Part shown: piece by piece, positions 1 through 64,000 of the stretch
Position numbering within the stretch: the first letter of the stretch is position 1
Layout: every line of letters begins with the position of its first letter
Origin: Campylobacterota bacterium
GTDB lineage: Bacteria; Campylobacterota; Campylobacteria; Campylobacterales; Sulfurimonadaceae
Assembly (NCBI GenBank): GCA_040752835.1
Contig: JBFMGG010000003.1
Coordinates: 1-64,000, forward strand
Length of the DNA: 64,000 nucleotides
Reading direction: 5' to 3'
Translations under genes and position numbers: made by a program
The notes under the pieces: model-generated
Told to the model about the DNA's origin: nothing
What the model saw: the letters and a program-made list of their open reading frames with translations, nothing else
The model's database searches: none

Positions 1-65
1 TGGCTTCTATGTAAAAAGTATCTACTACTTAGTAATAAGTAATAGACGGTTATATGTATTGTATT

Positions 66-81
66 GACATTTAGAAATGTC
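66..81. repeat. Perfect inverted repeat GACATTT-AG-AAATGTC
   Basis: Seven-base arms with a two-base centre lie in the gene-free left end, downstream of the consensus promoter. A second short inverted repeat (GCCTT...AAGGC, 145-159) lies between them. They could form processing stems in a leader RNA or a protein-binding site; neither is followed by a T-tract, so I do not call them terminators. Confidence 0.5.
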
Positions 82-109
82 AGTCGAGCACCGCTCAACC
101 GCCATCCCT

Positions 110-128
110 GCTTAGTTTTCAATGATCG
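110..128 (-). promoter_or_regulatory. boxA-like element in the leader transcript
   Basis: On the minus strand this reads GATCATTGAAAACTAAGC. It resembles the TGnTCTTTGAAAAC-type antitermination/leader element found before rRNA genes in many bacteria. It lies about 50-65 nt downstream of the predicted start of the consensus promoter at 182-210. The match is by eye and the element is short. Confidence 0.4.
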
Positions 129-181
129 CAAACTCAAACTCTAAGCCTTAACTCAAGGCCTATCAGCGTTTGTGGACGGGA

Positions 182-210
182 ATTATAGGGGAAAATATAA
201 ACAATGTCAA
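182..210 (-). promoter_or_regulatory. Perfect consensus sigma-70 promoter reading off the left edge
   Basis: Read on the minus strand this is TTGACA (210-205), a 17-nt spacer, then TATAAT (187-182). It is the only promoter in the window with both hexamers perfect. Transcription would start near 175 and run toward position 1, away from the pilin gene, with no open reading frame before the edge. Promoters this good usually drive stable RNA, so an rRNA operon leader is the likeliest reading; that is inference, because no rRNA sequence lies inside the window. Confidence 0.75.
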
Positions 211-254
211 GAGGTTTTCAAAAGAAATTCAAAAAAAATGGAAAAAACGTATTT

Positions 255-875
255 TTAATTGTATCTGACCGATACATAACCCGTTTCAGGCTGAATGGTA
301 ATCGTGGCATTTCCATCACTTTCATGTTCCATTTCAAAAATGCACGGTTGTGTAAGATATTTAAAATATGGATCGTTCGGATTATAGGAGACATCGCCAT
401 AGGGTCTTCCGAAATGATCAAATGCAATTTTTCCTCCTTGACCAATTCTACAGTTTGGAGAAAAATCCAATGCAACAATTCTATATTTTTCAGTAATGCT
501 GACATCCTGATTGCTTGGCAATCCAACCCCGACATCCCCATTACCTAAATTTCTCTTTGTTAGTGGGTCTATCGCTTCTTCATTCGCATCAGAATTAGTT
601 TCTTGATCTCGATCACTAAAGACTTCATAATAATATTTCCCTCCACTAATGCGAAACCAAATTTGCCAATTCGATGCAAACCATGTTGAATTGGTATCAT
701 CAAATTTATCATCGCTCATCGCAAGATGTTGTGTATATCGAATGTGTGAAGCAACTTGCTCTGCCGCTTGCTGAAGCGGGCTGGTTCTCATGTTCGGCAT
801 TGCAAGTACCGCCAAAATCCCTATCACTATAATAACAAACACAAGTTCAAGCAGGGTAAAAGCAGAACGTTTCAT
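255..875 (-). CDS. Type II/IV pseudopilin (prepilin-like, N-methylated)
   Basis: The 206-residue product begins with a short basic leader and the prepilin peptidase/N-methylation motif, KRSAFTLLELVFVIIVIGIL, with Glu at +5 of the mature protein. The hydrophobic helix would anchor it in the inner membrane and polymerise into a pilus or pseudopilus. The C-terminal 170 residues are not recognisable beyond a GspH/minor-pilin-like size. I chose the ATG at 875, with AAAGG 8 nt upstream, over the GTG at 878. The gene is clearly more AT-rich than its neighbours and no other pilus or secretion gene lies in the window, so it stands alone and may have been transferred. The exact pilus system is unknown. 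Confidence 0.85.
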   Translation of the reverse strand: MKRSAFTLLELVFVIIVIGILAVLAMPNMRTSPLQQAAEQVASHIRYTQHLAMSDDKFDDTNSTWFASNWQIWFRISGGKYYYEVFSDRDQETNSDANEEAIDPLTKRNLGNGDVGVGLPSNQDVSITEKYRIVALDFSPNCRIGQGGKIAFDHFGRPYGDVSYNPNDPYFKYLTQPCIFEMEHESDGNATITIQPETGYVSVRYN

Positions 876-912
876 CACTAAAACCTTTAAAAACTAAATT
901 CGATAAAAGATG

Positions 913-920
913 ATTATAAC
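913..920 (-). promoter_or_regulatory. -10 element of the pilin gene
   Basis: Minus-strand TATAAT (918-913) stands about 38 nt upstream of the pilin ATG and downstream of the aclBA terminator, so the pilin gene probably has its own promoter. No convincing -35 is visible. Confidence 0.5.
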
Positions 921-944
921 AAAAGAATAGAGAAAAGAAAGTAT

Positions 945-972
945 AAAAAGGGATGGCCCCGCCTTAGCGGGG
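945..972 (-). terminator. Rho-independent terminator of aclBA
   Basis: On the minus strand, just after the aclA stop, a CCCCGC-TAAG-GCGGGG stem-loop (972-957) is followed within 8 nt by a TTTTT run (949-945). Confidence 0.65.
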
Positions 973-985
973 GAAAAAGAGAAGT

Positions 986-2803
986 TTAGATTTCGTCTGC
1001 AAGTTCGACGTTGTAAAGGATATCGTCGGTTGGGTGACGATACATCGGCATACCGAGACGTTTTTCATCCAAGATGTGACCGATAAACCCGATAGAGCGA
1101 CCGACAACAAAGAAGGCATTCAATGCACCCGCTTCGATGAATCCGTCAATCTCGTCTTCAGAGTATCCGAGTGCACGCCACATATCAACCATCAAGATAC
1201 CGATAGTACCGTCAACGTTCAAGATAAGGTTATCTTTTTTCGACGTCGTCAATTTCTCAACTTCGAGGGCAAAATCAAGCAACGGAGTGCTTGGGAAATG
1301 CTCGGCGGCGTATTTTTTGAGTCCCGATACACGAAGGTCAGGGTTACGAACCGATTTGATACGGTGACCGATACCGGAGATCGTTTTCCCCTCTTTTTTC
1401 ATGTAATCGATAAACTCAGCCGGAGACATACCACGGTCATTCGCGTATTTGAAATATTTCGCCGCATCGTCAATCGCTCCGCCGAAACGCGGTCCGATTG
1501 TCAAAAGTCCCGTTACGAGAGAACTGATAACGTCTTTGCCCGCACGAGCGGTAACTTTGGCATTGTGCGCACCCGAAACTGCCGGACCGTGATCCGCAAC
1601 CGTTTTAAGAACGGTTTCAAGATAATCGGTTGCCCATTTAGGGTAACGTTTTTTGAACCAAAGAAGTGAGATAACATCACCGATACCGAATCCGGTATCC
1701 GGAGTTGCAACCGCACTGATCGGATAACCTGCATAGGTTGCTTCATCTCCACGGTCATCGCTGATCGTACAAATGAACTCTTTTTTACGGCGTACTTTCG
1801 GTACGGTACGAAGTTCAGGCTCTGCAATTTCACCGATAACACCCTCTGCGCGAAGTTTTCCGTATACTTCGGCAATTTTGTGCGGAAGATCATTGAAGCT
1901 TGCAGGAACATAGATACCTGCTGCCGCCATCGCTTCGTTTTTCGCTGCTGCCGTTTCCGCATCCGCGTTTGCCGAAGCACCCGCGTGACCGAATTGAACA
2001 CCTGAGCTGAAATGTTTCGCGATCGTACCGATACACCATGCGATGATCGGTTTTTTGATTTTGCCCGATTTAACCGCGTCGATTACTTTATACTCTTCGG
2101 TTCCACCGACTTCCCCGAGCAGAACCATGTATTTGACCTGCGGGTTGTTCTCCATGCGAAGGAGGTTGTCGATGAATACCGATCCGACGAAACGGTCACC
2201 ACCGATCGCTACACCCTCGGCAATACCGTCAGCGTTAATGCTGATGATATTGGAAAGTTCGTTGAACAGACCGCCCGAGCGGGTTACGAGTCCGCACGAA
2301 CCGGCACGGTGAAGTTTCGAGTTAATGATGTTTTCGATCGTTCCGCCGACGTTCGCGATTTTGAATGCGCCCGGAGCGATACCGCCGACCGTTGCCGGTC
2401 CGATAACGATAACGCCGGCTTCACGCGCCGCTACGTTCATTTTGCGCGCCATACGCTCAGGGATACCTTCTGCGGTAACCATGATCGTTTTGAACTGCCC
2501 TTTGAGTTCGAGCGCTTCCATTGTCACGTCATACGCCGTACGGAACGACGCGAAGTTGAGGAGAACGTCTGCGTTCGGGAACGCCGCCGCCGCATCTTTG
2601 GTGTTCCGGAATACGGGTACCATGATCTCTTCGGGACCATAGAAAAACTTCTCGAATTTGTTTCCCGACGTCGGAGCGACGATTGCCGCTACGGAAGGTT
2701 TGGCACGGTTGATGACATAGTCATAATCGAGCATACGCTGGATCGCGCTTGCGTTGTTGTTCCAAAAAATCGCTTGTGTATCTTTGGTAAATAGAGCACC
2801 CAT
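986..2803 (-). CDS. aclA: ATP-citrate lyase alpha subunit
   Basis: This 605-residue subunit cleaves citrate with AclB, using ATP and CoA, to acetyl-CoA and oxaloacetate. It is the key cytoplasmic step of the reductive TCA cycle. The N-terminal part is succinyl-CoA-synthetase-alpha-like with the phospho-histidine motif FGHAGA (His273). The C-terminal third is citryl-CoA-lyase/citrate-synthase-like, with GHRIKS and the PMYRHPTDD tail. Length fits the two-subunit bacterial enzyme. I chose the ATG at 2803, which has AAGGAG 6 nt upstream, over the in-frame TTG at 2824 that would overlap aclB. It lies 10 nt after aclB and is followed by a terminator. Confidence 0.97.
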   Translation of the reverse strand: MGALFTKDTQAIFWNNNASAIQRMLDYDYVINRAKPSVAAIVAPTSGNKFEKFFYGPEEIMVPVFRNTKDAAAAFPNADVLLNFASFRTAYDVTMEALELKGQFKTIMVTAEGIPERMARKMNVAAREAGVIVIGPATVGGIAPGAFKIANVGGTIENIINSKLHRAGSCGLVTRSGGLFNELSNIISINADGIAEGVAIGGDRFVGSVFIDNLLRMENNPQVKYMVLLGEVGGTEEYKVIDAVKSGKIKKPIIAWCIGTIAKHFSSGVQFGHAGASANADAETAAAKNEAMAAAGIYVPASFNDLPHKIAEVYGKLRAEGVIGEIAEPELRTVPKVRRKKEFICTISDDRGDEATYAGYPISAVATPDTGFGIGDVISLLWFKKRYPKWATDYLETVLKTVADHGPAVSGAHNAKVTARAGKDVISSLVTGLLTIGPRFGGAIDDAAKYFKYANDRGMSPAEFIDYMKKEGKTISGIGHRIKSVRNPDLRVSGLKKYAAEHFPSTPLLDFALEVEKLTTSKKDNLILNVDGTIGILMVDMWRALGYSEDEIDGFIEAGALNAFFVVGRSIGFIGHILDEKRLGMPMYRHPTDDILYNVELADEI

Positions 2804-2813
2804 CTTTTTCTCC

Positions 2814-4130
2814 TTACTTCTCAAGCGCCATGCGCACGATGTCGGTTACGTGTGTTTCCGGTCCGTATACTTCGATATACAGTCCGAGGCGGTCTGCCGC
2901 TTCTTTAATGTCTTTAAGACCTTTTTCGTAGTTCGGCCCGCCGCGACGAACGTAGATACGCGTGTTGTGTTCTTTCATCCGCTCGGCGTACGTTTCGAAC
3001 GACTGGATAATCCCGGTAAACGTTTTCGCAACATCGGTAAAGTTTGCGATCGCACCGCCGATGATGAGAATTTTGTCACGCCCTTTGGGGTCTTTGTGAC
3101 GGGTCATCAGGTCGAGGACCGTATCGGCATAGAATTTGGTTTCGCCCGTTGTCGGTCCGCCCGAATACTCACCGTAGTTGGCAAGATCGGCGACGTTGCC
3201 CGACAAGTCGGCGATGGTGTCGGCGTAAACGACCGATGCCCCGCCCCCGGCGACCATCGTCCAGATGCGCCCCATCGGGTTAAGGACGGTCAGCTTCAGT
3301 GAAGCGCCCGATTTTGAGTCCGCTTCGGCAATCGCTTTTTCTTCGGGAGACTGATCTTCCATTCCGAAAGCCGTAGGGTATTCGGCATCGCACCACGCGT
3401 CGCCCATCATGAATCCCGCAGTGTCATCCAGACGGGCAACCAGGTCGAGAATCGCCATTTCGTTGTTGGCAAGCATTACGATCGGGTTGATTTCAAGGTA
3501 CGCGAAGTTGAGGTCGCGATAGAATTTGAAAAACTGAATCGCGAACGAAGCAAACGCCTCTTTGTTGCCGGCCGGGATATCGGAAGGGATGTTGGCGCGA
3601 ACGGCATGTTCCATGTCGGCATCGCACATTGTAATGGGGATTTTGACCTCGACAACTTTGTCCCAGTTCTCTTCGACTTCCATACCGCCTTCGGCAGACA
3701 TGTACAGAACATCGTCTTCACCGACCGTAGTAGCGGAGATGTAGTATTCCTGTTCCTGAGTGTGCGGAGTGAACGGCTCTACGATAAAATGGGTCAGACG
3801 GCCATGTTGTCCCGAAAGCAACGTAACGTCGTGAGACATTTTCTCGTCGATCCATTTTGCGGCATCGTCGAGCGTAACGTCACCCGGTTTGTTCGTTTTG
3901 AAAAGAACCAGGTTGTTTTTACCGCGTTTACCGAACAGCATATCGGGTTTTGCGACAAGCGGCTCTTGTTTGAGCCATTCAAAACCGTGTTCCTGTGCTT
4001 TTGCACGCAGTTCATCACCGCTGGTTACCATTACCGATTTGAAACCGTAGTGAAAACCGCTGAAGTATTTCTCCCAGTGTTTAGAGAAAATTGCTTTACC
4101 GTCGTATTCACGAATCGCTCTTTGAGCCAT
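2814..4130 (-). CDS. aclB: ATP-citrate lyase beta subunit
   Basis: The 438-residue partner of AclA carries the ATP-grasp (succinyl-CoA-synthetase-beta-like) fold that phosphorylates the catalytic histidine. Its beginning, MAQRAIREYDGKAIFSKHW, is typical of AclB. The ATG has a strong AAGGAG Shine-Dalgarno 5 nt upstream. An extended -10 promoter lies about 30 nt before the start, making aclB the first gene of a two-gene operon. Presence of aclBA marks autotrophic carbon fixation by the rTCA cycle. Confidence 0.96.
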   Translation of the reverse strand: MAQRAIREYDGKAIFSKHWEKYFSGFHYGFKSVMVTSGDELRAKAQEHGFEWLKQEPLVAKPDMLFGKRGKNNLVLFKTNKPGDVTLDDAAKWIDEKMSHDVTLLSGQHGRLTHFIVEPFTPHTQEQEYYISATTVGEDDVLYMSAEGGMEVEENWDKVVEVKIPITMCDADMEHAVRANIPSDIPAGNKEAFASFAIQFFKFYRDLNFAYLEINPIVMLANNEMAILDLVARLDDTAGFMMGDAWCDAEYPTAFGMEDQSPEEKAIAEADSKSGASLKLTVLNPMGRIWTMVAGGGASVVYADTIADLSGNVADLANYGEYSGGPTTGETKFYADTVLDLMTRHKDPKGRDKILIIGGAIANFTDVAKTFTGIIQSFETYAERMKEHNTRIYVRRGGPNYEKGLKDIKEAADRLGLYIEVYGPETHVTDIVRMALEK

Positions 4131-4160
4131 TGCAACTCCTTCGAAAATCTATTTAGGAGC

Positions 4161-4169
4161 ATTATATCA
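4161..4169 (-). promoter_or_regulatory. Extended -10 promoter of aclBA
   Basis: Minus-strand TGATATAAT (4169-4161) is a perfect extended -10, 31 nt upstream of the aclB ATG. No clear -35 is seen, which is common in this phylum. Confidence 0.65.
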
Positions 4170-4219
4170 CCCGGGAGTCTATTTCATCGGCAGAAAACGG
4201 CTCTTTTCGTACGACAAAG

Positions 4220-5407
4220 CTATTTTTTGTTTACTTTGGTAACATATCCGACAAACACCGGTGTATTTTTGTAACTTATTGTAACTTTATCCGATCCGCC
4301 TTGCGGGGTCTCCGTCAGACGATACGTATCGCACTGAGTTATTCCGTAAAAACGCAGACGCAGTTGTAACTTCTCGTCACTTGTCTCAACGCACGCAATG
4401 CCGCGGTGTTTGAGACTTGCGGCAAGTTCTTTGGCCACGTGCATCGGGTAGGCGAAATGGCGGCTCGGTTTCTCGAGCGCCGGATAGATCCACTGGTTGA
4501 AAAAAACGACGAGCGCGTTGAGGACCAGCAATGAAAAAGCGGTGTAAAACAAAAGACGATACCGTCCGCGAAATTCACGCAACCGGACACGATAGGTTTT
4601 GAAGAACGTCTGCGCCGCCATCGGAAGTGCCAGGAGCAAAAACGGCGCGAAACTCTGTACGTCCACTTTTTGACGGAAAGAGAGGAGAAGCGATATCAAA
4701 AATGCGCTCATCGCAATCATCCAGATCAGATCCCGCTCTTTGGCGATCAAACGGCGATAGAGGACGTAAAAAAGATAGACGAACACGATGGGCGAAAAGA
4801 CGGCCGAATAGACGCCCAGCAGGTCCAGGAAGCGGCTTTCGGGCGTTCCGCCGATTCCCGTACCGTACAAATAGAACGAAACCGCCAATGCCCCGATCCC
4901 CGCGAGACTCCAGCGCACGTCGCGACGGGAAAGCCCGAATACGACAATCGCGACAAACAAATAGGCGAATGCCGGGTCAATCCATACGAGAACCGGCAGC
5001 ATCCCCAATGCGTAGAAGCCGAACCGGAGATAAAGATACCCGAACAAGAAAAGCGAAGCGATCACCAACCCCGCATTGTCGACGATCAACGCGGAGCTGA
5101 TCACTCCCGGCAGCAACACGTAGATCAAAACGATCCACAACCGGTCGGAGTCGCGGACGACGTAATATCGGGCGATCCGGTAGAGTAACACTACCGACAG
5201 CAGATGCAGTGCAATCATGGGCAGGCGCAATGTCCAGTCGTTGTAACCCGCAAGAGCAAATGAAAGATTCAGCCAGTACTGTAAGGGGGAGGGAGCGCCG
5301 TAGACGATTTTGGCTTCGTGATAACCGATTGAAAGCCCCGGAATCTGTGCCAGAAGCAAGATCAGGTCGATCCCGATCAGCGCGGCAAAAAGGGCTTTGG
5401 TTTTCAT
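4220..5407 (-). CDS. Membrane glycosyltransferase-39-like protein
   Basis: The 395-residue protein has about nine to ten predicted membrane helices. Its N-terminal layout resembles the PMT/ArnT-type glycosyltransferase 39 family: a first helix, a short loop with an acidic residue in GYHEAK, then DWTLRLPMIALHLLSVVLLY. Such enzymes move sugars from polyprenyl-phosphate donors on the outer face of the inner membrane. It is shorter than most family members and its substrate cannot be told. Its ATG overlaps the TGA of the upstream amidotransferase gene (ATGA), so translation is probably coupled, although the two functions look unrelated. Confidence 0.6.
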   Translation of the reverse strand: MKTKALFAALIGIDLILLLAQIPGLSIGYHEAKIVYGAPSPLQYWLNLSFALAGYNDWTLRLPMIALHLLSVVLLYRIARYYVVRDSDRLWIVLIYVLLPGVISSALIVDNAGLVIASLFLFGYLYLRFGFYALGMLPVLVWIDPAFAYLFVAIVVFGLSRRDVRWSLAGIGALAVSFYLYGTGIGGTPESRFLDLLGVYSAVFSPIVFVYLFYVLYRRLIAKERDLIWMIAMSAFLISLLLSFRQKVDVQSFAPFLLLALPMAAQTFFKTYRVRLREFRGRYRLLFYTAFSLLVLNALVVFFNQWIYPALEKPSRHFAYPMHVAKELAASLKHRGIACVETSDEKLQLRLRFYGITQCDTYRLTETPQGGSDKVTISYKNTPVFVGYVTKVNKK

Positions 5408-5973
5408 AGTTTCAAAAAGTTGTCGATGATCTCGTGCCCATATTCGCTCATGATCGATTCGGGATGGAACTGAACTCCGTAAATGGGTTTGTCTTTAATT
5501 TGCAACGCCATAATCTCATGGTCGTCTTCGCTGTACGCCGTCGGTACGATCGTTTCGGGAAGCGTCTCTTTTTTGACGATCAGCGAGTGGTAACGCGTCG
5601 CGGTGAACATTTCGGGGAGTTTGTTGAAAATGGGGGTATCCCCCTCCCGCACCACCTTGGACGTTTTACCGTGCATCATCCGCTCCGCGCGGACAACCTC
5701 TCCGCCGAAGGCTTGGGCGATACTCTGGTGGCCCAGACAGATTCCCAGAATGGGAACCTTATCGGCAAAACGGCGGATCACGTCGAGGGTCACCCCCGCG
5801 TCGTCGGGCGTAGCGGGGCCGGGAGAGATAATGATCTTTTCGGGCTTCAGCGCCTCGATCTCCTCGACGCTCAGTTCGTCGTTCCGGATAATTTTCAGAT
5901 CCGCACCCAGTTCCAGGCAGTACTGGACGATGTTGTAGGTAAAACTGTCGTAATTGTCAATCATTAAAATCAT
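5404..5973 (-). CDS. trpG: Anthranilate / aminodeoxychorismate synthase glutamine amidotransferase
   Basis: The 189-residue class I glutamine amidotransferase supplies ammonia to chorismate-using synthases. Triad residues are visible: Cys79 in GICLGHQS, His170 and Glu172 in QFHPES. The family cannot separate TrpG from PabA by sequence alone, and neither trpE nor pabB lies in the window, so it may serve either or both. The ATG at 5973 has AGGA upstream; an alternative ATG at 5964 would give the classical MIDNYDSF start. It lies 50 nt after the hybrid kinase gene on the same strand. Confidence 0.9.
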   Translation of the reverse strand: MILMIDNYDSFTYNIVQYCLELGADLKIIRNDELSVEEIEALKPEKIIISPGPATPDDAGVTLDVIRRFADKVPILGICLGHQSIAQAFGGEVVRAERMMHGKTSKVVREGDTPIFNKLPEMFTATRYHSLIVKKETLPETIVPTAYSEDDHEIMALQIKDKPIYGVQFHPESIMSEYGHEIIDNFLKL

Positions 5974-6023
5974 CTGGTCATCCTGTGCGGGCAATCGTAA
6001 CGGCCATTGTATCCTGTCATGGC

Positions 6024-9000
6024 TTATACGCCCTTTTGGGTTTGCATTTGCGCGTGGAGACGGTGTACCCTCTCGAAATCGGCACGCATTTCTGCGATAA
6101 TCATCGCATACTCCAAAGGGATACCCTCGTGCGAGCTTTTTTCGAGCCGCGACGCCAGATCGCGTATGGTCCCCAGGTGGAGATTGGCCGCGGCCCCTTT
6201 GATCGCGTGGGCCTGGGCTTCGATCTCTTTGAGATCGTCGCGTGCGACCGCTTGTTCCAACGCATCGAGTCTTCCCGGTACGCTGGAACAAAACGCATCG
6301 AAAAGTTTCACAATGATCTCTTTTGGGAGTTTGAGAAACTCCAGTGCGCCGGCATAAATATCCTCTTTTTTCCCCGCTTCGGCGAGCGGGAGGGTACCCG
6401 AATCGCCCTCTCCCAAAAACCGTTCGAGCGTCAACGCAAGATCGTCCGCATCGATCGGTTTGGTCAGATGTTCGTTCATCCCCGCTTCCAAGAAGCGTTC
6501 GCGATCGCCGCCAAGGGCGTTGGCGGTGAGTGCTACGATCGGAACTTCGCGGTTTTGCCGACGGATTAGGCGGGTCGCTTCCATCCCGTCCATTTCGGGC
6601 ATGTTGACGTCCATGAGCACCAGATCGTACGCAGCAGTACGAACTTTCTCGACCGCATCTTTGCCGTTGTCGACAAAATCGGGTTCGATCCCGTGGAGCT
6701 TGAGTAGCGCTTCGATCAGCATCCGGTTAACGTCATAATCTTCGGCCACCAATACCCGCTTTTCCGGCCACTGTTTGTGCAGGGTATCGGCGGTACCGAA
6801 AGAAATCCCCTCTACACCGGCGGAGAGGAGCGTATTGTAGAGTTTGGAAGGGCAACGCTCATAATCGGGGATCACGTGAACGGTTTCGGGATAAGCGTCC
6901 GCAGCTTCGCCGATCAGCACGATCCGTCCGACCTGCCTCGGCAAATCGCGTAGAACGTTCTGTACGATCTCTTCGTCAAACGCAATCAGCACGTCGCATC
7001 GACGATCCATCCGGGCGACCGCTTCCAGTACTTTACCGTCGCAGCGGGTGTAATCGATTCCGAACGACTCGAGCTGACTGATTACGTGGGGGTGGCTGGG
7101 CGAATCGGAATCCATCACCCCGATTTTCGTGTTTTCAAGGTTCAGCGCCAGCACCGATCCCCGGTCGCACTCCATCACGTCGATTTCGAACCAAAAACGG
7201 CTCCCTTTCCCTTTTTCGCTTTCGACTTTCAACTCCCCTCCGAAAAGGGAAACGAGCTTCGAACTGATGCTAAGGCCAAGCCCGGTCCCACCGAACTGCC
7301 GCGTGGTGGAACTGTCTTCTTGAATGAACGGCGAAAAGATGCTGGCCACTTTTTCGGGCGCGATGCCGATCCCCGTATCGGTAACGCTGAAACGGAGCCT
7401 ATCGGGATTTTCACCTTGGCCGATCCGTTCGATTTCAACCCTGATTTTTCCTCCCGCAGGGGTAAATTTCAGCGCATTGGAAATCAGATTCCCCATCACC
7501 TGTTTGATCCGAAGGCTGTCAAGGCCGATACATTCGCTGATTCGGCTATCCAGCGCGACGCTGTAGTCAATCCCTTTTTCCTGCGCCACTGGGGCGAAGA
7601 GGGAAAAGGCCATCTCGAATTCGACAAACGGATTGATCAGCACTTTTTCAAGTTCGAGATGCCCGCTTTCGATCTTGGAAAGGTCGAGGATATCGTTAAT
7701 AATCCCCAATAGGGTTTTGCTCTGTTCGGAAATAATTCTGGCCTGGCGATGGTGTTCTTCGGCCAGGGGAGCGTTTTCGAGCAATTTAGCAAAACCCATA
7801 ATTCCGTTAAGCGGGGTCCGAATCTCATGGCTCATGTTTGCCAGGAACTCCATCTTGGCCGCTTCGCTGCGCTGAGCCTGGAAGCGGAGTTGTTCTTCGC
7901 GCTGAAGCGTCTCGTCGAGTTCGGTGATGTCGTGATAGGAAAAGATGATGTATTCTTTTTCGGTCAGGGAAATCGCTGCAAACTCCACCGCGAGAATCCG
8001 TTCCTCCCCCCGCTTGTCCCGTACCAGCACTTTTCGAAACTCTTCGGAACTCTCGGCGAGACGTTCGAAGAATTCTTCGAACGAAGGAGCCGATATGTAC
8101 CCTTTTCGCTCCAGAAACATTTCGCATACACATTGGTGCTGCGCCAGGAAAGCGTTCAGGTCCGGAAAATCGAAATAGTCGAAAAAGCGGCGGTTGACCA
8201 TTTCGATCCCCCCCTCTTTCCCGGTAAAAACGACGATGCTTTTCTGATGCTGGAAAATGGTATCGAAACGCCGTTTTTCGTCTTCGAGTTTTTTGGCCGC
8301 TTCAACCAGTTCGGTCACGTCTTCGCGCAGACCGATGTATTCGACGATCTGGCCGTTTTCGTCGACGAGGGGGTAAATGGTACTTTTGACGTAATACGCT
8401 TCCCCCGCTTTGGTCCGGTTTTTAATCTCCCCTTTCCAGATTTTTCCCGCTTTGATTGTTTGCCAAAGCTCTTTGAACAACGCCGAAGGGGTATCGGGAT
8501 GGCGGATGATGTTGTGTGAGCGGTTCATCAGCTCGCTTTCACGGTATCCGCTCACCTCCGCGAAACGGTCGTTGACGTACGTGATGATCCCTCGGGGATC
8601 GGTACGCGAAACGATCATCGTTTTTTCGATCGCGTCGCGATACTGCTCGAGAAAAACGGTAGAACGGTGGTACCGGAACACATACCACATCAACAGGGCC
8701 GACAGTACCGCGATTCCCAGCCACAACAGAATGAACTCGCGAATACGGTCTTCGAAAAACGCATGATTGCCGGTCAGCTCGACCATATAGGCGGCCTGAT
8801 TACCGTTAAATTCGTAAACGGGTTTGAGAATCAGAAGCGAGTATTTTCCCTCATGGTACAGTTTGATCCCCTGCAACGTCCCGCGGGCGAGCGCTTTGCG
8901 TATGAGATCGCCGTTGGAGCCGATCAGGGCTGCGATCTCCCCTTTATCAAACCCTTCGGCACCGATTAACAGAGTATCTTTGCGGTCTTCGAGATATTCG

Positions 9001-9698
9001 TCACCGAATAGGGATGGGACGTAGTGGCGTTTCAGATCGCTTTGTTTCGCTTTTGTTTCCTGGATGTCCCGTTTAATCAAAAAGGTATATGCGCCCCGTT
9101 TTTGATGGATGGCCTGTTCTTTCAGAGCCGAAAACGTGTAGGCGATTTCAACCGTTCCGACAAATTTTCGATCCCGAAAAAGGGGGTAGACGGTGCGAAA
9201 TCCGTCGAAGAGTTTGCCCGTTTCAAAGGCCGAAATTTTTTGCTTTGTCTCTTGCGCATGAACGATCAGAGGGCGGCTTTTGGCCAGGGAGTCTCCGAAT
9301 TTATCCGGTTCATGCACCCGCAAAAAGCCGACGGCACCGGGAAGATGGAAAAACAGCAACCGGACATCGTATTCTTGGAGGGTATCGAAGGGTTTGGCGG
9401 AAAGTTCCAAAAGTTCACGGCGCAACAGCGCCTGTTCTGCCGCATCGGCGTCGGCAGAGCGCTCCATGATCCGCCCGATCCGGGGGGAACTGAGAAACAT
9501 CTGCTGATAGTTATCGATCATTTTCTGCTGCATCGTCCGGTAACTTTCGATCCGCTGGTCGAATTCCCGGACGCTGGCGCTGATGTAATTCCCCGTCAGC
9601 GTCTGATGGCGGCTGGCAAGCACGAGCGTTACAACCCCCATAATGAGAAGGTAGATTGCAAGATAGGCGTATAAACGGCGCTTGAACAGAGTGAACAT
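6024..9698 (-). CDS. BarA-like hybrid sensor histidine kinase (PAS-PAS-HK-REC-Hpt)
   Basis: This 1224-residue inner-membrane kinase has TM1 (about 10-28), a 290-residue periplasmic double-Cache-like sensor, TM2 (about 322-342) and two PAS domains (about 360-460 and 475-590). The dimerisation/phosphoacceptor helix holds His624 (MSHEIRTPLNG). An ATPase domain with N and G boxes (DTGIGIAP, GGTGLGLSIS) follows, then a degenerate receiver-like stretch, a canonical receiver with Asp1030 (LVLMDVNMPEMDG) and a C-terminal Hpt domain with His1164 (AHAIKGAAANL). It therefore carries a whole phosphorelay, but no output regulator sits beside it. AAGGA lies 6 nt before the ATG. The ligand is unknown. Confidence 0.92.
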   Translation of the reverse strand: MFTLFKRRLYAYLAIYLLIMGVVTLVLASRHQTLTGNYISASVREFDQRIESYRTMQQKMIDNYQQMFLSSPRIGRIMERSADADAAEQALLRRELLELSAKPFDTLQEYDVRLLFFHLPGAVGFLRVHEPDKFGDSLAKSRPLIVHAQETKQKISAFETGKLFDGFRTVYPLFRDRKFVGTVEIAYTFSALKEQAIHQKRGAYTFLIKRDIQETKAKQSDLKRHYVPSLFGDEYLEDRKDTLLIGAEGFDKGEIAALIGSNGDLIRKALARGTLQGIKLYHEGKYSLLILKPVYEFNGNQAAYMVELTGNHAFFEDRIREFILLWLGIAVLSALLMWYVFRYHRSTVFLEQYRDAIEKTMIVSRTDPRGIITYVNDRFAEVSGYRESELMNRSHNIIRHPDTPSALFKELWQTIKAGKIWKGEIKNRTKAGEAYYVKSTIYPLVDENGQIVEYIGLREDVTELVEAAKKLEDEKRRFDTIFQHQKSIVVFTGKEGGIEMVNRRFFDYFDFPDLNAFLAQHQCVCEMFLERKGYISAPSFEEFFERLAESSEEFRKVLVRDKRGEERILAVEFAAISLTEKEYIIFSYHDITELDETLQREEQLRFQAQRSEAAKMEFLANMSHEIRTPLNGIMGFAKLLENAPLAEEHHRQARIISEQSKTLLGIINDILDLSKIESGHLELEKVLINPFVEFEMAFSLFAPVAQEKGIDYSVALDSRISECIGLDSLRIKQVMGNLISNALKFTPAGGKIRVEIERIGQGENPDRLRFSVTDTGIGIAPEKVASIFSPFIQEDSSTTRQFGGTGLGLSISSKLVSLFGGELKVESEKGKGSRFWFEIDVMECDRGSVLALNLENTKIGVMDSDSPSHPHVISQLESFGIDYTRCDGKVLEAVARMDRRCDVLIAFDEEIVQNVLRDLPRQVGRIVLIGEAADAYPETVHVIPDYERCPSKLYNTLLSAGVEGISFGTADTLHKQWPEKRVLVAEDYDVNRMLIEALLKLHGIEPDFVDNGKDAVEKVRTAAYDLVLMDVNMPEMDGMEATRLIRRQNREVPIVALTANALGGDRERFLEAGMNEHLTKPIDADDLALTLERFLGEGDSGTLPLAEAGKKEDIYAGALEFLKLPKEIIVKLFDAFCSSVPGRLDALEQAVARDDLKEIEAQAHAIKGAAANLHLGTIRDLASRLEKSSHEGIPLEYAMIIAEMRADFERVHRLHAQMQTQKGV

Positions 9699-9765
9699 GG
9701 TTTGTCCTTGCTTAGGATCGCTTAGGGTTATTCTACTGTGCCGCGGCTAAATCCGCGCCGCGGGT

Positions 9766-10830
9766 TCACCACTCTTTGATCACGTTGTAGACGCTGTCGC
9801 GCTCGACCGGAACGAAACCGCTGTTTTTGATCAGTCCGACGAACTCTTCGAGGTCGATGCCGTTGGCGCTTTTGGCACCCGCGGCGGAATTGATCGACTC
9901 GCGTTCGATCGTCCCGTCAAGATCGTTGGCCCCGAATTCCTGGGCGACGAGAGCGAGATTCACCGTCGAAGTGACCCAGTAGGCTTTGAGATTCGGAACG
10001 TTGTCGAGAAGAATACGGCTGATGGCGTACGTTTTGAGAATCTCGTGCGCCGTAATGAACTCTTTGACGTTGAGATAATTGTTTTCGCTTTGGTAAACCA
10101 GCGGAATAAAACAGTTGAACCCTACCGTCGTATCCTGGAGATCCCGGATCCGGAGGATGTGGTCGATCCGGTGGGCTCGCGTTTCGACGTGTCCGAAGAG
10201 CATGGTAACATTGCTTTTCATCCCCCGTTCATGCCATTTCCGGTGGATTTCAAGCCATTGCGCGGAATTGACTTTCCCTTTGCAGATGTAATCGCGTACC
10301 CCTTCATCGAAAATCTCGGCGCCGCCCCCGGGCATCGAATCGACCCCGTTTTGGATCATCAGGTCCAGAATCTCATCGTAACTTTTGCCGTACTCTTCCG
10401 CGAGGAAATGGACTTCCGCGGCCGTCAGGGCTTTGACGTGGAGCTGCGGATGGCGTTCCTTGATCTTGCGGAAAACGTCCAGGTACCATTCCAGCCCCGT
10501 ATCGGGATTGTGCGCCGATACGATGTGGACTTCGCGAATCCCCCGCCCCACGATGTCGTCGGTAATGGCGAGGATCTCTTCGTGGCTCATCGTGTAGGGA
10601 TTGGGGTTTTTACGGCTTGCGCTGTAGGCGCAGAATTTGCAGACGTCCTTGCAGATGTTCGTGGGGTTGATGTGGCGGTTGATATTGAAAAACGTACGGC
10701 GGTCATGGAGCGCTTTGCGCCGCTCGTCGGCAAGTTCGCCCAGAGTAAAGAGATCCAGGTCGTACAATGCCACCCCTTCTTCGAGGGTGAGCCTTTCGTG
10801 CCGTTTTACTTTTTCGATCAGTTCCATCAT
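9766..10830 (-). CDS. mqnE: Aminofutalosine synthase (radical SAM), menaquinone synthesis
   Basis: MqnE makes aminodeoxyfutalosine in the futalosine route to menaquinone, the only quinone in most Campylobacterota. From the chosen start the product is 354 residues. The radical-SAM cluster motif CKDVCKFC (Cys60, Cys64, Cys67) follows the family signature FFNINRHINPTN. The related MqnC is the main alternative, but the N-terminal signature favours MqnE. An in-frame ATG exists at 10866, but it overlaps a perfect TATAAT (10870-10865), so the mRNA probably starts downstream of it. The double ATG at 10830/10827 is the better start. Confidence 0.9.
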   Translation of the reverse strand: MMELIEKVKRHERLTLEEGVALYDLDLFTLGELADERRKALHDRRTFFNINRHINPTNICKDVCKFCAYSASRKNPNPYTMSHEEILAITDDIVGRGIREVHIVSAHNPDTGLEWYLDVFRKIKERHPQLHVKALTAAEVHFLAEEYGKSYDEILDLMIQNGVDSMPGGGAEIFDEGVRDYICKGKVNSAQWLEIHRKWHERGMKSNVTMLFGHVETRAHRIDHILRIRDLQDTTVGFNCFIPLVYQSENNYLNVKEFITAHEILKTYAISRILLDNVPNLKAYWVTSTVNLALVAQEFGANDLDGTIERESINSAAGAKSANGIDLEEFVGLIKNSGFVPVERDSVYNVIKEW

Positions 10831-10864
10831 CGCCGCATTCTTTATTGTTGTATATTTTTCGCGC

Positions 10865-10870
10865 ATTATA
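10865..10870 (-). promoter_or_regulatory. -10 element of mqnE
   Basis: Minus-strand TATAAT lies in the 95-bp divergent region between mqnE and glnD. It overlaps the most upstream possible mqnE ATG, which argues against that start. On the plus strand TACAAT near 10898 may serve glnD. Confidence 0.55.
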
Positions 10871-10925
10871 CCGAAAGAAAAACGACAATAATCGGTTACA
10901 ATATTTTCAAAAAAGCGTAACGACC

Positions 10926-13433
10926 ATGAGCATCACCGTCCAGATCGAAGACCTCATCGAAAAAAAAGCCAGCGACTTCGAGATTTCGAAGCTCTTCAAA
11001 GCCCATATACACAACTACAAAAATTCGCTCGGCGAACTTTTCGAACGCAATCAGGGGAAAGATTTCCTCGTCACCCACACCAAAACCCTCGATTCGATCA
11101 TCGGCCTGATGTACAAAACCGTCCTGCGGCGGCTGTTCGGGAACTATCTTCCCATGCGCAGCAACATCCCGATCGTTTTCGTCGCGCTGGGGAGTTACGG
11201 GCGGGAGCAGCTGTGCGTTCACAGCGACATCGACCTGATGATCGTATACGAAAAAAACGACGGCTACAACACCGCCGCCATCATCGAAAAATTTCTCTAT
11301 CTTGCCTGGGACGCAGGGTTGAAACTCGGGCACCGCGTCCATGAAGTCGGCGATCTGCTGGGAGCGTCGCGCGAAGACATTACGATCAAAACGGCGATGA
11401 TGGAATCGCGGCTCATCATCGGTTCCCCCTTTACCTGGAGCGCCGTACAAAACCGTCTGACCGCGATCCGCCACGACAATCCAAAGGCCTTCATCCTCGC
11501 CAAAATCGAAGAAGCGGAGCTGCGCCGTAAAAAATTCCCCTCCTCGATGCAGCCGCACATCAAAGAGGGCGTCGGGGGGCTGCGCGATTCGCAGCTGCTG
11601 TTCTGGATTGCCAAAACCCTCTACGGCGTCACGACGCTCAAAGAGCTCTCCGGGACCCTTTTCAGCGAAGAACAGTACCGCGAGTACCGTATCGCGCTGG
11701 AACTTTTGTTCCGCGTCCGCAGCGCCCTGCACCTCCTCAGCGGCAAACAGCAAGACCAGCTCGTCCTCGATTACATGCCCCGCATCGCCGAAATGCTCGG
11801 CTTCGCGGACGAACGGCGGCTGGTGACGAAACTCCTCGAAGCGCAATGGCGGATCAACAATTTCACCCGCATCTACGTTAAAAAAATGGCCCGTCCCTAT
11901 CAGCACGATGCGATCACGTTTGCAAAATTGCGGGAGGGACGGATTCAAAAAGGATTTTATGCGTTCGACGGTGTCCTCTACGCCTCTTACCGGATGCCGA
12001 CGCCACCGATCCATACACTGCTGGAAATGCTCAGCGGACTCGAAGACCGTCCCTGGACGTTTGATGCGAGCGTGCTGTTCCATTTTACCTACGTTCCGAT
12101 TTCCCATCCTCTCCGCTCGAAAACCTACGCCCTGCTGCGCAAAATTTTCGAGAGGGAGCACCTCTATGCCCCGTTGCAGCTTTTTTACGATGCGGGGATC
12201 CTCCACCAGCTCATCGGGGCGTTCAAAAAAGTGCTCCACCTCCCCCAGTTCGACGGATATCATCACTATCCGGTGGATCTCCATTCGATCAAGTGCATCG
12301 AAGCGCTCGAAACCATCGCCGACCCGCACGTCCAAACGCTGTACGCGCAGCTTCCCTCCGCGGACAGGGTACTGCTCAAAGCGATCATTCTGCTCCACGA
12401 CACGGGCAAAGGCCGCAAACAAGACCACAGCGAAGTGGGCGCGAAACTGATCGTCCCTTTTATCAAAAACCTCAAACTCGCTTCCCACCAGTTCGAAAGG
12501 GCTGCGCTGCTGGTACGCCACCACGTCCTGATGAGCCACGTCGCCTACCGCGAAAACCTCTATCACGAAAAGACCCTCTATCAGTTCATGTCGAAAATCA
12601 AAACCACCGACAACCTGACGCTCCTCTACATCCTCACCTATGCCGACATTAACGGTGTAGGACCGGGAACTTACACCAGCTTCGGCGCGAACCTTCTGCA
12701 CGAGCTCTACGAAGCCTCGCTGGAAATCGCATCCCAAAACGACCGGATCAGCGATGCGCTGAAGCGGCGCAACAAGGAAAAAAAACTGGTCAACGACCCC
12801 GAATTCGGAACCTTTTCGAAAATCGAACAGAAAAAGATCCTCTCCATCGAATCGGATCTTTTCTTCCTCAAGCACGCTCCCCATGAAATCCTTTCGGTCT
12901 CGAAACAGGCGTTCGGGTGCGGCGATTTTACCTACCGCCTCGAACAAAACGGGGGGCTTGTGATCCATATTTTCCGCAAAATTCCGCTGAATCTGGGATA
13001 CCTGCTGGGCAAGCTGAGCTACCTCGACGTCGCCTCGATGGATATTTTCACCCTGTTCGACGGCATCAAATATTTCAAGATCGAATTCTTGCAGCATCCC
13101 CGGGAAGGGACCCTAGAGGAGGTCGAGAGGATCGTCCACGAGGCATTTGATATGTCCAAGACGATCGAGCTGCCCAAACCGCACATCAAACCGGGCGAAA
13201 TCACCCTCGACTGCGACCATTCGATCCACTACGCCCAGCTCAATCTGACCACGGCGAACCAGCGGGGACTGCTGGCCTATTTCGTGCGACTTTTCGACGA
13301 AGCCGACATCAACATCGCCACCGCCAAGATCCATACGAACAAAAACGTCGCCCGCGACCACTTCTTAATAGAAAAACAAAACAGGATGTGCGATAATGCG
13401 CGCGAAATAATTGCCAAATTGGTAGGAGAGTAG
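10926..13433 (+). CDS. glnD: Bifunctional PII uridylyltransferase/uridylyl-removing enzyme
   Basis: GlnD (835 residues) modifies the PII signalling protein in response to glutamine and so controls nitrogen metabolism. It shows the nucleotidyltransferase motif GSYGREQLCVHSDIDL (about 89-104), a central HD hydrolase domain with LLHDTGKGRKQDHSE (His491-Asp492) and two C-terminal ACT domains that sense glutamine. It is a little shorter than the 890-residue E. coli protein. The ATG at 10926 was preferred over upstream in-frame codons because homology begins there; its Shine-Dalgarno is weak. The stop is 3 nt before glmS, so the two genes are almost certainly co-transcribed. Confidence 0.93.
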   Translation: MSITVQIEDLIEKKASDFEISKLFKAHIHNYKNSLGELFERNQGKDFLVTHTKTLDSIIGLMYKTVLRRLFGNYLPMRSNIPIVFVALGSYGREQLCVHSDIDLMIVYEKNDGYNTAAIIEKFLYLAWDAGLKLGHRVHEVGDLLGASREDITIKTAMMESRLIIGSPFTWSAVQNRLTAIRHDNPKAFILAKIEEAELRRKKFPSSMQPHIKEGVGGLRDSQLLFWIAKTLYGVTTLKELSGTLFSEEQYREYRIALELLFRVRSALHLLSGKQQDQLVLDYMPRIAEMLGFADERRLVTKLLEAQWRINNFTRIYVKKMARPYQHDAITFAKLREGRIQKGFYAFDGVLYASYRMPTPPIHTLLEMLSGLEDRPWTFDASVLFHFTYVPISHPLRSKTYALLRKIFEREHLYAPLQLFYDAGILHQLIGAFKKVLHLPQFDGYHHYPVDLHSIKCIEALETIADPHVQTLYAQLPSADRVLLKAIILLHDTGKGRKQDHSEVGAKLIVPFIKNLKLASHQFERAALLVRHHVLMSHVAYRENLYHEKTLYQFMSKIKTTDNLTLLYILTYADINGVGPGTYTSFGANLLHELYEASLEIASQNDRISDALKRRNKEKKLVNDPEFGTFSKIEQKKILSIESDLFFLKHAPHEILSVSKQAFGCGDFTYRLEQNGGLVIHIFRKIPLNLGYLLGKLSYLDVASMDIFTLFDGIKYFKIEFLQHPREGTLEEVERIVHEAFDMSKTIELPKPHIKPGEITLDCDHSIHYAQLNLTTANQRGLLAYFVRLFDEADINIATAKIHTNKNVARDHFLIEKQNRMCDNAREIIAKLVGE

Positions 13434-13436
13434 TGA

Positions 13437-15251
13437 ATGTGCGGTATCGTAGGATATATCGGGGCTAAACCGGTTAAGAAAATACTGATCGACGGGCTTC
13501 GGGAACTGGAGTACCGTGGATACGACTCCGCCGGTATCGCCGTACTGCAGCAGGGAGGTTTTTCTCTCTTCAAAGCGGTGGGCAAACTGATCAACCTCGA
13601 GGAAAAAGCCAAAGAGTTCGAGAGTGAGGGTTTCTCGGTCGGAATCGGACATACCCGCTGGGCTACCCACGGCAAACCGACCGAGCTCAACGCCCACCCC
13701 CATCTGGGTCAAAACTCCTACGTCGTCCACAACGGCATCATCGAAAACTACCAGGAACTCAAAGCGATGCTCACCGCGCAAGGGGCACAGTTCCTCAGCC
13801 AGACCGATACCGAAGTGATCGTCCATCTGTTCGAACATCACCTCAAAACGGCGGAATCCCCTTTCGAAGCGTTCCGGCAGACCCTCGCGAGACTCGAGGG
13901 GGCCTATGCCGTACTCCTCGTCAACGGTTCGATACCCGACACGATCTTTTTTGCCAAACACGGCTCTCCGATGATTATCGGACGCAACACGGAAAACGAC
14001 GTGCTCTTCGGATCGTCCGACGCCGCGTTGATCGGCAAATGCAGCGAAGTGATCTACCTCGAAGACGGCCATTACGGATACGCGTCGAGTGAGAAAGTGG
14101 CCCTCTACGACGCGCAGGACCGCGAAGTCGCTTTGCGTTACGTCCCTCTCAGCGACAACAAGCTCTCCGCCCAGAAAGAAGGGTACCGCTTTTTTATGGA
14201 AAAAGAGATCTACGAGCAAAGTACCGTTTTGGCCGATACCCTGATGGGGCGCCTGCGTGATGCGAGCGTCTATTTCGAAGAGATCGATCCCTCGTTGTTC
14301 GAAGGGATCAACGAAATCAAACTCTGCGCCTGCGGAACGAGTTACCATGCCGCTCTCGTGGCCAGTTATCTTTTCGAACGCCACGCCCACATCCGTACGT
14401 CGGTCGAAATCGCGAGCGAATTCCGCTACCGAGAACCTTTCCTGACGACTGACACCCTTTTCGTCGTCATCAGCCAAAGCGGTGAAACGGCCGACACCTT
14501 AGAGAGCCTCAAGATGGCCAAAAAGTCGGGGCTTAAAACCATGGTCGTCTGTAACGTCGACAACTCCTCGATGGTCCGTCTCGCCGACGCAAGCATCCTG
14601 ACCCGTGCGGGGATCGAAAAAGGGGTTGCCTCGACCAAGGCCTTCGCGACGCAGGTGAGCGTCTTGTGGATGCTCAGTCTCTACCTCGGAGAAACGCGCA
14701 AAACGCTTCCAAATGCCGAAATCCAGCGCCAGATACAGCTTTTGCGCACCCTCCCCTCCACCGTTGCCGTCGATCCTTCCACCCACGAGCAGCTGCGCCG
14801 TCTGAGCAAACGCTACCTCCACGGTCACGGGTTCTTCTTTATCGGCCGCGACGTGTTCTATCCGCTTGCGCTGGAAGGGGCGCTGAAGCTCAAAGAGATC
14901 AGCTATCTGCACGCCGAAGGATACCCCAGCGGGGAGATGAAACACGGCCCCATCGCGCTGGCGGACCCCGAACTTTTCACGATCGCCCTGCTGCCGCAGC
15001 ACAAACTCTACGACAAGACCAAAAGCAACATCGAAGAGCTCAGTGCGCGCGATTCGACGATCTGTTCGATCAGTCCGCTCGATTTCGACAAAGCCGACGA
15101 CCACATCCGCACCCGGGCACACGACGATTACATGCTCGAATTTTTCGAGATGATGGTCGTCTTGCAGCTCTTGTCGATGGAGATCGCAATCCGTCTGGGC
15201 AACGACGTCGATATGCCGCGCAATCTTGCCAAAAGCGTTACGGTCGAATAA
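13437..15251 (+). CDS. glmS: Glucosamine-6-phosphate synthase
   Basis: GlmS converts fructose-6-phosphate and glutamine to glucosamine-6-phosphate, the entry to peptidoglycan and LPS precursors. The 604-residue protein has Cys2 as the glutaminase nucleophile (MCGIVGYIG), the glutaminase motif RGYDSAGI, two SIS sugar-isomerase domains (ISQSGETADT in the first) and the C-terminal LAKSVTVE tail. AGGAG lies about 9 nt upstream of the ATG. It follows glnD by 3 nt, linking glutamine sensing with a glutamine-consuming enzyme. I see no glmS ribozyme; the spacing leaves no room for one. Confidence 0.97.
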   Translation: MCGIVGYIGAKPVKKILIDGLRELEYRGYDSAGIAVLQQGGFSLFKAVGKLINLEEKAKEFESEGFSVGIGHTRWATHGKPTELNAHPHLGQNSYVVHNGIIENYQELKAMLTAQGAQFLSQTDTEVIVHLFEHHLKTAESPFEAFRQTLARLEGAYAVLLVNGSIPDTIFFAKHGSPMIIGRNTENDVLFGSSDAALIGKCSEVIYLEDGHYGYASSEKVALYDAQDREVALRYVPLSDNKLSAQKEGYRFFMEKEIYEQSTVLADTLMGRLRDASVYFEEIDPSLFEGINEIKLCACGTSYHAALVASYLFERHAHIRTSVEIASEFRYREPFLTTDTLFVVISQSGETADTLESLKMAKKSGLKTMVVCNVDNSSMVRLADASILTRAGIEKGVASTKAFATQVSVLWMLSLYLGETRKTLPNAEIQRQIQLLRTLPSTVAVDPSTHEQLRRLSKRYLHGHGFFFIGRDVFYPLALEGALKLKEISYLHAEGYPSGEMKHGPIALADPELFTIALLPQHKLYDKTKSNIEELSARDSTICSISPLDFDKADDHIRTRAHDDYMLEFFEMMVVLQLLSMEIAIRLGNDVDMPRNLAKSVTVE

Positions 15252-15318
15252 GCCGTAACGTCCTCCGCCCCTTCCCGTTTCAAAATAATTTAAAATAATT
15301 TTAGATACTCTCATTACA

Positions 15319-15324
15319 TATAAT
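15319..15324 (+). promoter_or_regulatory. -10 element upstream of the heme-c GGDEF gene
   Basis: TATAAT stands in an AT-rich 113-bp gap, 40 nt before the ATG at 15365. Confidence 0.5.
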
Positions 15325-15364
15325 TTTTTCTAAAACGTCAATCCCCCTCAAGGCAACGGACCGA

Positions 15365-17203
15365 ATGAATACAAACCGCAAAATTTTATTGATCGTCGCA
15401 CTCATGCTCATGGGGCTTGCCCTCGCCACCATCACCAACGTCGCCTTGAACTTCAGGGAATATGGCTACAACAATGCCGTCGAAAAATCGAAAATGACGG
15501 CCGAAATCGTCCGCGACGGCCTCACCGCGCACATGGTCAACGGCATGATGGACAAACGCGATTTTTTCCTCGCCAACATCGCCAACATCAAAGACGTCCA
15601 GGCGCTGTGGATCGTCCGGGCCGACAAAGTCGTCAAACAATACGGCGAGGGGATGCAAAACGAGCGCCCCCGCGATGCGATCGACAACAAAGTTCTCAAA
15701 GAGGGGACAATCATCCGTGAAATCCGCGAAGACTCCAAAAACGCCGTTTTGCGCGTTACGATTCCCTACATCGCGACCGCCTACGGCAATCCCAACTGTC
15801 TTACCTGCCACAATGTCCAGGAAGGGGACGTCCTTGGGGCCATCAGTATGGAATTCAACATCAACGAAATCCGTCAGACCGGGGCGATGACGATCGCGAA
15901 GATTTTTGCGATCAACGTCGTGTTCATCATCATCGCGCTGTGGGTCACCAACCACTATTTCAAACCCTACATGCAACTCTTCGAAAACCTCCAGCAGGGG
16001 ATCAAACGGGCGCGGACGGGCGATTTCTCGTTCCGTTTCAAAACCACCCTCAAAGATGCCGGAAGCGAAGTCGCCGAACAGATGAACACCCTCTTCGAAA
16101 AAATCGAAGAGACCTTCGAGGGGATCAAGCATAACCTCAACACCTTCGTCGCCCGCTCGAGCATCGCGTGCTCCGATCCGCTCAACACGACAGGGACCAT
16201 CATCCAGGAGCTCTCGGACGTTTACAAATTCAAGAAAACGATCGAGCTGGACAAGGACAAAGAGGCCATTTACGAACGTTTCGTCTACGTTTTGAAAGAG
16301 AAATTCCATTTCGACCATTTCGCCCTCTACGAAGTCGACAAAATGTCCAAAGAGCGCAAACTGATCTACATCACCGATTCGAAAAGCTTCTGTATCCCCG
16401 TAGCGGACATCAATGCCCTCGAATGCCGTGCCTACCGGACGGCAAGTGACGTTTATTCGACCGAGTTCCCGAACATCTGCAACAACTGCGCCGATGGGAA
16501 GGAGTACTCGTGCATCCCGTTCAACATCAACGACGACCTTTCGCTGATACTCTCGTATTCGGCCCAAGACGCCGAGGCGATCGAAGTGATGAACCTTTCG
16601 ATTCCGAGCATCAAAAACTATTTCGAAGCGGCCAAAGCGGTCATCGAAAGCCGTACACTGATGGACAAACTGCGCGACTCTTCCCTCCGCGACGGCGCGA
16701 CGGGGCTTTATAACCGACGCTTCCTCGAAGAGTTTATCGACAAAAGCGCCGAACAGGCGCTGCGTGCGAATATTTCGTATTCCATCCTGATGATCGACGT
16801 CGACTATTTTAAAATGGTCAACGACACCTACGGCCACGATGCCGGCGATAACGTCATCAAGACCCTCTCGGGCATTTTGCAGGAAAACATCCGCAAATCG
16901 GATCTGGCGATCCGTTACGGCGGAGAGGAATTCCTCGTCCTGCTCCACAACGCGACCGATGAGGGGACGCTGGGAATCGCCGAAAAAATCCGCACGCGGT
17001 TCAACGAGCAGAAATTCTTTTTCGGAAACGATACGGTACAAAAAACGCTCAGTATCGGGATCTCGTACTTCCCCTCCCATGCCGATTCGATCTGGAAAGC
17101 AATCAAATTTGCCGACCTGGCATTGTACGAAGCCAAAAATACGGGCCGCAACCGCATCATTACGTTCGAGGAACACATGTTCAGCGGCGGGGACAAATAC
17201 TAA
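15365..17203 (+). CDS. Heme-c sensor diguanylate cyclase (active-type GGDEF)
   Basis: The 612-residue membrane receptor has TM1 (about 7-29), a periplasmic domain of about 145 residues ending in a c-type heme attachment motif CLTCH (145-149), TM2 (about 176-197), a HAMP-like segment, a middle cytoplasmic domain with several cysteines and a C-terminal GGDEF domain. The active-site motif is GGEEF (519-523) and the I-site RKSD (510-513) is intact, so it should make c-di-GMP with product inhibition. The periplasmic fold resembles heme-binding DUF3365/Tll0287-type sensors, suggesting redox or gas sensing. It converges on a paralogue at 17298-19094 with the same layout. Confidence 0.9.
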   Translation: MNTNRKILLIVALMLMGLALATITNVALNFREYGYNNAVEKSKMTAEIVRDGLTAHMVNGMMDKRDFFLANIANIKDVQALWIVRADKVVKQYGEGMQNERPRDAIDNKVLKEGTIIREIREDSKNAVLRVTIPYIATAYGNPNCLTCHNVQEGDVLGAISMEFNINEIRQTGAMTIAKIFAINVVFIIIALWVTNHYFKPYMQLFENLQQGIKRARTGDFSFRFKTTLKDAGSEVAEQMNTLFEKIEETFEGIKHNLNTFVARSSIACSDPLNTTGTIIQELSDVYKFKKTIELDKDKEAIYERFVYVLKEKFHFDHFALYEVDKMSKERKLIYITDSKSFCIPVADINALECRAYRTASDVYSTEFPNICNNCADGKEYSCIPFNINDDLSLILSYSAQDAEAIEVMNLSIPSIKNYFEAAKAVIESRTLMDKLRDSSLRDGATGLYNRRFLEEFIDKSAEQALRANISYSILMIDVDYFKMVNDTYGHDAGDNVIKTLSGILQENIRKSDLAIRYGGEEFLVLLHNATDEGTLGIAEKIRTRFNEQKFFFGNDTVQKTLSIGISYFPSHADSIWKAIKFADLALYEAKNTGRNRIITFEEHMFSGGDKY

Positions 17204-17285
17204 AATCTCTCTACGCCCGGCATGCGGGCACTGAACAAAAAGCGACGTAAACGATTAGGGGAGCACGCCGTACTTTTAAATCGCC

Positions 17286-17307
17286 AAAAAGCCGCTGCTA
17301 GAGCGGC
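17286..17307 (-). terminator. Rho-independent terminator of the second heme-c GGDEF gene
   Basis: On the minus strand, GCCGCT-CTAGC-AGCGGC is followed directly by TTTTT (17290-17286). The stop codon lies in the loop. Confidence 0.8.
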
Positions 17308-19094
17308 ATCGATTTGGGATCAAACGCCACTACGCAGTTGCCGCCGCGGTGTTTTGCTTCGAGAAGTGCCCTCTTGGCCAGTTCGATCGCTTCTTTCATG
17401 TCGCCCGTCTGGGCCGGGAATAAAGCCATGCCGATGCTCACGGTTTTGAGAATCGCGTAGGTATTGACGCGGATTTTCTTTTTGAACGAAGCACGGATCG
17501 CTTCGGCGACCTGCTCGGTTTCGTCGTGTTCGTAATCGTACAAAACGACGGCGAACGTGTCGACCCCGTAACGGATCACCATATCCCCCGGACGGGTCAA
17601 ATCCTGGATATTGCGCCCGATTGCCTTGATCACTTCGTTCCCTACCTGGAGGTCGTATGCCTGGTTGATGGAGTGGAACCCGTCCATATCGACGATGAGC
17701 ACCCCATAGGGGATGGCGGTACGTTTGGACTGCGCGACGATCAGGGCGGCGAATTCTTCGAGGAATTTGCGGTTGTACAGCCCGCTCAGCGAATCGATCC
17801 GAACGCTCTCTTCGAGTTTTTTATTGATGATCTGCAACCGTGAGGCACTGATGTAGTTGCCCAGTTGTTCCAGAACCGAACGGATTTTCGGAACTTCTCG
17901 CACATCCTGCGTAACGATCGAAATCACGATGTCCAGATCGTCGGCAACGGGGTAGCTGCGGCATGCGTACTGTGCGGCGGGATCGATCATTTTCGGGCAT
18001 GCCGCTTCGCATTCGGTCGAATCGATGATTCCCGACGTCCGGTCCGCACGGCAGCCGCTGTTGAGTGCGTCGCACAGCAGGGTTTTTTCACTGTGTACCA
18101 GACGGGTGTATTTGGTCATCGGGTTCATCTCGAAGAGATTGAAATCGTTCAGTCCCCACCGCATCCGGATCAGGGCGACCAGGCGTTCATACACCTCTTC
18201 GAGATTGCCGTCTTTTTCGATCGATGCGCGGAAACGGTCGATGTCGTGGAGCTGGTTTATCCCAACATGAAGGGTGTAGAGCGGATCGTTTTTGGGCTGA
18301 TCGATCCGTATCATCGCACCGATTTTTTCACCGCTTTCGTTTAGCGTCGTATCCAGTTTTTCAAGGATCGCGTTCGTCCACATCACCGCATTGTAGCCGT
18401 CTTTGCTTTCGGGGGCTTCGATCCGATGACCGTAATCTCCCCCCTCGGCTTTTTCCATCGCCTCGGCGATCTGCTCCAGCGGTTCTTTGTACGACGCGAC
18501 GAAACGGCGGACGTTGCGCAGTGTCAGGGCACCGAGGATCAAAAGCATCCCCGATGCGGCGACGGCCGCAAGGATTCCTGAACCCTTGATGTCGTTTATC
18601 TCCATCTCGATCGAGACGACACCGAGGATTTCGCCGTTTTTGGCTTCATGACAGCTCATGCAGTCGATTTTTCCGTTTTCGCGGGCGACATAGGGAATGC
18701 TCAGGCGATAGAGGGTATCGGAGAAAAGCGTTCCGGTGATGTCATGATAGGGTTTCCCTTCCCGCAGAACCATCCGGTCGATTTCGTCTTTGGACTCCTG
18801 CGGATGCAGCCCTTTACCGTACTGTCGGACGATGCTCTCCCCGCGAACGACCCATGCCGAACGGACCCCTTCGATCGATGCGATCTGCTCCAGCAGTTCA
18901 TTCTGGTAATCGGCACTTCCCGCCTTCATGTGCGACGTCAGTGATTCTCTGACCAGTTCGGCGCTCATCTGCGCCCGCGCATCGGCCCCTTCGTACCCCA
19001 GGTACCGGAATAGTAGAAGCGTTGCGGCACCGACGAGGGCAATCATCCCCCCTATGCTCAGCGCCAACGTCCAAAATGTCTTCGTGTTTTTCAT
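17298..19094 (-). CDS. Heme-c sensor protein with degenerate GGDEF domain
   Basis: This 598-residue paralogue of the preceding receptor has TM1, a periplasmic domain with CMSCH at 145-149 (the same residue numbers), TM2, a linker and a C-terminal GGDEF domain. The signature is GVDTF (510-514) instead of GG(D/E)EF, losing the second Gly and the metal/base Glu, so cyclase activity is unlikely. The RPGD I-site five residues upstream remains, so it could act as a c-di-GMP-binding receptor or a regulatory partner. The ATG at 19094 has GGGGAAGA upstream and was preferred over the GTG at 19112. Confidence 0.88.
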   Translation of the reverse strand: MKNTKTFWTLALSIGGMIALVGAATLLLFRYLGYEGADARAQMSAELVRESLTSHMKAGSADYQNELLEQIASIEGVRSAWVVRGESIVRQYGKGLHPQESKDEIDRMVLREGKPYHDITGTLFSDTLYRLSIPYVARENGKIDCMSCHEAKNGEILGVVSIEMEINDIKGSGILAAVAASGMLLILGALTLRNVRRFVASYKEPLEQIAEAMEKAEGGDYGHRIEAPESKDGYNAVMWTNAILEKLDTTLNESGEKIGAMIRIDQPKNDPLYTLHVGINQLHDIDRFRASIEKDGNLEEVYERLVALIRMRWGLNDFNLFEMNPMTKYTRLVHSEKTLLCDALNSGCRADRTSGIIDSTECEAACPKMIDPAAQYACRSYPVADDLDIVISIVTQDVREVPKIRSVLEQLGNYISASRLQIINKKLEESVRIDSLSGLYNRKFLEEFAALIVAQSKRTAIPYGVLIVDMDGFHSINQAYDLQVGNEVIKAIGRNIQDLTRPGDMVIRYGVDTFAVVLYDYEHDETEQVAEAIRASFKKKIRVNTYAILKTVSIGMALFPAQTGDMKEAIELAKRALLEAKHRGGNCVVAFDPKSMPL

Positions 19095-19222
19095 TCTTCC
19101 CCGCAAGCTCACGCGTATCGTCGTCAGGACATTAAATAGTTTTGATTATACTAAAAAAAAAGATTAAGAGGAAGGAAAGGTTGAAAGAAGCGGCTCTTTC
19201 AACCCGAAATGGGGAAAATTCG

Positions 19223-20386
19223 TTAATGACAACCGCATCCGGTGCCGCAGCCGCCGCCCGAACTCTGCTGCGGAGCCGCAGCCGTCGAACAGGCCGATAC
19301 GCCCGGAGGGGTATTGGGCTGAATCGCCTGATTGTCGACGCCTCCCTCTTCGTTGATCTTCTCGATCGTTGCCCAGAGCTGCTCGGCTGCTTTCATGTAG
19401 CGTTTTGCCGTCTCGGAAGCAGGAGCGTAATAGGTGACCGGTTTCCCTTCATCACCCCCGGTGCGGATCGCGGGTTCGATCGGGATTTCGGCGAGGATAC
19501 AGGTCTCGAACTGATCGGCCATCGCCTTGGAGGTCCCTTTTCCGAAAATGTCGTACTCGACACCGGTGTCGGGAGCGATGAAACCGCTCATGTTCTCTAC
19601 GACGCCCGCGATGGGGATATGGAGTTTCTTGAACATATCCAAAGAGCGGCGCGAATCGTCCAGCGATACCATCTGCGGCGTCGTCACGGTCACACCGACG
19701 GTCACCGGAACGCTCTGCGCCAGGGTCAGCTGCGCATCCCCGGTCCCCGGAGGCATGTCGATGACCAGACAATCCAGATCCGACCACATGATGTCGCGCA
19801 GGAACTGCTCGATCGCTTTCATGATCATCGCGCCGCGCCAGATCAGCGACTGCCCCTCTTCCATCAGTGAGCCCATCGACATCATCTCGATTCCGTATGC
19901 TTTGATCGGCAATACTTTGTTTCCGACCACTTCGGGTTTTACCCCTTCAACACCGAGCATACGGGGGATATTCGGCCCGTAGATATCGGCGTCCAAAAGA
20001 CCTACTTTTTTCCCTTGCATGGCCAAAGCGACGGCGAGGTTGACCGACGTCGTCGATTTGCCGACGCCCCCTTTGCCGGAGCTGACCATGATGAAATTTT
20101 TCACCTGGGGAGCGATGTTCTTCCCTTTGGATGAGCTTTCGCGCGGCATTTTCGGAGCCGTGATGTTGATCACGACCTCCGCGGCGCCGGCGCGTTTGAG
20201 TTCATCGGTCGCTTCCGCGGTGATCTGGTGCGCCACTTCGGGGGCGCTGGAGGTGATGTCGACGGTAACGCTGACATTGCTCCCCTCACATTTGATCTCT
20301 TTGACGAATCCGAACGTTACGATGTCTTTCGTAAATCCCGGATAAGTGACTTTGCTTAACGCTGATTTGACAATTTCTTCCGTCAT
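19223..20386 (-). CDS. mrp: Mrp/ApbC-type iron-sulfur carrier ATPase
   Basis: The 387-residue cytoplasmic P-loop protein carries and delivers Fe-S clusters. It has an N-terminal MIP18/DUF59 domain (about 1-90), the deviant Walker A SSGKGGVGKST (about 103-113) and the Mrp motif MPPGTGD. The C-terminal tail is glycine- and cysteine-rich (GGGCGTGCGCH) instead of the usual lone CxxC, and may hold metal. AAGGAG precedes the ATG. It lies 27 nt downstream of thiC, itself an Fe-S enzyme, so co-transcription makes sense. Confidence 0.93.
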   Translation of the reverse strand: MTEEIVKSALSKVTYPGFTKDIVTFGFVKEIKCEGSNVSVTVDITSSAPEVAHQITAEATDELKRAGAAEVVINITAPKMPRESSSKGKNIAPQVKNFIMVSSGKGGVGKSTTSVNLAVALAMQGKKVGLLDADIYGPNIPRMLGVEGVKPEVVGNKVLPIKAYGIEMMSMGSLMEEGQSLIWRGAMIMKAIEQFLRDIMWSDLDCLVIDMPPGTGDAQLTLAQSVPVTVGVTVTTPQMVSLDDSRRSLDMFKKLHIPIAGVVENMSGFIAPDTGVEYDIFGKGTSKAMADQFETCILAEIPIEPAIRTGGDEGKPVTYYAPASETAKRYMKAAEQLWATIEKINEEGGVDNQAIQPNTPPGVSACSTAAAPQQSSGGGCGTGCGCH

Positions 20387-20413
20387 AAAATTTCTCCTTA
20401 GTGAATTTTGTAC

Positions 20414-21823
<1,410 letters not shown>

Positions 21824-21836
21824 TTATAAATAAGAC

Positions 21837-21849
21837 CCCCTAAAAGGGG
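21837..21849 (-). other. Hairpin in the thiC leader
   Basis: CCCCT-AAA-AGGGG forms a short stem in the thiC 5' leader, about 50 nt before the ATG. It is not followed by a U-run, so it is not a clear attenuator. Confidence 0.4.
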
Positions 21850-21967
21850 CGTATCAGTTTGAATGTATGTTAAAAATTTCAAGATGGTTTAGGAAAAGAG
21901 CCTCTCTTCGCACCCTTGATTCTTCTAGAATTTAACACAAACAAGATAAAAAAAAGCTTTTTGAGTG

Positions 21968-21973
21968 TATAAT
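21968..21973 (+). promoter_or_regulatory. -10 element of the ispDF operon
   Basis: TATAAT lies 31 nt before the TTG start of ispDF. It removes the upstream in-frame GTG at 21965 from consideration because that codon would precede the transcript start. Confidence 0.6.
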
Positions 21974-22003
21974 TTCGTAACAGTTTTTCAAATAGGATAC
22001 AAT

Positions 22004-23125
22004 TTGTCTGATTTGACCCTGATTTTTCTTGCCGCGGGCAACTCGAGCCGTTTCAAAATTGCCGTAAAAAAACAGTGGCTTCGAATCGGGCACGATCCGC
22101 TGTGGCTTCATGTTACCAACCGTATCAAAGAATCCCTGCCGGGTGTCAGGATACTCATCGCCGCCCATCCCGAAGAGATCCCATTCATGCGCTCCATGTG
22201 CGATTTCACCCTCATCGGGGGAGGAGCAACCCGCCAGCAATCGCTCAAAAACGCCCTCGAGCATGTTGATACCCCTTACGTCATGGTCAGCGACATCGCC
22301 CGCTCCTGCATCGACCCCTCGCTCATCGGGCGGCTGCTCGACGCAAAAGAAGAAGCCGACTGCATCGTACCGGCGCTCGATGTCGTCGATACGGTCGTCT
22401 ACGGCGGCGAAACGATCGAGCGAGACCGGGTAAAACGCATCCAGACGCCCCAGCTCTCCCGTACCGAAGTATTGCGGCATGCGTTGCAAAGCGACATCGA
22501 ATATACCGATGACAGCAGCGCGATCGTCGCTGCCGGAGGTACGCGCCGTTTTGTCGCAGGGGATGAATCGGCGGCCAAAATCACCCATGTCTCCGACCTC
22601 GCGGCGGGAGAATGTCTCCCTCCCCCCTCTTCGGCCGTCTTTACGGGCAACGGGTTTGATGTCCACGGTTTCGAAGAGGGCAAACCGATGATGCTCGGCG
22701 GGGTCCGCATCGATTCCCCTTTCGGTTTCAAAGCGCACAGCGACGGCGACGTCGCGATCCATGCCCTGATCGACGCGCTGCTGGGTGCGGCATGCCTGGG
22801 CGACATCGGGATGCTTTTCCCCGATACCGACGACACCTACAAAAATATCGACTCCAAAGAACTTTTGCGCGAATGCGTCGCGAAACTTCACCGTTTCGGG
22901 TTTGTCATTCTGCACGCCGATGTGACGATCATCGCCCAAACTCCGAAACTTGCACCCTACAAAGAGGCAATGCGCCAAACTTTGGCATCATTAATGCTTC
23001 TCCCTCCTGCATGGGTCAACGTCAAAGCGACGACCACGGAGCATCTGGGGTTTGTCGGGCGCAAAGAAGGCGTCGCCGTCATGGCCACAGCATCGGTACA
23101 CTATTTTGATTGGAAAAACGGATGA
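22004..23125 (+). CDS. ispDF: Bifunctional MEP cytidylyltransferase / MECDP synthase
   Basis: This 373-residue fusion performs the third and fifth steps of the MEP isoprenoid pathway. The N-terminal IspD half has the nucleotide-binding motif LAAGNSSRF. The C-terminal IspF half starts near GNGFDVHGF and holds the HSDGD metal site. The fused form is typical of Campylobacterota, and the length matches when a TTG start at 22004 is used, with AGGA 6 nt upstream. Its TGA overlaps the next ATG (ATGA). The following genes repeat the order known from Campylobacter (ispDF, orphan regulator, sulfate adenylyltransferase, pgpA). Confidence 0.95.
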   Translation: MSDLTLIFLAAGNSSRFKIAVKKQWLRIGHDPLWLHVTNRIKESLPGVRILIAAHPEEIPFMRSMCDFTLIGGGATRQQSLKNALEHVDTPYVMVSDIARSCIDPSLIGRLLDAKEEADCIVPALDVVDTVVYGGETIERDRVKRIQTPQLSRTEVLRHALQSDIEYTDDSSAIVAAGGTRRFVAGDESAAKITHVSDLAAGECLPPPSSAVFTGNGFDVHGFEEGKPMMLGGVRIDSPFGFKAHSDGDVAIHALIDALLGAACLGDIGMLFPDTDDTYKNIDSKELLRECVAKLHRFGFVILHADVTIIAQTPKLAPYKEAMRQTLASLMLLPPAWVNVKATTTEHLGFVGRKEGVAVMATASVHYFDWKNG

Positions 23126-24009
23126 ACGTATTAATTATCGAAAATGAGATCTATCTCGCCCAAAGCATCGCTTCGAAACTGAGCGACCTGAACCACAACT
23201 GCGACATCACCAGTTCGGTCAAAGAGGGGCTTCGCGGCGTCCCCTACGACGTTGTCCTTTTGTCGACCAACATCAGCGGGCAGGACATCTATCCCGTCAT
23301 CGAGACGTACAAAAATTCCGTCGTCATCCTGATGGTCAGCTACATCAGCAACGACACGGTTTCCAAGCCGCTCGCCGCGGGGGCCAAAGACTACATCCTC
23401 AAGCCCTTCATGATCGAAGAGCTGATCCGGAAAATCCAGCATTTCCAGCAGCACGAACGGCTCAAACGCCAGAACCAGACGTACGAACGCTATCTCACCC
23501 ATACGTTCAACGCCATCAACGTCCACGAAGATCTCGATAAAATCGAACTCCCCCTTTTCATCTGCAGCAGTTACCAAAAATACGCCGACGCGTTCGCGTT
23601 CCGCTACGCCGCCCATCACGACAAACCGATCCAGTTCATCTCCCTCTCTTCGGCCAAAGCATTCAGTGACATCGCCGCCATCGGGGAGGATTCGGTCCTC
23701 TACATCACCGATTTTCAGAACCTCAAAAAAAGCGAACACAAAGCGTTTTACGATCTGATACAGGAACGCTCCTGCATCATCGCCAGTACCGATCCGGTCG
23801 ACCATCCCCCTTTCCGCGTCATCGAGATCGAAAGCGACAACCACCTCTTCGACCAGGGAGAGATCCTTCCGATCGAAGAGTACGTCAAATACATCATGAT
23901 CCATTTCCAAAACCGGTTCCCCGACACCGAGCTGTCGAAGAAACTGGGAATTTCGCGCAAAAGCCTATGGGAAAAGAGAAAGAAATATGGCATCGTCAAG
24001 AAAAAATAG
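23122..24009 (+). CDS. HP1021/Cj1608-type orphan response regulator
   Basis: The 295-residue protein has an N-terminal receiver fold (NVLIIENEIYLAQSIASKL) in which the phospho-acceptor position holds Ser48 (VVLLSTN) instead of Asp, so it is phosphorylation-independent. The middle is unassigned and the C-terminus is a Fis-like helix-turn-helix (SKKLGISRKSLWEKRKKYG). In Helicobacter pylori the homologue HP1021 binds oriC, restrains DnaA and acts as a redox-responsive regulator. The cysteines here (such as Cys27 and two in the middle domain) would be the places to look for redox control. ATGA coupling to ispDF and a 23-nt overlap with sat show tight co-translation. Confidence 0.88.
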   Translation: MNVLIIENEIYLAQSIASKLSDLNHNCDITSSVKEGLRGVPYDVVLLSTNISGQDIYPVIETYKNSVVILMVSYISNDTVSKPLAAGAKDYILKPFMIEELIRKIQHFQQHERLKRQNQTYERYLTHTFNAINVHEDLDKIELPLFICSSYQKYADAFAFRYAAHHDKPIQFISLSSAKAFSDIAAIGEDSVLYITDFQNLKKSEHKAFYDLIQERSCIIASTDPVDHPPFRVIEIESDNHLFDQGEILPIEEYVKYIMIHFQNRFPDTELSKKLGISRKSLWEKRKKYGIVKKK

Positions 24010-25177
24010 ATCTCTCTACATCGACCAGGAAGCGGTCTCGGCCCTGACACTGCTCAAGGCGGGAAAACTCGACCCCGTCAACCGCCTTATGAACGAGGAG
24101 CAAAGCAAAGAGGTCCTCAGCAGCGGCATGTTCAAAGGGAAAACCTTCCCCTTCCCCCTCATCCTCTCCCCCAGCGGGCGGGTGAACGAAACGGTTCTCA
24201 CCAGCGCCAAAAAAGGGGAACTCCTCGAGCTCGTATGCGACGGCTCGGTCGTCGGCGAACTGTGCGTGGACGAAGTGTTCCAGATCGATCCCAAAGAGCG
24301 TCTCCGGCAGATTTACGGCACCGACGATCTCTCCCATCCCGGGGTCAGCGCCACCTACAAACGTCTCGGGAAATACGCCATTTGCGGCGATTATACGATT
24401 GATCTCTCTCCCGTGGAAGCGCTGCAAACAATGATCGACGAAGCCAAAAACGAGATCGGCGCGCAGCACGCGACGGCGATGTTCATGGCGGCCAATCCGC
24501 TTCACCGTGCCCATGAACGGCTGATCCGCCAGACTCTTGAGGGGACGGACATGATCATCATTTTCCTCCTCAAACCCTACAACAACGCGAACCTCAGCTA
24601 CGATCTGCGCTACGAAACGCTGAAGTTTTTCGTCGATAACTATCTCCCGCGCGGTCGCGTCGTCGTCATTCCGCTGGAGAGCAGTTATATCTTCGCGGGG
24701 TGCAACGAAGTGATCCTCGATGCGATCGTTGCCAAAAACTACGGGTGCGACCGCCTCATGATCGGCCAGAACCATGCGGGAATCGGGATGTATTACGACC
24801 ACAACGCCAACAAATCGGTCGTCGACCGGCTGGTGGGCATCGACATCGAAGTGGGCGTTTCGAGCGAATACGTCTACTGCAACCAGTGCAAAACGCTCGT
24901 CAGCGTCCAAACCTGCCCCCACGGCCACCATCACCATATTTCGTACCATTCCGAGTCGATTCTCGAGCTGATGCAGCAGGGGCTTTTGCCTCCCGCCGTG
25001 CTGGTGCGCAAAGAGATCTCGTCGATGATCGTCGCGTCGCTCTATCCGGGACGGTTCAAAAACCTGGCCAAACTTTATTACGACATCATGCCGGTCAACG
25101 GGCTGCTCGAAGAACATACCGAAAAAGATTTCTACGTCGAGCTGATGCGGCTTTACCAGACAACGTCGCTGAATTAA
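23987..25177 (+). CDS. sat: Sulfate adenylyltransferase (ATP sulfurylase)
   Basis: The 396-residue enzyme interconverts ATP plus sulfate with APS plus pyrophosphate. It could act in assimilation or, in reverse, in sulfite oxidation. It has the nucleotide-binding NPLHRAHER motif and QNHAGIGMYY. A zinc site CNQC-x8-CPHGH has the same spacing (CX2CX8CX3H) as the Thermus enzyme. No APS reductase or kinase is in the window. The start lies inside the upstream regulator gene and matches the conserved Campylobacter arrangement. Confidence 0.9.
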   Translation: MASSRKNRSLYIDQEAVSALTLLKAGKLDPVNRLMNEEQSKEVLSSGMFKGKTFPFPLILSPSGRVNETVLTSAKKGELLELVCDGSVVGELCVDEVFQIDPKERLRQIYGTDDLSHPGVSATYKRLGKYAICGDYTIDLSPVEALQTMIDEAKNEIGAQHATAMFMAANPLHRAHERLIRQTLEGTDMIIIFLLKPYNNANLSYDLRYETLKFFVDNYLPRGRVVVIPLESSYIFAGCNEVILDAIVAKNYGCDRLMIGQNHAGIGMYYDHNANKSVVDRLVGIDIEVGVSSEYVYCNQCKTLVSVQTCPHGHHHHISYHSESILELMQQGLLPPAVLVRKEISSMIVASLYPGRFKNLAKLYYDIMPVNGLLEEHTEKDFYVELMRLYQTTSLN

Positions 25178-25187
25178 AAGGAGTGGT

Positions 25188-25700
25188 ATGAATTTTCGAT
25201 GGTTTTTTCTGACGGGCGCCTACAGCGGTCTTTTCCCCAAAGCACCCGGAACCGCGGGAACCCTCGCGGCATTGCCCGCCGGTGTCGCGGTTCTCGCCTA
25301 TTTCGGCTCCCAGACTCTTTTTCTCGCATCGCTTCTGATCACCCTCATCGCCCTCAAAGCGATCAACGCCTACGAAGCCCAAAGCGGTATCCACGACGAT
25401 AAACGGATCGTCATCGACGAAGTCGTCGGGATGTGGCTGGCTCTTTCCATCGCGCCCGGTGCCACGTTCGCGTGGCCGGAACTTGCCCGGTGGGAGAACG
25501 GCCTGATGGTGCAAATCGTACTCGCGTTCCTCTTTTTCCGTCTCTACGACATTAAAAAACCTTCGGTCATCGGCCGTATCGACCGTGAAGCCAAAGGAGG
25601 ATGGGGCGTCATGGGCGACGACATTCTCGCCGGTTTCGCCGCGGGAATCAGCTCGGCCATCGTCTGGCAGCTGCTCCTCAAAACACCCCTCTTTAGCTGA
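25188..25700 (+). CDS. pgpA: Phosphatidylglycerophosphatase A
   Basis: The 170-residue inner-membrane enzyme removes phosphate from phosphatidylglycerophosphate to give phosphatidylglycerol. Family features are the GLFPKAPGTAGTL start, the IDEVVGMW core and the C-terminal WGVMGDDILAG. AAAGGAG precedes the ATG closely. It ends the ispDF block, and its last 8 bp overlap the 3' end of the opposing GGDEF gene. Confidence 0.93.
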   Translation: MNFRWFFLTGAYSGLFPKAPGTAGTLAALPAGVAVLAYFGSQTLFLASLLITLIALKAINAYEAQSGIHDDKRIVIDEVVGMWLALSIAPGATFAWPELARWENGLMVQIVLAFLFFRLYDIKKPSVIGRIDREAKGGWGVMGDDILAGFAAGISSAIVWQLLLKTPLFS

Positions 25701-27501
25701 CGACCCGGTTTCTTCCCCCCTCTTTCGCGGCATAGAGTTTTTCATCGACACGGTGCAAGAGGCTGTCGGAGGTCTCCCCGATATGCCATTGCACGACGCC
25801 GAACGAGCAGGTCAGACGTTCAAGCGGTGCGAAACGGTGCGCTTCGATCCGTGCGCGAAGCGTTTCGGCCAGTTTTGACGCCGAAGCAAGCTCGTTGTCG
25901 GGCAACAGTACGACCAGCTCTTCTCCCCCCCAACGCGCGACGATATCACTTTTCCGAACGCTCTGCGAGAGGAGGCGTGAGAGCTCTTTGAGCACTTCGT
26001 CGCCCACTAGGTGACCGTAACGGTCGTTAACGTCTTTGAAATGGTCCACATCGACGAGAATCAGCGAAAAAACTCTTCCGTATCGGCTGGACATATGGAT
26101 CGAATGCTGCAGCGCCTTATCAAACTGAAAACGGTTGGCAAGCCCCGTCAAAATATCCTGCGTCGCCAGTTCGTTGAGACGTGTGATGTCGGTGAATACG
26201 ACGACGTGGCGGACGTTTCCTTTGTATTCCATTTTTTTCGAGTTGACCCGAAAAATCGTGGTTTCCCCGTTGATCGTCATTTTCACCTGATTCTCTTTGT
26301 TCTCGTTCGCCAGCAGATAATCGGTCCAGATCATCCCCTCCATCACCGGCATCAGGTACTGTTCGGTCTCTTCCGATTCGAAAAAATTGCAGATGCACTG
26401 ATAGGCCTTTTTGAATTCGGCCAGGGTTTTAAACCGGAAATAGTCGAAAAAGGCCCTGTTGGCGTAAATGATCTCTTTCCCGTCGGTGACGATGACGATG
26501 TTTTGCTGTGAATCGAGAATCGTATTGATGTAACGCTCCTGCAGATCCACTTTGCCGATCAGGGCGCCGAAGGTGTATTCGATGACCCCCCAAAGCAGCG
26601 CCACCATCGTCAATGTAACCAGCAGGCTCCCGATCAGTGCGTCCGAAATCGACTGATTCGCCCCCGTCACGTCGTTGATCGTCACGATCATCCCGAAGGT
26701 ACGGCGTTTCGTATCTTTGAGAAACAGCGGTGTGACTTCGTATTCGCGGTGTTTGTAGCGGACGGTGCGGGGGAGAAGTCCCGGATTTTTCTGTGCAAAG
26801 AGCTGCATGATCTCTTTTTTCTCCGGGAGCACGCTGCTGTAATAAAAGCTGTCGATCCCTTGAGAATAGAGTTTGCGGTCCGCTGCCCCGAGCCATTCGC
26901 GGTGCAGCAATACGATACTCTCCGACCCGGTCGAATCTTTGATCTTTTTGACGAAGTAACCGCTGTCGACCCCGTATTCGACCGCACCGATGTATTTTCC
27001 CTGATCAAAAATCGGCATGATGACCCGGAATGCGATCCCTCCGAGCCCACCTTCGAACCCGGTGACCATTTTGTGTTCGCGGTGGATCTCCTGAAGCATC
27101 GGGCGGCGTGATGCGATGTCGTCGCCGTATTTCTCTTTCAGGTGGACCCGCAGGATGGAGCGCCCGTCGGCGGCATGAAACTGCATGATGTGCAGATAGG
27201 GGTTCTCTTCCTGCAGAGCTTTGTATCGGGGGAGAATGAGGCGGTAGAGCGTTTGCGTATCCCGCGCTCCGATCGCTTCCATCACGCCGGGTGTTTCAAG
27301 GGTGGCGCGGGTGCGGAACCGGTAAAGCTGTTCGGTGTCGTGTACGATCGAATCGAACGAAAGGCGGATGTTCTCCGAAGAGCGTTCGCTCCGTTCTTTG
27401 GCGAACTGTTTCTCCTGCGAGATATGGTAGAAAGTCAGTGTGGCCGAAACGACGATGACGATCAGCGCGATGATCAGTTGTACGCGTAACTTGAAATTCA
27501 T
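25693..27501 (-). CDS. Cache-PAS diguanylate cyclase
   Basis: The 602-residue membrane protein has TM1 (about 8-24), a periplasmic double-Cache-like sensor (about 30-290), TM2 (about 293-315), a cytoplasmic PAS domain (about 325-440) and a GGDEF domain. The motif is GGEEL (525-529) with the RKSD I-site five residues upstream, so it should be catalytically active and feedback-inhibited. GGAGG precedes the ATG. It starts 31 nt after the molybdoenzyme cluster on the same strand and could be read through from it. The ligand is unknown; small carboxylates or amino acids are usual for this fold. Confidence 0.9.
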   Translation of the reverse strand: MNFKLRVQLIIALIVIVVSATLTFYHISQEKQFAKERSERSSENIRLSFDSIVHDTEQLYRFRTRATLETPGVMEAIGARDTQTLYRLILPRYKALQEENPYLHIMQFHAADGRSILRVHLKEKYGDDIASRRPMLQEIHREHKMVTGFEGGLGGIAFRVIMPIFDQGKYIGAVEYGVDSGYFVKKIKDSTGSESIVLLHREWLGAADRKLYSQGIDSFYYSSVLPEKKEIMQLFAQKNPGLLPRTVRYKHREYEVTPLFLKDTKRRTFGMIVTINDVTGANQSISDALIGSLLVTLTMVALLWGVIEYTFGALIGKVDLQERYINTILDSQQNIVIVTDGKEIIYANRAFFDYFRFKTLAEFKKAYQCICNFFESEETEQYLMPVMEGMIWTDYLLANENKENQVKMTINGETTIFRVNSKKMEYKGNVRHVVVFTDITRLNELATQDILTGLANRFQFDKALQHSIHMSSRYGRVFSLILVDVDHFKDVNDRYGHLVGDEVLKELSRLLSQSVRKSDIVARWGGEELVVLLPDNELASASKLAETLRARIEAHRFAPLERLTCSFGVVQWHIGETSDSLLHRVDEKLYAAKEGGRNRVVS

Positions 27502-27532
27502 CCGCCCTCCACCTTTTTTGGCACTATACGGT

Positions 27533-28024
27533 TTAGATCAACATCGGTTCGTCGGTCGGTTCGATCTCTTCGAAATCCTGAACGATCTGATCAAGCATCG
27601 CCTGTGTCTTTTTTATTTTACTGATATTTTCATCAAAAATCGACTTGGACGCGGGAAAAGCTTCCGAAAGTTCCTGATAAATGAGGATCCGCCCCCCGAA
27701 ATGGCGGTTAAACTCGTCAAACGCCCTGCGGAGATACTCTTTGGACGTCGTATGGCGGAAAAGAGCTTTGATCATTTTTTTACGCTCTTTGATCGGCAGA
27801 GACTCGTCGATCGCTTCGGCGACACGCTTGATGTCCAGACGCGAAAAGTAAACTCCGCTGTGGTAGGGGGCCAGCAATTTGTCCGCGAGTTCATCGACGA
27901 ATCCGGGGACCGGCTCTTCCACCTCTTCGTGTTCTTTGGTCGTATCGCAGCTGTCGCTGTCGCACTTTCCGCGTATAAACTGGTCGAATTCGGCTCTCAG
28001 ATCGCTCAGGTCGTGTTGGTTCAT
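27533..28024 (-). CDS. Conserved-looking protein of unknown function, end of molybdoenzyme cluster
   Basis: I do not recognise this 163-residue acidic, helical, cytoplasmic protein. Near the N-terminus is a short cysteine pair in GKCDSDSCD, followed by an acidic linker and a helical body with the LPIKERKKMIKALF and LIYQELSEAFP stretches. There is no signal peptide or membrane helix. GAGGAG precedes the ATG, which overlaps the TGA of the upstream gene (ATGA). That coupling ties it to the molybdoenzyme cluster; an assembly, chaperone or metal-delivery role is only inference from context. Confidence 0.75.
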   Translation of the reverse strand: MNQHDLSDLRAEFDQFIRGKCDSDSCDTTKEHEEVEEPVPGFVDELADKLLAPYHSGVYFSRLDIKRVAEAIDESLPIKERKKMIKALFRHTTSKEYLRRAFDEFNRHFGGRILIYQELSEAFPASKSIFDENISKIKKTQAMLDQIVQDFEEIEPTDEPMLI

Positions 28025-28461
28025 TGTCGTTTCTCCTCTGTAATTAGATCGTAAAAATAACGGGTTGCCGCCATCAGGGCGACATCTTCGTCGAATGCTT
28101 CGGCGTATTTTTCCAGCGCCGTGGGAGTGATCAGATCGCCGATCAGCTGCCCCTCTTCGATGCGGATCAGATCGCAATACCCCTGCGCCTTTGCCGCATC
28201 GGTCGCACCGTCAAGCAGCGCGTACGCTTCTGCCTGGTACTCGTTGGCGATCACCGCGCCGCTGAGCTTGGACGAGCGCATCTGCGAAACGGTAAACGTT
28301 ACGTCATCGGGGCGGATGTTCATCGGGATAATCATCGCGTTCATACCGTTTTCTTTAAACAGTTTGTTACTCACGGCCGCAAAGCGGCTGCTGTGGGCAT
28401 TTTCGGCGATGTAGCCGAACAGTTTCGTCTCAACCGTAATCGAATTGTCGTTGTTCATCAT
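28021..28461 (-). CDS. Stand-alone domain resembling the N-terminal half of shikimate dehydrogenase
   Basis: The 146-residue protein shows the pattern of the AroE substrate-binding domain: LFGYIAENAHSSRF in place of the usual VFGNPIxHSxSP, then NKLFKENGMNAMIIPMNIRPDD. No NADP-binding Rossmann domain follows. The catalytic Lys of AroE (VTxPxK) is replaced in VIANEY, so dehydrogenase activity is not expected. It is coupled by ATGA overlaps to the polyferredoxin gene upstream and the 163-residue gene downstream. It may bind a small ligand or act as a maturation factor for the molybdoenzyme; this is inference. Confidence 0.7.
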   Translation of the reverse strand: MMNNDNSITVETKLFGYIAENAHSSRFAAVSNKLFKENGMNAMIIPMNIRPDDVTFTVSQMRSSKLSGAVIANEYQAEAYALLDGATDAAKAQGYCDLIRIEEGQLIGDLITPTALEKYAEAFDEDVALMAATRYFYDLITEEKRQ

Positions 28462-29561
28462 GGTTTCAGTCCCCACAATTCCATAGCTTCTTCCTCTTCC
28501 AAGCGGCAACGGCGGCAGATTTTTTCTCCCCCCACCGAGCTGAACAGACCGCTGCATTCGTCGCATCGTCGGACCGAAAACGTCACCAGGTTCTGTACGG
28601 AGGGTTCGTACCACTCTTTGAGGTTGTATGACGTCGATACGCTGATCGCGCCGCTCTCGCACACATCGTGGCACAGATGGCATTTGACGCACAGAAACGG
28701 GTCGAAATCGATTTTGCTGTTGCGCAGGTCCGACGTGAGTGCTCCGGTAGGACAAACGCGGTAGCACATTTCACAAGCGGTGCATTTGGCTTCGTCGAGC
28801 AGTTTCTGCGACGTGAAACTCACCGCGTCGGCCGAAACGACATGGTACGTCTCCGGCCGTTCGGTTCGTTTGAGCGCCGTAAAAAAAAGTTTCCGACGGT
28901 CGGTGATTTTTTTGGTTCGCAGCCCCTGGGTATCGAAGCTCCCGATCGAACATTCGACGAATTCGTCGGTCGATTTCTGCACTTCTTTTTCAAAATCGGC
29001 TTTGACCTTGGCGATCCCTTTGAGATGGAAATGCCTGAAAAAATCGCGCCGCTGCGCTTCCCCCGGATCAGGTTCCGTCTCATCGACGTATCCCAGCGGT
29101 ACAAGGGCGAGCGCGTTTTCCGATCCCACCGCTTCGAGCAGGTAGGCGACGTTTTCGACTCGCTGCTCAAGCCGCCGCAAAATCGCCTCGCCGATTTCGC
29201 ACGCCCCGCAATGTCCCGTATCGAGCACGACGTTTTTTTTGAGTTGGGCCAATGCGATCAGATGTTCGTCGCTCAGCGCCCCCAGGCAGGGAACGTTCTT
29301 CTGGCACGATACCGTATTCCCCGGCTCGGCGGCAAACGAAAAGAAAAACTCGGTAGCGCTGAAATCTTCCAACGCAAGAGCTTCGGTCGGGCAGACGGCA
29401 GCGCACGCGTTGCATCCGACGCAAAGCGAATGGTTGATGGCGGGCAGACGCCCTTCCAGCGACACGGCATGCGTCGGGCAGACTTCGGCACAGCCGTTAC
29501 AGGCCGAGTTGACGCTGAGGGCGCGAACGCATCGGGCGGGAGTCAGATGTAAAAGGCCCAT
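28458..29561 (-). CDS. Polyferredoxin accessory protein (four 4Fe-4S sites)
   Basis: This 367-residue cytoplasmic protein has two N-terminal clusters (Cys11/21/24/28 and Cys47/50/53/57). A middle cysteine-containing segment, VPCLGALSDEHLIALAQ...HCGACEIG, recalls the MvhD/FlpD hydrogenase Fe-S subunit fold. Two further ferredoxin sites follow (CTACEMCYRVCP and CVKCHLCHDVCE), and a C-terminal CDEC...CRRC pair looks like a zinc ribbon or rubredoxin knuckle. It lies between the TorD-like chaperone and the AroE-like gene. Genes of this type accompany formate dehydrogenases and related molybdoenzymes in Campylobacterota; electron delivery or cofactor insertion are both possible. Confidence 0.85.
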   Translation of the reverse strand: MGLLHLTPARCVRALSVNSACNGCAEVCPTHAVSLEGRLPAINHSLCVGCNACAAVCPTEALALEDFSATEFFFSFAAEPGNTVSCQKNVPCLGALSDEHLIALAQLKKNVVLDTGHCGACEIGEAILRRLEQRVENVAYLLEAVGSENALALVPLGYVDETEPDPGEAQRRDFFRHFHLKGIAKVKADFEKEVQKSTDEFVECSIGSFDTQGLRTKKITDRRKLFFTALKRTERPETYHVVSADAVSFTSQKLLDEAKCTACEMCYRVCPTGALTSDLRNSKIDFDPFLCVKCHLCHDVCESGAISVSTSYNLKEWYEPSVQNLVTFSVRRCDECSGLFSSVGGEKICRRCRLEEEEAMELWGLKP

Positions 29562-29562
29562 A

Positions 29563-30180
29563 TCATTCCGAAACGGTTTTACTCAGCATCTCGTTGTCCG
29601 AGAGGATGAATTCGAGCGCCATCTCCGCCGCATCGTAATAAAGCGGGGTACGTGCTTCGTATTTCATGTTGATCAGGTACATCGGCGCCCATTTGAGCAA
29701 GTGGGTGTTTAAAAATCGGTGCTGGATTTTCATCAGCTCCGCCGACGCCTCAAGATCGTCTTCGCCCAGGGCTTTTTTCTGCGCTTCGCACAGGTGGTGC
29801 ATGAACTCCAATTCGATGCCGATGTGGTCGGCCGAAACGACGCGGGCGATCTCGTAATCGACGATAAAGCCGTACGCGCTGTACATGTCGGTAACCGGGT
29901 TCGCCCCGCCTGTTTCGATCATCTGGTCACTGCGGGTGTAAAAGGTCTCGTAGGGGACCAGATGCAGAATCGAGAGGTTGACGAAATCGGGGTTGAGATA
30001 CTCATCCAAAAGCTGCTGGTTTGGGAGACTCAGACGCGGTTCCCACTCTTTCCAATGGGGAAGAAAATCCAAAACCGTTTCGTCGGTTTTAAACGTCTGA
30101 AGCGTCTGCGCGTCCAACTCTTGGAGAAGTACCCGTGACAACAGTCCGTAAATATTGCTTCGTGCGATGATTTCATCCAT
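29563..30180 (-). CDS. TorD/DmsD-family molybdoenzyme chaperone
   Basis: The 205-residue all-helical protein has the TorD-family core LVPYETFYTRSDQM and HIGIELEFMHHLCEAQ. Such chaperones bind the Tat signal and apoenzyme, aid molybdopterin insertion and prevent early export. The adjacent upstream gene encodes a Tat-exported molybdoenzyme, its likely client. It is separated from the polyferredoxin ATG by one nucleotide and from the catalytic subunit gene by a GC-rich hairpin, which may set a lower expression level. Confidence 0.88.
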   Translation of the reverse strand: MDEIIARSNIYGLLSRVLLQELDAQTLQTFKTDETVLDFLPHWKEWEPRLSLPNQQLLDEYLNPDFVNLSILHLVPYETFYTRSDQMIETGGANPVTDMYSAYGFIVDYEIARVVSADHIGIELEFMHHLCEAQKKALGEDDLEASAELMKIQHRFLNTHLLKWAPMYLINMKYEARTPLYYDAAEMALEFILSDNEMLSKTVSE

Positions 30181-30257
30181 ACGGTATTACCTTTAAAAAT
30201 ATACTGGTGGGATTTTAGCTTATCGGGCTGAAAAGCTCATAAGAAGAGGCGCCTACT

Positions 30258-30278
30258 CCCCGGAGGAAGCCTCCGGGG
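30258..30278 (-). other. Strong intercistronic hairpin after the molybdoenzyme catalytic gene
   Basis: A perfect 9-bp stem, CCCCGGAGG with a 3-nt loop, lies between the catalytic subunit stop and the chaperone gene. It lacks a U-tract, so it is more likely an mRNA-stabilising or partial attenuation element than a full terminator. Confidence 0.7.
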
Positions 30279-30287
30279 AAGTTTGGC

Positions 30288-33200
30288 TTAGCCTTTGATG
30301 GAAACGTCGTACGCGGTTGGGTCAAGGCGGACCCAAGGACGTTTAATGTGGCGTGGACGACGGATGGTCGATCCCGCATCCAGACCGCGGCTGAGCTGGT
30401 CACGCCACGCCTGGTAGACTTTGAGATTGTTTTCGTAGTTGACGAAAATATCCCCGATTTTGTCTCCCGCCTGCGCCGGTTCGAGGAGAACCTTGTGGTG
30501 CCAGCAGTGCATGCCCGATACCGGGTCCGGATGGGCCGCAGCCACGGCATTTTGCCATGAGCCCGAAAGACCGTCCCACCATACGTTGACGGAGTCTGCG
30601 TTGTACTGACCGAAACGTTTCGTTTCGAACGGCTTGATCCCTTCGACGTATTTGAGTTTTCCGACTTTTCCGTCCATCTGAACTTCGGCGACCGGAACAC
30701 CGAAGCTGTTCAGACCGGTGGTGCCCTCGTAATCGTCGATGACCGTCTGGGCACCTGCACGTCCGGCATTTTCCGGAGACTCTTTGAGGAACTCTTTGTT
30801 GTTCAAATCGCGCGGTGCCGTACCGGTAGCGACCTTACCGTCGGAAACCCCGTTGGGAACCGCAACGGCGTTGGTCAGTTTCCAGCGTCCGCCGTGGTGG
30901 GAACATGCGAGAGTACCGGGGAGAACGCCCTCGGTCGGAACCGCCATCGCAACGAAGAATCCGCTCTCAAGACCCGAAACGGTGTCGACGATTTTGACAC
31001 GGATCGCGTCACCGCGTTTGAATCCGAGACGTTTCGCGTCGACGGTATTGATCCAGATCGGATCGTGGTTCTGGCTGATCTCCATCAGGTGTTTGGAGTT
31101 CGCCGAACGGGTGTGAATGTTGTACGGCAGACGGAAAACGGTGTTCAACGCGAACGCGTTTTCTTCTTTCATGTACATGTGGTTGACGTGCGATACGATG
31201 TGCTCCATCTCCGCTTTCTCTTTGTCGTTACGCGGATAGAACGGTACGGCGTATTCCGCCCATTTCCACTCGGCAAACCACTGAGAATAGAACTCGAGTT
31301 TTTTCGACAGCGTCGCAAAACCTTCGACTTTTTTGCCGTCGACTTCGACCCCGATCGCCGAGCGGTGACCGTGGTGATCCGCAGCGGTGATGACGCCGCC
31401 CGCACCCACGCTCATCGACGCCGCGTCGAATTTGTGCCCGTGAGCGCTTACTTCGCCGTTTTCAACTTTGAGTTCGCGTTCCATCGCATGGTAGATTTTA
31501 TCCTCTTCCATCCAGACACCGTGGTCGCGCAGATAGGCATAAACCGGGAATTCCTCGTTCATGTAGCGAGGATCGTTCGTTGCCGTCTCTTTGAGTTTCG
31601 GGAGGTTATCCCCGAATGCCGCGTCGTACCACTCGGCAATCGTAACCGGTTTGCCCGGATGGCGTTTGGATTCCCACATTTTTCGGACACCGAGGCTTCC
31701 GTCGGGATCGACGTAGTTGACGCACAGGTCAAACCAGAACTCGTTCTCTTCCCATACTTCGCCCAATCCGGCTTTGATGTGCGCTTCGAGCGTCGCACGG
31801 ACCGGATTTTTCGGTTTCCAGCCCGATTTTTCGAGCGCTACACGCAGTACCGGCTGGCGGAACGACGTCCAGCGTGCCGGCATCGTCGCTTCGGAGTGCT
31901 GGTCGTGACGTTCGCCTGCCAGACCGACGGGGAGAACATAGTCCATGTACCAGTTCGACTCGGACCATACCGGAGAGAGGTTCATGGTGAGTTCCATAAT
32001 CTCTTCGTTTTTCAGCACTTCGATCCAGCGGAAACCGTCCGGGTTGATCCACACGGGGTTGTACATACGCGGGATATAGACGGCGAGCTTGCTCGGAACG
32101 TTCAATCCGCGGTCGTTCCATTTTTTCTGCCACTCTTTATCGCTCAAAAGGTGCGGCAGCAGGTAAGAGAGTTCGTACGTCGACAAAGGCCATTCCGGCG
32201 GCCATGTCAGTTCGTTCCACACTTTGACCTTCGGTACGTCCGCACCCGCGACACCCTGTCCGACGGTTGCGCTTCCGCCCTTGCCCGAAACAGAGATAAC
32301 GTGCCAGTGGTGGAAGAAAGTTCCCCCTTCCGTTCCGATACCGCCGCGCAGGGCGATCGCCAGATACGCCGCCCGTCCGCTCATCCATCCGCCGCGGTTC
32401 CCCGCTGCGGTCGCACGCCAGATGTACGTCGAAATCGCGTCTCCGGCCCAGATGAACATTTCGTAGAGTTTCTCGAGTTTGTACGCCGGTACATGGGTCT
32501 CTTTGACCGCAAATTCAAGCGTATACGGAGAGTAAAGCTCTTTCATCAACTCCATGTAGCTTTCGAAGCTTTTGTCCGCCGGTAATTTAGAGATATACCC
32601 TTTTTCGACCATCAGGCTCAGCTGGCGGTCGTCGTTCATCAGAACGTCCCAGTTGAACCATTTTTTGACGAATTTTTTATCGGCTTTCCCTTCCTGGAGG
32701 ATGCGGTTGACCAGATAAAGGTAAACAACGGGCTCGGTTCCCGGCCATGCCGCGATCCAAAGGTCCGCCATCCCCGCCGAGTTCGACATACGCGGGTCCA
32801 TAACGACCATTTTCGCACCTTTTTTGCGTGCGTCGGCGATAAAAGCCGCAGACTGCGCAAAATAGTGTCCCGCATCCGCTGCGTGCGACGAGTTGAGGAA
32901 AATCAGTTTGGCGTTCGCCCAGTCGGGGCTCGTACGGTCGTCGTTCGCCCACTGGATCGTCGGTGTACGGCCGTTGGATGAACAGATGTTCGTGTGGGAA
33001 TTGTACGAGTCAACCCCGAGCGTTTCCCAAACCTGCGGAACGAAACCGTTTTCGTTCGGGCGCCCGACGTGGTACATCACCGATTTGCGCGAGAGGTCGT
33101 CCCCTTTGCGGAGGGTGTCTCCCATTTTTTTACCGATGGTGGTCATCGCTTCGTCCCAAGTCGTACGGATCCATTTACCTTCTCCGCGCTTGGAACCCGG

Positions 33201-33680
33201 AGCACGTTTGAGCGGGAACGGGATACGGTCGGGATCGTACATCTGCGACTGAACCGCGTACCCTTTACCGCAGTTACGTCCGCGTGATGCCGGGTGGAGC
33301 GGGTTACCCATGTATTTTTTGACGACAAAAGTCTTTTTGTCGATCCATGCCGTCAGACCGCACGAAGCTTCACAGTTCGAACACGCCGTAGGGACGATCA
33401 TGTAATCGTTGACGTAGATACCTTCGGGGTTCTCTTCGCTCTGAACGCCGTGGCGGTCGATACCGCCCCGTTTCCAGTCGACGCCGTCAAGCTCCTGGAA
33501 ATGGTTCCACTGATCCAGCGGCGGATAGAACGAGAGGCTGTCCGGCGTATTGGTAAATTTGCTCTTTTCGACCGATTCGGCGACCGCGTCGGCGGTAAAC
33601 ACCCCTTTCGCGATCGCGGCGCCCGTTACGGTTAACGCGGCGCCTTTTAAAAATGTTCTTCTACTTTCCAAATACATCAT
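30288..33680 (-). CDS. Tat-exported molybdopterin oxidoreductase, catalytic subunit
   Basis: This 1130-residue enzyme of the complex iron-sulfur molybdoenzyme family carries a Tat signal, SRRTFLKGAALTVTGAAIA. It has an N-terminal [4Fe-4S] site (Cys100, Cys103, Cys107, Cys137, followed by Lys139) and a probable molybdenum ligand Cys233 in HTNICSSNGR, which puts it in the Cys-ligated Psr/Phs/Ttr/Arr/Soe-like group rather than the Ser-type DMSO reductases or Asp-type Nar. The partners are PsrB- and NrfD-like. Plausible substrates are sulfur compounds (polysulfide, tetrathionate or sulfite), as expected for a sulfur-oxidising autotroph, but sequence alone does not settle the substrate or direction. 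Formate dehydrogenase seems less likely. Confidence 0.9.
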   Translation of the reverse strand: MMYLESRRTFLKGAALTVTGAAIAKGVFTADAVAESVEKSKFTNTPDSLSFYPPLDQWNHFQELDGVDWKRGGIDRHGVQSEENPEGIYVNDYMIVPTACSNCEASCGLTAWIDKKTFVVKKYMGNPLHPASRGRNCGKGYAVQSQMYDPDRIPFPLKRAPGSKRGEGKWIRTTWDEAMTTIGKKMGDTLRKGDDLSRKSVMYHVGRPNENGFVPQVWETLGVDSYNSHTNICSSNGRTPTIQWANDDRTSPDWANAKLIFLNSSHAADAGHYFAQSAAFIADARKKGAKMVVMDPRMSNSAGMADLWIAAWPGTEPVVYLYLVNRILQEGKADKKFVKKWFNWDVLMNDDRQLSLMVEKGYISKLPADKSFESYMELMKELYSPYTLEFAVKETHVPAYKLEKLYEMFIWAGDAISTYIWRATAAGNRGGWMSGRAAYLAIALRGGIGTEGGTFFHHWHVISVSGKGGSATVGQGVAGADVPKVKVWNELTWPPEWPLSTYELSYLLPHLLSDKEWQKKWNDRGLNVPSKLAVYIPRMYNPVWINPDGFRWIEVLKNEEIMELTMNLSPVWSESNWYMDYVLPVGLAGERHDQHSEATMPARWTSFRQPVLRVALEKSGWKPKNPVRATLEAHIKAGLGEVWEENEFWFDLCVNYVDPDGSLGVRKMWESKRHPGKPVTIAEWYDAAFGDNLPKLKETATNDPRYMNEEFPVYAYLRDHGVWMEEDKIYHAMERELKVENGEVSAHGHKFDAASMSVGAGGVITAADHHGHRSAIGVEVDGKKVEGFATLSKKLEFYSQWFAEWKWAEYAVPFYPRNDKEKAEMEHIVSHVNHMYMKEENAFALNTVFRLPYNIHTRSANSKHLMEISQNHDPIWINTVDAKRLGFKRGDAIRVKIVDTVSGLESGFFVAMAVPTEGVLPGTLACSHHGGRWKLTNAVAVPNGVSDGKVATGTAPRDLNNKEFLKESPENAGRAGAQTVIDDYEGTTGLNSFGVPVAEVQMDGKVGKLKYVEGIKPFETKRFGQYNADSVNVWWDGLSGSWQNAVAAAHPDPVSGMHCWHHKVLLEPAQAGDKIGDIFVNYENNLKVYQAWRDQLSRGLDAGSTIRRPRHIKRPWVRLDPTAYDVSIKG

Positions 33681-33693
33681 AATTTGACCCTCT

Positions 33694-34593
33694 TTAGCTC
33701 ATTGGTAACAATTGGGGGATAACCAGCCAAACGTGTTTGCTGACCCACAATCCGATCAATGCCGATACGGCAGCGATTTTCAACAGATAATACGACTGGT
33801 TTTTAATGCTCAGGCATACGAGTACCATCGGTACGATGAATGCCATCACCTGCCCGATCCAGAACATTACGGTGTACTCGCCGCCTTTGACGTAATGGAG
33901 CACCGCAGCGACCTCTTCGGCTTTCATCGGTCCGAAAATCAGTTCGGCCATGTAAAGGATAAACGCTGCCGCGGCGCTGAGTCCCAGGACAACGGCGAGA
34001 TCTTTTTTGATCGCGTCGGAAAACTTGTTTCCGCCCAGCAGCAGCATCGTTGCCGATCCCGCCAGCAACGCGGCGAGGATCATCTGCGCCGACTCAGTCG
34101 GCATCTGCCAGATTTCACGCGCCGTCGACTGTGCCATCAGACCCGCGGTATACAGGGTGACGGGAACCGCCAGAAGGGTTGTCCATCCGAGCAGTTTGTC
34201 GTAGAGCGCTTCGTCTTTTTTCAGATAGATCGCGTACGCCATACCGAAAAGCAACCCGACGAAACCTGTCGCCATCCATGCGCCGATCGTAATCGCCGAC
34301 GTAAGGTGCGGGTAGAAAAAGATGTGCCAGAAGCGGAACATCTGGTGCAGGTCGATCACCGTAAAGAACAGGAAGATATGGATAAAGACGATCGAAATCG
34401 CCACTACCGGGAAACGGATGAACCCTGTCTGCTCCGGGTGTTTTTTCAACAGGTAAAACGCAAGGAAAATAATACCGGTACCGATACTTTTCGCCCACAT
34501 GTTCATCGTGATGATCCAGCCCCACACGATACCGGGAAGGGCCACGTCAAGAACTACGACCGCATTGGTCGCTGCAATTGTTTCATGTACCAT
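33694..34593 (-). CDS. NrfD/PsrC-like membrane anchor subunit
   Basis: The 299-residue integral membrane protein has about eight helices. It begins with an alanine/valine-rich segment and IVWGWIITMNMWAKSIGTG, typical of NrfD/PsrC/TtrC quinone-binding anchors. It would pass electrons between the menaquinone pool and the Fe-S subunit. TAATG overlap with the upstream Fe-S gene and a 13-nt gap to the catalytic gene show one operon in the order B-C-A, the order known for ttrBCA. Confidence 0.9.
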   Translation of the reverse strand: MVHETIAATNAVVVLDVALPGIVWGWIITMNMWAKSIGTGIIFLAFYLLKKHPEQTGFIRFPVVAISIVFIHIFLFFTVIDLHQMFRFWHIFFYPHLTSAITIGAWMATGFVGLLFGMAYAIYLKKDEALYDKLLGWTTLLAVPVTLYTAGLMAQSTAREIWQMPTESAQMILAALLAGSATMLLLGGNKFSDAIKKDLAVVLGLSAAAAFILYMAELIFGPMKAEEVAAVLHYVKGGEYTVMFWIGQVMAFIVPMVLVCLSIKNQSYYLLKIAAVSALIGLWVSKHVWLVIPQLLPMS

Positions 34594-35228
34594 TAGTGCC
34601 CTCCGACGGGAAGATGTGTGATGTTGTTGAAGAGGTTATGCCCCTCTTCGCGTACCGACGCCAGAGGATTGAGCGTCACATTGCCGCCGCCGACGTAGTA
34701 GTGGTGCGGGAACGTTCCGCGCTCAGGCTTACGCACCTGTACGTTGCCCTGATGCGACTGGATGTATTTGCTGATGTTCGAGGTCGGATCGTCGAGGTCT
34801 CCGAAAATGTTCGCTTCGACCGGGCATGCGACGACACACGCCGGCATCATTGCGCTGGCGATACGGTGGGCACAGTAAGTACATTTGTCGGCAGTTTGGG
34901 TTTGCGGATCGATGTAAATCGCACCGTACGGACACGCCATAACACATCCGGCACAGCCGATACAACGCTCTTTGTCGATATTGACGATGCCGTTTTCGAG
35001 GTAGTGCAGCGCACTGACCGGACAGATGCGTTCACACGGTGCGTTGGCACAGTGGTTACAGCGAAGCGGCGTAAACGTCCGTTTTGTTTCGGGGAAGGTC
35101 CCTACGTCGACATATTTAACACGGAGGCGCCATGTAGAGAGCGGAACTTCGTTTTCCACTTTACAGGCGATCTCACAGCCCTTACAACCCATACAGAGGC
35201 GAAGGTCTACCAAGAAACCCAATTGCAT
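34593..35228 (-). CDS. Four-cluster Fe-S electron-transfer subunit (PsrB/NrfC/DmsB-like)
   Basis: The 211-residue protein has four cysteine groups: CMGCKGCEIAC (from Cys12), CNHCANAPCERIC, CIGCAGCVMAC and CTYCAHR...CVVAC. They would hold four [4Fe-4S] clusters connecting the catalytic subunit to the membrane anchor. It has no signal peptide of its own and would be exported by hitch-hiking with the Tat-borne catalytic subunit. AAGGAG precedes the ATG. It is the first gene of the cluster. Confidence 0.92.
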   Translation of the reverse strand: MQLGFLVDLRLCMGCKGCEIACKVENEVPLSTWRLRVKYVDVGTFPETKRTFTPLRCNHCANAPCERICPVSALHYLENGIVNIDKERCIGCAGCVMACPYGAIYIDPQTQTADKCTYCAHRIASAMMPACVVACPVEANIFGDLDDPTSNISKYIQSHQGNVQVRKPERGTFPHHYYVGGGNVTLNPLASVREEGHNLFNNITHLPVGGH

Positions 35229-35284
35229 ATATTCTCCTTATTCCTGATTCACGTCCTGTCGTCCGCATCATTACCTGAGCGAAT

Positions 35285-35300
35285 AACATTTATAATATGC
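35285..35300 (-). promoter_or_regulatory. Possible promoter of the molybdoenzyme cluster
   Basis: The 243-bp gap between the Fe-S subunit gene and hisD is AT-rich here. Minus-strand TATTAT (35297-35292) lies about 65 nt before the ATG. The opposite strand also reads TATAAT (35291-35296), so the orientation is uncertain. I see no other gene in 35229-35471. Confidence 0.35.
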
Positions 35301-35471
35301 CGTGATTACAGGCATTTGACGGCATTACTGCTGGGTTGATGGTAGCCAAAGTTGCTTTAACCGAAACTAAATGGGTCCGGGATTTTGCTATAACTTTTTG
35401 ATATGTGTAACCAAACGGGATTCCCCCGCGGGAAGGGAAATTTTATTGAAGATTATGTGCAGTTTTTTTGA

Positions 35472-36764
35472 TCAATCGTCCAAACGGACGCGGACCGATG
35501 CTTCGTGTGCTCCGAGCCCTTCGGTATGGGCGATCAGGGCGCACGCACCCCCGATTTCGTTGATCGCGGCGCGCGAAAACGCGATGATGGACGATTTTTT
35601 CATAAAGTTCTCGACTCCCAGCGGAGAGTAGAACCTTGCGGTTCCTCCCGTGGGAAGAGTGTGGTTGGGACCCGCAACGTAGTCGCCGATCGCTTCGGGG
35701 GTATAGTGTCCCAGGAAAATCGCCCCCGCATGCTTGATGGAGGGGAGAAGCGCGAAAGGGTTGTCGGTTGAGACTTCGAGGTGTTCCGGGGCGATCTCGT
35801 TCATCAGCTTAACCGCCTCTTCCATCGTTTCGGTCACAATGATCGCCGCACGTTCATCGATTGATTTGCGTGCGATCTCCTCACGCGGGAGCTTGGACAA
35901 CCAACTTTCGATTTCCGCGGCGCAGGCGTCGGCAAACGCACGGGAAGGGGTGATCAAAATCGAACTGGCCATTTCGTCGTGTTCGGCCTGTGATAGCAAG
36001 TCGATCGCGATGTGGTTCGGATTAGCCGAATCGTCGGCCAATACCCCGATCTCGCTGGGGCCTGCGATCATGTCGATGTTCACTTCGCCGAAGACCATCT
36101 TTTTGGCCGTCGCGACGAAAATATTCCCCGGCCCCGTGATGACGTCGACTTTGGGAATCGTTCGGGTTCCGTACGCCATCGCCGCGATCGCGCTGGCCCC
36201 TCCGACTTTGAATACCTGGTTCACGCCGCACAAATGGCAGGCGGCGAGGAGCAGCTCGTTGGGCTCGTTGTCCGGGGTGGGCGTCGCGACGACGATCTGC
36301 TCCACCCCCGCGACCTGAGCGGGGATGACGTTCATGAGCAGCGAGCTCGGATAGGCCGCTTTGCCGCCGGGGATATAGAGCCCCGCACGATCGACCGGCG
36401 TCACTTTCTGCCCCAGGATCGTTCCGTTGGCTTCGGTATCGAACCAGCTCTTGGGGAGCTGCTTTTCATGGTAGGCGCGAATACGGTCGTACGCGAGGTG
36501 GAGCGACGCTTTGAGATCGGCGTCGAGGGCATCGTACGCTTTTTTCATGTCGGCGGGATCGATCCGCAGCTCTTCCCCGCTTTTGGGGGTCCAGCGGTCG
36601 AATTTGGCGATGTGACGGATCAGGGCATCGTCATTGTCCGAGCGGATCTCGTCGATCAGCCCCTTCACGATCGAAGAGACGTGCTCCATGTCCATTTTAC
36701 CCCGTCCCAGGAGTTCCTCGAAGACGGCGGGGAACGTCGAATCGTTTGCGTTGATAAGGGTCAT
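35472..36764 (-). CDS. hisD: Histidinol dehydrogenase
   Basis: HisD oxidises histidinol to histidine in two NAD-dependent steps. The 430-residue protein has the family motifs YIPGGKAAYPSSLLMN, ITGPGNIFVATAK, GPSEIGVLAD and SQAEHDE (zinc ligands), and the C-terminal PNHTLPTGGTAR. AAGG lies just upstream of the ATG. It is the third gene of aroK-trx-hisD, 9 nt after the thioredoxin-like gene. Confidence 0.97.
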   Translation of the reverse strand: MTLINANDSTFPAVFEELLGRGKMDMEHVSSIVKGLIDEIRSDNDDALIRHIAKFDRWTPKSGEELRIDPADMKKAYDALDADLKASLHLAYDRIRAYHEKQLPKSWFDTEANGTILGQKVTPVDRAGLYIPGGKAAYPSSLLMNVIPAQVAGVEQIVVATPTPDNEPNELLLAACHLCGVNQVFKVGGASAIAAMAYGTRTIPKVDVITGPGNIFVATAKKMVFGEVNIDMIAGPSEIGVLADDSANPNHIAIDLLSQAEHDEMASSILITPSRAFADACAAEIESWLSKLPREEIARKSIDERAAIIVTETMEEAVKLMNEIAPEHLEVSTDNPFALLPSIKHAGAIFLGHYTPEAIGDYVAGPNHTLPTGGTARFYSPLGVENFMKKSSIIAFSRAAINEIGGACALIAHTEGLGAHEASVRVRLDD

Positions 36765-36773
36765 TGCTATCCT

Positions 36774-37187
36774 TTATTTTTTTGATGCCGGAGCGGCGTA
36801 CTCTTTTTTGACGGTGTCGAGCGCGTACAGAAAATCTTCGACGCCCACCGCCCCCATAACCGGTTCGAACATCGGGGTTTTCCCTTTGATAAACCATGTC
36901 GCGGGGGTACCGGGGGTCATGAGCGACTGCGGGACTCCGCCCTCTTCCATCACCCCTTCGTACGCGACAAAATCACGGTTCACAATCGCTGAAACTTTGG
37001 GGTTTTTCAGGGTCTCTTTTTTCAACACGTCGCACCATTTGCACCCGTACTTTGTCACCACGACCATCAGGGGTTTTTTCTCTTTCGCGGCGCGTTCAAT
37101 GGCGCCGGAAAGGTCTTTTTCCCATTTGATCTCACCGCCGAACAATACCGCCGAACCCAGTAAAAGCGCCGCTACGATCTTAATCAT
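36774..37187 (-). CDS. Secreted thioredoxin-fold protein
   Basis: The 137-residue product has an N-terminal signal peptide (about 1-18, MIKIVAALLLGSAVLFGG) and a thioredoxin fold with active site CKWC (49-52) and a cis-Pro loop TPATWF. It is probably a periplasmic thiol reductase or isomerase of the SoxW/DsbE-like kind. Its partner is unknown. The start overlaps the end of aroK by 8 bp and hisD follows 9 nt later; neither neighbour explains its role. Confidence 0.82.
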   Translation of the reverse strand: MIKIVAALLLGSAVLFGGEIKWEKDLSGAIERAAKEKKPLMVVVTKYGCKWCDVLKKETLKNPKVSAIVNRDFVAYEGVMEEGGVPQSLMTPGTPATWFIKGKTPMFEPVMGAVGVEDFLYALDTVKKEYAAPASKK

Positions 37188-37695
37188 CTTTTTTCACCTT
37201 TTTGAGAATTTCCTTGGCGATCTGGGGGATCTCTTTTTCGCTCACGTCGATCACGATATCGGCCGCTTTTTTGTACAGCGGCGAACGCTCTTCGTAGAGC
37301 TTTTTGGCTTTCTCGATATCCTGGAACAACGGGCGTTTGCGCAGTTTCTTTTCCGCGTTGGGGTGTTCGAGGATACGGCCGTAAATCGTCTCGAACGGAG
37401 CGTACAGATAGACCACCGTCCCGATTTTCGAGAGATTGGGCACTTTAAAAAATCCCCCGCCCGTCGAAATCAGGGTACTTCGCACCTCTTTTTGAAGCCA
37501 CAGGGCCACTTTACGCTCGAGGGCGCGAAAATACTCTTCCCCTTCCTCGGCGAAGATTTTTTTGATTTTACGGTTTTCCATGCTTTCGATAATATCGTCC
37601 GTATCAAGGGCGATCATATCGGAGAGTTTGACGATCTCGCGTGCGACCGAGCCTTTGCCCACTCCCATAAAACCGATCAGTACAATATTTTTCAT
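37180..37695 (-). CDS. aroK: Shikimate kinase
   Basis: The 171-residue kinase phosphorylates shikimate in the aromatic amino-acid pathway. It has the P-loop GFMGVGKGS (8-16), the substrate motif DTDD, the GGG motif in STGGGFF and the lid RKRPLF. It heads the aroK-trx-hisD operon, driven by a promoter overlapping that of the divergent cupin gene. Confidence 0.95.
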   Translation of the reverse strand: MKNIVLIGFMGVGKGSVAREIVKLSDMIALDTDDIIESMENRKIKKIFAEEGEEYFRALERKVALWLQKEVRSTLISTGGGFFKVPNLSKIGTVVYLYAPFETIYGRILEHPNAEKKLRKRPLFQDIEKAKKLYEERSPLYKKAADIVIDVSEKEIPQIAKEILKKVKKDD

Positions 37696-37716
37696 CTTCC
37701 GTCTTTATTCTATGGC

Positions 37717-37723
37717 TTATAAT
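37717..37723. promoter_or_regulatory. Overlapping divergent -10 elements (aroK and cupin)
   Basis: TATAAT reads on the plus strand at 37718-37723, toward the cupin gene. The same bases give TATTATAA on the minus strand toward aroK. The two promoters would occlude each other within this 65-bp gap. Confidence 0.45.
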
Positions 37724-37760
37724 AGCGAAATCATATCACGCATTAACTTAGGAGTGTTTC

Positions 37761-38069
37761 TTGATACGTCCGTCCAATCTTTTTGAAGGGCCCGTGCCGC
37801 CCGAAAACGGCGAAGTGTTTACCCCTGTGTTCGAAACCTCCGGTCTTCGGATCGAAGCGATACGCTCCCGTCTTAAAACGCCCGGCGAATGGTACGATCA
37901 GGTAGAAAACGAATGGGTAATGCTCGTTTGCGGGGAAGCGATGCTCGAGATTGCGGGCGAGGTGCTGCGGCTGCGGGGGGGAGACCATCTCCTGATCCCC
38001 GCCCGTACCCCGCACCGGGTGTTGTCGACGGCCCAAGACACCTATTGGATCGGTGTCTTCAGCTCTTGA
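37761..38069 (+). CDS. Small cupin-domain protein
   Basis: The 102-residue single-domain cupin has the beta-barrel signature [23 protein letters not shown] followed by [17 protein letters not shown], with possible metal-binding Glu/His residues. The start is TTG with AGGAG 6 nt upstream. Family members range from isomerases to sensors, so no function can be given. Its 3' end overlaps the opposing chemoreceptor gene by 11 bp. Confidence 0.8.
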
Positions 38070-39645
38070 ATTCGTTGATGCGCGCCGAAAGTGACTGCGC
38101 CACTTCGAGGAGCTGACGGGAGTCGTTTTCGATCTGTTCGACACTGTGGCGGTTGTTTTCGGAAACGACGTTGATCTGCGAAATTTTCTCGATGATCCAC
38201 TCGATGTGACCGACCACCTCGATCGAGTCGTTGTACGAACGCTGCGCCACGGCGACGGAGCGCTCCATTTCTCCGGACGTTGCCGAGATTTTCTCTTCGA
38301 CTTCATTGGAAATCGCGGTCAGTTCATTCATGTTTTTGGCATTTTCGCCCATTTTGTCGCTGACGTCGTTGATCGCCTGAACGATCGTACCGACGCTGAT
38401 CTCGATTTCGGTGAGGCTTTTCTGGGTCCGTTCGGCCAGCTTGCGCACCTCATCGGCAACGACGGCAAACCCGCGCCCGTGTTCCCCAGCCCGTGCCGCT
38501 TCGATCGCGGCGTTAAGCGCAAGGAGGTTTGTCTGGTCCGCGATGTCCTTGATGACGCCCAGAACGTTTTTGACCTGGTCGGCATCCTGGCGCAACGAGA
38601 TCAACTGCGACGCCATGTCGTGTTCCGTTTCGATGTAACCGTCCACTTCGCTGACGAGTTTGTACAGGGCATCTTTGGCGGTCACCAGCTCTTCGTTGGC
38701 GTTGGCGACGTTTTTCTGTGTCTGTTCGGAGATGGCGATGGCACCCGAGAGGATCTCTTTGATCGAATGGCTTTTTTGGGTAGTCGCCTCGACGATTTGG
38801 CGCTCTTGTTCCACACCGGCCGAAATTTTGCGGGTAGCGTCGGTGATGGTCGTGGCGATCGTCGAGTTTTGACGTCCGAGTTCCTTGACCTCGTTCACGG
38901 TCTCCTGTACCATCCCTACGAAACGGTTCACCGCAAGGGCCGCTTCGGAAAACTCGTCTTCTTTGGTCACTTCCAGCCGCTTGGTGAGGTCTTTGTCGCC
39001 GCTGACCAGCGATCCGATCCGGTTTCGCAGCCCTTCGAGCGGATTAAGAACCTCTTTCCCGAAAAAGATATTCAGTACCGAGACGAACGTAATCACGACG
39101 ATCCCCAGCGCGATGAGGAGGATCGTTTCGGTCTTGCTGATCTCCGCATCGTTTTTCTCGAGCGAAATAACCAGATCCATGACCCCCAGCACGTCCCCGC
39201 TTTGGATATTGGTATGGCACGCCAGACACCGTTCCTCGGCGACAAGCGGCTGCAGAAGGCGGATGGTATGCGAACCGTTCGTGTTTTCGGTCACGACCGG
39301 CTGTTTGTTTTTGAATATCTCCTTGACCATCGGCTCATTCGTGAATTTGGCATCGAGCCCGAACAGATCGATGACGGCCTGCGATTTCTCGACTTTGAGT
39401 TTTTCGATCCCTTCGATCGTCTGTGCGTTCTTGATCGCCTCTTCCACGACTTTGGGATCACCCGCGAGCATGCTTTGCGACAGGGTCTGGAAAATCGACT
39501 GGCTCAACATGTTCAGCGAACGTTTTGCCGTTTCGTTCGAAAAATCGTGAAACGTCGTCGTCAGGTACCAATAAATGGCACCCAACCCCATAAAACTGAA
39601 CAGAAGCGTCGAAAAGATGATTTTGGACTTGACGGTTTTAAGCAT
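38059..39645 (-). CDS. Methyl-accepting chemotaxis protein with periplasmic heme-c motif
   Basis: The 528-residue receptor has TM1 (about 9-29) and a periplasmic domain with CLACH (140-144), a c-type heme attachment site. TM2 (about 173-194), HAMP and a methyl-accepting signalling domain with the conserved tip [19 protein letters not shown] follow. The periplasmic domain is like those of the two heme-c GGDEF receptors, so redox or gas taxis is likely. It lacks a C-terminal CheR-docking pentapeptide. The Shine-Dalgarno is weak. Assembly requires the periplasmic cytochrome c maturation system. Confidence 0.9.
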
Positions 39646-39674
39646 ACGTACCCCATAGTGTGATTCTCATGCGT

Positions 39675-41045
39675 TTATTGTACCGTATATCTGTCCCCTT
39701 TTTGTGGCAAAGTCACAATTCCTTCTCGGGTTTGAATTTTTACCGGAAGGTTCATCGGGCGGCGCATCGTCACCGGGTCGACTTTGCTGATGCTAAAATG
39801 CAGATGCGGCCCGCTGCTGTAGCCGGTGTTGCCCGAATAGCCGATCAGGTCTCCCTGCGCCACTTTCTGCCCGATGCGCACGGCCGCTCCCCCCCGCTTC
39901 AGGTGGTAATAATTGGCCATCGTCCCGTCGCTGTGCTCGATGATCACGTAATTGGCGTACTGGCGAAAATCGGGACTCAATCCTCCCCTGTCGTGCGATC
40001 CTTCGGCACCCACGACCGTTCCCTCCCGGGCGGCATGAATCGGCGTCCCTATGGGAACGGGAAAATCGATCGCGTAGGCCGAAAGCCCCTTGTGAGTGAT
40101 CCCGCCGTGGTACCCTTGCGAAACAACGATGTTCGACCCTTTCGCAAAAGGGAGCGCGTAACGGTAATGGTCGTCATGAACGGCGAACGCCGAACCCCGC
40201 ACCCACCCGTATGCCGCACGGTAATTGACTCCCTGCGCGGCAGAAAGTCGCGCGAGGGCAAGTACTTTTTTCCGGCTGTTTCCGGGGATTTCGATGAAAA
40301 AAGGGATTTTCGAGGAGGGCTTGAGATTCTCGATCGAAGCAAAATCGATGTTCAGCGTTACCGTGTAGGGATTAAGATTTTCGGCTTCGAATTCGAATCC
40401 CCCCTTCCCGTCGGATTCGGCACTGAGGATAACGCTGTTACGCGATCCGATTTGGGCCGTTTTTTTGACGGCGGCCGCCTCGGAGCGTTTGAGAATCTTC
40501 AGATGCTCTTCGTATGCCTGTTCCTGCTCCAGGGCCATCTGAATGCTCCGGTTTTCCAGAGCTTCTTCTTCTTTGAGCTTTTCGAGGGGAGGAAGCGATT
40601 TTTTCGGATAGTTCCGATCGTAAAACGCTATCGCTTCGGAACGGATGCGGGGATGGTGGAGCGGCTCGAGAGGGATCGAAACCAGCTGTTCGAAACCGTT
40701 CTTGTCTTCGCTCTCCATCGCGCGCAGCAGCGACTTTCGGTAGAGGGAGTCGATCGATTCCTTGCTGCGGGCAAGCTCTCTCAATTCCCGCAGATATGCG
40801 GCAAGACGCTCCTTTTCAGGTTGCGGTAGACGGGCGATTCGGGAACCCTCCGCCAGGGTCGAGCGGATTTTTTCGACAAACTGCCGCAACGAAGCGCTCT
40901 CTTGTTCCATCACCGCTTTTCGGCTCAACCGTTCGACCGACTCCGCGTTTTTCTCCAGCGGCCCGGCAAGGGTGTAATAGGGAAGCGTATCGCCGTTTCC
41001 GGCAGCCAGAACGAACGAAAACAACACCATCAGAACCGTCCGCAC
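39675..41045 (-). CDS. Secreted M23 (LytM) family metallopeptidase
   Basis: From the chosen GTG (AGGGCGG 7 nt upstream) the product is 456 residues and begins with a signal peptide, VRTVLMVLFSFVLAAG. A long helical, probably coiled-coil region follows (about 30-200), then a beta-rich segment and a C-terminal M23 peptidase domain with zinc motifs HKGLSAYAID and GPHLHFSI. It probably cuts peptidoglycan cross-links in the periplasm. An ATG at 41084 is in frame but has no Shine-Dalgarno and sits on a possible -10 (TACAAT, 41080-41075), so the GTG is favoured. It is divergent from fba. Confidence 0.85.
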   Translation of the reverse strand: MRTVLMVLFSFVLAAGNGDTLPYYTLAGPLEKNAESVERLSRKAVMEQESASLRQFVEKIRSTLAEGSRIARLPQPEKERLAAYLRELRELARSKESIDSLYRKSLLRAMESEDKNGFEQLVSIPLEPLHHPRIRSEAIAFYDRNYPKKSLPPLEKLKEEEALENRSIQMALEQEQAYEEHLKILKRSEAAAVKKTAQIGSRNSVILSAESDGKGGFEFEAENLNPYTVTLNIDFASIENLKPSSKIPFFIEIPGNSRKKVLALARLSAAQGVNYRAAYGWVRGSAFAVHDDHYRYALPFAKGSNIVVSQGYHGGITHKGLSAYAIDFPVPIGTPIHAAREGTVVGAEGSHDRGGLSPDFRQYANYVIIEHSDGTMANYYHLKRGGAAVRIGQKVAQGDLIGYSGNTGYSSGPHLHFSISKVDPVTMRRPMNLPVKIQTREGIVTLPQKGDRYTVQ

Positions 41046-41074
41046 GCCGACACCGCCCTTTTGCTTTTTGATTA

Positions 41075-41104
41075 ATTGTATCATTATTGCTCTGAGGCTA
41101 TAAT
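41075..41104. promoter_or_regulatory. Divergent promoters between the M23 peptidase gene and fba
   Basis: TATAAT (41099-41104, plus) lies 30 nt before the fba ATG. Minus-strand TACAAT (41080-41075) could serve the peptidase gene and lies within its longest possible reading frame. Confidence 0.45.
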
Positions 41105-41133
41105 ATCGTCTATTTTAACTGTGAGGTCAAGGC

Positions 41134-42216
41134 ATGTCCAAACGTATTTTAGAAGTGATCAAGCCGGGCGTCGTGTTCGGCGACGATGTCCAGAAACTTT
41201 TCGAAATCGCCAAAGAAGAAGGGTTCGCCCTCCCGGCGGTCAACGTCGTCGGAACCGATTCGATCAACGGCGTCCTCGAAGCGGCCAAGCTGGTCAATTC
41301 CCCCGTCATCATCCAGTTCTCCAACGGGGGAGCGAGCTATTACGCGGGGAAAGGTCTGAGCAACGACAATGAAAAAGCGGCGATTGCGGGAGCGATCAGC
41401 GGTGCGATGCACGTGCACATGATGGCCGAAGCCTACGGCATTCCCGTCATTCTCCATACCGACCACGCGTCGCGCGAACTGCTCCCGTGGATCGATGCCC
41501 TTTTGGATGCGGGGGAGAAACACTACGCCCAGTACGGCAAACCTCTTTTCAGCTCCCACATGCTCGATCTTTCCGAAGAGAGCCTCGAAGAAAACGTCGC
41601 AACGTGTGCCCTTTATCTCAAGCGGATGGACAAAATCGGCATGACCCTCGAAATCGAGCTGGGCGTTACCGGGGGTGAAGAAGACGGCGTCGACAACACC
41701 AACATCGACAACGCCCTTCTCTATACCCAACCCGAAGACGTGGCGTACGCGTACGAAAAACTGAGCGCCGTGAGCAAACGTTTCACCGTTGCCGCCTCTT
41801 TCGGTAACGTCCACGGGGTATACAAGCCCGGAAACGTCGTCCTAACCCCCATCATCCTCGACAACTCGCAAAAATACATCAAGGAAAAATTCCACACCGC
41901 TTCAAACAAACCGGTCGATTTCGTCTTCCACGGCGGTTCGGGTTCAACCCTCGAAGAGATCCGCGAAGCAATCAGCTACGGCGTCATCAAAATGAACATC
42001 GACACCGACACCCAGTGGGCCACCTGGGAAGGGGTCAAAAACTACTATGAAAAGTACAAAGACTACCTCCAGGGACAGATCGGAAACCCTGAGGGTGAAG
42101 ACAAACCGAACAAAAAATACTACGACCCGCGCAAATGGCTCCGCGACGGCCAGAAAACCCTTGTCGAACGGGTCAAACAAGCATTCAGCGACCTCAACGC
42201 GATCGACCGCAACTAA
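41134..42216 (+). CDS. fba: Class II fructose-bisphosphate aldolase
   Basis: The 360-residue zinc enzyme interconverts fructose-1,6-bisphosphate with triose phosphates, working in gluconeogenesis in an autotroph. Zinc ligands are visible in HTDHAS, the GNVHGVYKPG loop and FHGGSGS, with ELGVTGGEEDG between. Length matches the FbaA subtype. It is convergent with the PEB4-like gene, the neighbour it also has in Campylobacter. Confidence 0.97.
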   Translation: MSKRILEVIKPGVVFGDDVQKLFEIAKEEGFALPAVNVVGTDSINGVLEAAKLVNSPVIIQFSNGGASYYAGKGLSNDNEKAAIAGAISGAMHVHMMAEAYGIPVILHTDHASRELLPWIDALLDAGEKHYAQYGKPLFSSHMLDLSEESLEENVATCALYLKRMDKIGMTLEIELGVTGGEEDGVDNTNIDNALLYTQPEDVAYAYEKLSAVSKRFTVAASFGNVHGVYKPGNVVLTPIILDNSQKYIKEKFHTASNKPVDFVFHGGSGSTLEEIREAISYGVIKMNIDTDTQWATWEGVKNYYEKYKDYLQGQIGNPEGEDKPNKKYYDPRKWLRDGQKTLVERVKQAFSDLNAIDRN

Positions 42217-42221
42217 CGTTC

Positions 42222-42239
42222 CTCCGCTTCTGGGCGGAG
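42222..42239 (+). terminator. Hairpin after fba
   Basis: CTCCGC-TTCTGG-GCGGAG forms a 6-bp stem 6 nt after the fba stop. There is no immediate T-run, so it is a weak terminator candidate in the 132-bp convergent gap. Confidence 0.4.
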
Positions 42240-42348
42240 AGGTTGGATCTTCGCCGCTTCCGGGATAGAAATGTTTCCCGCATAATTCAATCGATTGTTT
42301 TTACCATTGCAGTACTTCCCCCGCTGGAGGAAGAGAAGAAAAGAAGCT

Positions 42349-43191
42349 TTATTTGGTGTAGGTAATTTTGGCTTTTTCGCGCAGGGAGTTCATTTTTTTC
42401 TCCATGTGCGCTTTGAACTTGTCCATTTTCAACCGCTGCTCGATAAAGTTTTTCACTTCATCGAATCCGAGTTTTTTCGCCGCTTTTTTGTCTTCGATGT
42501 AGATGACATGGTATCCGAACTGGCTTTGGACCGGAGTCGCCGACATTGTCCCTTCTTTCATCGCGAACGCGGCATCGTTAAACGAAGGAACCATCTGCCC
42601 GCGCGGGAAATATCCGAGGTCTCCGCCTTTTGCCGCGCTCGGTCCCGTCGACTTCGATTTGGCCTGGGCGATGAATTCGTTGCGCAGTTTGTCGCCGCTG
42701 AGCCCTTTCATGCTTTTGATCACCGCTTCGGCTTCCGCTTTGGATTTGACCAGGATATGACGCGCGCGGATTTTTTCTTTATCGATGAACTCGTCGGCGT
42801 TTTTGTCAAAATATTCTTTGACCTCTTTGGGATCGACTTTGATCGAATCGAACTGCTCTTTCTCCCAGATTTTGGCCGCGAGCTGTACCCGAAGACGGCT
42901 CATCAGCGCTTCGAGCTCTTGCTTGTACTCTTTGGATTCGAGGACCCCGGTACGTTTGGCATCGTCGTATACCAGTTCCTGCGCGATCATCCCTTCGATG
43001 ATCCGCTGCCGCAATTCGTTTTGTTTCTCTGCCGGGAGTGAGTCAAACCGCCCCTGGGTCCCTTCCATCAATACCTTGTTGACTTCCTCGGAGGTGATTT
43101 CGTCACCGTTGACCGTTGCCAAAACACCCGCGGATGCCATCGGAGCACCCAACAACAAACCCAAAACCCAAGCGGCATAAAAACGCTTCAT
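42349..43191 (-). CDS. Periplasmic SurA/PpiC-type peptidyl-prolyl isomerase (PEB4-like)
   Basis: The 280-residue protein has a signal peptide (MKRFYAAWVLGLLLGAPMASA), an N-terminal SurA-like chaperone region and a parvulin domain (about 130-235, with RARHILVKSK and GGDLGYFPRGQM). It matches Campylobacter PEB4/Cj0596, which helps outer-membrane protein assembly and also adjoins fba. The ATG at 43191 has AAGGA upstream and a -10 TATAAT lies at 43242-43237; upstream in-frame codons would precede the promoter. Confidence 0.92.
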   Translation of the reverse strand: MKRFYAAWVLGLLLGAPMASAGVLATVNGDEITSEEVNKVLMEGTQGRFDSLPAEKQNELRQRIIEGMIAQELVYDDAKRTGVLESKEYKQELEALMSRLRVQLAAKIWEKEQFDSIKVDPKEVKEYFDKNADEFIDKEKIRARHILVKSKAEAEAVIKSMKGLSGDKLRNEFIAQAKSKSTGPSAAKGGDLGYFPRGQMVPSFNDAAFAMKEGTMSATPVQSQFGYHVIYIEDKKAAKKLGFDEVKNFIEQRLKMDKFKAHMEKKMNSLREKAKITYTK

Positions 43192-43236
43192 TGCTTTCCT
43201 TATATTCCCTGTCTGCACAGGGATTTTGATTTCGGC

Positions 43237-43242
43237 ATTATA
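43237..43242 (-). promoter_or_regulatory. -10 element of the PEB4-like gene
   Basis: Minus-strand TATAAT lies 46 nt before the ATG at 43191, downstream of the hybrid-kinase stop codon. Confidence 0.55.
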
Positions 43243-43280
43243 ATACATTTGAGAGTATAGTACGCAAAAAATAACCGAAA

Positions 43281-45197
43281 TTAAACGGCGTTCTCCAGCC
43301 GTTGCGATTGGGCCGTTTTGAGATAGCGTTCAATCGTCTGGAGAAGGAAATGTTTGTCGATCGGTTTGGCCAGGTGCGCGTCGAGCCCGGCCGCGACGAT
43401 CCGTTCGCGGTCCCCGATGAGGGCGTGTGCGGTGAGGGCGATAACGGGGACGAATCCCCGCTGGTCGCGTTTGTCGATCTCTTTGATCAGTCTCGTCGCC
43501 GTCAGACCGTCCATGACCGGCATGTCGATGTCCATCACGACGAGGTCGAAGGGTTCTTTGAGATAGGCATCGACCGCTTTTTGGCCGTTATCGACCGCAA
43601 CCACCTGGAAACGTTCCTGTCGCAGAATCGTTTCGAGCAGCTTCAGGTTGATCAGGTTGTCTTCGGCGATCAGGATCTTGATCTCTTCCTGCCGCGGAAT
43701 ACTCTGCACCTCGGGACTGCGGGAGATATATTCTTTGGGCATTTTGTTCCACACGACCGCGAGCGTTTTGTGCAACGCGCCGGGCAGAATGGGGAGCGTG
43801 ACGATCGATTCGACCGATTCGACGATCGCATCGGCCTGTTCACCGTATTCGAATTTCATGATCGGAACGACCTGAAGGTTCGGGTAGGTCGATTTGATCG
43901 CATCCACCTGCGACGGGGAGAGATGGGGAACGTCCAAAAACAGGACGTCGCTTTCGTGCAGCGCCGTATTGACCAGATCGTGTATCCCCTTGACCCGCAC
44001 TTTGAAGAGTTCAAGGTATTTGTACAGCAACGCTCCCTGGGTCGAAAAATGGTGGTCGTGGGTATAGATGAGAGAACGGGTCCCCTCGACAAAATCGAAC
44101 GCCCCCGCTTCGGTAATCTCGTGCACGATCCGGAACGAAAACCGTGACCCTTTGCCCGGTTCCGAAGCGAGCATCAGATGCGAATCCATCATATCGACGT
44201 ATTTGTGGCTGAGGCTCAGCCCGATCCCCATGCCGTCTTTTCCGCGACGCTGGTTCTCCCACGCCGATGCGAAGGGACGCAGCAGGGTTTTGATTTTTGC
44301 GGGTTCGATCCCGATCCCGGTGTCGCTGACCGCGTACTCCACTTCAATCCGCCCGGCTTCTTCCTGAACGATCAGAATCTCGACGAGGACCTGTCCCCCT
44401 TCTTCGGTAAATTTGATCCCGTTTTGGATCAGGTTTCGCATCACGGTCAGGATCTTGTCCTGATCTCCCACCATCTTTTTGGGGAGATGGGGATCGATCA
44501 GGAACATCAGCTGGATCTCTTTGGCCGATGCAAGGTCTTCGAACTGCATCGAGAAGTTCTCGTATATCTCCAGCGGACTGAAAGGGGAGAGGTTCATGTA
44601 AATGCTTCCGCTCTCAACCTGCATCAGTTCAAGGAGATTTTCGATGTTGCGCATCATCGAAAGGGCACTTCGACTCGTCATATCGACGTATTCCTGCTGC
44701 CACGATCCCAGAGGGCTGTTTTTGAGCAGATCGGTAAACCCGATAATGGCATTCATCGGCGTACGGAATTCATGGGAAATGTTGGTGAGAAATTTCTTTT
44801 TGAAATGTTCGAAATAACGTTCCGCGGCTTTGGCCCTCTCGAGCACCGTCGTATCCTGAAAGACGACCCCGATGATCGGCGTGCGTCCGATCATGATCAC
44901 TTCGGATTTGACCGCGACGCTGTATTCGGCTTCCCCGGCTCTCATTTTCCCGCGATATCGCCCCGGCTGGGACAGCAAAAACGATATTTCGACTCCGAAG
45001 GGTTCAAACCACTCCAGCAACGATGGGAGCGAAGCGACATCCTTTCCCCCCAGCAGATCGAGCAGCTGGGCGTTGCACCCGACAACCCCGCCGGACATAT
45101 CGGCATACATCATCGGGTCGGTATGCAGTCTGGCGCAGGAGGTCAGCAATTCGATGGTTTCCGGATAAGCTTGATGAAAACTCTCGATGTAGTGCAT
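43281..45197 (-). CDS. Cytoplasmic hybrid histidine kinase (PAS-HK-REC), second of a tandem pair
   Basis: The 638-residue soluble kinase has an N-terminal PAS-like domain (about 20-120), a phosphoacceptor helix with His142 (NISHEFRTPMNAI) and an ATPase domain (DTGIGIEP, GMGIGLSLSH). A receiver-like segment without an obvious Asp follows, then a C-terminal receiver with Asp556 (DLVVMDIDMPVMDG). No membrane helix is seen. It follows a paralogue by 9 nt. With no Hpt domain and no adjacent output gene, its phosphorelay partner is unknown. Confidence 0.9.
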   Translation of the reverse strand: MHYIESFHQAYPETIELLTSCARLHTDPMMYADMSGGVVGCNAQLLDLLGGKDVASLPSLLEWFEPFGVEISFLLSQPGRYRGKMRAGEAEYSVAVKSEVIMIGRTPIIGVVFQDTTVLERAKAAERYFEHFKKKFLTNISHEFRTPMNAIIGFTDLLKNSPLGSWQQEYVDMTSRSALSMMRNIENLLELMQVESGSIYMNLSPFSPLEIYENFSMQFEDLASAKEIQLMFLIDPHLPKKMVGDQDKILTVMRNLIQNGIKFTEEGGQVLVEILIVQEEAGRIEVEYAVSDTGIGIEPAKIKTLLRPFASAWENQRRGKDGMGIGLSLSHKYVDMMDSHLMLASEPGKGSRFSFRIVHEITEAGAFDFVEGTRSLIYTHDHHFSTQGALLYKYLELFKVRVKGIHDLVNTALHESDVLFLDVPHLSPSQVDAIKSTYPNLQVVPIMKFEYGEQADAIVESVESIVTLPILPGALHKTLAVVWNKMPKEYISRSPEVQSIPRQEEIKILIAEDNLINLKLLETILRQERFQVVAVDNGQKAVDAYLKEPFDLVVMDIDMPVMDGLTATRLIKEIDKRDQRGFVPVIALTAHALIGDRERIVAAGLDAHLAKPIDKHFLLQTIERYLKTAQSQRLENAV

Positions 45198-45206
45198 GGT
45201 TGCTCC

Positions 45207-47147
45207 TTACAACGGATCGTGCAGATATTTCCGGAGAACGTACTCCAGTTTTTCGCGCGTGAGCGGTTTGGAGAGGTAGTCGTCGAGTCCCCGTTCGAGG
45301 ATGTATTCCCGGTCTCCTTCCATCGCGAGGGCCGTCAGGGCGATGATGGGCATACGGCGCAGGGGGCTCTCTTCGGCTTTGATCTCCTGCGTCGCCAGAA
45401 TGCCGTCTTTGATCGGCATATCGATGTCCATGAAAACGATGTCGTAACGGTGGGTACGACACGCTTCGACTGCTTCGTCGCCGTTGGACACCGCGGTGAC
45501 CGCAATGCCGTACTCGCGCAGCAGCAGTTTGATCAGCCGCTGGTTGATCAGATTGTCTTCGACGACCAGCGCGCCGACCCCGCGCTGAAGTTGTGTGGGT
45601 GCCGCGACCGCGGGGCGCGGCAGGTTCAGGACTTCGGATAAGTGTGCATACAACATACCGGGGAGTAACGGCTTATGCAGCGCCTTGTCGACGACGTGCA
45701 GCATTTTGGCCTGCAGCCGTTCGTTCGCTTCGAGCACCAAAACGGTCTTGCAGGTACGGTTCAGCCGCTCGAGCTTCATCACCCATTCCCCTTTCTCCTG
45801 CGACGCAATCAGGTAAATCACCTCGGCGTTCTCGAACAGCGTTTCGTCGATCAATTGTACTTTGGTCACACTGACACCGAAACTGCGGAGATAGTTGGTA
45901 AGGTGGTTGGCATCGTCGAGCCGCTTTTCATCGATGAGCACCACCTTGACGCTGTGGGCGTTGATCATCGAAAGAGCGTGATCGGACGAACCTTCCATCG
46001 TCAGGGCGAAGCTGAAAGTGGACCCTTTCCCCTCCTCGCTGGCGATTTTGAGATCGCCGCCCATCAGGGCGATCAGGCCATGCGAAAGGCTCAGCCCCAC
46101 GCCCAGCCGATTGTCCGCATGATCCCCCGAAACAAACGGACGGGTGATGTTCCCGAGCTCGGATTTGCTGATCCCTTTGCCGGTATCTTTGACGCTGAAA
46201 CCGACGTTACAACTCCCCGACGTATTACGTTTGAGCAGCTTTACCTCAACCGTAATACGCCCTCCCGAAGGGGTAAATTTGAGGGCGTTGACGTAAAGGT
46301 TGTTCAGAACCTGCCTGATTTTGCGGATATCCCCGATCAGGCGGCTTGGAAGTTTGGGATCGATGAAAAACGACACGTTGATCCCCTTGTCGCTTCCGGT
46401 CGAAACGCAGTTTTTCCCCAGTTCCTCCATCTCGGCGATGACGTCGAATTCGCTGTCGTTGAGGCTGAGACGGCCGTTTTGCATCTGGGCCAGGTCCAGA
46501 AGGTTTTCGATGTTGGACATCAGGTTGCGGGCGGAGCTTTGAACCGAACGGATGTACTCGGCCTGCGTTTCGCTCGGCGACGTTTTGGAAAGGAGTTCGA
46601 CGAATCCCAGAATGCCGTTCATGGGGGTTCGGAATTCGTGCCCGATGTTCGAGAGAAACTTGCTTTTGAGCTGTTCGGTCCGTCTTACCTCTTCTTGGAG
46701 ATCGGTCTCCGCGGTTCGGTCCTGAAGCCGCAGGAGATAGAGTTCGGCCCCGTCTCCTTCCAGCAGCGTCGCGGTCGCCGAGAACGAACGGGATTTCCCC
46801 GAACGGTCGGTAATCCCGACGCCGTATCCGAGGGGGCAATGGGTACGGATGTAATCAAGCCAGCTTTTGTCGTATTCGGTAAAGACCTCTTCGTCTTCAT
46901 GATCGAAAAGTTCGCGGATGCTCTCGTAGCCCGAGCGGAGCTGTTCGATGTTTTGCAGGGGAACCAGATTGAAGAAAGTTTTGTTCGCTCCGATCCAGCC
47001 CCCCTCTTTCGTAAAAAAGAGGACGGCGGAAGGATCGGCATCGAGGATTTTGTAAAACAGCGATTTATTGATGATTTGTTCGTTCTCTTGCGCAAAGCGG
47101 CTCTTGCCCGCACCTCTTAGTTTCCGAAACCAGCCCGTCAATCCCAA
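45207..47147 (-). CDS. Cytoplasmic hybrid histidine kinase (PAS-HK-REC), first of a tandem pair
   Basis: The 646-residue paralogue of the next kinase has the same order: PAS-like region (about 30-145), His170 (NIGHEFRTPMNGI), ATPase domain (DTGKGISKSE, GVGLSLSHG), degenerate receiver-like segment and a receiver with Asp574 (DIVFMDIDMPIKDG). The start is TTG with GGGAG 6 nt upstream; no in-frame ATG near the N-terminus fits. It is divergent from nth. The pair separates nth from the PEB4-fba unit, which are adjacent in Campylobacter jejuni. Confidence 0.9.
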   Translation of the reverse strand: MGLTGWFRKLRGAGKSRFAQENEQIINKSLFYKILDADPSAVLFFTKEGGWIGANKTFFNLVPLQNIEQLRSGYESIRELFDHEDEEVFTEYDKSWLDYIRTHCPLGYGVGITDRSGKSRSFSATATLLEGDGAELYLLRLQDRTAETDLQEEVRRTEQLKSKFLSNIGHEFRTPMNGILGFVELLSKTSPSETQAEYIRSVQSSARNLMSNIENLLDLAQMQNGRLSLNDSEFDVIAEMEELGKNCVSTGSDKGINVSFFIDPKLPSRLIGDIRKIRQVLNNLYVNALKFTPSGGRITVEVKLLKRNTSGSCNVGFSVKDTGKGISKSELGNITRPFVSGDHADNRLGVGLSLSHGLIALMGGDLKIASEEGKGSTFSFALTMEGSSDHALSMINAHSVKVVLIDEKRLDDANHLTNYLRSFGVSVTKVQLIDETLFENAEVIYLIASQEKGEWVMKLERLNRTCKTVLVLEANERLQAKMLHVVDKALHKPLLPGMLYAHLSEVLNLPRPAVAAPTQLQRGVGALVVEDNLINQRLIKLLLREYGIAVTAVSNGDEAVEACRTHRYDIVFMDIDMPIKDGILATQEIKAEESPLRRMPIIALTALAMEGDREYILERGLDDYLSKPLTREKLEYVLRKYLHDPL

Positions 47148-47247
47148 AACCTGCTCCCTTTCCCGAATACACCGCGTGTGGATTGGTATGAAAAGCAGCT
47201 ATTGTAACACAAAAACATCGTGGTTCATGTTTTTTTTTCGATCATGC

Positions 47248-47253
47248 TACAAT
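47248..47253 (+). promoter_or_regulatory. -10 element of nth
   Basis: TGCTACAAT, an extended -10, lies 25 nt before the nth ATG. It rules out the upstream in-frame start codons. Confidence 0.5.
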
Positions 47254-47277
47254 ACGCCCCAAAAACGGAATCGGACG

Positions 47278-47925
47278 ATGAAAAAAGCGACCAAAAAAGA
47301 GATAGAAGCGATCCACTCGGCTCTTTTGGAGCGCTATCCCGAAGCGGTAACGGAACTCTCCTACGCCAACCTCTATGAACTCGTCGTCGCCGTCGCCCTC
47401 TCCGCCCAGTGCACCGACAAACGGGTCAACCTCATCACTCCCGCCCTGTTCGACGCCTACCCCACCCCGGCGCACCTCGCACGCGCGAATCTCGAAGAGG
47501 TAAAACAATTGATCCGGAGTTGCTCGTTCTTCAACAACAAGGCGATCAATCTCGTCAAGATGGCGCAGCGTGTCGTCGACGTGTACGGAGGAGAGATTCC
47601 CCTGGATGAAAAAGAGCTGACGACCCTGGCCGGAGTAGGCCAGAAGACGGCCCACGTGGTCCTCATCGAATACACCAATGCCAATCTGATGGCCGTCGAC
47701 ACCCACGTTTTCCGGGTCAGCCACCGGCTCGGTCTCAGCGACGACGCCACCGCGATCGCAACCGAAGAGACACTGGTCAAAAAGTTTAAAACCGATCTGC
47801 ACCGCCTCCATCAGGCCCTGGTACTCTTCGGGCGCTACATCTGCACCGCCAAAAATCCCAAATGCGATACGGAGTGTTTTTTGAAAGCCTATTGCAAAAG
47901 TACGGAGGGATTTAAACCCAGATGA
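47278..47925 (+). CDS. nth: Endonuclease III
   Basis: The 215-residue DNA glycosylase/AP lyase removes oxidised pyrimidines. It has the helix-hairpin-helix LAGVGQKTAHVVL with catalytic Lys, the catalytic Asp in AVDTHVFRVSHRLG and a C-terminal Fe-S loop. The loop spacing is CX6CX3CX5C rather than the usual CX6CX2CX5C. The ATG at 47278 follows the promoter. The stop overlaps an ATG 18 nt ahead of the small lipoprotein start, so the two are probably one transcript. Confidence 0.94.
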   Translation: MKKATKKEIEAIHSALLERYPEAVTELSYANLYELVVAVALSAQCTDKRVNLITPALFDAYPTPAHLARANLEEVKQLIRSCSFFNNKAINLVKMAQRVVDVYGGEIPLDEKELTTLAGVGQKTAHVVLIEYTNANLMAVDTHVFRVSHRLGLSDDATAIATEETLVKKFKTDLHRLHQALVLFGRYICTAKNPKCDTECFLKAYCKSTEGFKPR

Positions 47926-47939
47926 GTTACAATGCCCGC

Positions 47940-48146
47940 ATGAAGAAAAAACTGCTTCTTTTTTTGCTGCCCTTCGTCGTGGGCGGATGTTTCAACGAAC
48001 GGGGCGTCAGTCTCCGCTACTACAACGAATGCGAAGAATACTACGACGTACAGGGTTATTACCATAAAGAGTGCGACAAAAACATCGTCGACTACTCCGA
48101 CGTCAAAGAGGCTTTCCGCAATCCGATACGCGGAAGCGTCCGCTGA
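47940..48146 (+). CDS. Small lipoprotein of unknown function
   Basis: The 68-residue product has a short lipoprotein signal, MKKKLLLFLLPFVVGGC, with the lipid-bearing Cys at 17. The mature part is acidic and tyrosine-rich (YYNECEEYYDVQGYYHKEC) with two further cysteines that could form a disulfide. The in-frame ATG at 47922 overlapping the nth stop would add six residues before the signal, so 47940 is preferred. I recognise no family. Confidence 0.65.
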   Translation: MKKKLLLFLLPFVVGGCFNERGVSLRYYNECEEYYDVQGYYHKECDKNIVDYSDVKEAFRNPIRGSVR

Positions 48147-48149
48147 CGC

Positions 48150-48866
48150 TTAACGGATCGCGATGAACGTCGCGAAATTGGCCCAGCGGAACAGGACATC
48201 GCACGTTTTGAATCCGCTGTTTTTCGCCATGGCGACGTTTTCGTTCATCGTGTAGGGGATAAGGACGTTCTCGAGCGCTTCGCGTTTTTGCATGATTTCA
48301 TACTCGCTGTATCCCTGCGTCTTCTTGAAATCGTAATAACAGTCGATCAGCTCCTTGTTGAGCCGCGGATCGTCGCTGACCACTTTTTCGCTGAACAAGA
48401 AGACCCCGCCCTCTTCGAGCGCATCGGCAATCGTTCGCAACAGTCCTTCGCGTTGCATCGGACGGATGAACTGGAGGGTGTAATTGCTGATGAACACCCG
48501 CGCCTTTTCGTAAGGATAGGTCAAAATATCCCCCTCTACCAGCTCGACCCGGGACCCGAACGCTTCGGTCTTTTTGCGGGCATGTTCGATCATCGCCGAA
48601 GAGTTGTCGATACCGACAAGCCGAACCGCACCGTCTTTGGGGAGGAAACGTTCGATTTCAAGCAGCATCGATGCCGTCGAGCATCCCAGATCGTACACAG
48701 TCCCCCCCTCGGCAAGGGCGTTGGCGGCGAACCGGCGGGTCAATGCCTGGGACTCTTTGTAAAACGGGACGGAGCGGACCAGCATGTCGTCGAAAACGGC
48801 CGCAACATCGGCATCGAACTCAAACTGCTTGGAAATCGGCTTGGTAAAAAGGGTATCGGTATTCAT
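48150..48866 (-). CDS. cmoA: Carboxy-SAM synthase
   Basis: CmoA makes carboxy-S-adenosylmethionine from SAM and prephenate for the wobble uridine modification cmo5U34 in tRNA. The 238-residue protein starts with the family hallmark DTLFTKPISKQFEFDADVAAVFDDMLVRSVP (key residues from 4 to 34). Its SAM-binding motif is VYDLGCSTASMLL. The partner cmoB is not in the window. It converges on the small lipoprotein gene with a 3-nt gap. Confidence 0.92.
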   Translation of the reverse strand: MNTDTLFTKPISKQFEFDADVAAVFDDMLVRSVPFYKESQALTRRFAANALAEGGTVYDLGCSTASMLLEIERFLPKDGAVRLVGIDNSSAMIEHARKKTEAFGSRVELVEGDILTYPYEKARVFISNYTLQFIRPMQREGLLRTIADALEEGGVFLFSEKVVSDDPRLNKELIDCYYDFKKTQGYSEYEIMQKREALENVLIPYTMNENVAMAKNSGFKTCDVLFRWANFATFIAIR

Positions 48867-48972
48867 GCTGAAATTGTAGCGTAAAGCGAAGCGGTTTCGA
48901 GGGGCGACTCACGAGACGACGAAACAAAACTCAACGGCCCCTCCCAAGAGAAAAAGCATTTTCCGATCCACT

Positions 48973-50469
48973 TTAAAAGAGGGTCGGAACGTTGTTCTCC
49001 TCGTTTTTTTTGCTTTTGGCGGGCAACGGTTTGGTCTCCCCGAAAAACGTGAGTTCGTTTTCGCGCAGGATACGGATGACGTTCGTCGTACCGGGCGTGC
49101 CGATGGGGTATCCCGCCGTAAAAATGTACGTGTTGTTTTTATCGATAATGTTGCGTTTGAGCCCGCTGTGAATCACATCGCTGAGCATCTCTTCCAGACG
49201 CCCCTTTCGCGTCAGGTACGCGGGGACAACCCCCCAAACCATCGTCAGAAGCCGTGCGACCCGTTCTTCGTGCGTCGCAGCGTAAATGGTCATTCTGGGG
49301 CGGTAACGGGCAAGTTTTTTCGCCGACTGACCTGACGTCGTCATGGCGATGATCCCCTCGGCGCTCAGCGAATCCCCCAGCCGAACGGCCGATTCGTTGA
49401 CGACGTCCATCGCGTCGTCGTATCCGAAATCGAACTTCCCGTACGGATAGATCTCTTCGATCGAACGGATCGTGTTGACCATCGTCTCCACCGCCAGAAC
49501 GGGATTTTTCCCGACGGCGCTCTCCTCGGAGAGCATCACGGCATCGGTCCCGTCGAGGACGGCATTGGCCACGTCGCTGATCTCGGCCCGGGTGGCCGAT
49601 TCTTTCTCCGTCATCGACAGCAACATCTGCGTCGCGGTGATAACGGGTTTGGAGTGTTCGTTGGCTTTGCGGATCAACATTTTTTGGATCGTCGGGACGC
49701 GGTGATAGGGGACTTCGATCCCCAGATCGCCGCGGGCGACCATCAATCCGTCGGAGTGGCGGAGAATCTCGTCGATGTTTTCAACCGCGTCGAATTTTTC
49801 AATTTTGGCGAACAGCTGCACCTCTCCGCCGCATTCGCGAACCACCTCGCGCGCCTGGATCATGTCACGGGCGTTCTGGACGAACGAAATCGCCATGAAA
49901 TCGACACCGTGCCGAACACCCCAGGCCATGTCGGCCTTGTCCTTTTCGGTCAGAACATCGATTCCCAGGGCCGTATTGGGAAAATTCACCCCTTTGTTGG
50001 AGGAGAGCTTCCCGTGGTTTTCAACGGTCGCACTGACGTACTGGGGCGTACATTCGACGATTTTGGCGCGGATGTTTCCGTCATAAAGGTAAATGGCATC
50101 CCCGACGTTGAGCATTCCGAGGATATCGGGCTGGTTGATCGACAGGCGGTAATGTTTGGGGCCGATTTTTTCCCCTTCGATCCGGTCGTAATAAAAATCG
50201 ATCCGGTCGTCGCTTTCAAGCGAAAAATCCTCGCGCAGCGTGCCGACGCGGATCTTTGGTCCCGAAATATCCTGAAGCACGCCGACGATCAATCCCGTTT
50301 CGCGCATCGCCGTACGGATGTTCTCCAGTACCCCGGCGTGGTACTCGTGGCTGCCGTGCGAAAAATTCATACGAAAGACGTTGACGCCCGCACGGATCAT
50401 TGCCGAGAGCGTCTCGACCGTATCGGACGACGGTCCCACGGTGGCTAAAATTTTGGTTCGTTTTTGCAT
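48973..50469 (-). CDS. pyk: Pyruvate kinase
   Basis: The 498-residue enzyme converts phosphoenolpyruvate and ADP to pyruvate and ATP. It has RTKILATVGPSS, the substrate motif FRMNFSHGSHEYH, the catalytic Lys in AKIEKFDAVEN and the signature ITATQMLLSM followed by ESATRAEISDVANAVLDG. Family proteins end near residue 475; here a short basic tail (AKSKKNEENNVPTLF) follows. The ATG at 50469 has AGAGG upstream and gives the expected N-terminus. Confidence 0.95.
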   Translation of the reverse strand: MQKRTKILATVGPSSDTVETLSAMIRAGVNVFRMNFSHGSHEYHAGVLENIRTAMRETGLIVGVLQDISGPKIRVGTLREDFSLESDDRIDFYYDRIEGEKIGPKHYRLSINQPDILGMLNVGDAIYLYDGNIRAKIVECTPQYVSATVENHGKLSSNKGVNFPNTALGIDVLTEKDKADMAWGVRHGVDFMAISFVQNARDMIQAREVVRECGGEVQLFAKIEKFDAVENIDEILRHSDGLMVARGDLGIEVPYHRVPTIQKMLIRKANEHSKPVITATQMLLSMTEKESATRAEISDVANAVLDGTDAVMLSEESAVGKNPVLAVETMVNTIRSIEEIYPYGKFDFGYDDAMDVVNESAVRLGDSLSAEGIIAMTTSGQSAKKLARYRPRMTIYAATHEERVARLLTMVWGVVPAYLTRKGRLEEMLSDVIHSGLKRNIIDKNNTYIFTAGYPIGTPGTTNVIRILRENELTFFGETKPLPAKSKKNEENNVPTLF

Positions 50470-50607
50470 GCTGGCCTCTCTTCGGGGATTTTTCGGAAAT
50501 GGTAACACATTTCGGTAACATTCCCCGCCCCATCGTGCCGAAGTTTTGAACATCTCAGCCGTTTTAGACTACAATGACGCAAATCTTTCGATCCAAAGAC
50601 ACACCGC

Positions 50608-51264
50608 ATGACACAGCATCCCATCGAGACCGATCTCGTTCTGATCGACATCATCGATTTTTCCCGTCTTCCGATGACGCGGCAATTGGAAATCATCTCC
50701 TATCTTTCGAACACGTACCGGAAAATGCTCCGGATGATGCTCAAATCGTCCGGAATCCCGATGAAACGGATGCTGCTGGGACTCATTCCCACCGGAGACG
50801 GCTTCTACTGCGTCCTGCACCCCGACCTCAAAGGGTTCGGACCGATCCTCGGGCTCTCCCTGCTCCATTTTTCCGATTATATCGCCAAAGAATACCCTTA
50901 TTTTCAGGGGATCCGGGTCGCCGTCCACACCGGCAAAATTTTCCGTTTCGAAGACATCCTCGGCCAGGACAACTACGTCGGGGACGGGCTGAACGAATGC
51001 GCCCGCTACATCGAGATCAAAAACCTCCTCGTCAATACCGTGATCATCTCGGACGATGCCTACCGTTCTTTGGAAACGTTTTTGCAACACAACCCCGATT
51101 TCCATACCCTCCTCAAACAGTGCGAATTCCGCCATAGCTCGCTCCATACCTTTTCAGACAAACACAAAATCGAACGCCACGCCTACCTCATCTGGATGCG
51201 CCAGGGAGCCATCATCCCCCCACCCAAGCTCCACGGCGCCCCTTCGCACCCCGCGAAAGAATAA
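50608..51264 (+). CDS. Stand-alone class III nucleotide cyclase-like protein
   Basis: The 218-residue soluble protein is essentially one cyclase homology domain. VLIDIIDFSRLP supplies the first metal Asp (14 and 17), IPTGDGFYCVL the second (64), and VGDGLNECARY the Asn129/Arg133 transition-state pair. The usual purine-selecting Lys ahead of GD is not there (Gly58), so substrate, or even activity, is uncertain. There is no sensor domain. It lies alone, divergent from pyk and 56 nt before the coiled-coil gene, and could make cAMP or another cyclic nucleotide. Confidence 0.72.
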   Translation: MTQHPIETDLVLIDIIDFSRLPMTRQLEIISYLSNTYRKMLRMMLKSSGIPMKRMLLGLIPTGDGFYCVLHPDLKGFGPILGLSLLHFSDYIAKEYPYFQGIRVAVHTGKIFRFEDILGQDNYVGDGLNECARYIEIKNLLVNTVIISDDAYRSLETFLQHNPDFHTLLKQCEFRHSSLHTFSDKHKIERHAYLIWMRQGAIIPPPKLHGAPSHPAKE

Positions 51265-51320
51265 AGGGGAAAAGAATTTTTCGCTAAGATAACGGATACG
51301 ATACCCGCAAGGAGCACGGC

Positions 51321-51971
51321 ATGCGTTTTACGATCGACGAATACGCCAAAACATTCAAAATGTCCAAAGAGATGATTCACAGCAAACTTCGGACGAAACG
51401 CCTCAACTACATCATCGAAGGGGGCGTGACCTATATCATCGTTCCCAAAAGCTCCCTCGACGACGAGAAAACGGCCGCATCGCCCAAACCTGCCGCGACA
51501 GCTCCCCAGGCGCCGAAAACGACGGTCGGAATGATTATCTCCCTCTATCAAAAAGAGAATCAGCAGCTTAAACTCAGGATCAAAGAACTCGAAGCCAAGA
51601 TCGACCGCCTCGTCAACGACAAGGAGCAGATGCTGATCGCCGAACGCCAGCGGATCGAAGAGATCTACACCGCCAAAGACGAGCAGCTCAAAAGCATCCT
51701 CGAAGTGATCAATACCAAGCTTCTCCTTGCCCACGACGCGAACGTTCACGACGTCGACATCACCTCGCCTTCCCCCCAGCCCGCGCCGATCGCCAACGGC
51801 CTCATCGAACTCAAACGCTACCTGAAGTTTATCGGCATGGATTCCGAAGAACGCAAACAGGTCCGGCGCCGTTTCGAAGCCGCATTCGGCAGCGACCCGC
51901 GCATCATTCAAAAAGAGGGGGATTTTTACGTCGACCTCTCCCGATACGATTACACCGATTTCCTCTCCTGA
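51321..51971 (+). CDS. Helix-turn-helix/coiled-coil protein (DUF3972-like)
   Basis: The 216-residue protein has an N-terminal putative DNA-binding region (FTIDEYAKTFKMSKEMIHSKLRTKRLNYIIEGG), like a MerR-type or excisionase winged helix. A Pro/Ala linker, a coiled coil (about 75-135) and a small C-terminal domain (about 155-216) follow. It resembles a Campylobacterota family of unknown function (DUF3972, named from memory). CAAGGAG lies upstream of the ATG. A regulatory or chromosome-associated role is possible but unproven. Confidence 0.7.
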   Translation: MRFTIDEYAKTFKMSKEMIHSKLRTKRLNYIIEGGVTYIIVPKSSLDDEKTAASPKPAATAPQAPKTTVGMIISLYQKENQQLKLRIKELEAKIDRLVNDKEQMLIAERQRIEEIYTAKDEQLKSILEVINTKLLLAHDANVHDVDITSPSPQPAPIANGLIELKRYLKFIGMDSEERKQVRRRFEAAFGSDPRIIQKEGDFYVDLSRYDYTDFLS

Positions 51972-52137
51972 GCGTTGATCCCCTAACACCGTTTCTCCCT
52001 TTTTTTCTTTCGCGCAGAAGGCTCCCCTAAGCCCCTTCGCCTTTCCCAAAGCCCGCTGCCAAAACGCTATCCGCATTCCCCCCCGCCACACCCGCACCGA
52101 TTTCGTTTGCGTTCAGACGTCCATCTGCGTGCAAATA

Positions 52138-52149
52138 TTATACGGTTTT
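52138..52149 (+). repeat. Direct repeat TTATACGGTTTT, copy 1
   Basis: An exact 12-base match with the copy at 52264-52275, 126 bp apart start to start, both upstream of the small XRE-like regulator. It is a likely operator for that protein or another factor. Confidence 0.6.
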
Positions 52150-52263
52150 CTTCGCATTAAATACGTTTTTATAAATAAAAAATATGGAATAGTAAATGCT
52201 TTAATTGTTTTATTGTGTATTAACTACATTAATCAATGCATTTAGTATATTTTTTTACATTTT

Positions 52264-52275
52264 TTATACGGTTTT
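52264..52275 (+). repeat. Direct repeat TTATACGGTTTT, copy 2
   Basis: The second exact copy directly abuts the most upstream ATG (52276) of the regulator gene and lies in the leader if the start at 52318 is used. Confidence 0.6.
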
Positions 52276-52317
52276 ATGTTCAATTTAAGAAAAGGATATT
52301 ACAATGGAGCGATGGAA

Positions 52318-52557
52318 ATGAGTGATCTTTTTAATCTTCTACACAACGCCGTAGAAGCACAGCGCAACGGCAAGAAGATTTCCCAAAAGGAGATGGCTCA
52401 GGAACTGGGTATTTCGATGCGCACCTATCAGGACTGGAGGCTGGGAAACGCCAAACCCCAGGCCGCCAAAGCGGTGATCGAAATGCTGGGGATGCTCGAA
52501 GACGATGAAATCATCCGTGTCGTGCGGAAAATCAATAAACTTGGGGAGAAATCATGA
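52318..52557 (+). CDS. Small XRE-like helix-turn-helix regulator
   Basis: The product is 79 residues from the ATG at 52318 (GGAG 8 nt upstream), or 93 from 52276. It holds a Cro/XRE-type helix-turn-helix: KKISQKEMAQELGISMRTYQDWRLGNAKP. No other domain fits. The TGA overlaps the next ATG (ATGA). Two 12-bp direct repeats upstream suggest autoregulation. The AT-rich setting and the two-gene layout recall antitoxin-like or mobile regulators, but no toxin is recognisable. Confidence 0.75.
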   Translation: MSDLFNLLHNAVEAQRNGKKISQKEMAQELGISMRTYQDWRLGNAKPQAAKAVIEMLGMLEDDEIIRVVRKINKLGEKS

Positions 52558-52799
52558 GCAGTTTGACGGAACAAGAACGGATCGGTCTCGAAGAGGTCTT
52601 TTTGTCCATCTCGGCTTCGCCTAACGTGTTTCAGCGTTGTTCGCTCTGGAGCAAAAATTTATCTCTTCTTATAAAGGGAAAACATCCGGTCCTCCCCGCA
52701 ATCCTCAGCGGCAGCACCGTTTTCGGGCAAAAAAACAATCGAAAACCGAACAAAATCACAAAACTTCTCAATAAAATACAAAAAAGAAGAAAATTTTAA
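52554..52799 (+). CDS. Small basic protein coupled to the regulator
   Basis: The 81-residue product is translationally coupled to the XRE-like gene. It has a short acidic N-terminus (TEQERIGLEEVFLSISASP) and a very basic tail (NRKPNKITKLLNKIQKRRKF), which suggests nucleic-acid contact. I recognise no family. A toxin, a co-regulator or an adaptor are all possible. Confidence 0.6.
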   Translation: MSSLTEQERIGLEEVFLSISASPNVFQRCSLWSKNLSLLIKGKHPVLPAILSGSTVFGQKNNRKPNKITKLLNKIQKRRKF

Positions 52800-52903
52800 G
52801 CCAAGAGATATTAAAGTATTCGCGGCTGAAACGCTCACCCTGCCGTTTCCTCGCAAACGCTGGGGTTTGAGTAGGATTCACAGATCTATATTAAGGGCAA
52901 TAA

Positions 52904-53188
52904 ATGAATAAAGCGCAATTCGTAGAATTGGTTCAAAAAAGCGGCGGCTACAAAACAAAAGTTGAAGCGGAAACAGCGATCAAAGCTTTCACTGAAGCGG
53001 TAACTGCTGCACTCGTAGCAAAAGAAGAAGTCGCGCTCGTCGGTTTCGGCAGCTTCAGCTCATCTTTGCAAAAAGGTAAAAGCGGTAAAGTACCGGGAAC
53101 GTCTAAAACGTACAGCACAAAAGACAAAATGGTTCCAAAATTCAAACCGGGCAAAAGTCTTAAAGACAGCGTAGCTGCCGGCAAATAA
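52904..53188 (+). CDS. hup: HU-family DNA-binding protein
   Basis: The 94-residue nucleoid protein has the HU/IHF fold: NKAQFVELVQKSGG at the start, VGFGSFSSS at the hinge and the DNA-embracing arm TSKTYSTKDKMVPKFKPGKSLKD. The arm departs from the canonical GRNPxTG sequence (KVPGTSKTYS), as in some Campylobacterota HU proteins. AAGGG precedes the ATG and an intrinsic terminator follows, so it is its own unit. Confidence 0.93.
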   Translation: MNKAQFVELVQKSGGYKTKVEAETAIKAFTEAVTAALVAKEEVALVGFGSFSSSLQKGKSGKVPGTSKTYSTKDKMVPKFKPGKSLKDSVAAGK

Positions 53189-53204
53189 TCACCCCTTAAT
53201 GCCT

Positions 53205-53228
53205 GGAAGGTTCCCCCTTCCGGCTTTC
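53205..53228 (+). terminator. Rho-independent terminator of hup
   Basis: GGAAGG-TTCCC-CCTTCC (53205-53221) is followed by GGCTTTCTC, 16 nt after the stop codon. Confidence 0.65.
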
Positions 53229-53276
53229 TCTTCCCGTTAATAATCTTTCACTATACTTTCCGTGCTCAAGATTGGT

Positions 53277-53282
53277 TATAAT
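53277..53282 (+). promoter_or_regulatory. -10 element of the P-loop ATPase gene
   Basis: TATAAT lies 64 nt before the GTG start at 53346 and after the upstream in-frame GTG at 53262, arguing for the downstream start. Confidence 0.45.
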
Positions 53283-53345
53283 CGTTTTTTATTATGGGTC
53301 TGCCATTTGCCGTGGCAACGTCGTCAAATCAGGGAAAGGGTTCGA

Positions 53346-54791
53346 GTGTTCGTACAGTTACTGAAGCGTTTTTTCTCCTCAAACCCTTCTTCGGACCCCA
53401 TAGCAGAGCCGTCCAAACCTTCCGACACCTTTGTTTTTTCGGATGTCGTACGCGCGGGGGAAGGGCATTTTTTTGCCGATTACACCCTTTATCTCCACGA
53501 ACGCGCGGTTCCCGTCGATATTCTCTTTTTTCTGCCCCGTCGCGGTCTGTATTACGGAGAGAAGATCCCCTGGACCCTCGATGACGTTAAGGAAGCCACC
53601 CTCTCGAGGGCTACGGCTCGGCGCAAACAAGATGCATCGACCCGTTTTGATTCGGTCGAATCGGCCATCCGCCGAAAAATTGCCGACGTCGTTTCGTTCG
53701 ATTCGACCCCGCTCACCCGTTTTATCTGGATGGAAAATCTCACTCAGGAGGAATACGGGTCGCTTGATCCCTCCTTTCACGAACTGCTTCCCCGATCGCG
53801 CATCGTTTTCGCCGACGACACTCCCGACGACGCCCTATCCAAACTCGAAGCGCTCTGCGAAGAGGCGGACGAGCCCTATTCGGCTCTCAGAACCATCGGA
53901 TCCCTGAACGCCCATCGCCTCCTTCTCCCGACGCCGAAGGAACCCTTTGGTGCTTTCCTTTCGGACGAGCAGAATCTTTTTTTGGATACCCCTTTCGAAA
54001 ATACCTTCACCACCCTCTACGGGGCTTCCGGAAGCGGCAAAAGCACGCTGCTTCTGCGAAGAGCCGTCGCGGAGGTCTTGCGCAATCGCGGCTGCGTCGT
54101 GCTCATCGTGACGCCGACATCCCTGGCGGGGGAACTTTTACGCGACAAATGGATCTCTTTGATGGAATACGGGGCCTTCACCCTTCCGCTCGATTCCATC
54201 CGTTTCTGCACACCCGAAGAGTTCGACGGTGCCGGCGAAAGCGCGGAGAACGCGAAGATCATCATGTGCGACGATACCGACCGGATGAGCGAACCGTTTC
54301 TCGAAAAGCTCAAGGAAACGCGGGGGGAACGCTGGCTCCTTTTTTCGACGATGAGCGAGCCCGATACGCTGGAAAACACCTTTTTTCTCCTCAACCGCTA
54401 CCGCTATTCGGACAGCGTAGCGATTCTCAACGCCACTGCCGCACAGGCGCTGTTCCTCCTGTTAAGCGAATTGCGCCGTCGTCTTCTGGATACGGAGGCA
54501 CAGGAAGTGATGGTCGTTCTGCCCCGACCGGAAATGCTGATCGAATACAAAAAAGCGATCGACGAATACCTCGGCCTCAACTGCCGCATGCTGCAGCCGG
54601 GGTTCAGCCTCCAATACCAGAATCTCGACAATCTCCTGCTCGCGACCCCCGATATGATCAGCGGCATCCGTATTCCCCATCTTTATCTCGTTTCTTCGGC
54701 CGAAACATCCGATTGTACCTTTGAACTAAGCCGTGCATCAGATACGGCGACTATAATCTTGGTTTCAAATTCCGACGCCCGGAGCATTTAA
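53346..54791 (+). CDS. P-loop ATPase with possible NERD-like N-terminal domain
   Basis: From the GTG (AAAGGG 5 nt upstream) the product is 481 residues. The N-terminal 150 residues (HFFADYTLYLHERAVPVDIL, RRGLYYGEKIPW) loosely recall a NERD nuclease-related domain. A superfamily 1 helicase-like core follows, with Walker A GASGSGKST (226-234), a TPTSLAGELL motif and Walker B IIMCDDTDRM. The C-terminal helicase half looks short and lacks clear later motifs, so it may not be a full helicase. It is probably a DNA- or RNA-acting ATPase of unknown role. Confidence 0.65.
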   Translation: MFVQLLKRFFSSNPSSDPIAEPSKPSDTFVFSDVVRAGEGHFFADYTLYLHERAVPVDILFFLPRRGLYYGEKIPWTLDDVKEATLSRATARRKQDASTRFDSVESAIRRKIADVVSFDSTPLTRFIWMENLTQEEYGSLDPSFHELLPRSRIVFADDTPDDALSKLEALCEEADEPYSALRTIGSLNAHRLLLPTPKEPFGAFLSDEQNLFLDTPFENTFTTLYGASGSGKSTLLLRRAVAEVLRNRGCVVLIVTPTSLAGELLRDKWISLMEYGAFTLPLDSIRFCTPEEFDGAGESAENAKIIMCDDTDRMSEPFLEKLKETRGERWLLFSTMSEPDTLENTFFLLNRYRYSDSVAILNATAAQALFLLLSELRRRLLDTEAQEVMVVLPRPEMLIEYKKAIDEYLGLNCRMLQPGFSLQYQNLDNLLLATPDMISGIRIPHLYLVSSAETSDCTFELSRASDTATIILVSNSDARSI

Positions 54792-54843
54792 ACGGCACCA
54801 TCCGTTTCTCTGGGCGTTTGTATCCAAACCGCAGGAGTCTTCA

Positions 54844-55377
54844 GTGCGTATTTTATTTGCCTTTCTTATTGCCGCCGTTACGCTTTTCGGCGCAGCCAAC
54901 CCCCGCGTTGTGCTGCAAACGACACAGGGGGAGATCACCCTCGAACTCTACCCCTCGGTCGCCCCTTTGGCGGTAGAGAATTTTACCACCCACGTCAAAA
55001 ACGGCTATTACAACGGTCTAAGTTTCCACCGTATCATCAAAAACTTCATGATACAGGGAGGCGATCCCACCGGTACCGGTACAGGCGGCGAATCGATCTG
55101 GAAAAAACCGTTCAAAGACGAGTTCAAATCGGGGGTTGTGTTCGACCGTGCCGGAATTCTCGCGATGGCCAACGCCGGTCCCCGGACGAACGGAAGCCAG
55201 TTTTTCATCACCACCGCCCCTACTCCGTGGCTGAACGGCTATCATACGATCTTCGGACGGGTTGTCGGGGGGATGGATACGCTTGCCAAACTCAACAATG
55301 TCGCGACGAACGGCCAGCGCGGGGGAGACCGTCCCCTTCAGGCCCAAAAAATTCTCAAAGCGACCCTTCTTCCCTGA
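54844..55377 (+). CDS. Secreted cyclophilin-type peptidyl-prolyl isomerase
   Basis: The 177-residue protein has a signal peptide (VRILFAFLIAAVTLFGAA, GTG start with CAGGAG upstream). The compact cyclophilin domain carries FHRIIKNFMIQGGDP, the active-site QFFITT and the WLNGYHTIFGRVV loop. It probably speeds proline isomerisation in periplasmic protein folding, like PpiA. Confidence 0.93.
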   Translation: MRILFAFLIAAVTLFGAANPRVVLQTTQGEITLELYPSVAPLAVENFTTHVKNGYYNGLSFHRIIKNFMIQGGDPTGTGTGGESIWKKPFKDEFKSGVVFDRAGILAMANAGPRTNGSQFFITTAPTPWLNGYHTIFGRVVGGMDTLAKLNNVATNGQRGGDRPLQAQKILKATLLP

Positions 55378-55410
55378 CCCTCTGGGTGTCATCCCCCCTG
55401 CCGGGGCGAC

Positions 55411-55453
55411 GTAACCGTTTTGTAACATTCACGTAATCGTTATGTAATATAAT
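55411..55453 (+). promoter_or_regulatory. Four GTAA(C/T) boxes at 11-bp period plus -10 of the phosphate transporter gene
   Basis: GTAAC (55411), GTAAC (55422), GTAAT (55433) and GTAAT (55444) are spaced exactly 11 bp apart, ending against a TATAAT (55448-55453). Direct repeats at 11-bp period over the -35 region are the hallmark of an OmpR/PhoB-family activator site. Given the downstream gene, a PhoB/PhosR-type phosphate-starvation box is likely. Confidence 0.7.
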
Positions 55454-55486
55454 TACGTTTTCCATACCTAAACCAACGGAGCTTTA

Positions 55487-56968
55487 ATGTTCTCTCGCGA
55501 CAACCTCTTTTTCGGCGGTATATTTGTCCTTGCCACCGCCTTGTTCATGGTCTGGGGTTTTGATTACCTCCAAAACCACCACACCCTCTTTGTCCTGGCA
55601 ACGCTGTTCGGGATTTTCATGGCGTTCAATATCGGAGGAAACGATGTGGCCAACTCCTTCGGAACGAGCGTCGGTGCCAAGACGCTGACCGTCAAACAGG
55701 CTCTCATCATCGCCGCCATTTTCGAACTCAGCGGTGCCATGCTCGCGGGAGCCGAAGTTACCAATACGATCCGAAAAGGGATCGTCGATCTCTCGGCGAT
55801 GGATTTCGATCCGATGCTCCTCGTATTCGTCATGATGGGATCGTTGCTCTCCGCCGCGACATGGCTGCTGTTCGCATCGATGAAAGGATACCCCGTCTCG
55901 ACGACCCATTCGATCGTCGGCGGGGTCCTGGGCGGTTCGATCGCACTGGGATACGCCACCATGAGTCAGGGGGAGAGTGTCTTCGATCTTGTCCACTGGG
56001 ATCAGATCACCAAGATCGCGATCAGCTGGGTTGTCTCCCCGGTTCTTGGCGGTATGGCGTCGTACGCCATTTATTGGTACCTGAAAAAATACATCCTCGA
56101 TTACAACGATACGGTTCAGGCTCATATCGATTCCATTAAAGAGCAGCTTGCGTCGCTCAAAGCCGATTACGACGAAGCGACCGCATCGGTCGAAGAAAAA
56201 GCACGTTACGAAGAACAGGTTCAGGAGCTCAATCGCCTCAAAAAGAAATCGAACGCCTTTTACGCCCTGCGTACCCACGCACCGCTTGTTGCGGCGTTCG
56301 GGGTTGCCATGATTGCCAGCATGCTCCTGTTCAAAGGGCTTAAACACGCCAATCTGGGTTTCAACGATGCCCAAATCTTTCTGTTAATCGCCACTTTTTC
56401 GACGTTGACATACGGCATCGTGTATGCGATTATCAAAGTGATGCACAAAGATACTCCGCATAAAGCGACGATGCGTCTTTTCAGTATGCTGCAGGTTCTG
56501 ACCGCTTCGGCGTTCGCGTTCAGTCACGGTGCGAACGACATCGCAAATGCCATCGGGCCGTTTGCCGCGATCATCGACATTCTTGCCACCGGGCAGATCA
56601 ATGCCGAATCCGCCGTTCCGGTTGCGGCAATGGCGACGTTCGGCATTGCCCTTGTCGCGGGACTCTGGTTTATCGGAAAAGAGGTAATTGATACGGTCGG
56701 AAGCCGCATCACCGAGATTTTCCCCGTCACCGGTTTCGCCGCGGAGCTTGGGGCAACGTTTATCATCATGCTCGCGACCGTGCTGGGGATCCCCGTTTCC
56801 TCGACGCACATCCTCGTCGGCGCCATCATCGGGATCGGTATGCTCAACCGCAATGCCAACTGGACTTTGATGAAACCGATTGCGCTCGCGTGGGTCATCA
56901 CACTTCCGGCTGCCGCTTCGATGGCGGCACTGTTCTTTTTCCTCCTCAAACTCGCGTTCGGCTATTAA
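55487..56968 (+). CDS. pit: PiT-family inorganic phosphate transporter
   Basis: The 493-residue membrane protein has the two inverted PiT signatures, GGNDVANSFGTSVG (N-terminal) and HGANDIANAIGPFAA (C-terminal). About eleven to twelve helices are split by a charged, coiled-coil-like cytoplasmic loop (about 200-260). It would co-transport phosphate with H+ or Na+. CGGAG precedes the ATG. The upstream 11-bp repeats suggest phosphate-dependent control, unusual for the classically constitutive Pit. The gap 56969-57192 after it holds nothing I can support. Confidence 0.93.
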   Translation: MFSRDNLFFGGIFVLATALFMVWGFDYLQNHHTLFVLATLFGIFMAFNIGGNDVANSFGTSVGAKTLTVKQALIIAAIFELSGAMLAGAEVTNTIRKGIVDLSAMDFDPMLLVFVMMGSLLSAATWLLFASMKGYPVSTTHSIVGGVLGGSIALGYATMSQGESVFDLVHWDQITKIAISWVVSPVLGGMASYAIYWYLKKYILDYNDTVQAHIDSIKEQLASLKADYDEATASVEEKARYEEQVQELNRLKKKSNAFYALRTHAPLVAAFGVAMIASMLLFKGLKHANLGFNDAQIFLLIATFSTLTYGIVYAIIKVMHKDTPHKATMRLFSMLQVLTASAFAFSHGANDIANAIGPFAAIIDILATGQINAESAVPVAAMATFGIALVAGLWFIGKEVIDTVGSRITEIFPVTGFAAELGATFIIMLATVLGIPVSSTHILVGAIIGIGMLNRNANWTLMKPIALAWVITLPAAASMAALFFFLLKLAFGY

Positions 56969-57192
56969 GCCGGACGGACCCCTTCTTCTCTTAGCCATCA
57001 TCCCGACATCCCTTATCCCTTTGGGCACATCGCACTGCGGCATACGCTCGGATCGTATCCCGACGTCGCAACCGCAACGAGGCGTTCTCGTCGATGCCAA
57101 AACGCGAACGAGCACGGGAGACGAGCCAGCGGTGGAGAAAAAGGAGAAGAAACGAATGGGGAGGAAGCGTTCCCGTTCCGAAGGGGACGGGA

Positions 57193-58035
57193 TTATTTCT
57201 GGAGCTTGCCCAGGGCGTCGAGAATGCTTTGCTGTTTGGCCGTGTCGACCGGGGTTTCGTTCGAAATGAACATATACAGTTCCACCCGGCGGTTTTTGGC
57301 CCGGTTGGCTTCACTGGTGTTAGGAGCGATCGGCTGGGCGGAGCCGAATCCTGCTGCCGAGAGACGTTCGGCGGCGACACCGTTCTCGATCAGCGCCCGT
57401 ACGACCGACTCGGCTCTCCGGCTGGAAAGTTCGAGGTTGTCGCGGTGATTCGTCCCTTTGGGGACGGGGAGGTCATCGGTATAGCCCCGTACCGAGATAT
57501 GAACGGTAGGAGGAAACATGTTAAGCAGATCGGCAATGCGTTTGATAAAAAGTCTCATCTCTTCGTTATCGATCGTCGTGCTCGATCCCCGGAAGGGAAC
57601 CGTCGCGGGGAGTTTCAGGAGAACGCCGTCCATTGCCTGATCGAGCGCCCCCTCTCCCATCGACGCTTTTTGCAGCTCCTGCTGCAGATTGGCGATCGCT
57701 TCCATCGTCTCCTGATCGATGGGAGGCGTCCCTTCCAAAACGGCGCCCCCTTCCGAAACGGGCATCTCCCCGCTTGACTGCCCCGACGATTCGGTTTTGG
57801 TATCGGCTTCGCTCACCATGTTCACGACCGGGTTGATCGCTTCGGGAACCGGAGCGTAGTCGTAGATTTTGACGAATTCTTCCTTGACGGCCTGTACTTT
57901 TTCCTTGTTAACGGACGAAAGGGCATAAAGTGCGATAAAGAGCGCAAGCAGAAGGCTGAAAAAGTCGGCCGTCGGAACGGCCCATTTTTCCCCTGCGGGA
58001 CACTCGGGACATTTTTTACATTTCTTTTTGCCCAT
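57193..58035 (-). CDS. motB: Flagellar motor stator protein MotB
   Basis: The 280-residue stator subunit has a cytoplasmic cysteine-rich N-terminus (KKCKKCPEC), one membrane helix (about 22-43) with the proton-binding Asp24 in PTADFFSLLLALFIALY, and a plug/linker. The C-terminal OmpA-like peptidoglycan-binding domain contains VRGYTDDLPV and NRAKNRRVELYM. It pairs with MotA, 12 nt upstream, to drive the flagellar motor. Confidence 0.95.
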   Translation of the reverse strand: MGKKKCKKCPECPAGEKWAVPTADFFSLLLALFIALYALSSVNKEKVQAVKEEFVKIYDYAPVPEAINPVVNMVSEADTKTESSGQSSGEMPVSEGGAVLEGTPPIDQETMEAIANLQQELQKASMGEGALDQAMDGVLLKLPATVPFRGSSTTIDNEEMRLFIKRIADLLNMFPPTVHISVRGYTDDLPVPKGTNHRDNLELSSRRAESVVRALIENGVAAERLSAAGFGSAQPIAPNTSEANRAKNRRVELYMFISNETPVDTAKQQSILDALGKLQK

Positions 58036-58047
58036 TACGCTTGCCCG

Positions 58048-58821
58048 TTAGTTGAATTGACTGTGTTTCTCTTCGGCCGGAGAGAGGAAATTGAGCAGTT
58101 TGGCTTCGAGGGTACGGGGATTGTCGCCGTGAACGATCCCGATGATCCCCTCCAGCATCATTTTCTGTTCCTTGACGATGTGGTGCGATTTGGCCTTCAT
58201 TTTCTGGCCGAACGGCCCGAGGAGGACGTACGCCGAGAAAATCCCCGTAACCGTCGCCGTAAACGCACCGGCGATACCGGCCGCCATCGCGGCGGGATCG
58301 TCGAGTTTCTGCAGTGCTAGAATGAGACCCATAACCGCACCGACAAGACCCATAACCGGAGAGGTTTCCCCCGCGAGGATCCAGTAATGGGCGCACCCGT
58401 GATAATATTCCTCGGTCTCTTCGATGACCAGTTCGAGCGCTTCAGCGATCGTATCGACTTCGTTTCCGTCGACAGCCATGCCCAGCCCCTGCTTTAAAAA
58501 CTCGTTGTCGAGGTTGGCGACTTTTTGCTCAAGGGAGAGCAATCCGTCGCGTCGCGCCATGACCGCCAGACCGATGATCTCTTTGATCCGCTCTTCGAGG
58601 TTGACCGTCGATTTTTTAAAGACGATGGGGCCGAGATTTTTGAACGCCCCTTTGACGTAGGGACCGTCGGTCGCAACCATCGCGGCAAACATCGCCGTAG
58701 GGAAGATAATCAGCAACGACGAAATGTGAATCAGGTGGGCGGGATTCCCCCCCTCCAGTATGTCTCCGACCGAAAGAGACGTAATCGCCAGCAATATTCC
58801 CAATACAACCGTTAAATCCAT
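58048..58821 (-). CDS. motA: Flagellar motor stator protein MotA
   Basis: The 257-residue protein has four membrane helices. Its cytoplasmic loop carries the charged residues (VMARRDGLLSLE) that contact the rotor protein FliG, and the conserved Pro-containing ETSPVMGLVGAVMGLI helix. GAGGG lies about 7 nt before the ATG. It is co-transcribed with motB and indicates a motile cell, consistent with the chemoreceptor at 38059-39645. Confidence 0.95.
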   Translation of the reverse strand: MDLTVVLGILLAITSLSVGDILEGGNPAHLIHISSLLIIFPTAMFAAMVATDGPYVKGAFKNLGPIVFKKSTVNLEERIKEIIGLAVMARRDGLLSLEQKVANLDNEFLKQGLGMAVDGNEVDTIAEALELVIEETEEYYHGCAHYWILAGETSPVMGLVGAVMGLILALQKLDDPAAMAAGIAGAFTATVTGIFSAYVLLGPFGQKMKAKSHHIVKEQKMMLEGIIGIVHGDNPRTLEAKLLNFLSPAEEKHSQFN

Positions 58822-58904
58822 TCAACACCCTCGCTTTTGTCTAATCGCACGCATCAAGATCATTAATTCTTCCGATAATTGTACCCATAAAAACTTTTAA
58901 ATAG

Positions 58905-60062
58905 TTATGGTCTATATCGGCGAAAAAATGAATAAATGATTTTAATCGCGATCATTAAGAAAATTCCGCTCCCCATACTGGCCACGATAAACGCGTAATA
59001 TTCATCGTGGGTGATGGCTCCGGCACCGTATCCGAGGGTCGCGATGGCCACCGTAAACGTCAGCGGCATCGAATCGCTGAGCGAAAACAAGACCGTGTTG
59101 CGAAACCCCAGATAGCCGCCGTAGGCGACAAACGAGCTGAGCAGGCGCACCCCGATGATCGCCCCGGCGATCGCCAACGCCAGCTGCAGGATTTTCGGAT
59201 CGGTAAACGCATCCAGCGCCAGCGTCGAGCCGACGTGGATGAAAAAGATCGGCACCAGGAACCCGAAACCGAACGACGAAAGTTTCTCGGGAAGCTCGGT
59301 TTTGTGTTTGAAATAGGTCGCGATGAAAACGCCCGCCAAGAATGCGCCCAAAACGACGTCGATTTTGAGGTAGAGCATCACCGCGACCATGATAAACATC
59401 AGCGCCATGGAAAAGCGGACGTCCTGGTCTTTGCCGTCTTCATGGGGCATGATGAGGGTCTTGAGCCCAGGATACCACCAAAAAAGGATGCGGATTCCTT
59501 TGAAGAGCAGTACAAACGCAATAAGGAAAAGAAAAAGTCCTCCCAGCGTAAAGGCGAATTCGCGGTTGTATCCGTATTCGAGCCCTCCGCTGAGGATCGT
59601 AAGCGCCATGATACTCACCAGTTCCCCGATAATCCCGATGTTGAGCGCAAGCGCCAGCCACGGTTCGCTCTTCCCGTACTCTTTGACGAGGGCCATGAGC
59701 ATTCCCAGTGAGAAGATCGGGAATGCGACCAGATAGACCGAACTGAGATCGAAATACAAAAACAGCGCCAACGAACAGGCATAAAGCATCACGAAATAGA
59801 CGACGGTTCGGCGCAGGAGCGATTTTTTCTCGAAACCGAACGCTTTGAGGTTGACCTCCATCCCGGCCAGGAACATCAAGTACAAGAATCCGACCTTGGC
59901 GATAATCTTGAAGAGTTCGTTTTCGACGAGAAAGCCGAAATAGGCGGCCATGCTCCCCAGCAATATCTCGACGACGACAACGGGAATGCGGGTGACGCGC
60001 GACAAAAACGGCGAAAGGAGCACCAGTAACGAAAGGGTGATGATAACCGCGCTGTTGCTCAT
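58905..60062 (-). CDS. CPA2-family cation:proton antiporter
   Basis: The 385-residue membrane protein has about eleven to twelve helices with the KefB/NhaS-like pattern: LLGSMAAYFGFLVEN, FLAGMEVNLKAF, and VLGAFLAGVFIATYF. It ends after the transport domain with no TrkA-N/RCK regulatory domain. It probably exchanges Na+ or K+ for H+. The ATG lies 2 nt after the folP stop, so it is tied to the folP block, though motAB follows on the same strand. Confidence 0.88.
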   Translation of the reverse strand: MSNSAVIITLSLLVLLSPFLSRVTRIPVVVVEILLGSMAAYFGFLVENELFKIIAKVGFLYLMFLAGMEVNLKAFGFEKKSLLRRTVVYFVMLYACSLALFLYFDLSSVYLVAFPIFSLGMLMALVKEYGKSEPWLALALNIGIIGELVSIMALTILSGGLEYGYNREFAFTLGGLFLFLIAFVLLFKGIRILFWWYPGLKTLIMPHEDGKDQDVRFSMALMFIMVAVMLYLKIDVVLGAFLAGVFIATYFKHKTELPEKLSSFGFGFLVPIFFIHVGSTLALDAFTDPKILQLALAIAGAIIGVRLLSSFVAYGGYLGFRNTVLFSLSDSMPLTFTVAIATLGYGAGAITHDEYYAFIVASMGSGIFLMIAIKIIYSFFRRYRP

Positions 60063-60064
60063 CC

Positions 60065-61204
60065 CTACCCTCTCAACGCTTTCCAGACCGCGATCGCCTG
60101 AACGTGCTCTTTCACGTCGTGAACCCGTAGAACCGTCGCCCCTTCTTCGAGTGCCTTGAGATGAACCGCGAGCGTCCCCGGCAGCCGTTCGGAAACCGCC
60201 GAAGGAGACAGCGCGTTGATCAGCGATTTTCGGCTGGCTCCGACGAGCAGCGGTTTGCCCAGCCGAAGAAAATGTTTTTGGTGGGTGATGAGGGCAAGAT
60301 TGTCTTCGAGTCGTTTCCCAAAGCCGATCCCCGTGTCGAGAATGAGGTCGTTGATCCCGAATCGTTCGGCTTTTTCGATCCGTTCACGGAAAAACAGTTC
60401 GACCTCGTGAACGACCGATTCGTAGGTCGGGTTCTCCTGCATTGTCCTGGGGTCTCCCTGCATGTGCATCACGACCGCGGTAGCGCCGTACGTACCGCAC
60501 AACCGTGCCACTTCGTCGTTGGCGAGTCCCGTGATGTCGTTGACGATCGAGAAACCTCTCTCCAGCGCGTAGGCGATGACCGAAGGTTCGTAACTGTCAA
60601 GGCTCAGCCGAACCCTCTCGTGAATTTTTTCACGGTACAACAGGTCGATCACGGGCGAAAGCCGCGCGAGCTCTTCGGCGGGGCTGACGCTTTCGCTGCC
60701 CGGACGGCTCGATACGCCTCCCAAATCGATGATGGAGGCCCCCTCTTCGATCATCGTCCGGATCTTCTCCAGTGCCGCTTCCCCCTGAAAACGGCTCTCG
60801 CGATGGAAGCTGTCATCGTTTGCGTTGACGATTCCCATGACCTGAACTTCAGGACGGAAAGGGAGTTTCAAAAAGCCCGACAGTTCGGCCGAAAGCTGTT
60901 TGAGTCCGAAGGGCTGGGCTTTTTCTTTCTGGATCAGTGCGGCGAGCTGCCGTTCGGTCGCAATGAGCAGCGCATCGACGCGCGGAGCGGACGCAGTGAC
61001 GGTTCCCCTGGGGACCGCCAGATCGGCACCGACGCTAAGGGCGTCTTGTTTGAGGATATTGGCGGCGCCGACGTGGAGGTCGGAAATTTTGATCACATGG
61101 GAGGTTCCCTTGTCGGCGAGGATTGCAATCCCTCTGCCATCAACGCCCAGACGAACCAATTCGCGGCGAAGGTCGGTCGTATCCGAAAGTCTCTCAACGT
61201 ACAC
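60065..61204 (-). CDS. folP: Dihydropteroate synthase
   Basis: FolP joins p-aminobenzoate to hydroxymethyl-dihydropterin diphosphate in folate synthesis. The 379-residue protein carries an N-terminal extension of about 115 residues, as in Helicobacter, then the TIM-barrel motifs MGIVNANDDSF, IDLGGVSSRPGSE, VNDITGL, DTGIGFGK and GASRKS. GTG start with GAGG upstream. It overlaps holB by 11 bp. Gene order folP-holB-hobA-lysC-nudix is conserved with Campylobacter and Helicobacter. Confidence 0.94.
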   Translation of the reverse strand: MYVERLSDTTDLRRELVRLGVDGRGIAILADKGTSHVIKISDLHVGAANILKQDALSVGADLAVPRGTVTASAPRVDALLIATERQLAALIQKEKAQPFGLKQLSAELSGFLKLPFRPEVQVMGIVNANDDSFHRESRFQGEAALEKIRTMIEEGASIIDLGGVSSRPGSESVSPAEELARLSPVIDLLYREKIHERVRLSLDSYEPSVIAYALERGFSIVNDITGLANDEVARLCGTYGATAVVMHMQGDPRTMQENPTYESVVHEVELFFRERIEKAERFGINDLILDTGIGFGKRLEDNLALITHQKHFLRLGKPLLVGASRKSLINALSPSAVSERLPGTLAVHLKALEEGATVLRVHDVKEHVQAIAVWKALRG

Positions 61205-61817
61205 GCTTCACCTCTTTGAGAAAATTCATCAGCACCATCACCAATACGCTCTGAAAACGGGTATTGAGTTCGATGAGGCGGATCGCTTTTTCGAACCCCT
61301 CAAGCTGGGACGCCGAAAGACTCAGTTGTTCGACGTGCACGGCCTGATGGGCCAGCCGCTCGATCAGTTCTTTGGCTTCATGCTTTTTGAGCCGATCGTT
61401 CTCTTTGACAAAGGAGAACATCGCCGAGAGGTCCAGTCGCCCCAATGTAATCGGCAGCGGTTCGTAGACGCGGCCCTCCCTTTCGACGCTCAGGCTCAGA
61501 CGCGAGCGGACCGTCGGCAAAAAAGTGCTTTTGTTGGGGGCGAGGAGGACGAAAACGATGTTTCGCGGAGGTTCTTCGAGAATTTTGAGCAGGGCATTCT
61601 GCGCCGGTACGGTAAAACTTTTGGCTCCGAGGATGAGGGTTTTGGTTTGTGATTCGCTTTTGTAGGCTTCCGCGATCGCTTCCTTGGCGTCTTCGATCTT
61701 GAAATCGTCGCGCAGAAACGTCACGCACCGCAGGGGTCGCAACGATTCTTCGATCTGGGTACACCTCTCTTCGAGGCGTTCGGTGATGATGATGCCTCCC
61801 CGCTCACTCGTGAACAT
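61194..61817 (-). CDS. holB: DNA polymerase III delta-prime-like subunit
   Basis: The 207-residue clamp-loader protein has the AAA+ delta-prime pattern KSFTVPAQNALLKILEEPPRNIVFVLLAPNKSTFLPTVRSR (about 65-105), including the sensor-1 and SRC-like region (SRL here). No Walker A is present, as expected for delta-prime. It is much shorter than E. coli HolB, which is usual in this phylum. The ATG at 61817 overlaps the 3' end of hobA by 14 bp. Confidence 0.88.
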   Translation of the reverse strand: MFTSERGGIIITERLEERCTQIEESLRPLRCVTFLRDDFKIEDAKEAIAEAYKSESQTKTLILGAKSFTVPAQNALLKILEEPPRNIVFVLLAPNKSTFLPTVRSRLSLSVEREGRVYEPLPITLGRLDLSAMFSFVKENDRLKKHEAKELIERLAHQAVHVEQLSLSASQLEGFEKAIRLIELNTRFQSVLVMVLMNFLKEVKRVR

Positions 61818-62352
61818 CAATCTCCCCGAACAGCATCGCGCCGAGCGTTTTGTCAAACAAACGGTAGAGCTGCAGCAGCTTGATGTCGATCAGCGGATCG
61901 AACGACCTCAGCCGCACCGCGTTCTGGAAACTCTCGTCCATGATCCACAGCAGGCTGCTGGCATTGCGTTTGGCGATGTCTGCGCGGCGTTCATCCCCTC
62001 TGCCGACGTACCAGAAGAAATATTCACCTTTGAAGGTGATGTCGAGCATGTCGGTGAGCGTATCGATCGCTTCGCCGCCGCTGATATGGTCGTAATGGGG
62101 AAAAAGCGCATCGATACAGACGATCGGAATCATCGGACGGTCCTGCATGCGCTTGTTGAGCGACGAGGTGATGTAGTGGGCGAACCACTTTCGATCGTGA
62201 TCGGTGATGAGGACGATACTTTTCCCCTCCATCACCTGTTCAAGGGCATTGGCAACGGCCGGAGTCCACTCGAAACGCTGTTCTTCGAACCAGCTCATCG
62301 CCGCCCCTTCGGAGCGGATCGAATCCAACGTCCATTGATCGAAACGGCGCAC
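61804..62352 (-). CDS. hobA: DnaA-initiator-associating protein HobA
   Basis: HobA tetramers bind DnaA domain I and promote orderly initiation at oriC in Helicobacter pylori. The 182-residue product has the SIS-like fold pattern: SIVLITDHDRKWFAHYI, FFWYVGRGDERR, SSLLWIMDESFQ and the conserved C-terminus IDIKLLQLYRLFDKTLGAML. It starts with a GTG immediately after the lysC TAA. Identification rests on recalled H. pylori sequence plus the conserved gene order lysC-hobA-holB-folP. Confidence 0.9.
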   Translation of the reverse strand: MRRFDQWTLDSIRSEGAAMSWFEEQRFEWTPAVANALEQVMEGKSIVLITDHDRKWFAHYITSSLNKRMQDRPMIPIVCIDALFPHYDHISGGEAIDTLTDMLDITFKGEYFFWYVGRGDERRADIAKRNASSLLWIMDESFQNAVRLRSFDPLIDIKLLQLYRLFDKTLGAMLFGEIDVHE

Positions 62353-63564
62353 TTACTGATCCAGTGAATAAGCGCTGTGCAGCGAGCGCACGGCCAGCTC
62401 CGCGTATTTCTCGTCGATCACCATGGATACTTTGATTTCGGAGGTAGAGATCATCATGATGTTGATGTTTTCGGAAGCCATCGTCTGAAACGCCTTGGCC
62501 GCTACACCCGTATGGGATTTCATGCCGACGCCGACGATCGATACTTTACAGATCCGCTCGTCGTAGCTCGCTTCGCTGATTTCCCCTTCGGAGATAAAGG
62601 TTTCGACCACTTTTTTCGCATCGATCAACTCGGTTTTCGGAACGGTAAAATCGAGATTCGTTTTACCGTCGTGGCCGAGGGTCTGGATAATCATATCGAT
62701 GTTGACGCTGTTGTCGGCGAGACGGGTAAAAATATCCGAGGCGATCCCCGGACGGTCGATAACGCCGCCGAGTGAAACGCGTGCCTGGTTTTTATCGAGT
62801 GCGATACCGCTGACAAGTGGTTTTTCCATAATATTCTCTTCCTTTGTAATTAATGTCCCTTCCGCCTTACTGAAGCTGGAACGGGTAACGAGGTTGACGT
62901 TGAGTTTTTTGGCCAGTTCGACGGAGCGGTTCTGGAGAACTTTGGCCCCCAGGGATGCCAGTTCGAGCATCTCGTCGTAACTGATCTTGTCCATTTTGCG
63001 GGCTTTGGGCTCGATCCGCGGGTCGGTGGTGTAGATACCGTCGACGTCGGTATAAATTTCACACAGGTCCGCTTCCAGCGCGCCGGCAATCGCAACCGCC
63101 GAAAGATCCGATCCTCCGCGTCCGAGCGTCGTGACGTTCCCTTCTTCGGTAACTCCCTGGAAACCGGCAACGACGACGACCTTCCCTTCTGCGAGTTCGG
63201 CGTGCATGGCGGCGGGATCGATCGTTTCGATCCGCGCTTTCGTGTGAACGGCGTCGGTGACGATCCCGGCTTTACGGCCGCTCATCGATACCGCTTTATG
63301 CCCCATGGCATTGAGGGCGATCGAAAGGAGGGCCGCCGTAACGCGTTCGCCCGAGCTAAGGAGCATATCGACTTCGCGGCGTTCGGGCGAGTCGGTATAG
63401 TGTTCGGCATACGCGATCAGTTTGTTGGTCTCACCGCTCATCGCCGAAACGACGACGACGACTTTGTGCCCCTCTTTGAGGGTTTCAGAAACCCGGTTCG
63501 CGACGTTTTGGATCCGTTCCAGATCCCCGACGCTGGTTCCGCCGAATTTTTGTACGATTAGCAT
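62353..63564 (-). CDS. lysC: Aspartokinase
   Basis: The 403-residue enzyme phosphorylates aspartate, the first step to lysine, threonine, methionine and diaminopimelate. It begins VQKFGGTSVGDLERI and has the catalytic core FQGVTEEGNVTTLGRGGSD with C-terminal tandem ACT domains (about 265-403) for feedback control. Its ATG overlaps the stop of the nudix gene (TAATG). Confidence 0.96.
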   Translation of the reverse strand: MLIVQKFGGTSVGDLERIQNVANRVSETLKEGHKVVVVVSAMSGETNKLIAYAEHYTDSPERREVDMLLSSGERVTAALLSIALNAMGHKAVSMSGRKAGIVTDAVHTKARIETIDPAAMHAELAEGKVVVVAGFQGVTEEGNVTTLGRGGSDLSAVAIAGALEADLCEIYTDVDGIYTTDPRIEPKARKMDKISYDEMLELASLGAKVLQNRSVELAKKLNVNLVTRSSFSKAEGTLITKEENIMEKPLVSGIALDKNQARVSLGGVIDRPGIASDIFTRLADNSVNIDMIIQTLGHDGKTNLDFTVPKTELIDAKKVVETFISEGEISEASYDERICKVSIVGVGMKSHTGVAAKAFQTMASENINIMMISTSEIKVSMVIDEKYAELAVRSLHSAYSLDQ

Positions 63565-64000
63565 TACAGGTACCCCTTGGCTCTAAAATGGGAAATCACT
63601 TGTTCATAGACCGCTTTTTTGAAATGGGCGATGTGGTCGAACAGTTCATCGACCCCGACGAAACGGTAACGTTTGAATTCGGGGTGTTTGGTATCCAGAT
63701 CGATCTTGGCTCCGGGTTTCAGCCGCACGAGGTAATAGCGCTGCTTCTGCCCCGCATACGGCGCCATTTTGGCGGCAATGTGGGGTGGAAAATCATACGC
63801 GATCCAATCGGGATATTCGGCGATGATCTCGACTTTTTTCGTCCCAATCTCCTCTTTGAGTTCACGGAAAAGGGCTTCTTCGCTCGATTCCCCCTCGTCG
63901 ATCCCTCCCTGCGGAAACTGCCATACCCCTTCCAAATCGGTGCGCTCGGCGATAAAAATCTGCTTCGTTTCGGGATACTCACTCGAAACGATGATCGCCG
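63564..64000 (-). CDS. rppH: Nudix RNA pyrophosphohydrolase, N-terminus cut by the window edge
   Basis: The reading frame runs to the right edge without a start, so about ten residues are missing. It has IFIAERTDLEGVWQFPQGGIDEGE and the full Nudix box ending RELKEEIGT, typical of RppH, which removes pyrophosphate from dinucleoside polyphosphates or mRNA 5' ends. It is the upstream neighbour of lysC, as in Campylobacter and Helicobacter. Confidence 0.9.
   Translation of the reverse strand, partial: AIIVSSEYPETKQIFIAERTDLEGVWQFPQGGIDEGESSEEALFRELKEEIGTKKVEIIAEYPDWIAYDFPPHIAAKMAPYAGQKQRYYLVRLKPGAKIDLDTKHPEFKRYRFVGVDELFDHIAHFKKAVYEQVISHFRAKGYL

Follow-up and report, generated by a model that had tools for sequence, protein, structure and literature searches.

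An enzyme encoded by psrA1B1C1 in Sulfurovum indicum ST-419 is described as a 'group I polysulfide reductase' (PMC10045233), and a 'PSR homolog' has been described in Sulfurimonas and Sulfuricurvum (PMC4584964). Judged by sequence, both are orthologs of the molybdoenzyme analysed here, which is encoded in the window, i.e., the whole 64,000-nucleotide stretch of Campylobacterota DNA under study. Like PsrABC and PhsABC, the window enzyme combines a Cys-ligated catalytic subunit A bearing a Tat signal with a four-cluster subunit B and a subunit C of the NrfD type found in Psr; unlike PsrA and PhsA, its A subunit falls in a separate clade and has about 1130 aa rather than about 760-820 aa. It resembles TtrABC in that TtrB is the top curated match of B, and in the residues around the Cys ligand of A, with His at position –4 and a basic one at +5, but A lies outside the TtrA clade and the scores are far under the family cut-offs (TtrA 43.6 vs 1750 bits, TtrB 203.7 vs 416, TtrC 21.1 vs 314). 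With Arx/Arr it shares a polyferredoxin homologous to ArxB2, a TorD partner and ArrA as the top Foldseek match of A; unlike Arx/Arr, no arxXSR genes were seen, ATP sulfurylase genes are neighbours, A scored 81.7 bits against the ArrA cut-off of 1600, and it did not group with the ArxA lineage. SoeABC is cytoplasmic and lacks a Tat signal, whereas the window enzyme is Tat-exported; the likeness to SoeABC lies in a sister clade, which has no Tat signal, a B subunit plus NrfD, and sulfur-gene neighbours. As for accessory proteins, ArxB2 has been described as arx-specific and of unclear role (PMC6549141). NapF, which is cytoplasmic, and SreD, of unknown role, are polyferredoxins whose genes accompany those of a Tat-exported molybdoenzyme and its chaperone (PMC10609526, PMC3189178). 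The window polyferredoxin has a comparable gene setting but differs from these two in that members of its family measure about 340-390 aa and end in a pair of CxxC motifs.

The locus consists of seven intact open reading frames on the minus strand (35228-27533), as a sequence-only reading of this DNA had set out: subunits B (34593..35228), C (33694..34593) and A (30288..33680), followed by a TorD/DmsD-type chaperone (29563..30180), an ArxB2-type polyferredoxin (28458..29561), an AroE substrate-binding (N) domain standing alone (28021..28461) and an all-helical accessory protein of 163 residues, p163 (27533..28024). The coordinates also agree with that reading on the junctions, which are, from B to p163, a 1-nt overlap, 13 nt, 107 nt, 1 nt, a 4-nt overlap and a 4-nt overlap. 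The 107-nt gap (30181..30287), which marks the boundary between structural and accessory genes, holds a stem-loop of –33 kcal/mol (z –2.9). A hairpin 3' of the A stop codon was also found in most of the relatives tested (z about –2 to –5, two of them weak); since the hairpin recurs while the sequence is not kept, a conserved RNA element is unsupported. The same seven-gene order was found again across dozens of genomes, and is therefore far beyond chance. The GGDEF gene that adjoins p163 (25693-27501) was ruled out as a member of the system, the same gene being there only in relatives L039 and L042.

Subunit B (211 aa) is a four-cluster [4Fe-4S] electron-transfer protein of the DmsB/PsrB/TtrB type with neither a signal of its own nor a transmembrane segment, for which TtrB was the best NCBIfam match. 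Subunit C (299 aa), an NrfD/PsrC membrane anchor (PF03916, 4.5e-14), has seven hydrophobic segments in a Kyte-Doolittle scan and, by family membership, would be quinone-reactive. Subunit A (PF04879/PF00384/PF01568) is a Mo-bisPGD protein with the Tat motif SRRTFLKG, a four-Cys FS0 motif and the ligand region NSHTNICSS, in which C233 is the Cys ligand. With these three subunits the enzyme belongs to the CISM molybdoenzymes, and in this respect the proposal of a respiratory system stands; as an incompletely described system it is not upheld as worded, since the enzyme already has a name. In one genome all four Mo-ligand Cys positions published for the S. indicum PsrAs (171, 247, 183 and 195) were reproduced, with the ortholog of the window A at Cys247; locus-tag spacing places this ortholog at psrA1, and the seven-gene order is identical in this genome, identified as S. 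indicum ST-419. PMC10045233 states that none of the PsrAs has a typical Tat motif, whereas the window sequence has SRRTFL; no description of an accessory module for psrA1B1C1 was found in the accessible part of that paper.

In a tree built without SoeA, SreA or selenate/selenite reductase references, A formed a separate clade with support of 100/100 that spans Campylobacterota, Aquificota and Myxococcota. The Tat motif is present in the window A and in all 15 members sampled from these phyla. The sister clade of A, found in RHA1, Thermomicrobium and haloarchaea, is cytoplasm-facing and has no Tat signal; its neighbours are DsrE, TusA and MBL hydrolases in RHA1, and rhodanese and TauE in Natrinema. 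Forced grouping of A with PsrA/PhsA was rejected (p-AU 0.027), and A was likewise placed outside the type II (Asp-ligated) DMSO reductases (109.9 vs 984.75 bits). Membership in ArxA, suggested by the polyferredoxin, was ruled out by the tree, and a search for the ArrA family gave zero matches in 81 genomes and zero in the controls. The impression that A matches neither Psr nor Ttr clearly thus survived the tree, the AU test and the profile scores: it nests in no characterised PsrA/PhsA, TtrA or ArxA clade, and no characterised clade with the same accessory genes in known roles was found to contain it. The nearest solved structures after ArrA were acetylene hydratase and PsrA. GR207 and Arg238, the latter at C+5 of the Cys ligand, are invariant in A; ArrA and TtrA have a basic residue at C+5 too, unlike S. 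indicum PsrA3 and PsrA4, where this position is neutral (Val/Thr).

A was present in 26/26 sampled genomes of the window's family, including one presumed to be the O2-only S. autotrophica, as well as in numerous further sulfur oxidisers living at vents, in redoxclines and in aquifers. Sulfuricurvum and Sulfurovum-like lineages encode ATP sulfurylase close to the cluster, four Sulfurovaceae genomes have soxB at a distance of 10-32 kb, and YeeE/YedE and rhodanese genes are neighbours in Aquificota. With sulfur genes so often nearby, the earlier suggestion of a sulfur compound as substrate is very probably right. As an obligate partner of A, soxB was ruled out, being missing in 22/51 genomes with A. 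A second, cytochrome-type (type II) molybdoenzyme accompanies A in 24/25 Aquificota genomes and is near-obligate there; in Campylobacterota it is missing in 27/51 genomes and was ruled out as an obligate partner.

The four accessory genes, three of which the sequence-only reading had treated as orphans, turned out to form a conserved module. The chaperone belongs to the TorD/NarJ family (PF02613, Nitrate_red_del; 59.3 bits vs a cut-off of 22.2; 5.4e-16). The polyferredoxin aligned with ArxB2 at 24% over 91% of the query (E 2e-9), sharing the pattern of four Fer4 motifs and the C-terminal CxxC...CxxC, and it has no signal peptide; an alignment of nine sequences, including ArxB2 and the copy from the type II operon, has 22 invariant columns. 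By raw genome counts, which ignore phylogeny, it is present in every one of the 62 genomes carrying A or a type II molybdoenzyme vs 2 of the 236 with neither, and this was replicated in Aquificota (24/25). In three f7 genomes (G134, G203 and G240) it adjoins queuosine/moeA genes, with no molybdoenzyme beside it. The AroE-like protein (146 aa; PF08501, 3.5e-7) retains only the N domain of shikimate dehydrogenase; the NAD(P) domain is missing, which rules out an active dehydrogenase in the window. Some relatives keep a two-domain protein, and the full-length relative L067 matched PDB 2hk9 (1.8e-11). Aligned p163 sequences have invariant P53, G57, Y59, R81 and M84; its AlphaFold model (pLDDT 84.6) gave a helical bundle with no convincing match in a fold search against the PDB.

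The four accessory genes remain linked even where they are separated from BCA, and their products have no signal or transmembrane segments, whereas A is Tat-exported. Together, the persistent linkage and the missing export signals suggest that the module acts in the cytoplasm to mature the exported enzyme, outside the respiratory chain. It is distinctly unlikely that the polyferredoxin, the AroE-like protein and p163 would instead be soluble electron carriers or catalytic partners, e.g., in ferredoxin-linked electron entry. The polyferredoxin does carry four or more Fe-S motifs, and AroE proteins have the fold of a dehydrogenase, but the three proteins lack export signals while A is exported, the window AroE copy lacks its NAD(P) domain, and the non-Tat enzymes showed no such module within flanks of about 9 kb. 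Overall, we consider it probable, with moderate confidence, that BCA is a periplasm-facing, menaquinone-linked sulfur molybdoenzyme served by a four-gene cytoplasmic maturation module. This reading starts from the observed gene content, Tat signal, Cys-ligand motif, separate clade and co-inheritance; from these we infer the quinone link, the sulfur substrate and the maturation role. Against it speak the three f7 genomes in which the polyferredoxin has no molybdoenzyme beside it, and the situation in Aquificota, where a single polyferredoxin accompanies two enzymes and AroE-like and p163 genes were not detected. In the cytoplasm, A would fold and acquire FS0 and Mo-bisPGD, and TorD would bind the signal peptide and the apo-enzyme. 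The polyferredoxin, by analogy with NapF (PMC10609526), might supply or repair Fe-S clusters or keep the cofactor reduced before export, and the AroE-like protein, its NAD(P) domain lost, and p163 may be structural helpers. A would then take B along through Tat and dock on C. The electron path linking the quinone pool to Mo would run through C, the four clusters of B, and then FS0.

As to the direction of electron flow, a dedicated respiratory reductase of polysulfide or S0, in which electrons from menaquinol would reach periplasmic polysulfide through C, B and A and yield sulfide as in Wolinella Psr, is possible though short of probable. It has the published names in its favour, along with abundant psrA1B1C1 transcripts in S0-respiring S. 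indicum (FPKM 2504-17874; PMC10045233). Psr activity in Epsilonproteobacteria is cited second-hand in PMC4674564, which refers to work on NBC37-1 and S. gotlandica; as the genome presumed to be NBC37-1 has no Wolinella-type PsrA, this favours reduction. Yet the grouping with PsrA/PhsA was rejected, PMC10045233 reports no significant S0 induction of psrA1, unlike psrA3, A is carried by all sampled genomes of the window's family, the presumed O2-only S. autotrophica included, and aerobes carry the sister clade. We lean towards an oxidative or reversible enzyme, for which the case is about evenly balanced, because A goes together with a cytochrome-type enzyme in Aquificota, occurs in the presumed S. 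autotrophica and is reported to show no significant S0 induction. More specifically, BCA might be a quinone-reducing dehydrogenase of sulfite or another sulfur oxyanion, SoeABC-like but periplasm-facing in the three phyla. The cytoplasm-facing sister clade beside DsrE/TusA/TauE, the ATP sulfurylase neighbour, invariant GR207, and invariant Arg238 with its C+5 parallel in ArrA and TtrA speak for this, but a periplasmic SorAB is already encoded by most Sulfurimonas, and sulfite reportedly does not support growth of S. autotrophica; we hold this reading to be rather unlikely.

What is new here is the recognition of the polyferredoxin as an ArxB2 homolog that tracks A and type II molybdoenzymes, the reading of its gene neighbours as a cytoplasmic maturation module, and the pairing of enzymes in Aquificota. 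The polyferredoxin accompanies several unrelated exported molybdoenzymes, and therefore probably matures them. The substrate and direction of the widespread enzyme A rest on the name polysulfide reductase, and metagenome psrA calls for A that are read as evidence of sulfur reduction may mislead. The Aquificota pairing hints at a two-enzyme sulfur pathway. An unlikely extension is that A and the type II cytochrome-linked enzyme, with rhodanese and YeeE/YedE, form an undescribed two-step periplasmic sulfur-oxidation pathway, near-obligate as a pair in Aquificota but optional in Campylobacterota, in which one enzyme would feed cytochrome c and the other quinone, and that polyferredoxins of the ArxB2 type serve generally in the maturation of Tat-exported molybdoenzymes.

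The seven minus-strand genes (35228-27533) that the sequence-only reading had described are present with the junctions it claimed. Among curated families, subunit B, a four-cluster ferredoxin, scores best against TtrB (203.7 bits, with a cut-off of 416); subunit C is an NrfD anchor (PF03916, 4.5e-14), and subunit A is a Mo-bisPGD subunit with an FS0 motif, a Cys ligand (SHTNICSS) and a classic Tat signal (SRRTFLKG). After A come a TorD gene (PF02613 domain), a polyferredoxin, an AroE-N-domain protein (AroE-like; PF08501, 3.5e-7) and p163, a 163-residue protein. Neither an export signal, judged by eye, nor a transmembrane segment was found in B, TorD, the polyferredoxin, the AroE-like protein or p163. 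On the same strand, 31 nt past p163, lies a dCache-PAS-GGDEF diguanylate cyclase gene (25693-27501), probably an insertion, since among relatives the same gene occupies this place only in loci L039 and L042.

The same reading found by eye no clear match of A to Psr, Ttr or Soe, and for Psr and Ttr phylogeny bears this out. In maximum-likelihood trees run against PsrA, PhsA, TtrA and ArxA, and leaving out SoeA, SreA and selenate/selenite reductase references, A and its orthologs ("the family") formed one clade (100/100) within a larger Psr-Ttr-Arx assemblage, outside TtrA and ArxA and nested in none of the reference clades. A forced grouping with PsrA/PhsA was rejected (p-AU 0.027); A is not a member of that clade. 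An AlphaFold model of A (pLDDT 70.9, pTM 0.75) was closest in Foldseek to ArrA, acetylene hydratase and PsrA, and in VIA-align many bisPGD enzymes tied (Z 24-29), so that the fold points to no substrate. Near the Mo ligand, GR207, H229, C233 and R238 are invariant across the family. ArrA and TtrA likewise carry a basic residue at Cys +5, whereas that position is Val or Thr in the two Psr-type S. indicum enzymes; because T. thermophilus PsrA also has an Arg nearby, this only suggests an oxyanion-binding site. Among the family's nearest outgroups, and not ArxA, is the A protein of an uncharacterised Azoarcus KH32C operon (pAZKH; L038:5245-13136) ordered B-C-A-TorD-three hypotheticals-polyferredoxin, in the vicinity of arxXSR-like regulators and an arsenite exporter.

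Of the 298 class genomes sampled, 51 carry the family, among them all 26 from the window's own family; the closest named relatives are Sulfuricurvum MAGs, at 81-87% identity. Aquificota and Myxococcota members share about 50-55% identity. Nearly full-length homologs at 35-38% occur in Rhodococcus jostii RHA1, Thermomicrobium and haloarchaea; A is without a Tat signal in these groups, and B and NrfD are a single fused protein, so the enzymes should face the cytoplasm. The genomes discussed below as NBC37-1, S. autotrophica and Nitratiruptor are ones we take to be those organisms. The family's pattern resembles that of published PSR homologs, in which non-vent Sulfurimonas group with Sulfuricurvum, and S. 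autotrophica with Nitratiruptor (PMC4584964).

Ahead of the cluster in Aquificota stand a type II molybdoenzyme (alpha, beta and gamma, the last with ethylbenzene-dehydrogenase-type and cytochrome c domains), YeeE/YedE and a rhodanese. The type II enzyme accompanies A in 24/25 genomes and occurs alone in none (Fisher 2e-22), in constant order and 6.9-8.3 kb away in the 19 measurable cases. It is present in 24 of the 51 Campylobacterota genomes with A. The window's own genome carries it at another site (G000:C5:6059-14588) in an operon of rhodanese, type II alpha, NarH-like beta, a large EbdC-like gamma candidate, a small protein, TorD and polyferredoxin; in several genomes of group f8, soxB lies about 10-17 kb from this operon. 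Four Sulfurovaceae genomes have soxB 10-32 kb from the cluster itself, and ATP sulfurylase is beside or near it in Sulfuricurvum and several Sulfurovum-like lineages. The adjoining block in the window (21965-25700: IspDF, response regulator, ATP sulfurylase, PgpA) is kept from Sulfuricurvum to Sulfurovum-like genomes. The RHA1 locus neighbours DsrE, TusA and several MBL-fold hydrolases, and the Natrinema locus a rhodanese-domain protein and TauE/SafE.

In the literature the enzyme bears a name and a predicted function. PMC10045233 places the Mo-ligand cysteines of four Sulfurovum indicum PsrAs at 171, 247, 183 and 195; the S. indicum-like genome G224 matches this set exactly, and its family member is the 247 protein. 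Locus-tag spacing, with soxB as anchor, assigns it to IMZ28_RS08440, psrA1, termed a 'group I polysulfide reductase' in that paper, where the Cys positions then run out of step with the gene numbers. The paper reports psrA1 transcripts as abundant in S0 reduction and not significantly higher than in nitrate-grown cells, and claims a typical Tat motif in none of the PsrAs. Clear twin-arginine motifs are present in three of the four in G224 (L142:8822-12154, L129:643-3105, L132:646-3066), so the paper's cytoplasmic sulfur-reduction model may need revising.

Two things favour reduction by A: the psr name in print, and the Psr activity that PMC4674564 cites for Epsilonproteobacteria, NBC37-1 work included, the presumed NBC37-1 genome having no Wolinella-type PsrA. 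Oxidation is favoured by an aerobic sister clade and by the cytochrome-linked type II partner. A is also present in the genome taken for S. autotrophica, a reported O2-only user. To these is added the non-significant S0 induction of psrA1 (PMC10045233). We keep both directions, leaning slightly towards oxidative or reversible use.

The system is real and conserved, and its new part is the accessory module and the module's generality. TorD, polyferredoxin, AroE-like protein and p163 remain one four-gene unit in several genomes in which they lie apart from the three structural genes, the AroE-like gene being the sole member absent in a few. Some relatives have a two-domain AroE-like protein (PDB 2hk9, 1.8e-11), and the window copy the N domain only; p163 has a confident predicted helical fold for which structure search returned no known match. 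No quartet member lies within about 9 kb of the three putatively cytoplasm-facing enzymes examined. Most simply, these would be maturation factors, as cytoplasmic proteins co-inherited with an exported enzyme and placed with its TorD. A precedent is NapF, a cytoplasmic Fe-S protein required for NapA cluster assembly in R. sphaeroides (PMC10609526), and archaeal sre operons similarly pair a chaperone with a polyferredoxin of unknown function (PMC3189178).

Along its length the polyferredoxin can be aligned with ArxB2 of the Cereibacter arx operon and with the Azoarcus KH32C and type II operon copies (22 invariant columns, the C-terminal CxxC...CxxC among them). ArxB2 was described as apparently arx-specific, with an unclear role (PMC6549141); judged by these alignments, that specificity no longer holds. 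Among the 298 class genomes, the polyferredoxin occurs in 62/62 with A or the type II enzyme versus 2/236 others, with at least two copies where both enzymes are present and one where A is alone. Aquificota show the same co-occurrence (24/25), but one copy is common to both enzymes. A further polyferredoxin-TorD pairing is found in a transposase-flanked f10 locus (L196:3273-11477, genome G182) with a molybdoenzyme-B-C set and NapH/NapG-like ferredoxins. In three f7 genomes a polyferredoxin homolog (L193:8811-9866, L194:9471-10523, L195:9391-10446) adjoins queuosine genes (queD/queE-like, queC-like), with a moeA-like gene also adjacent in L193 and L194.
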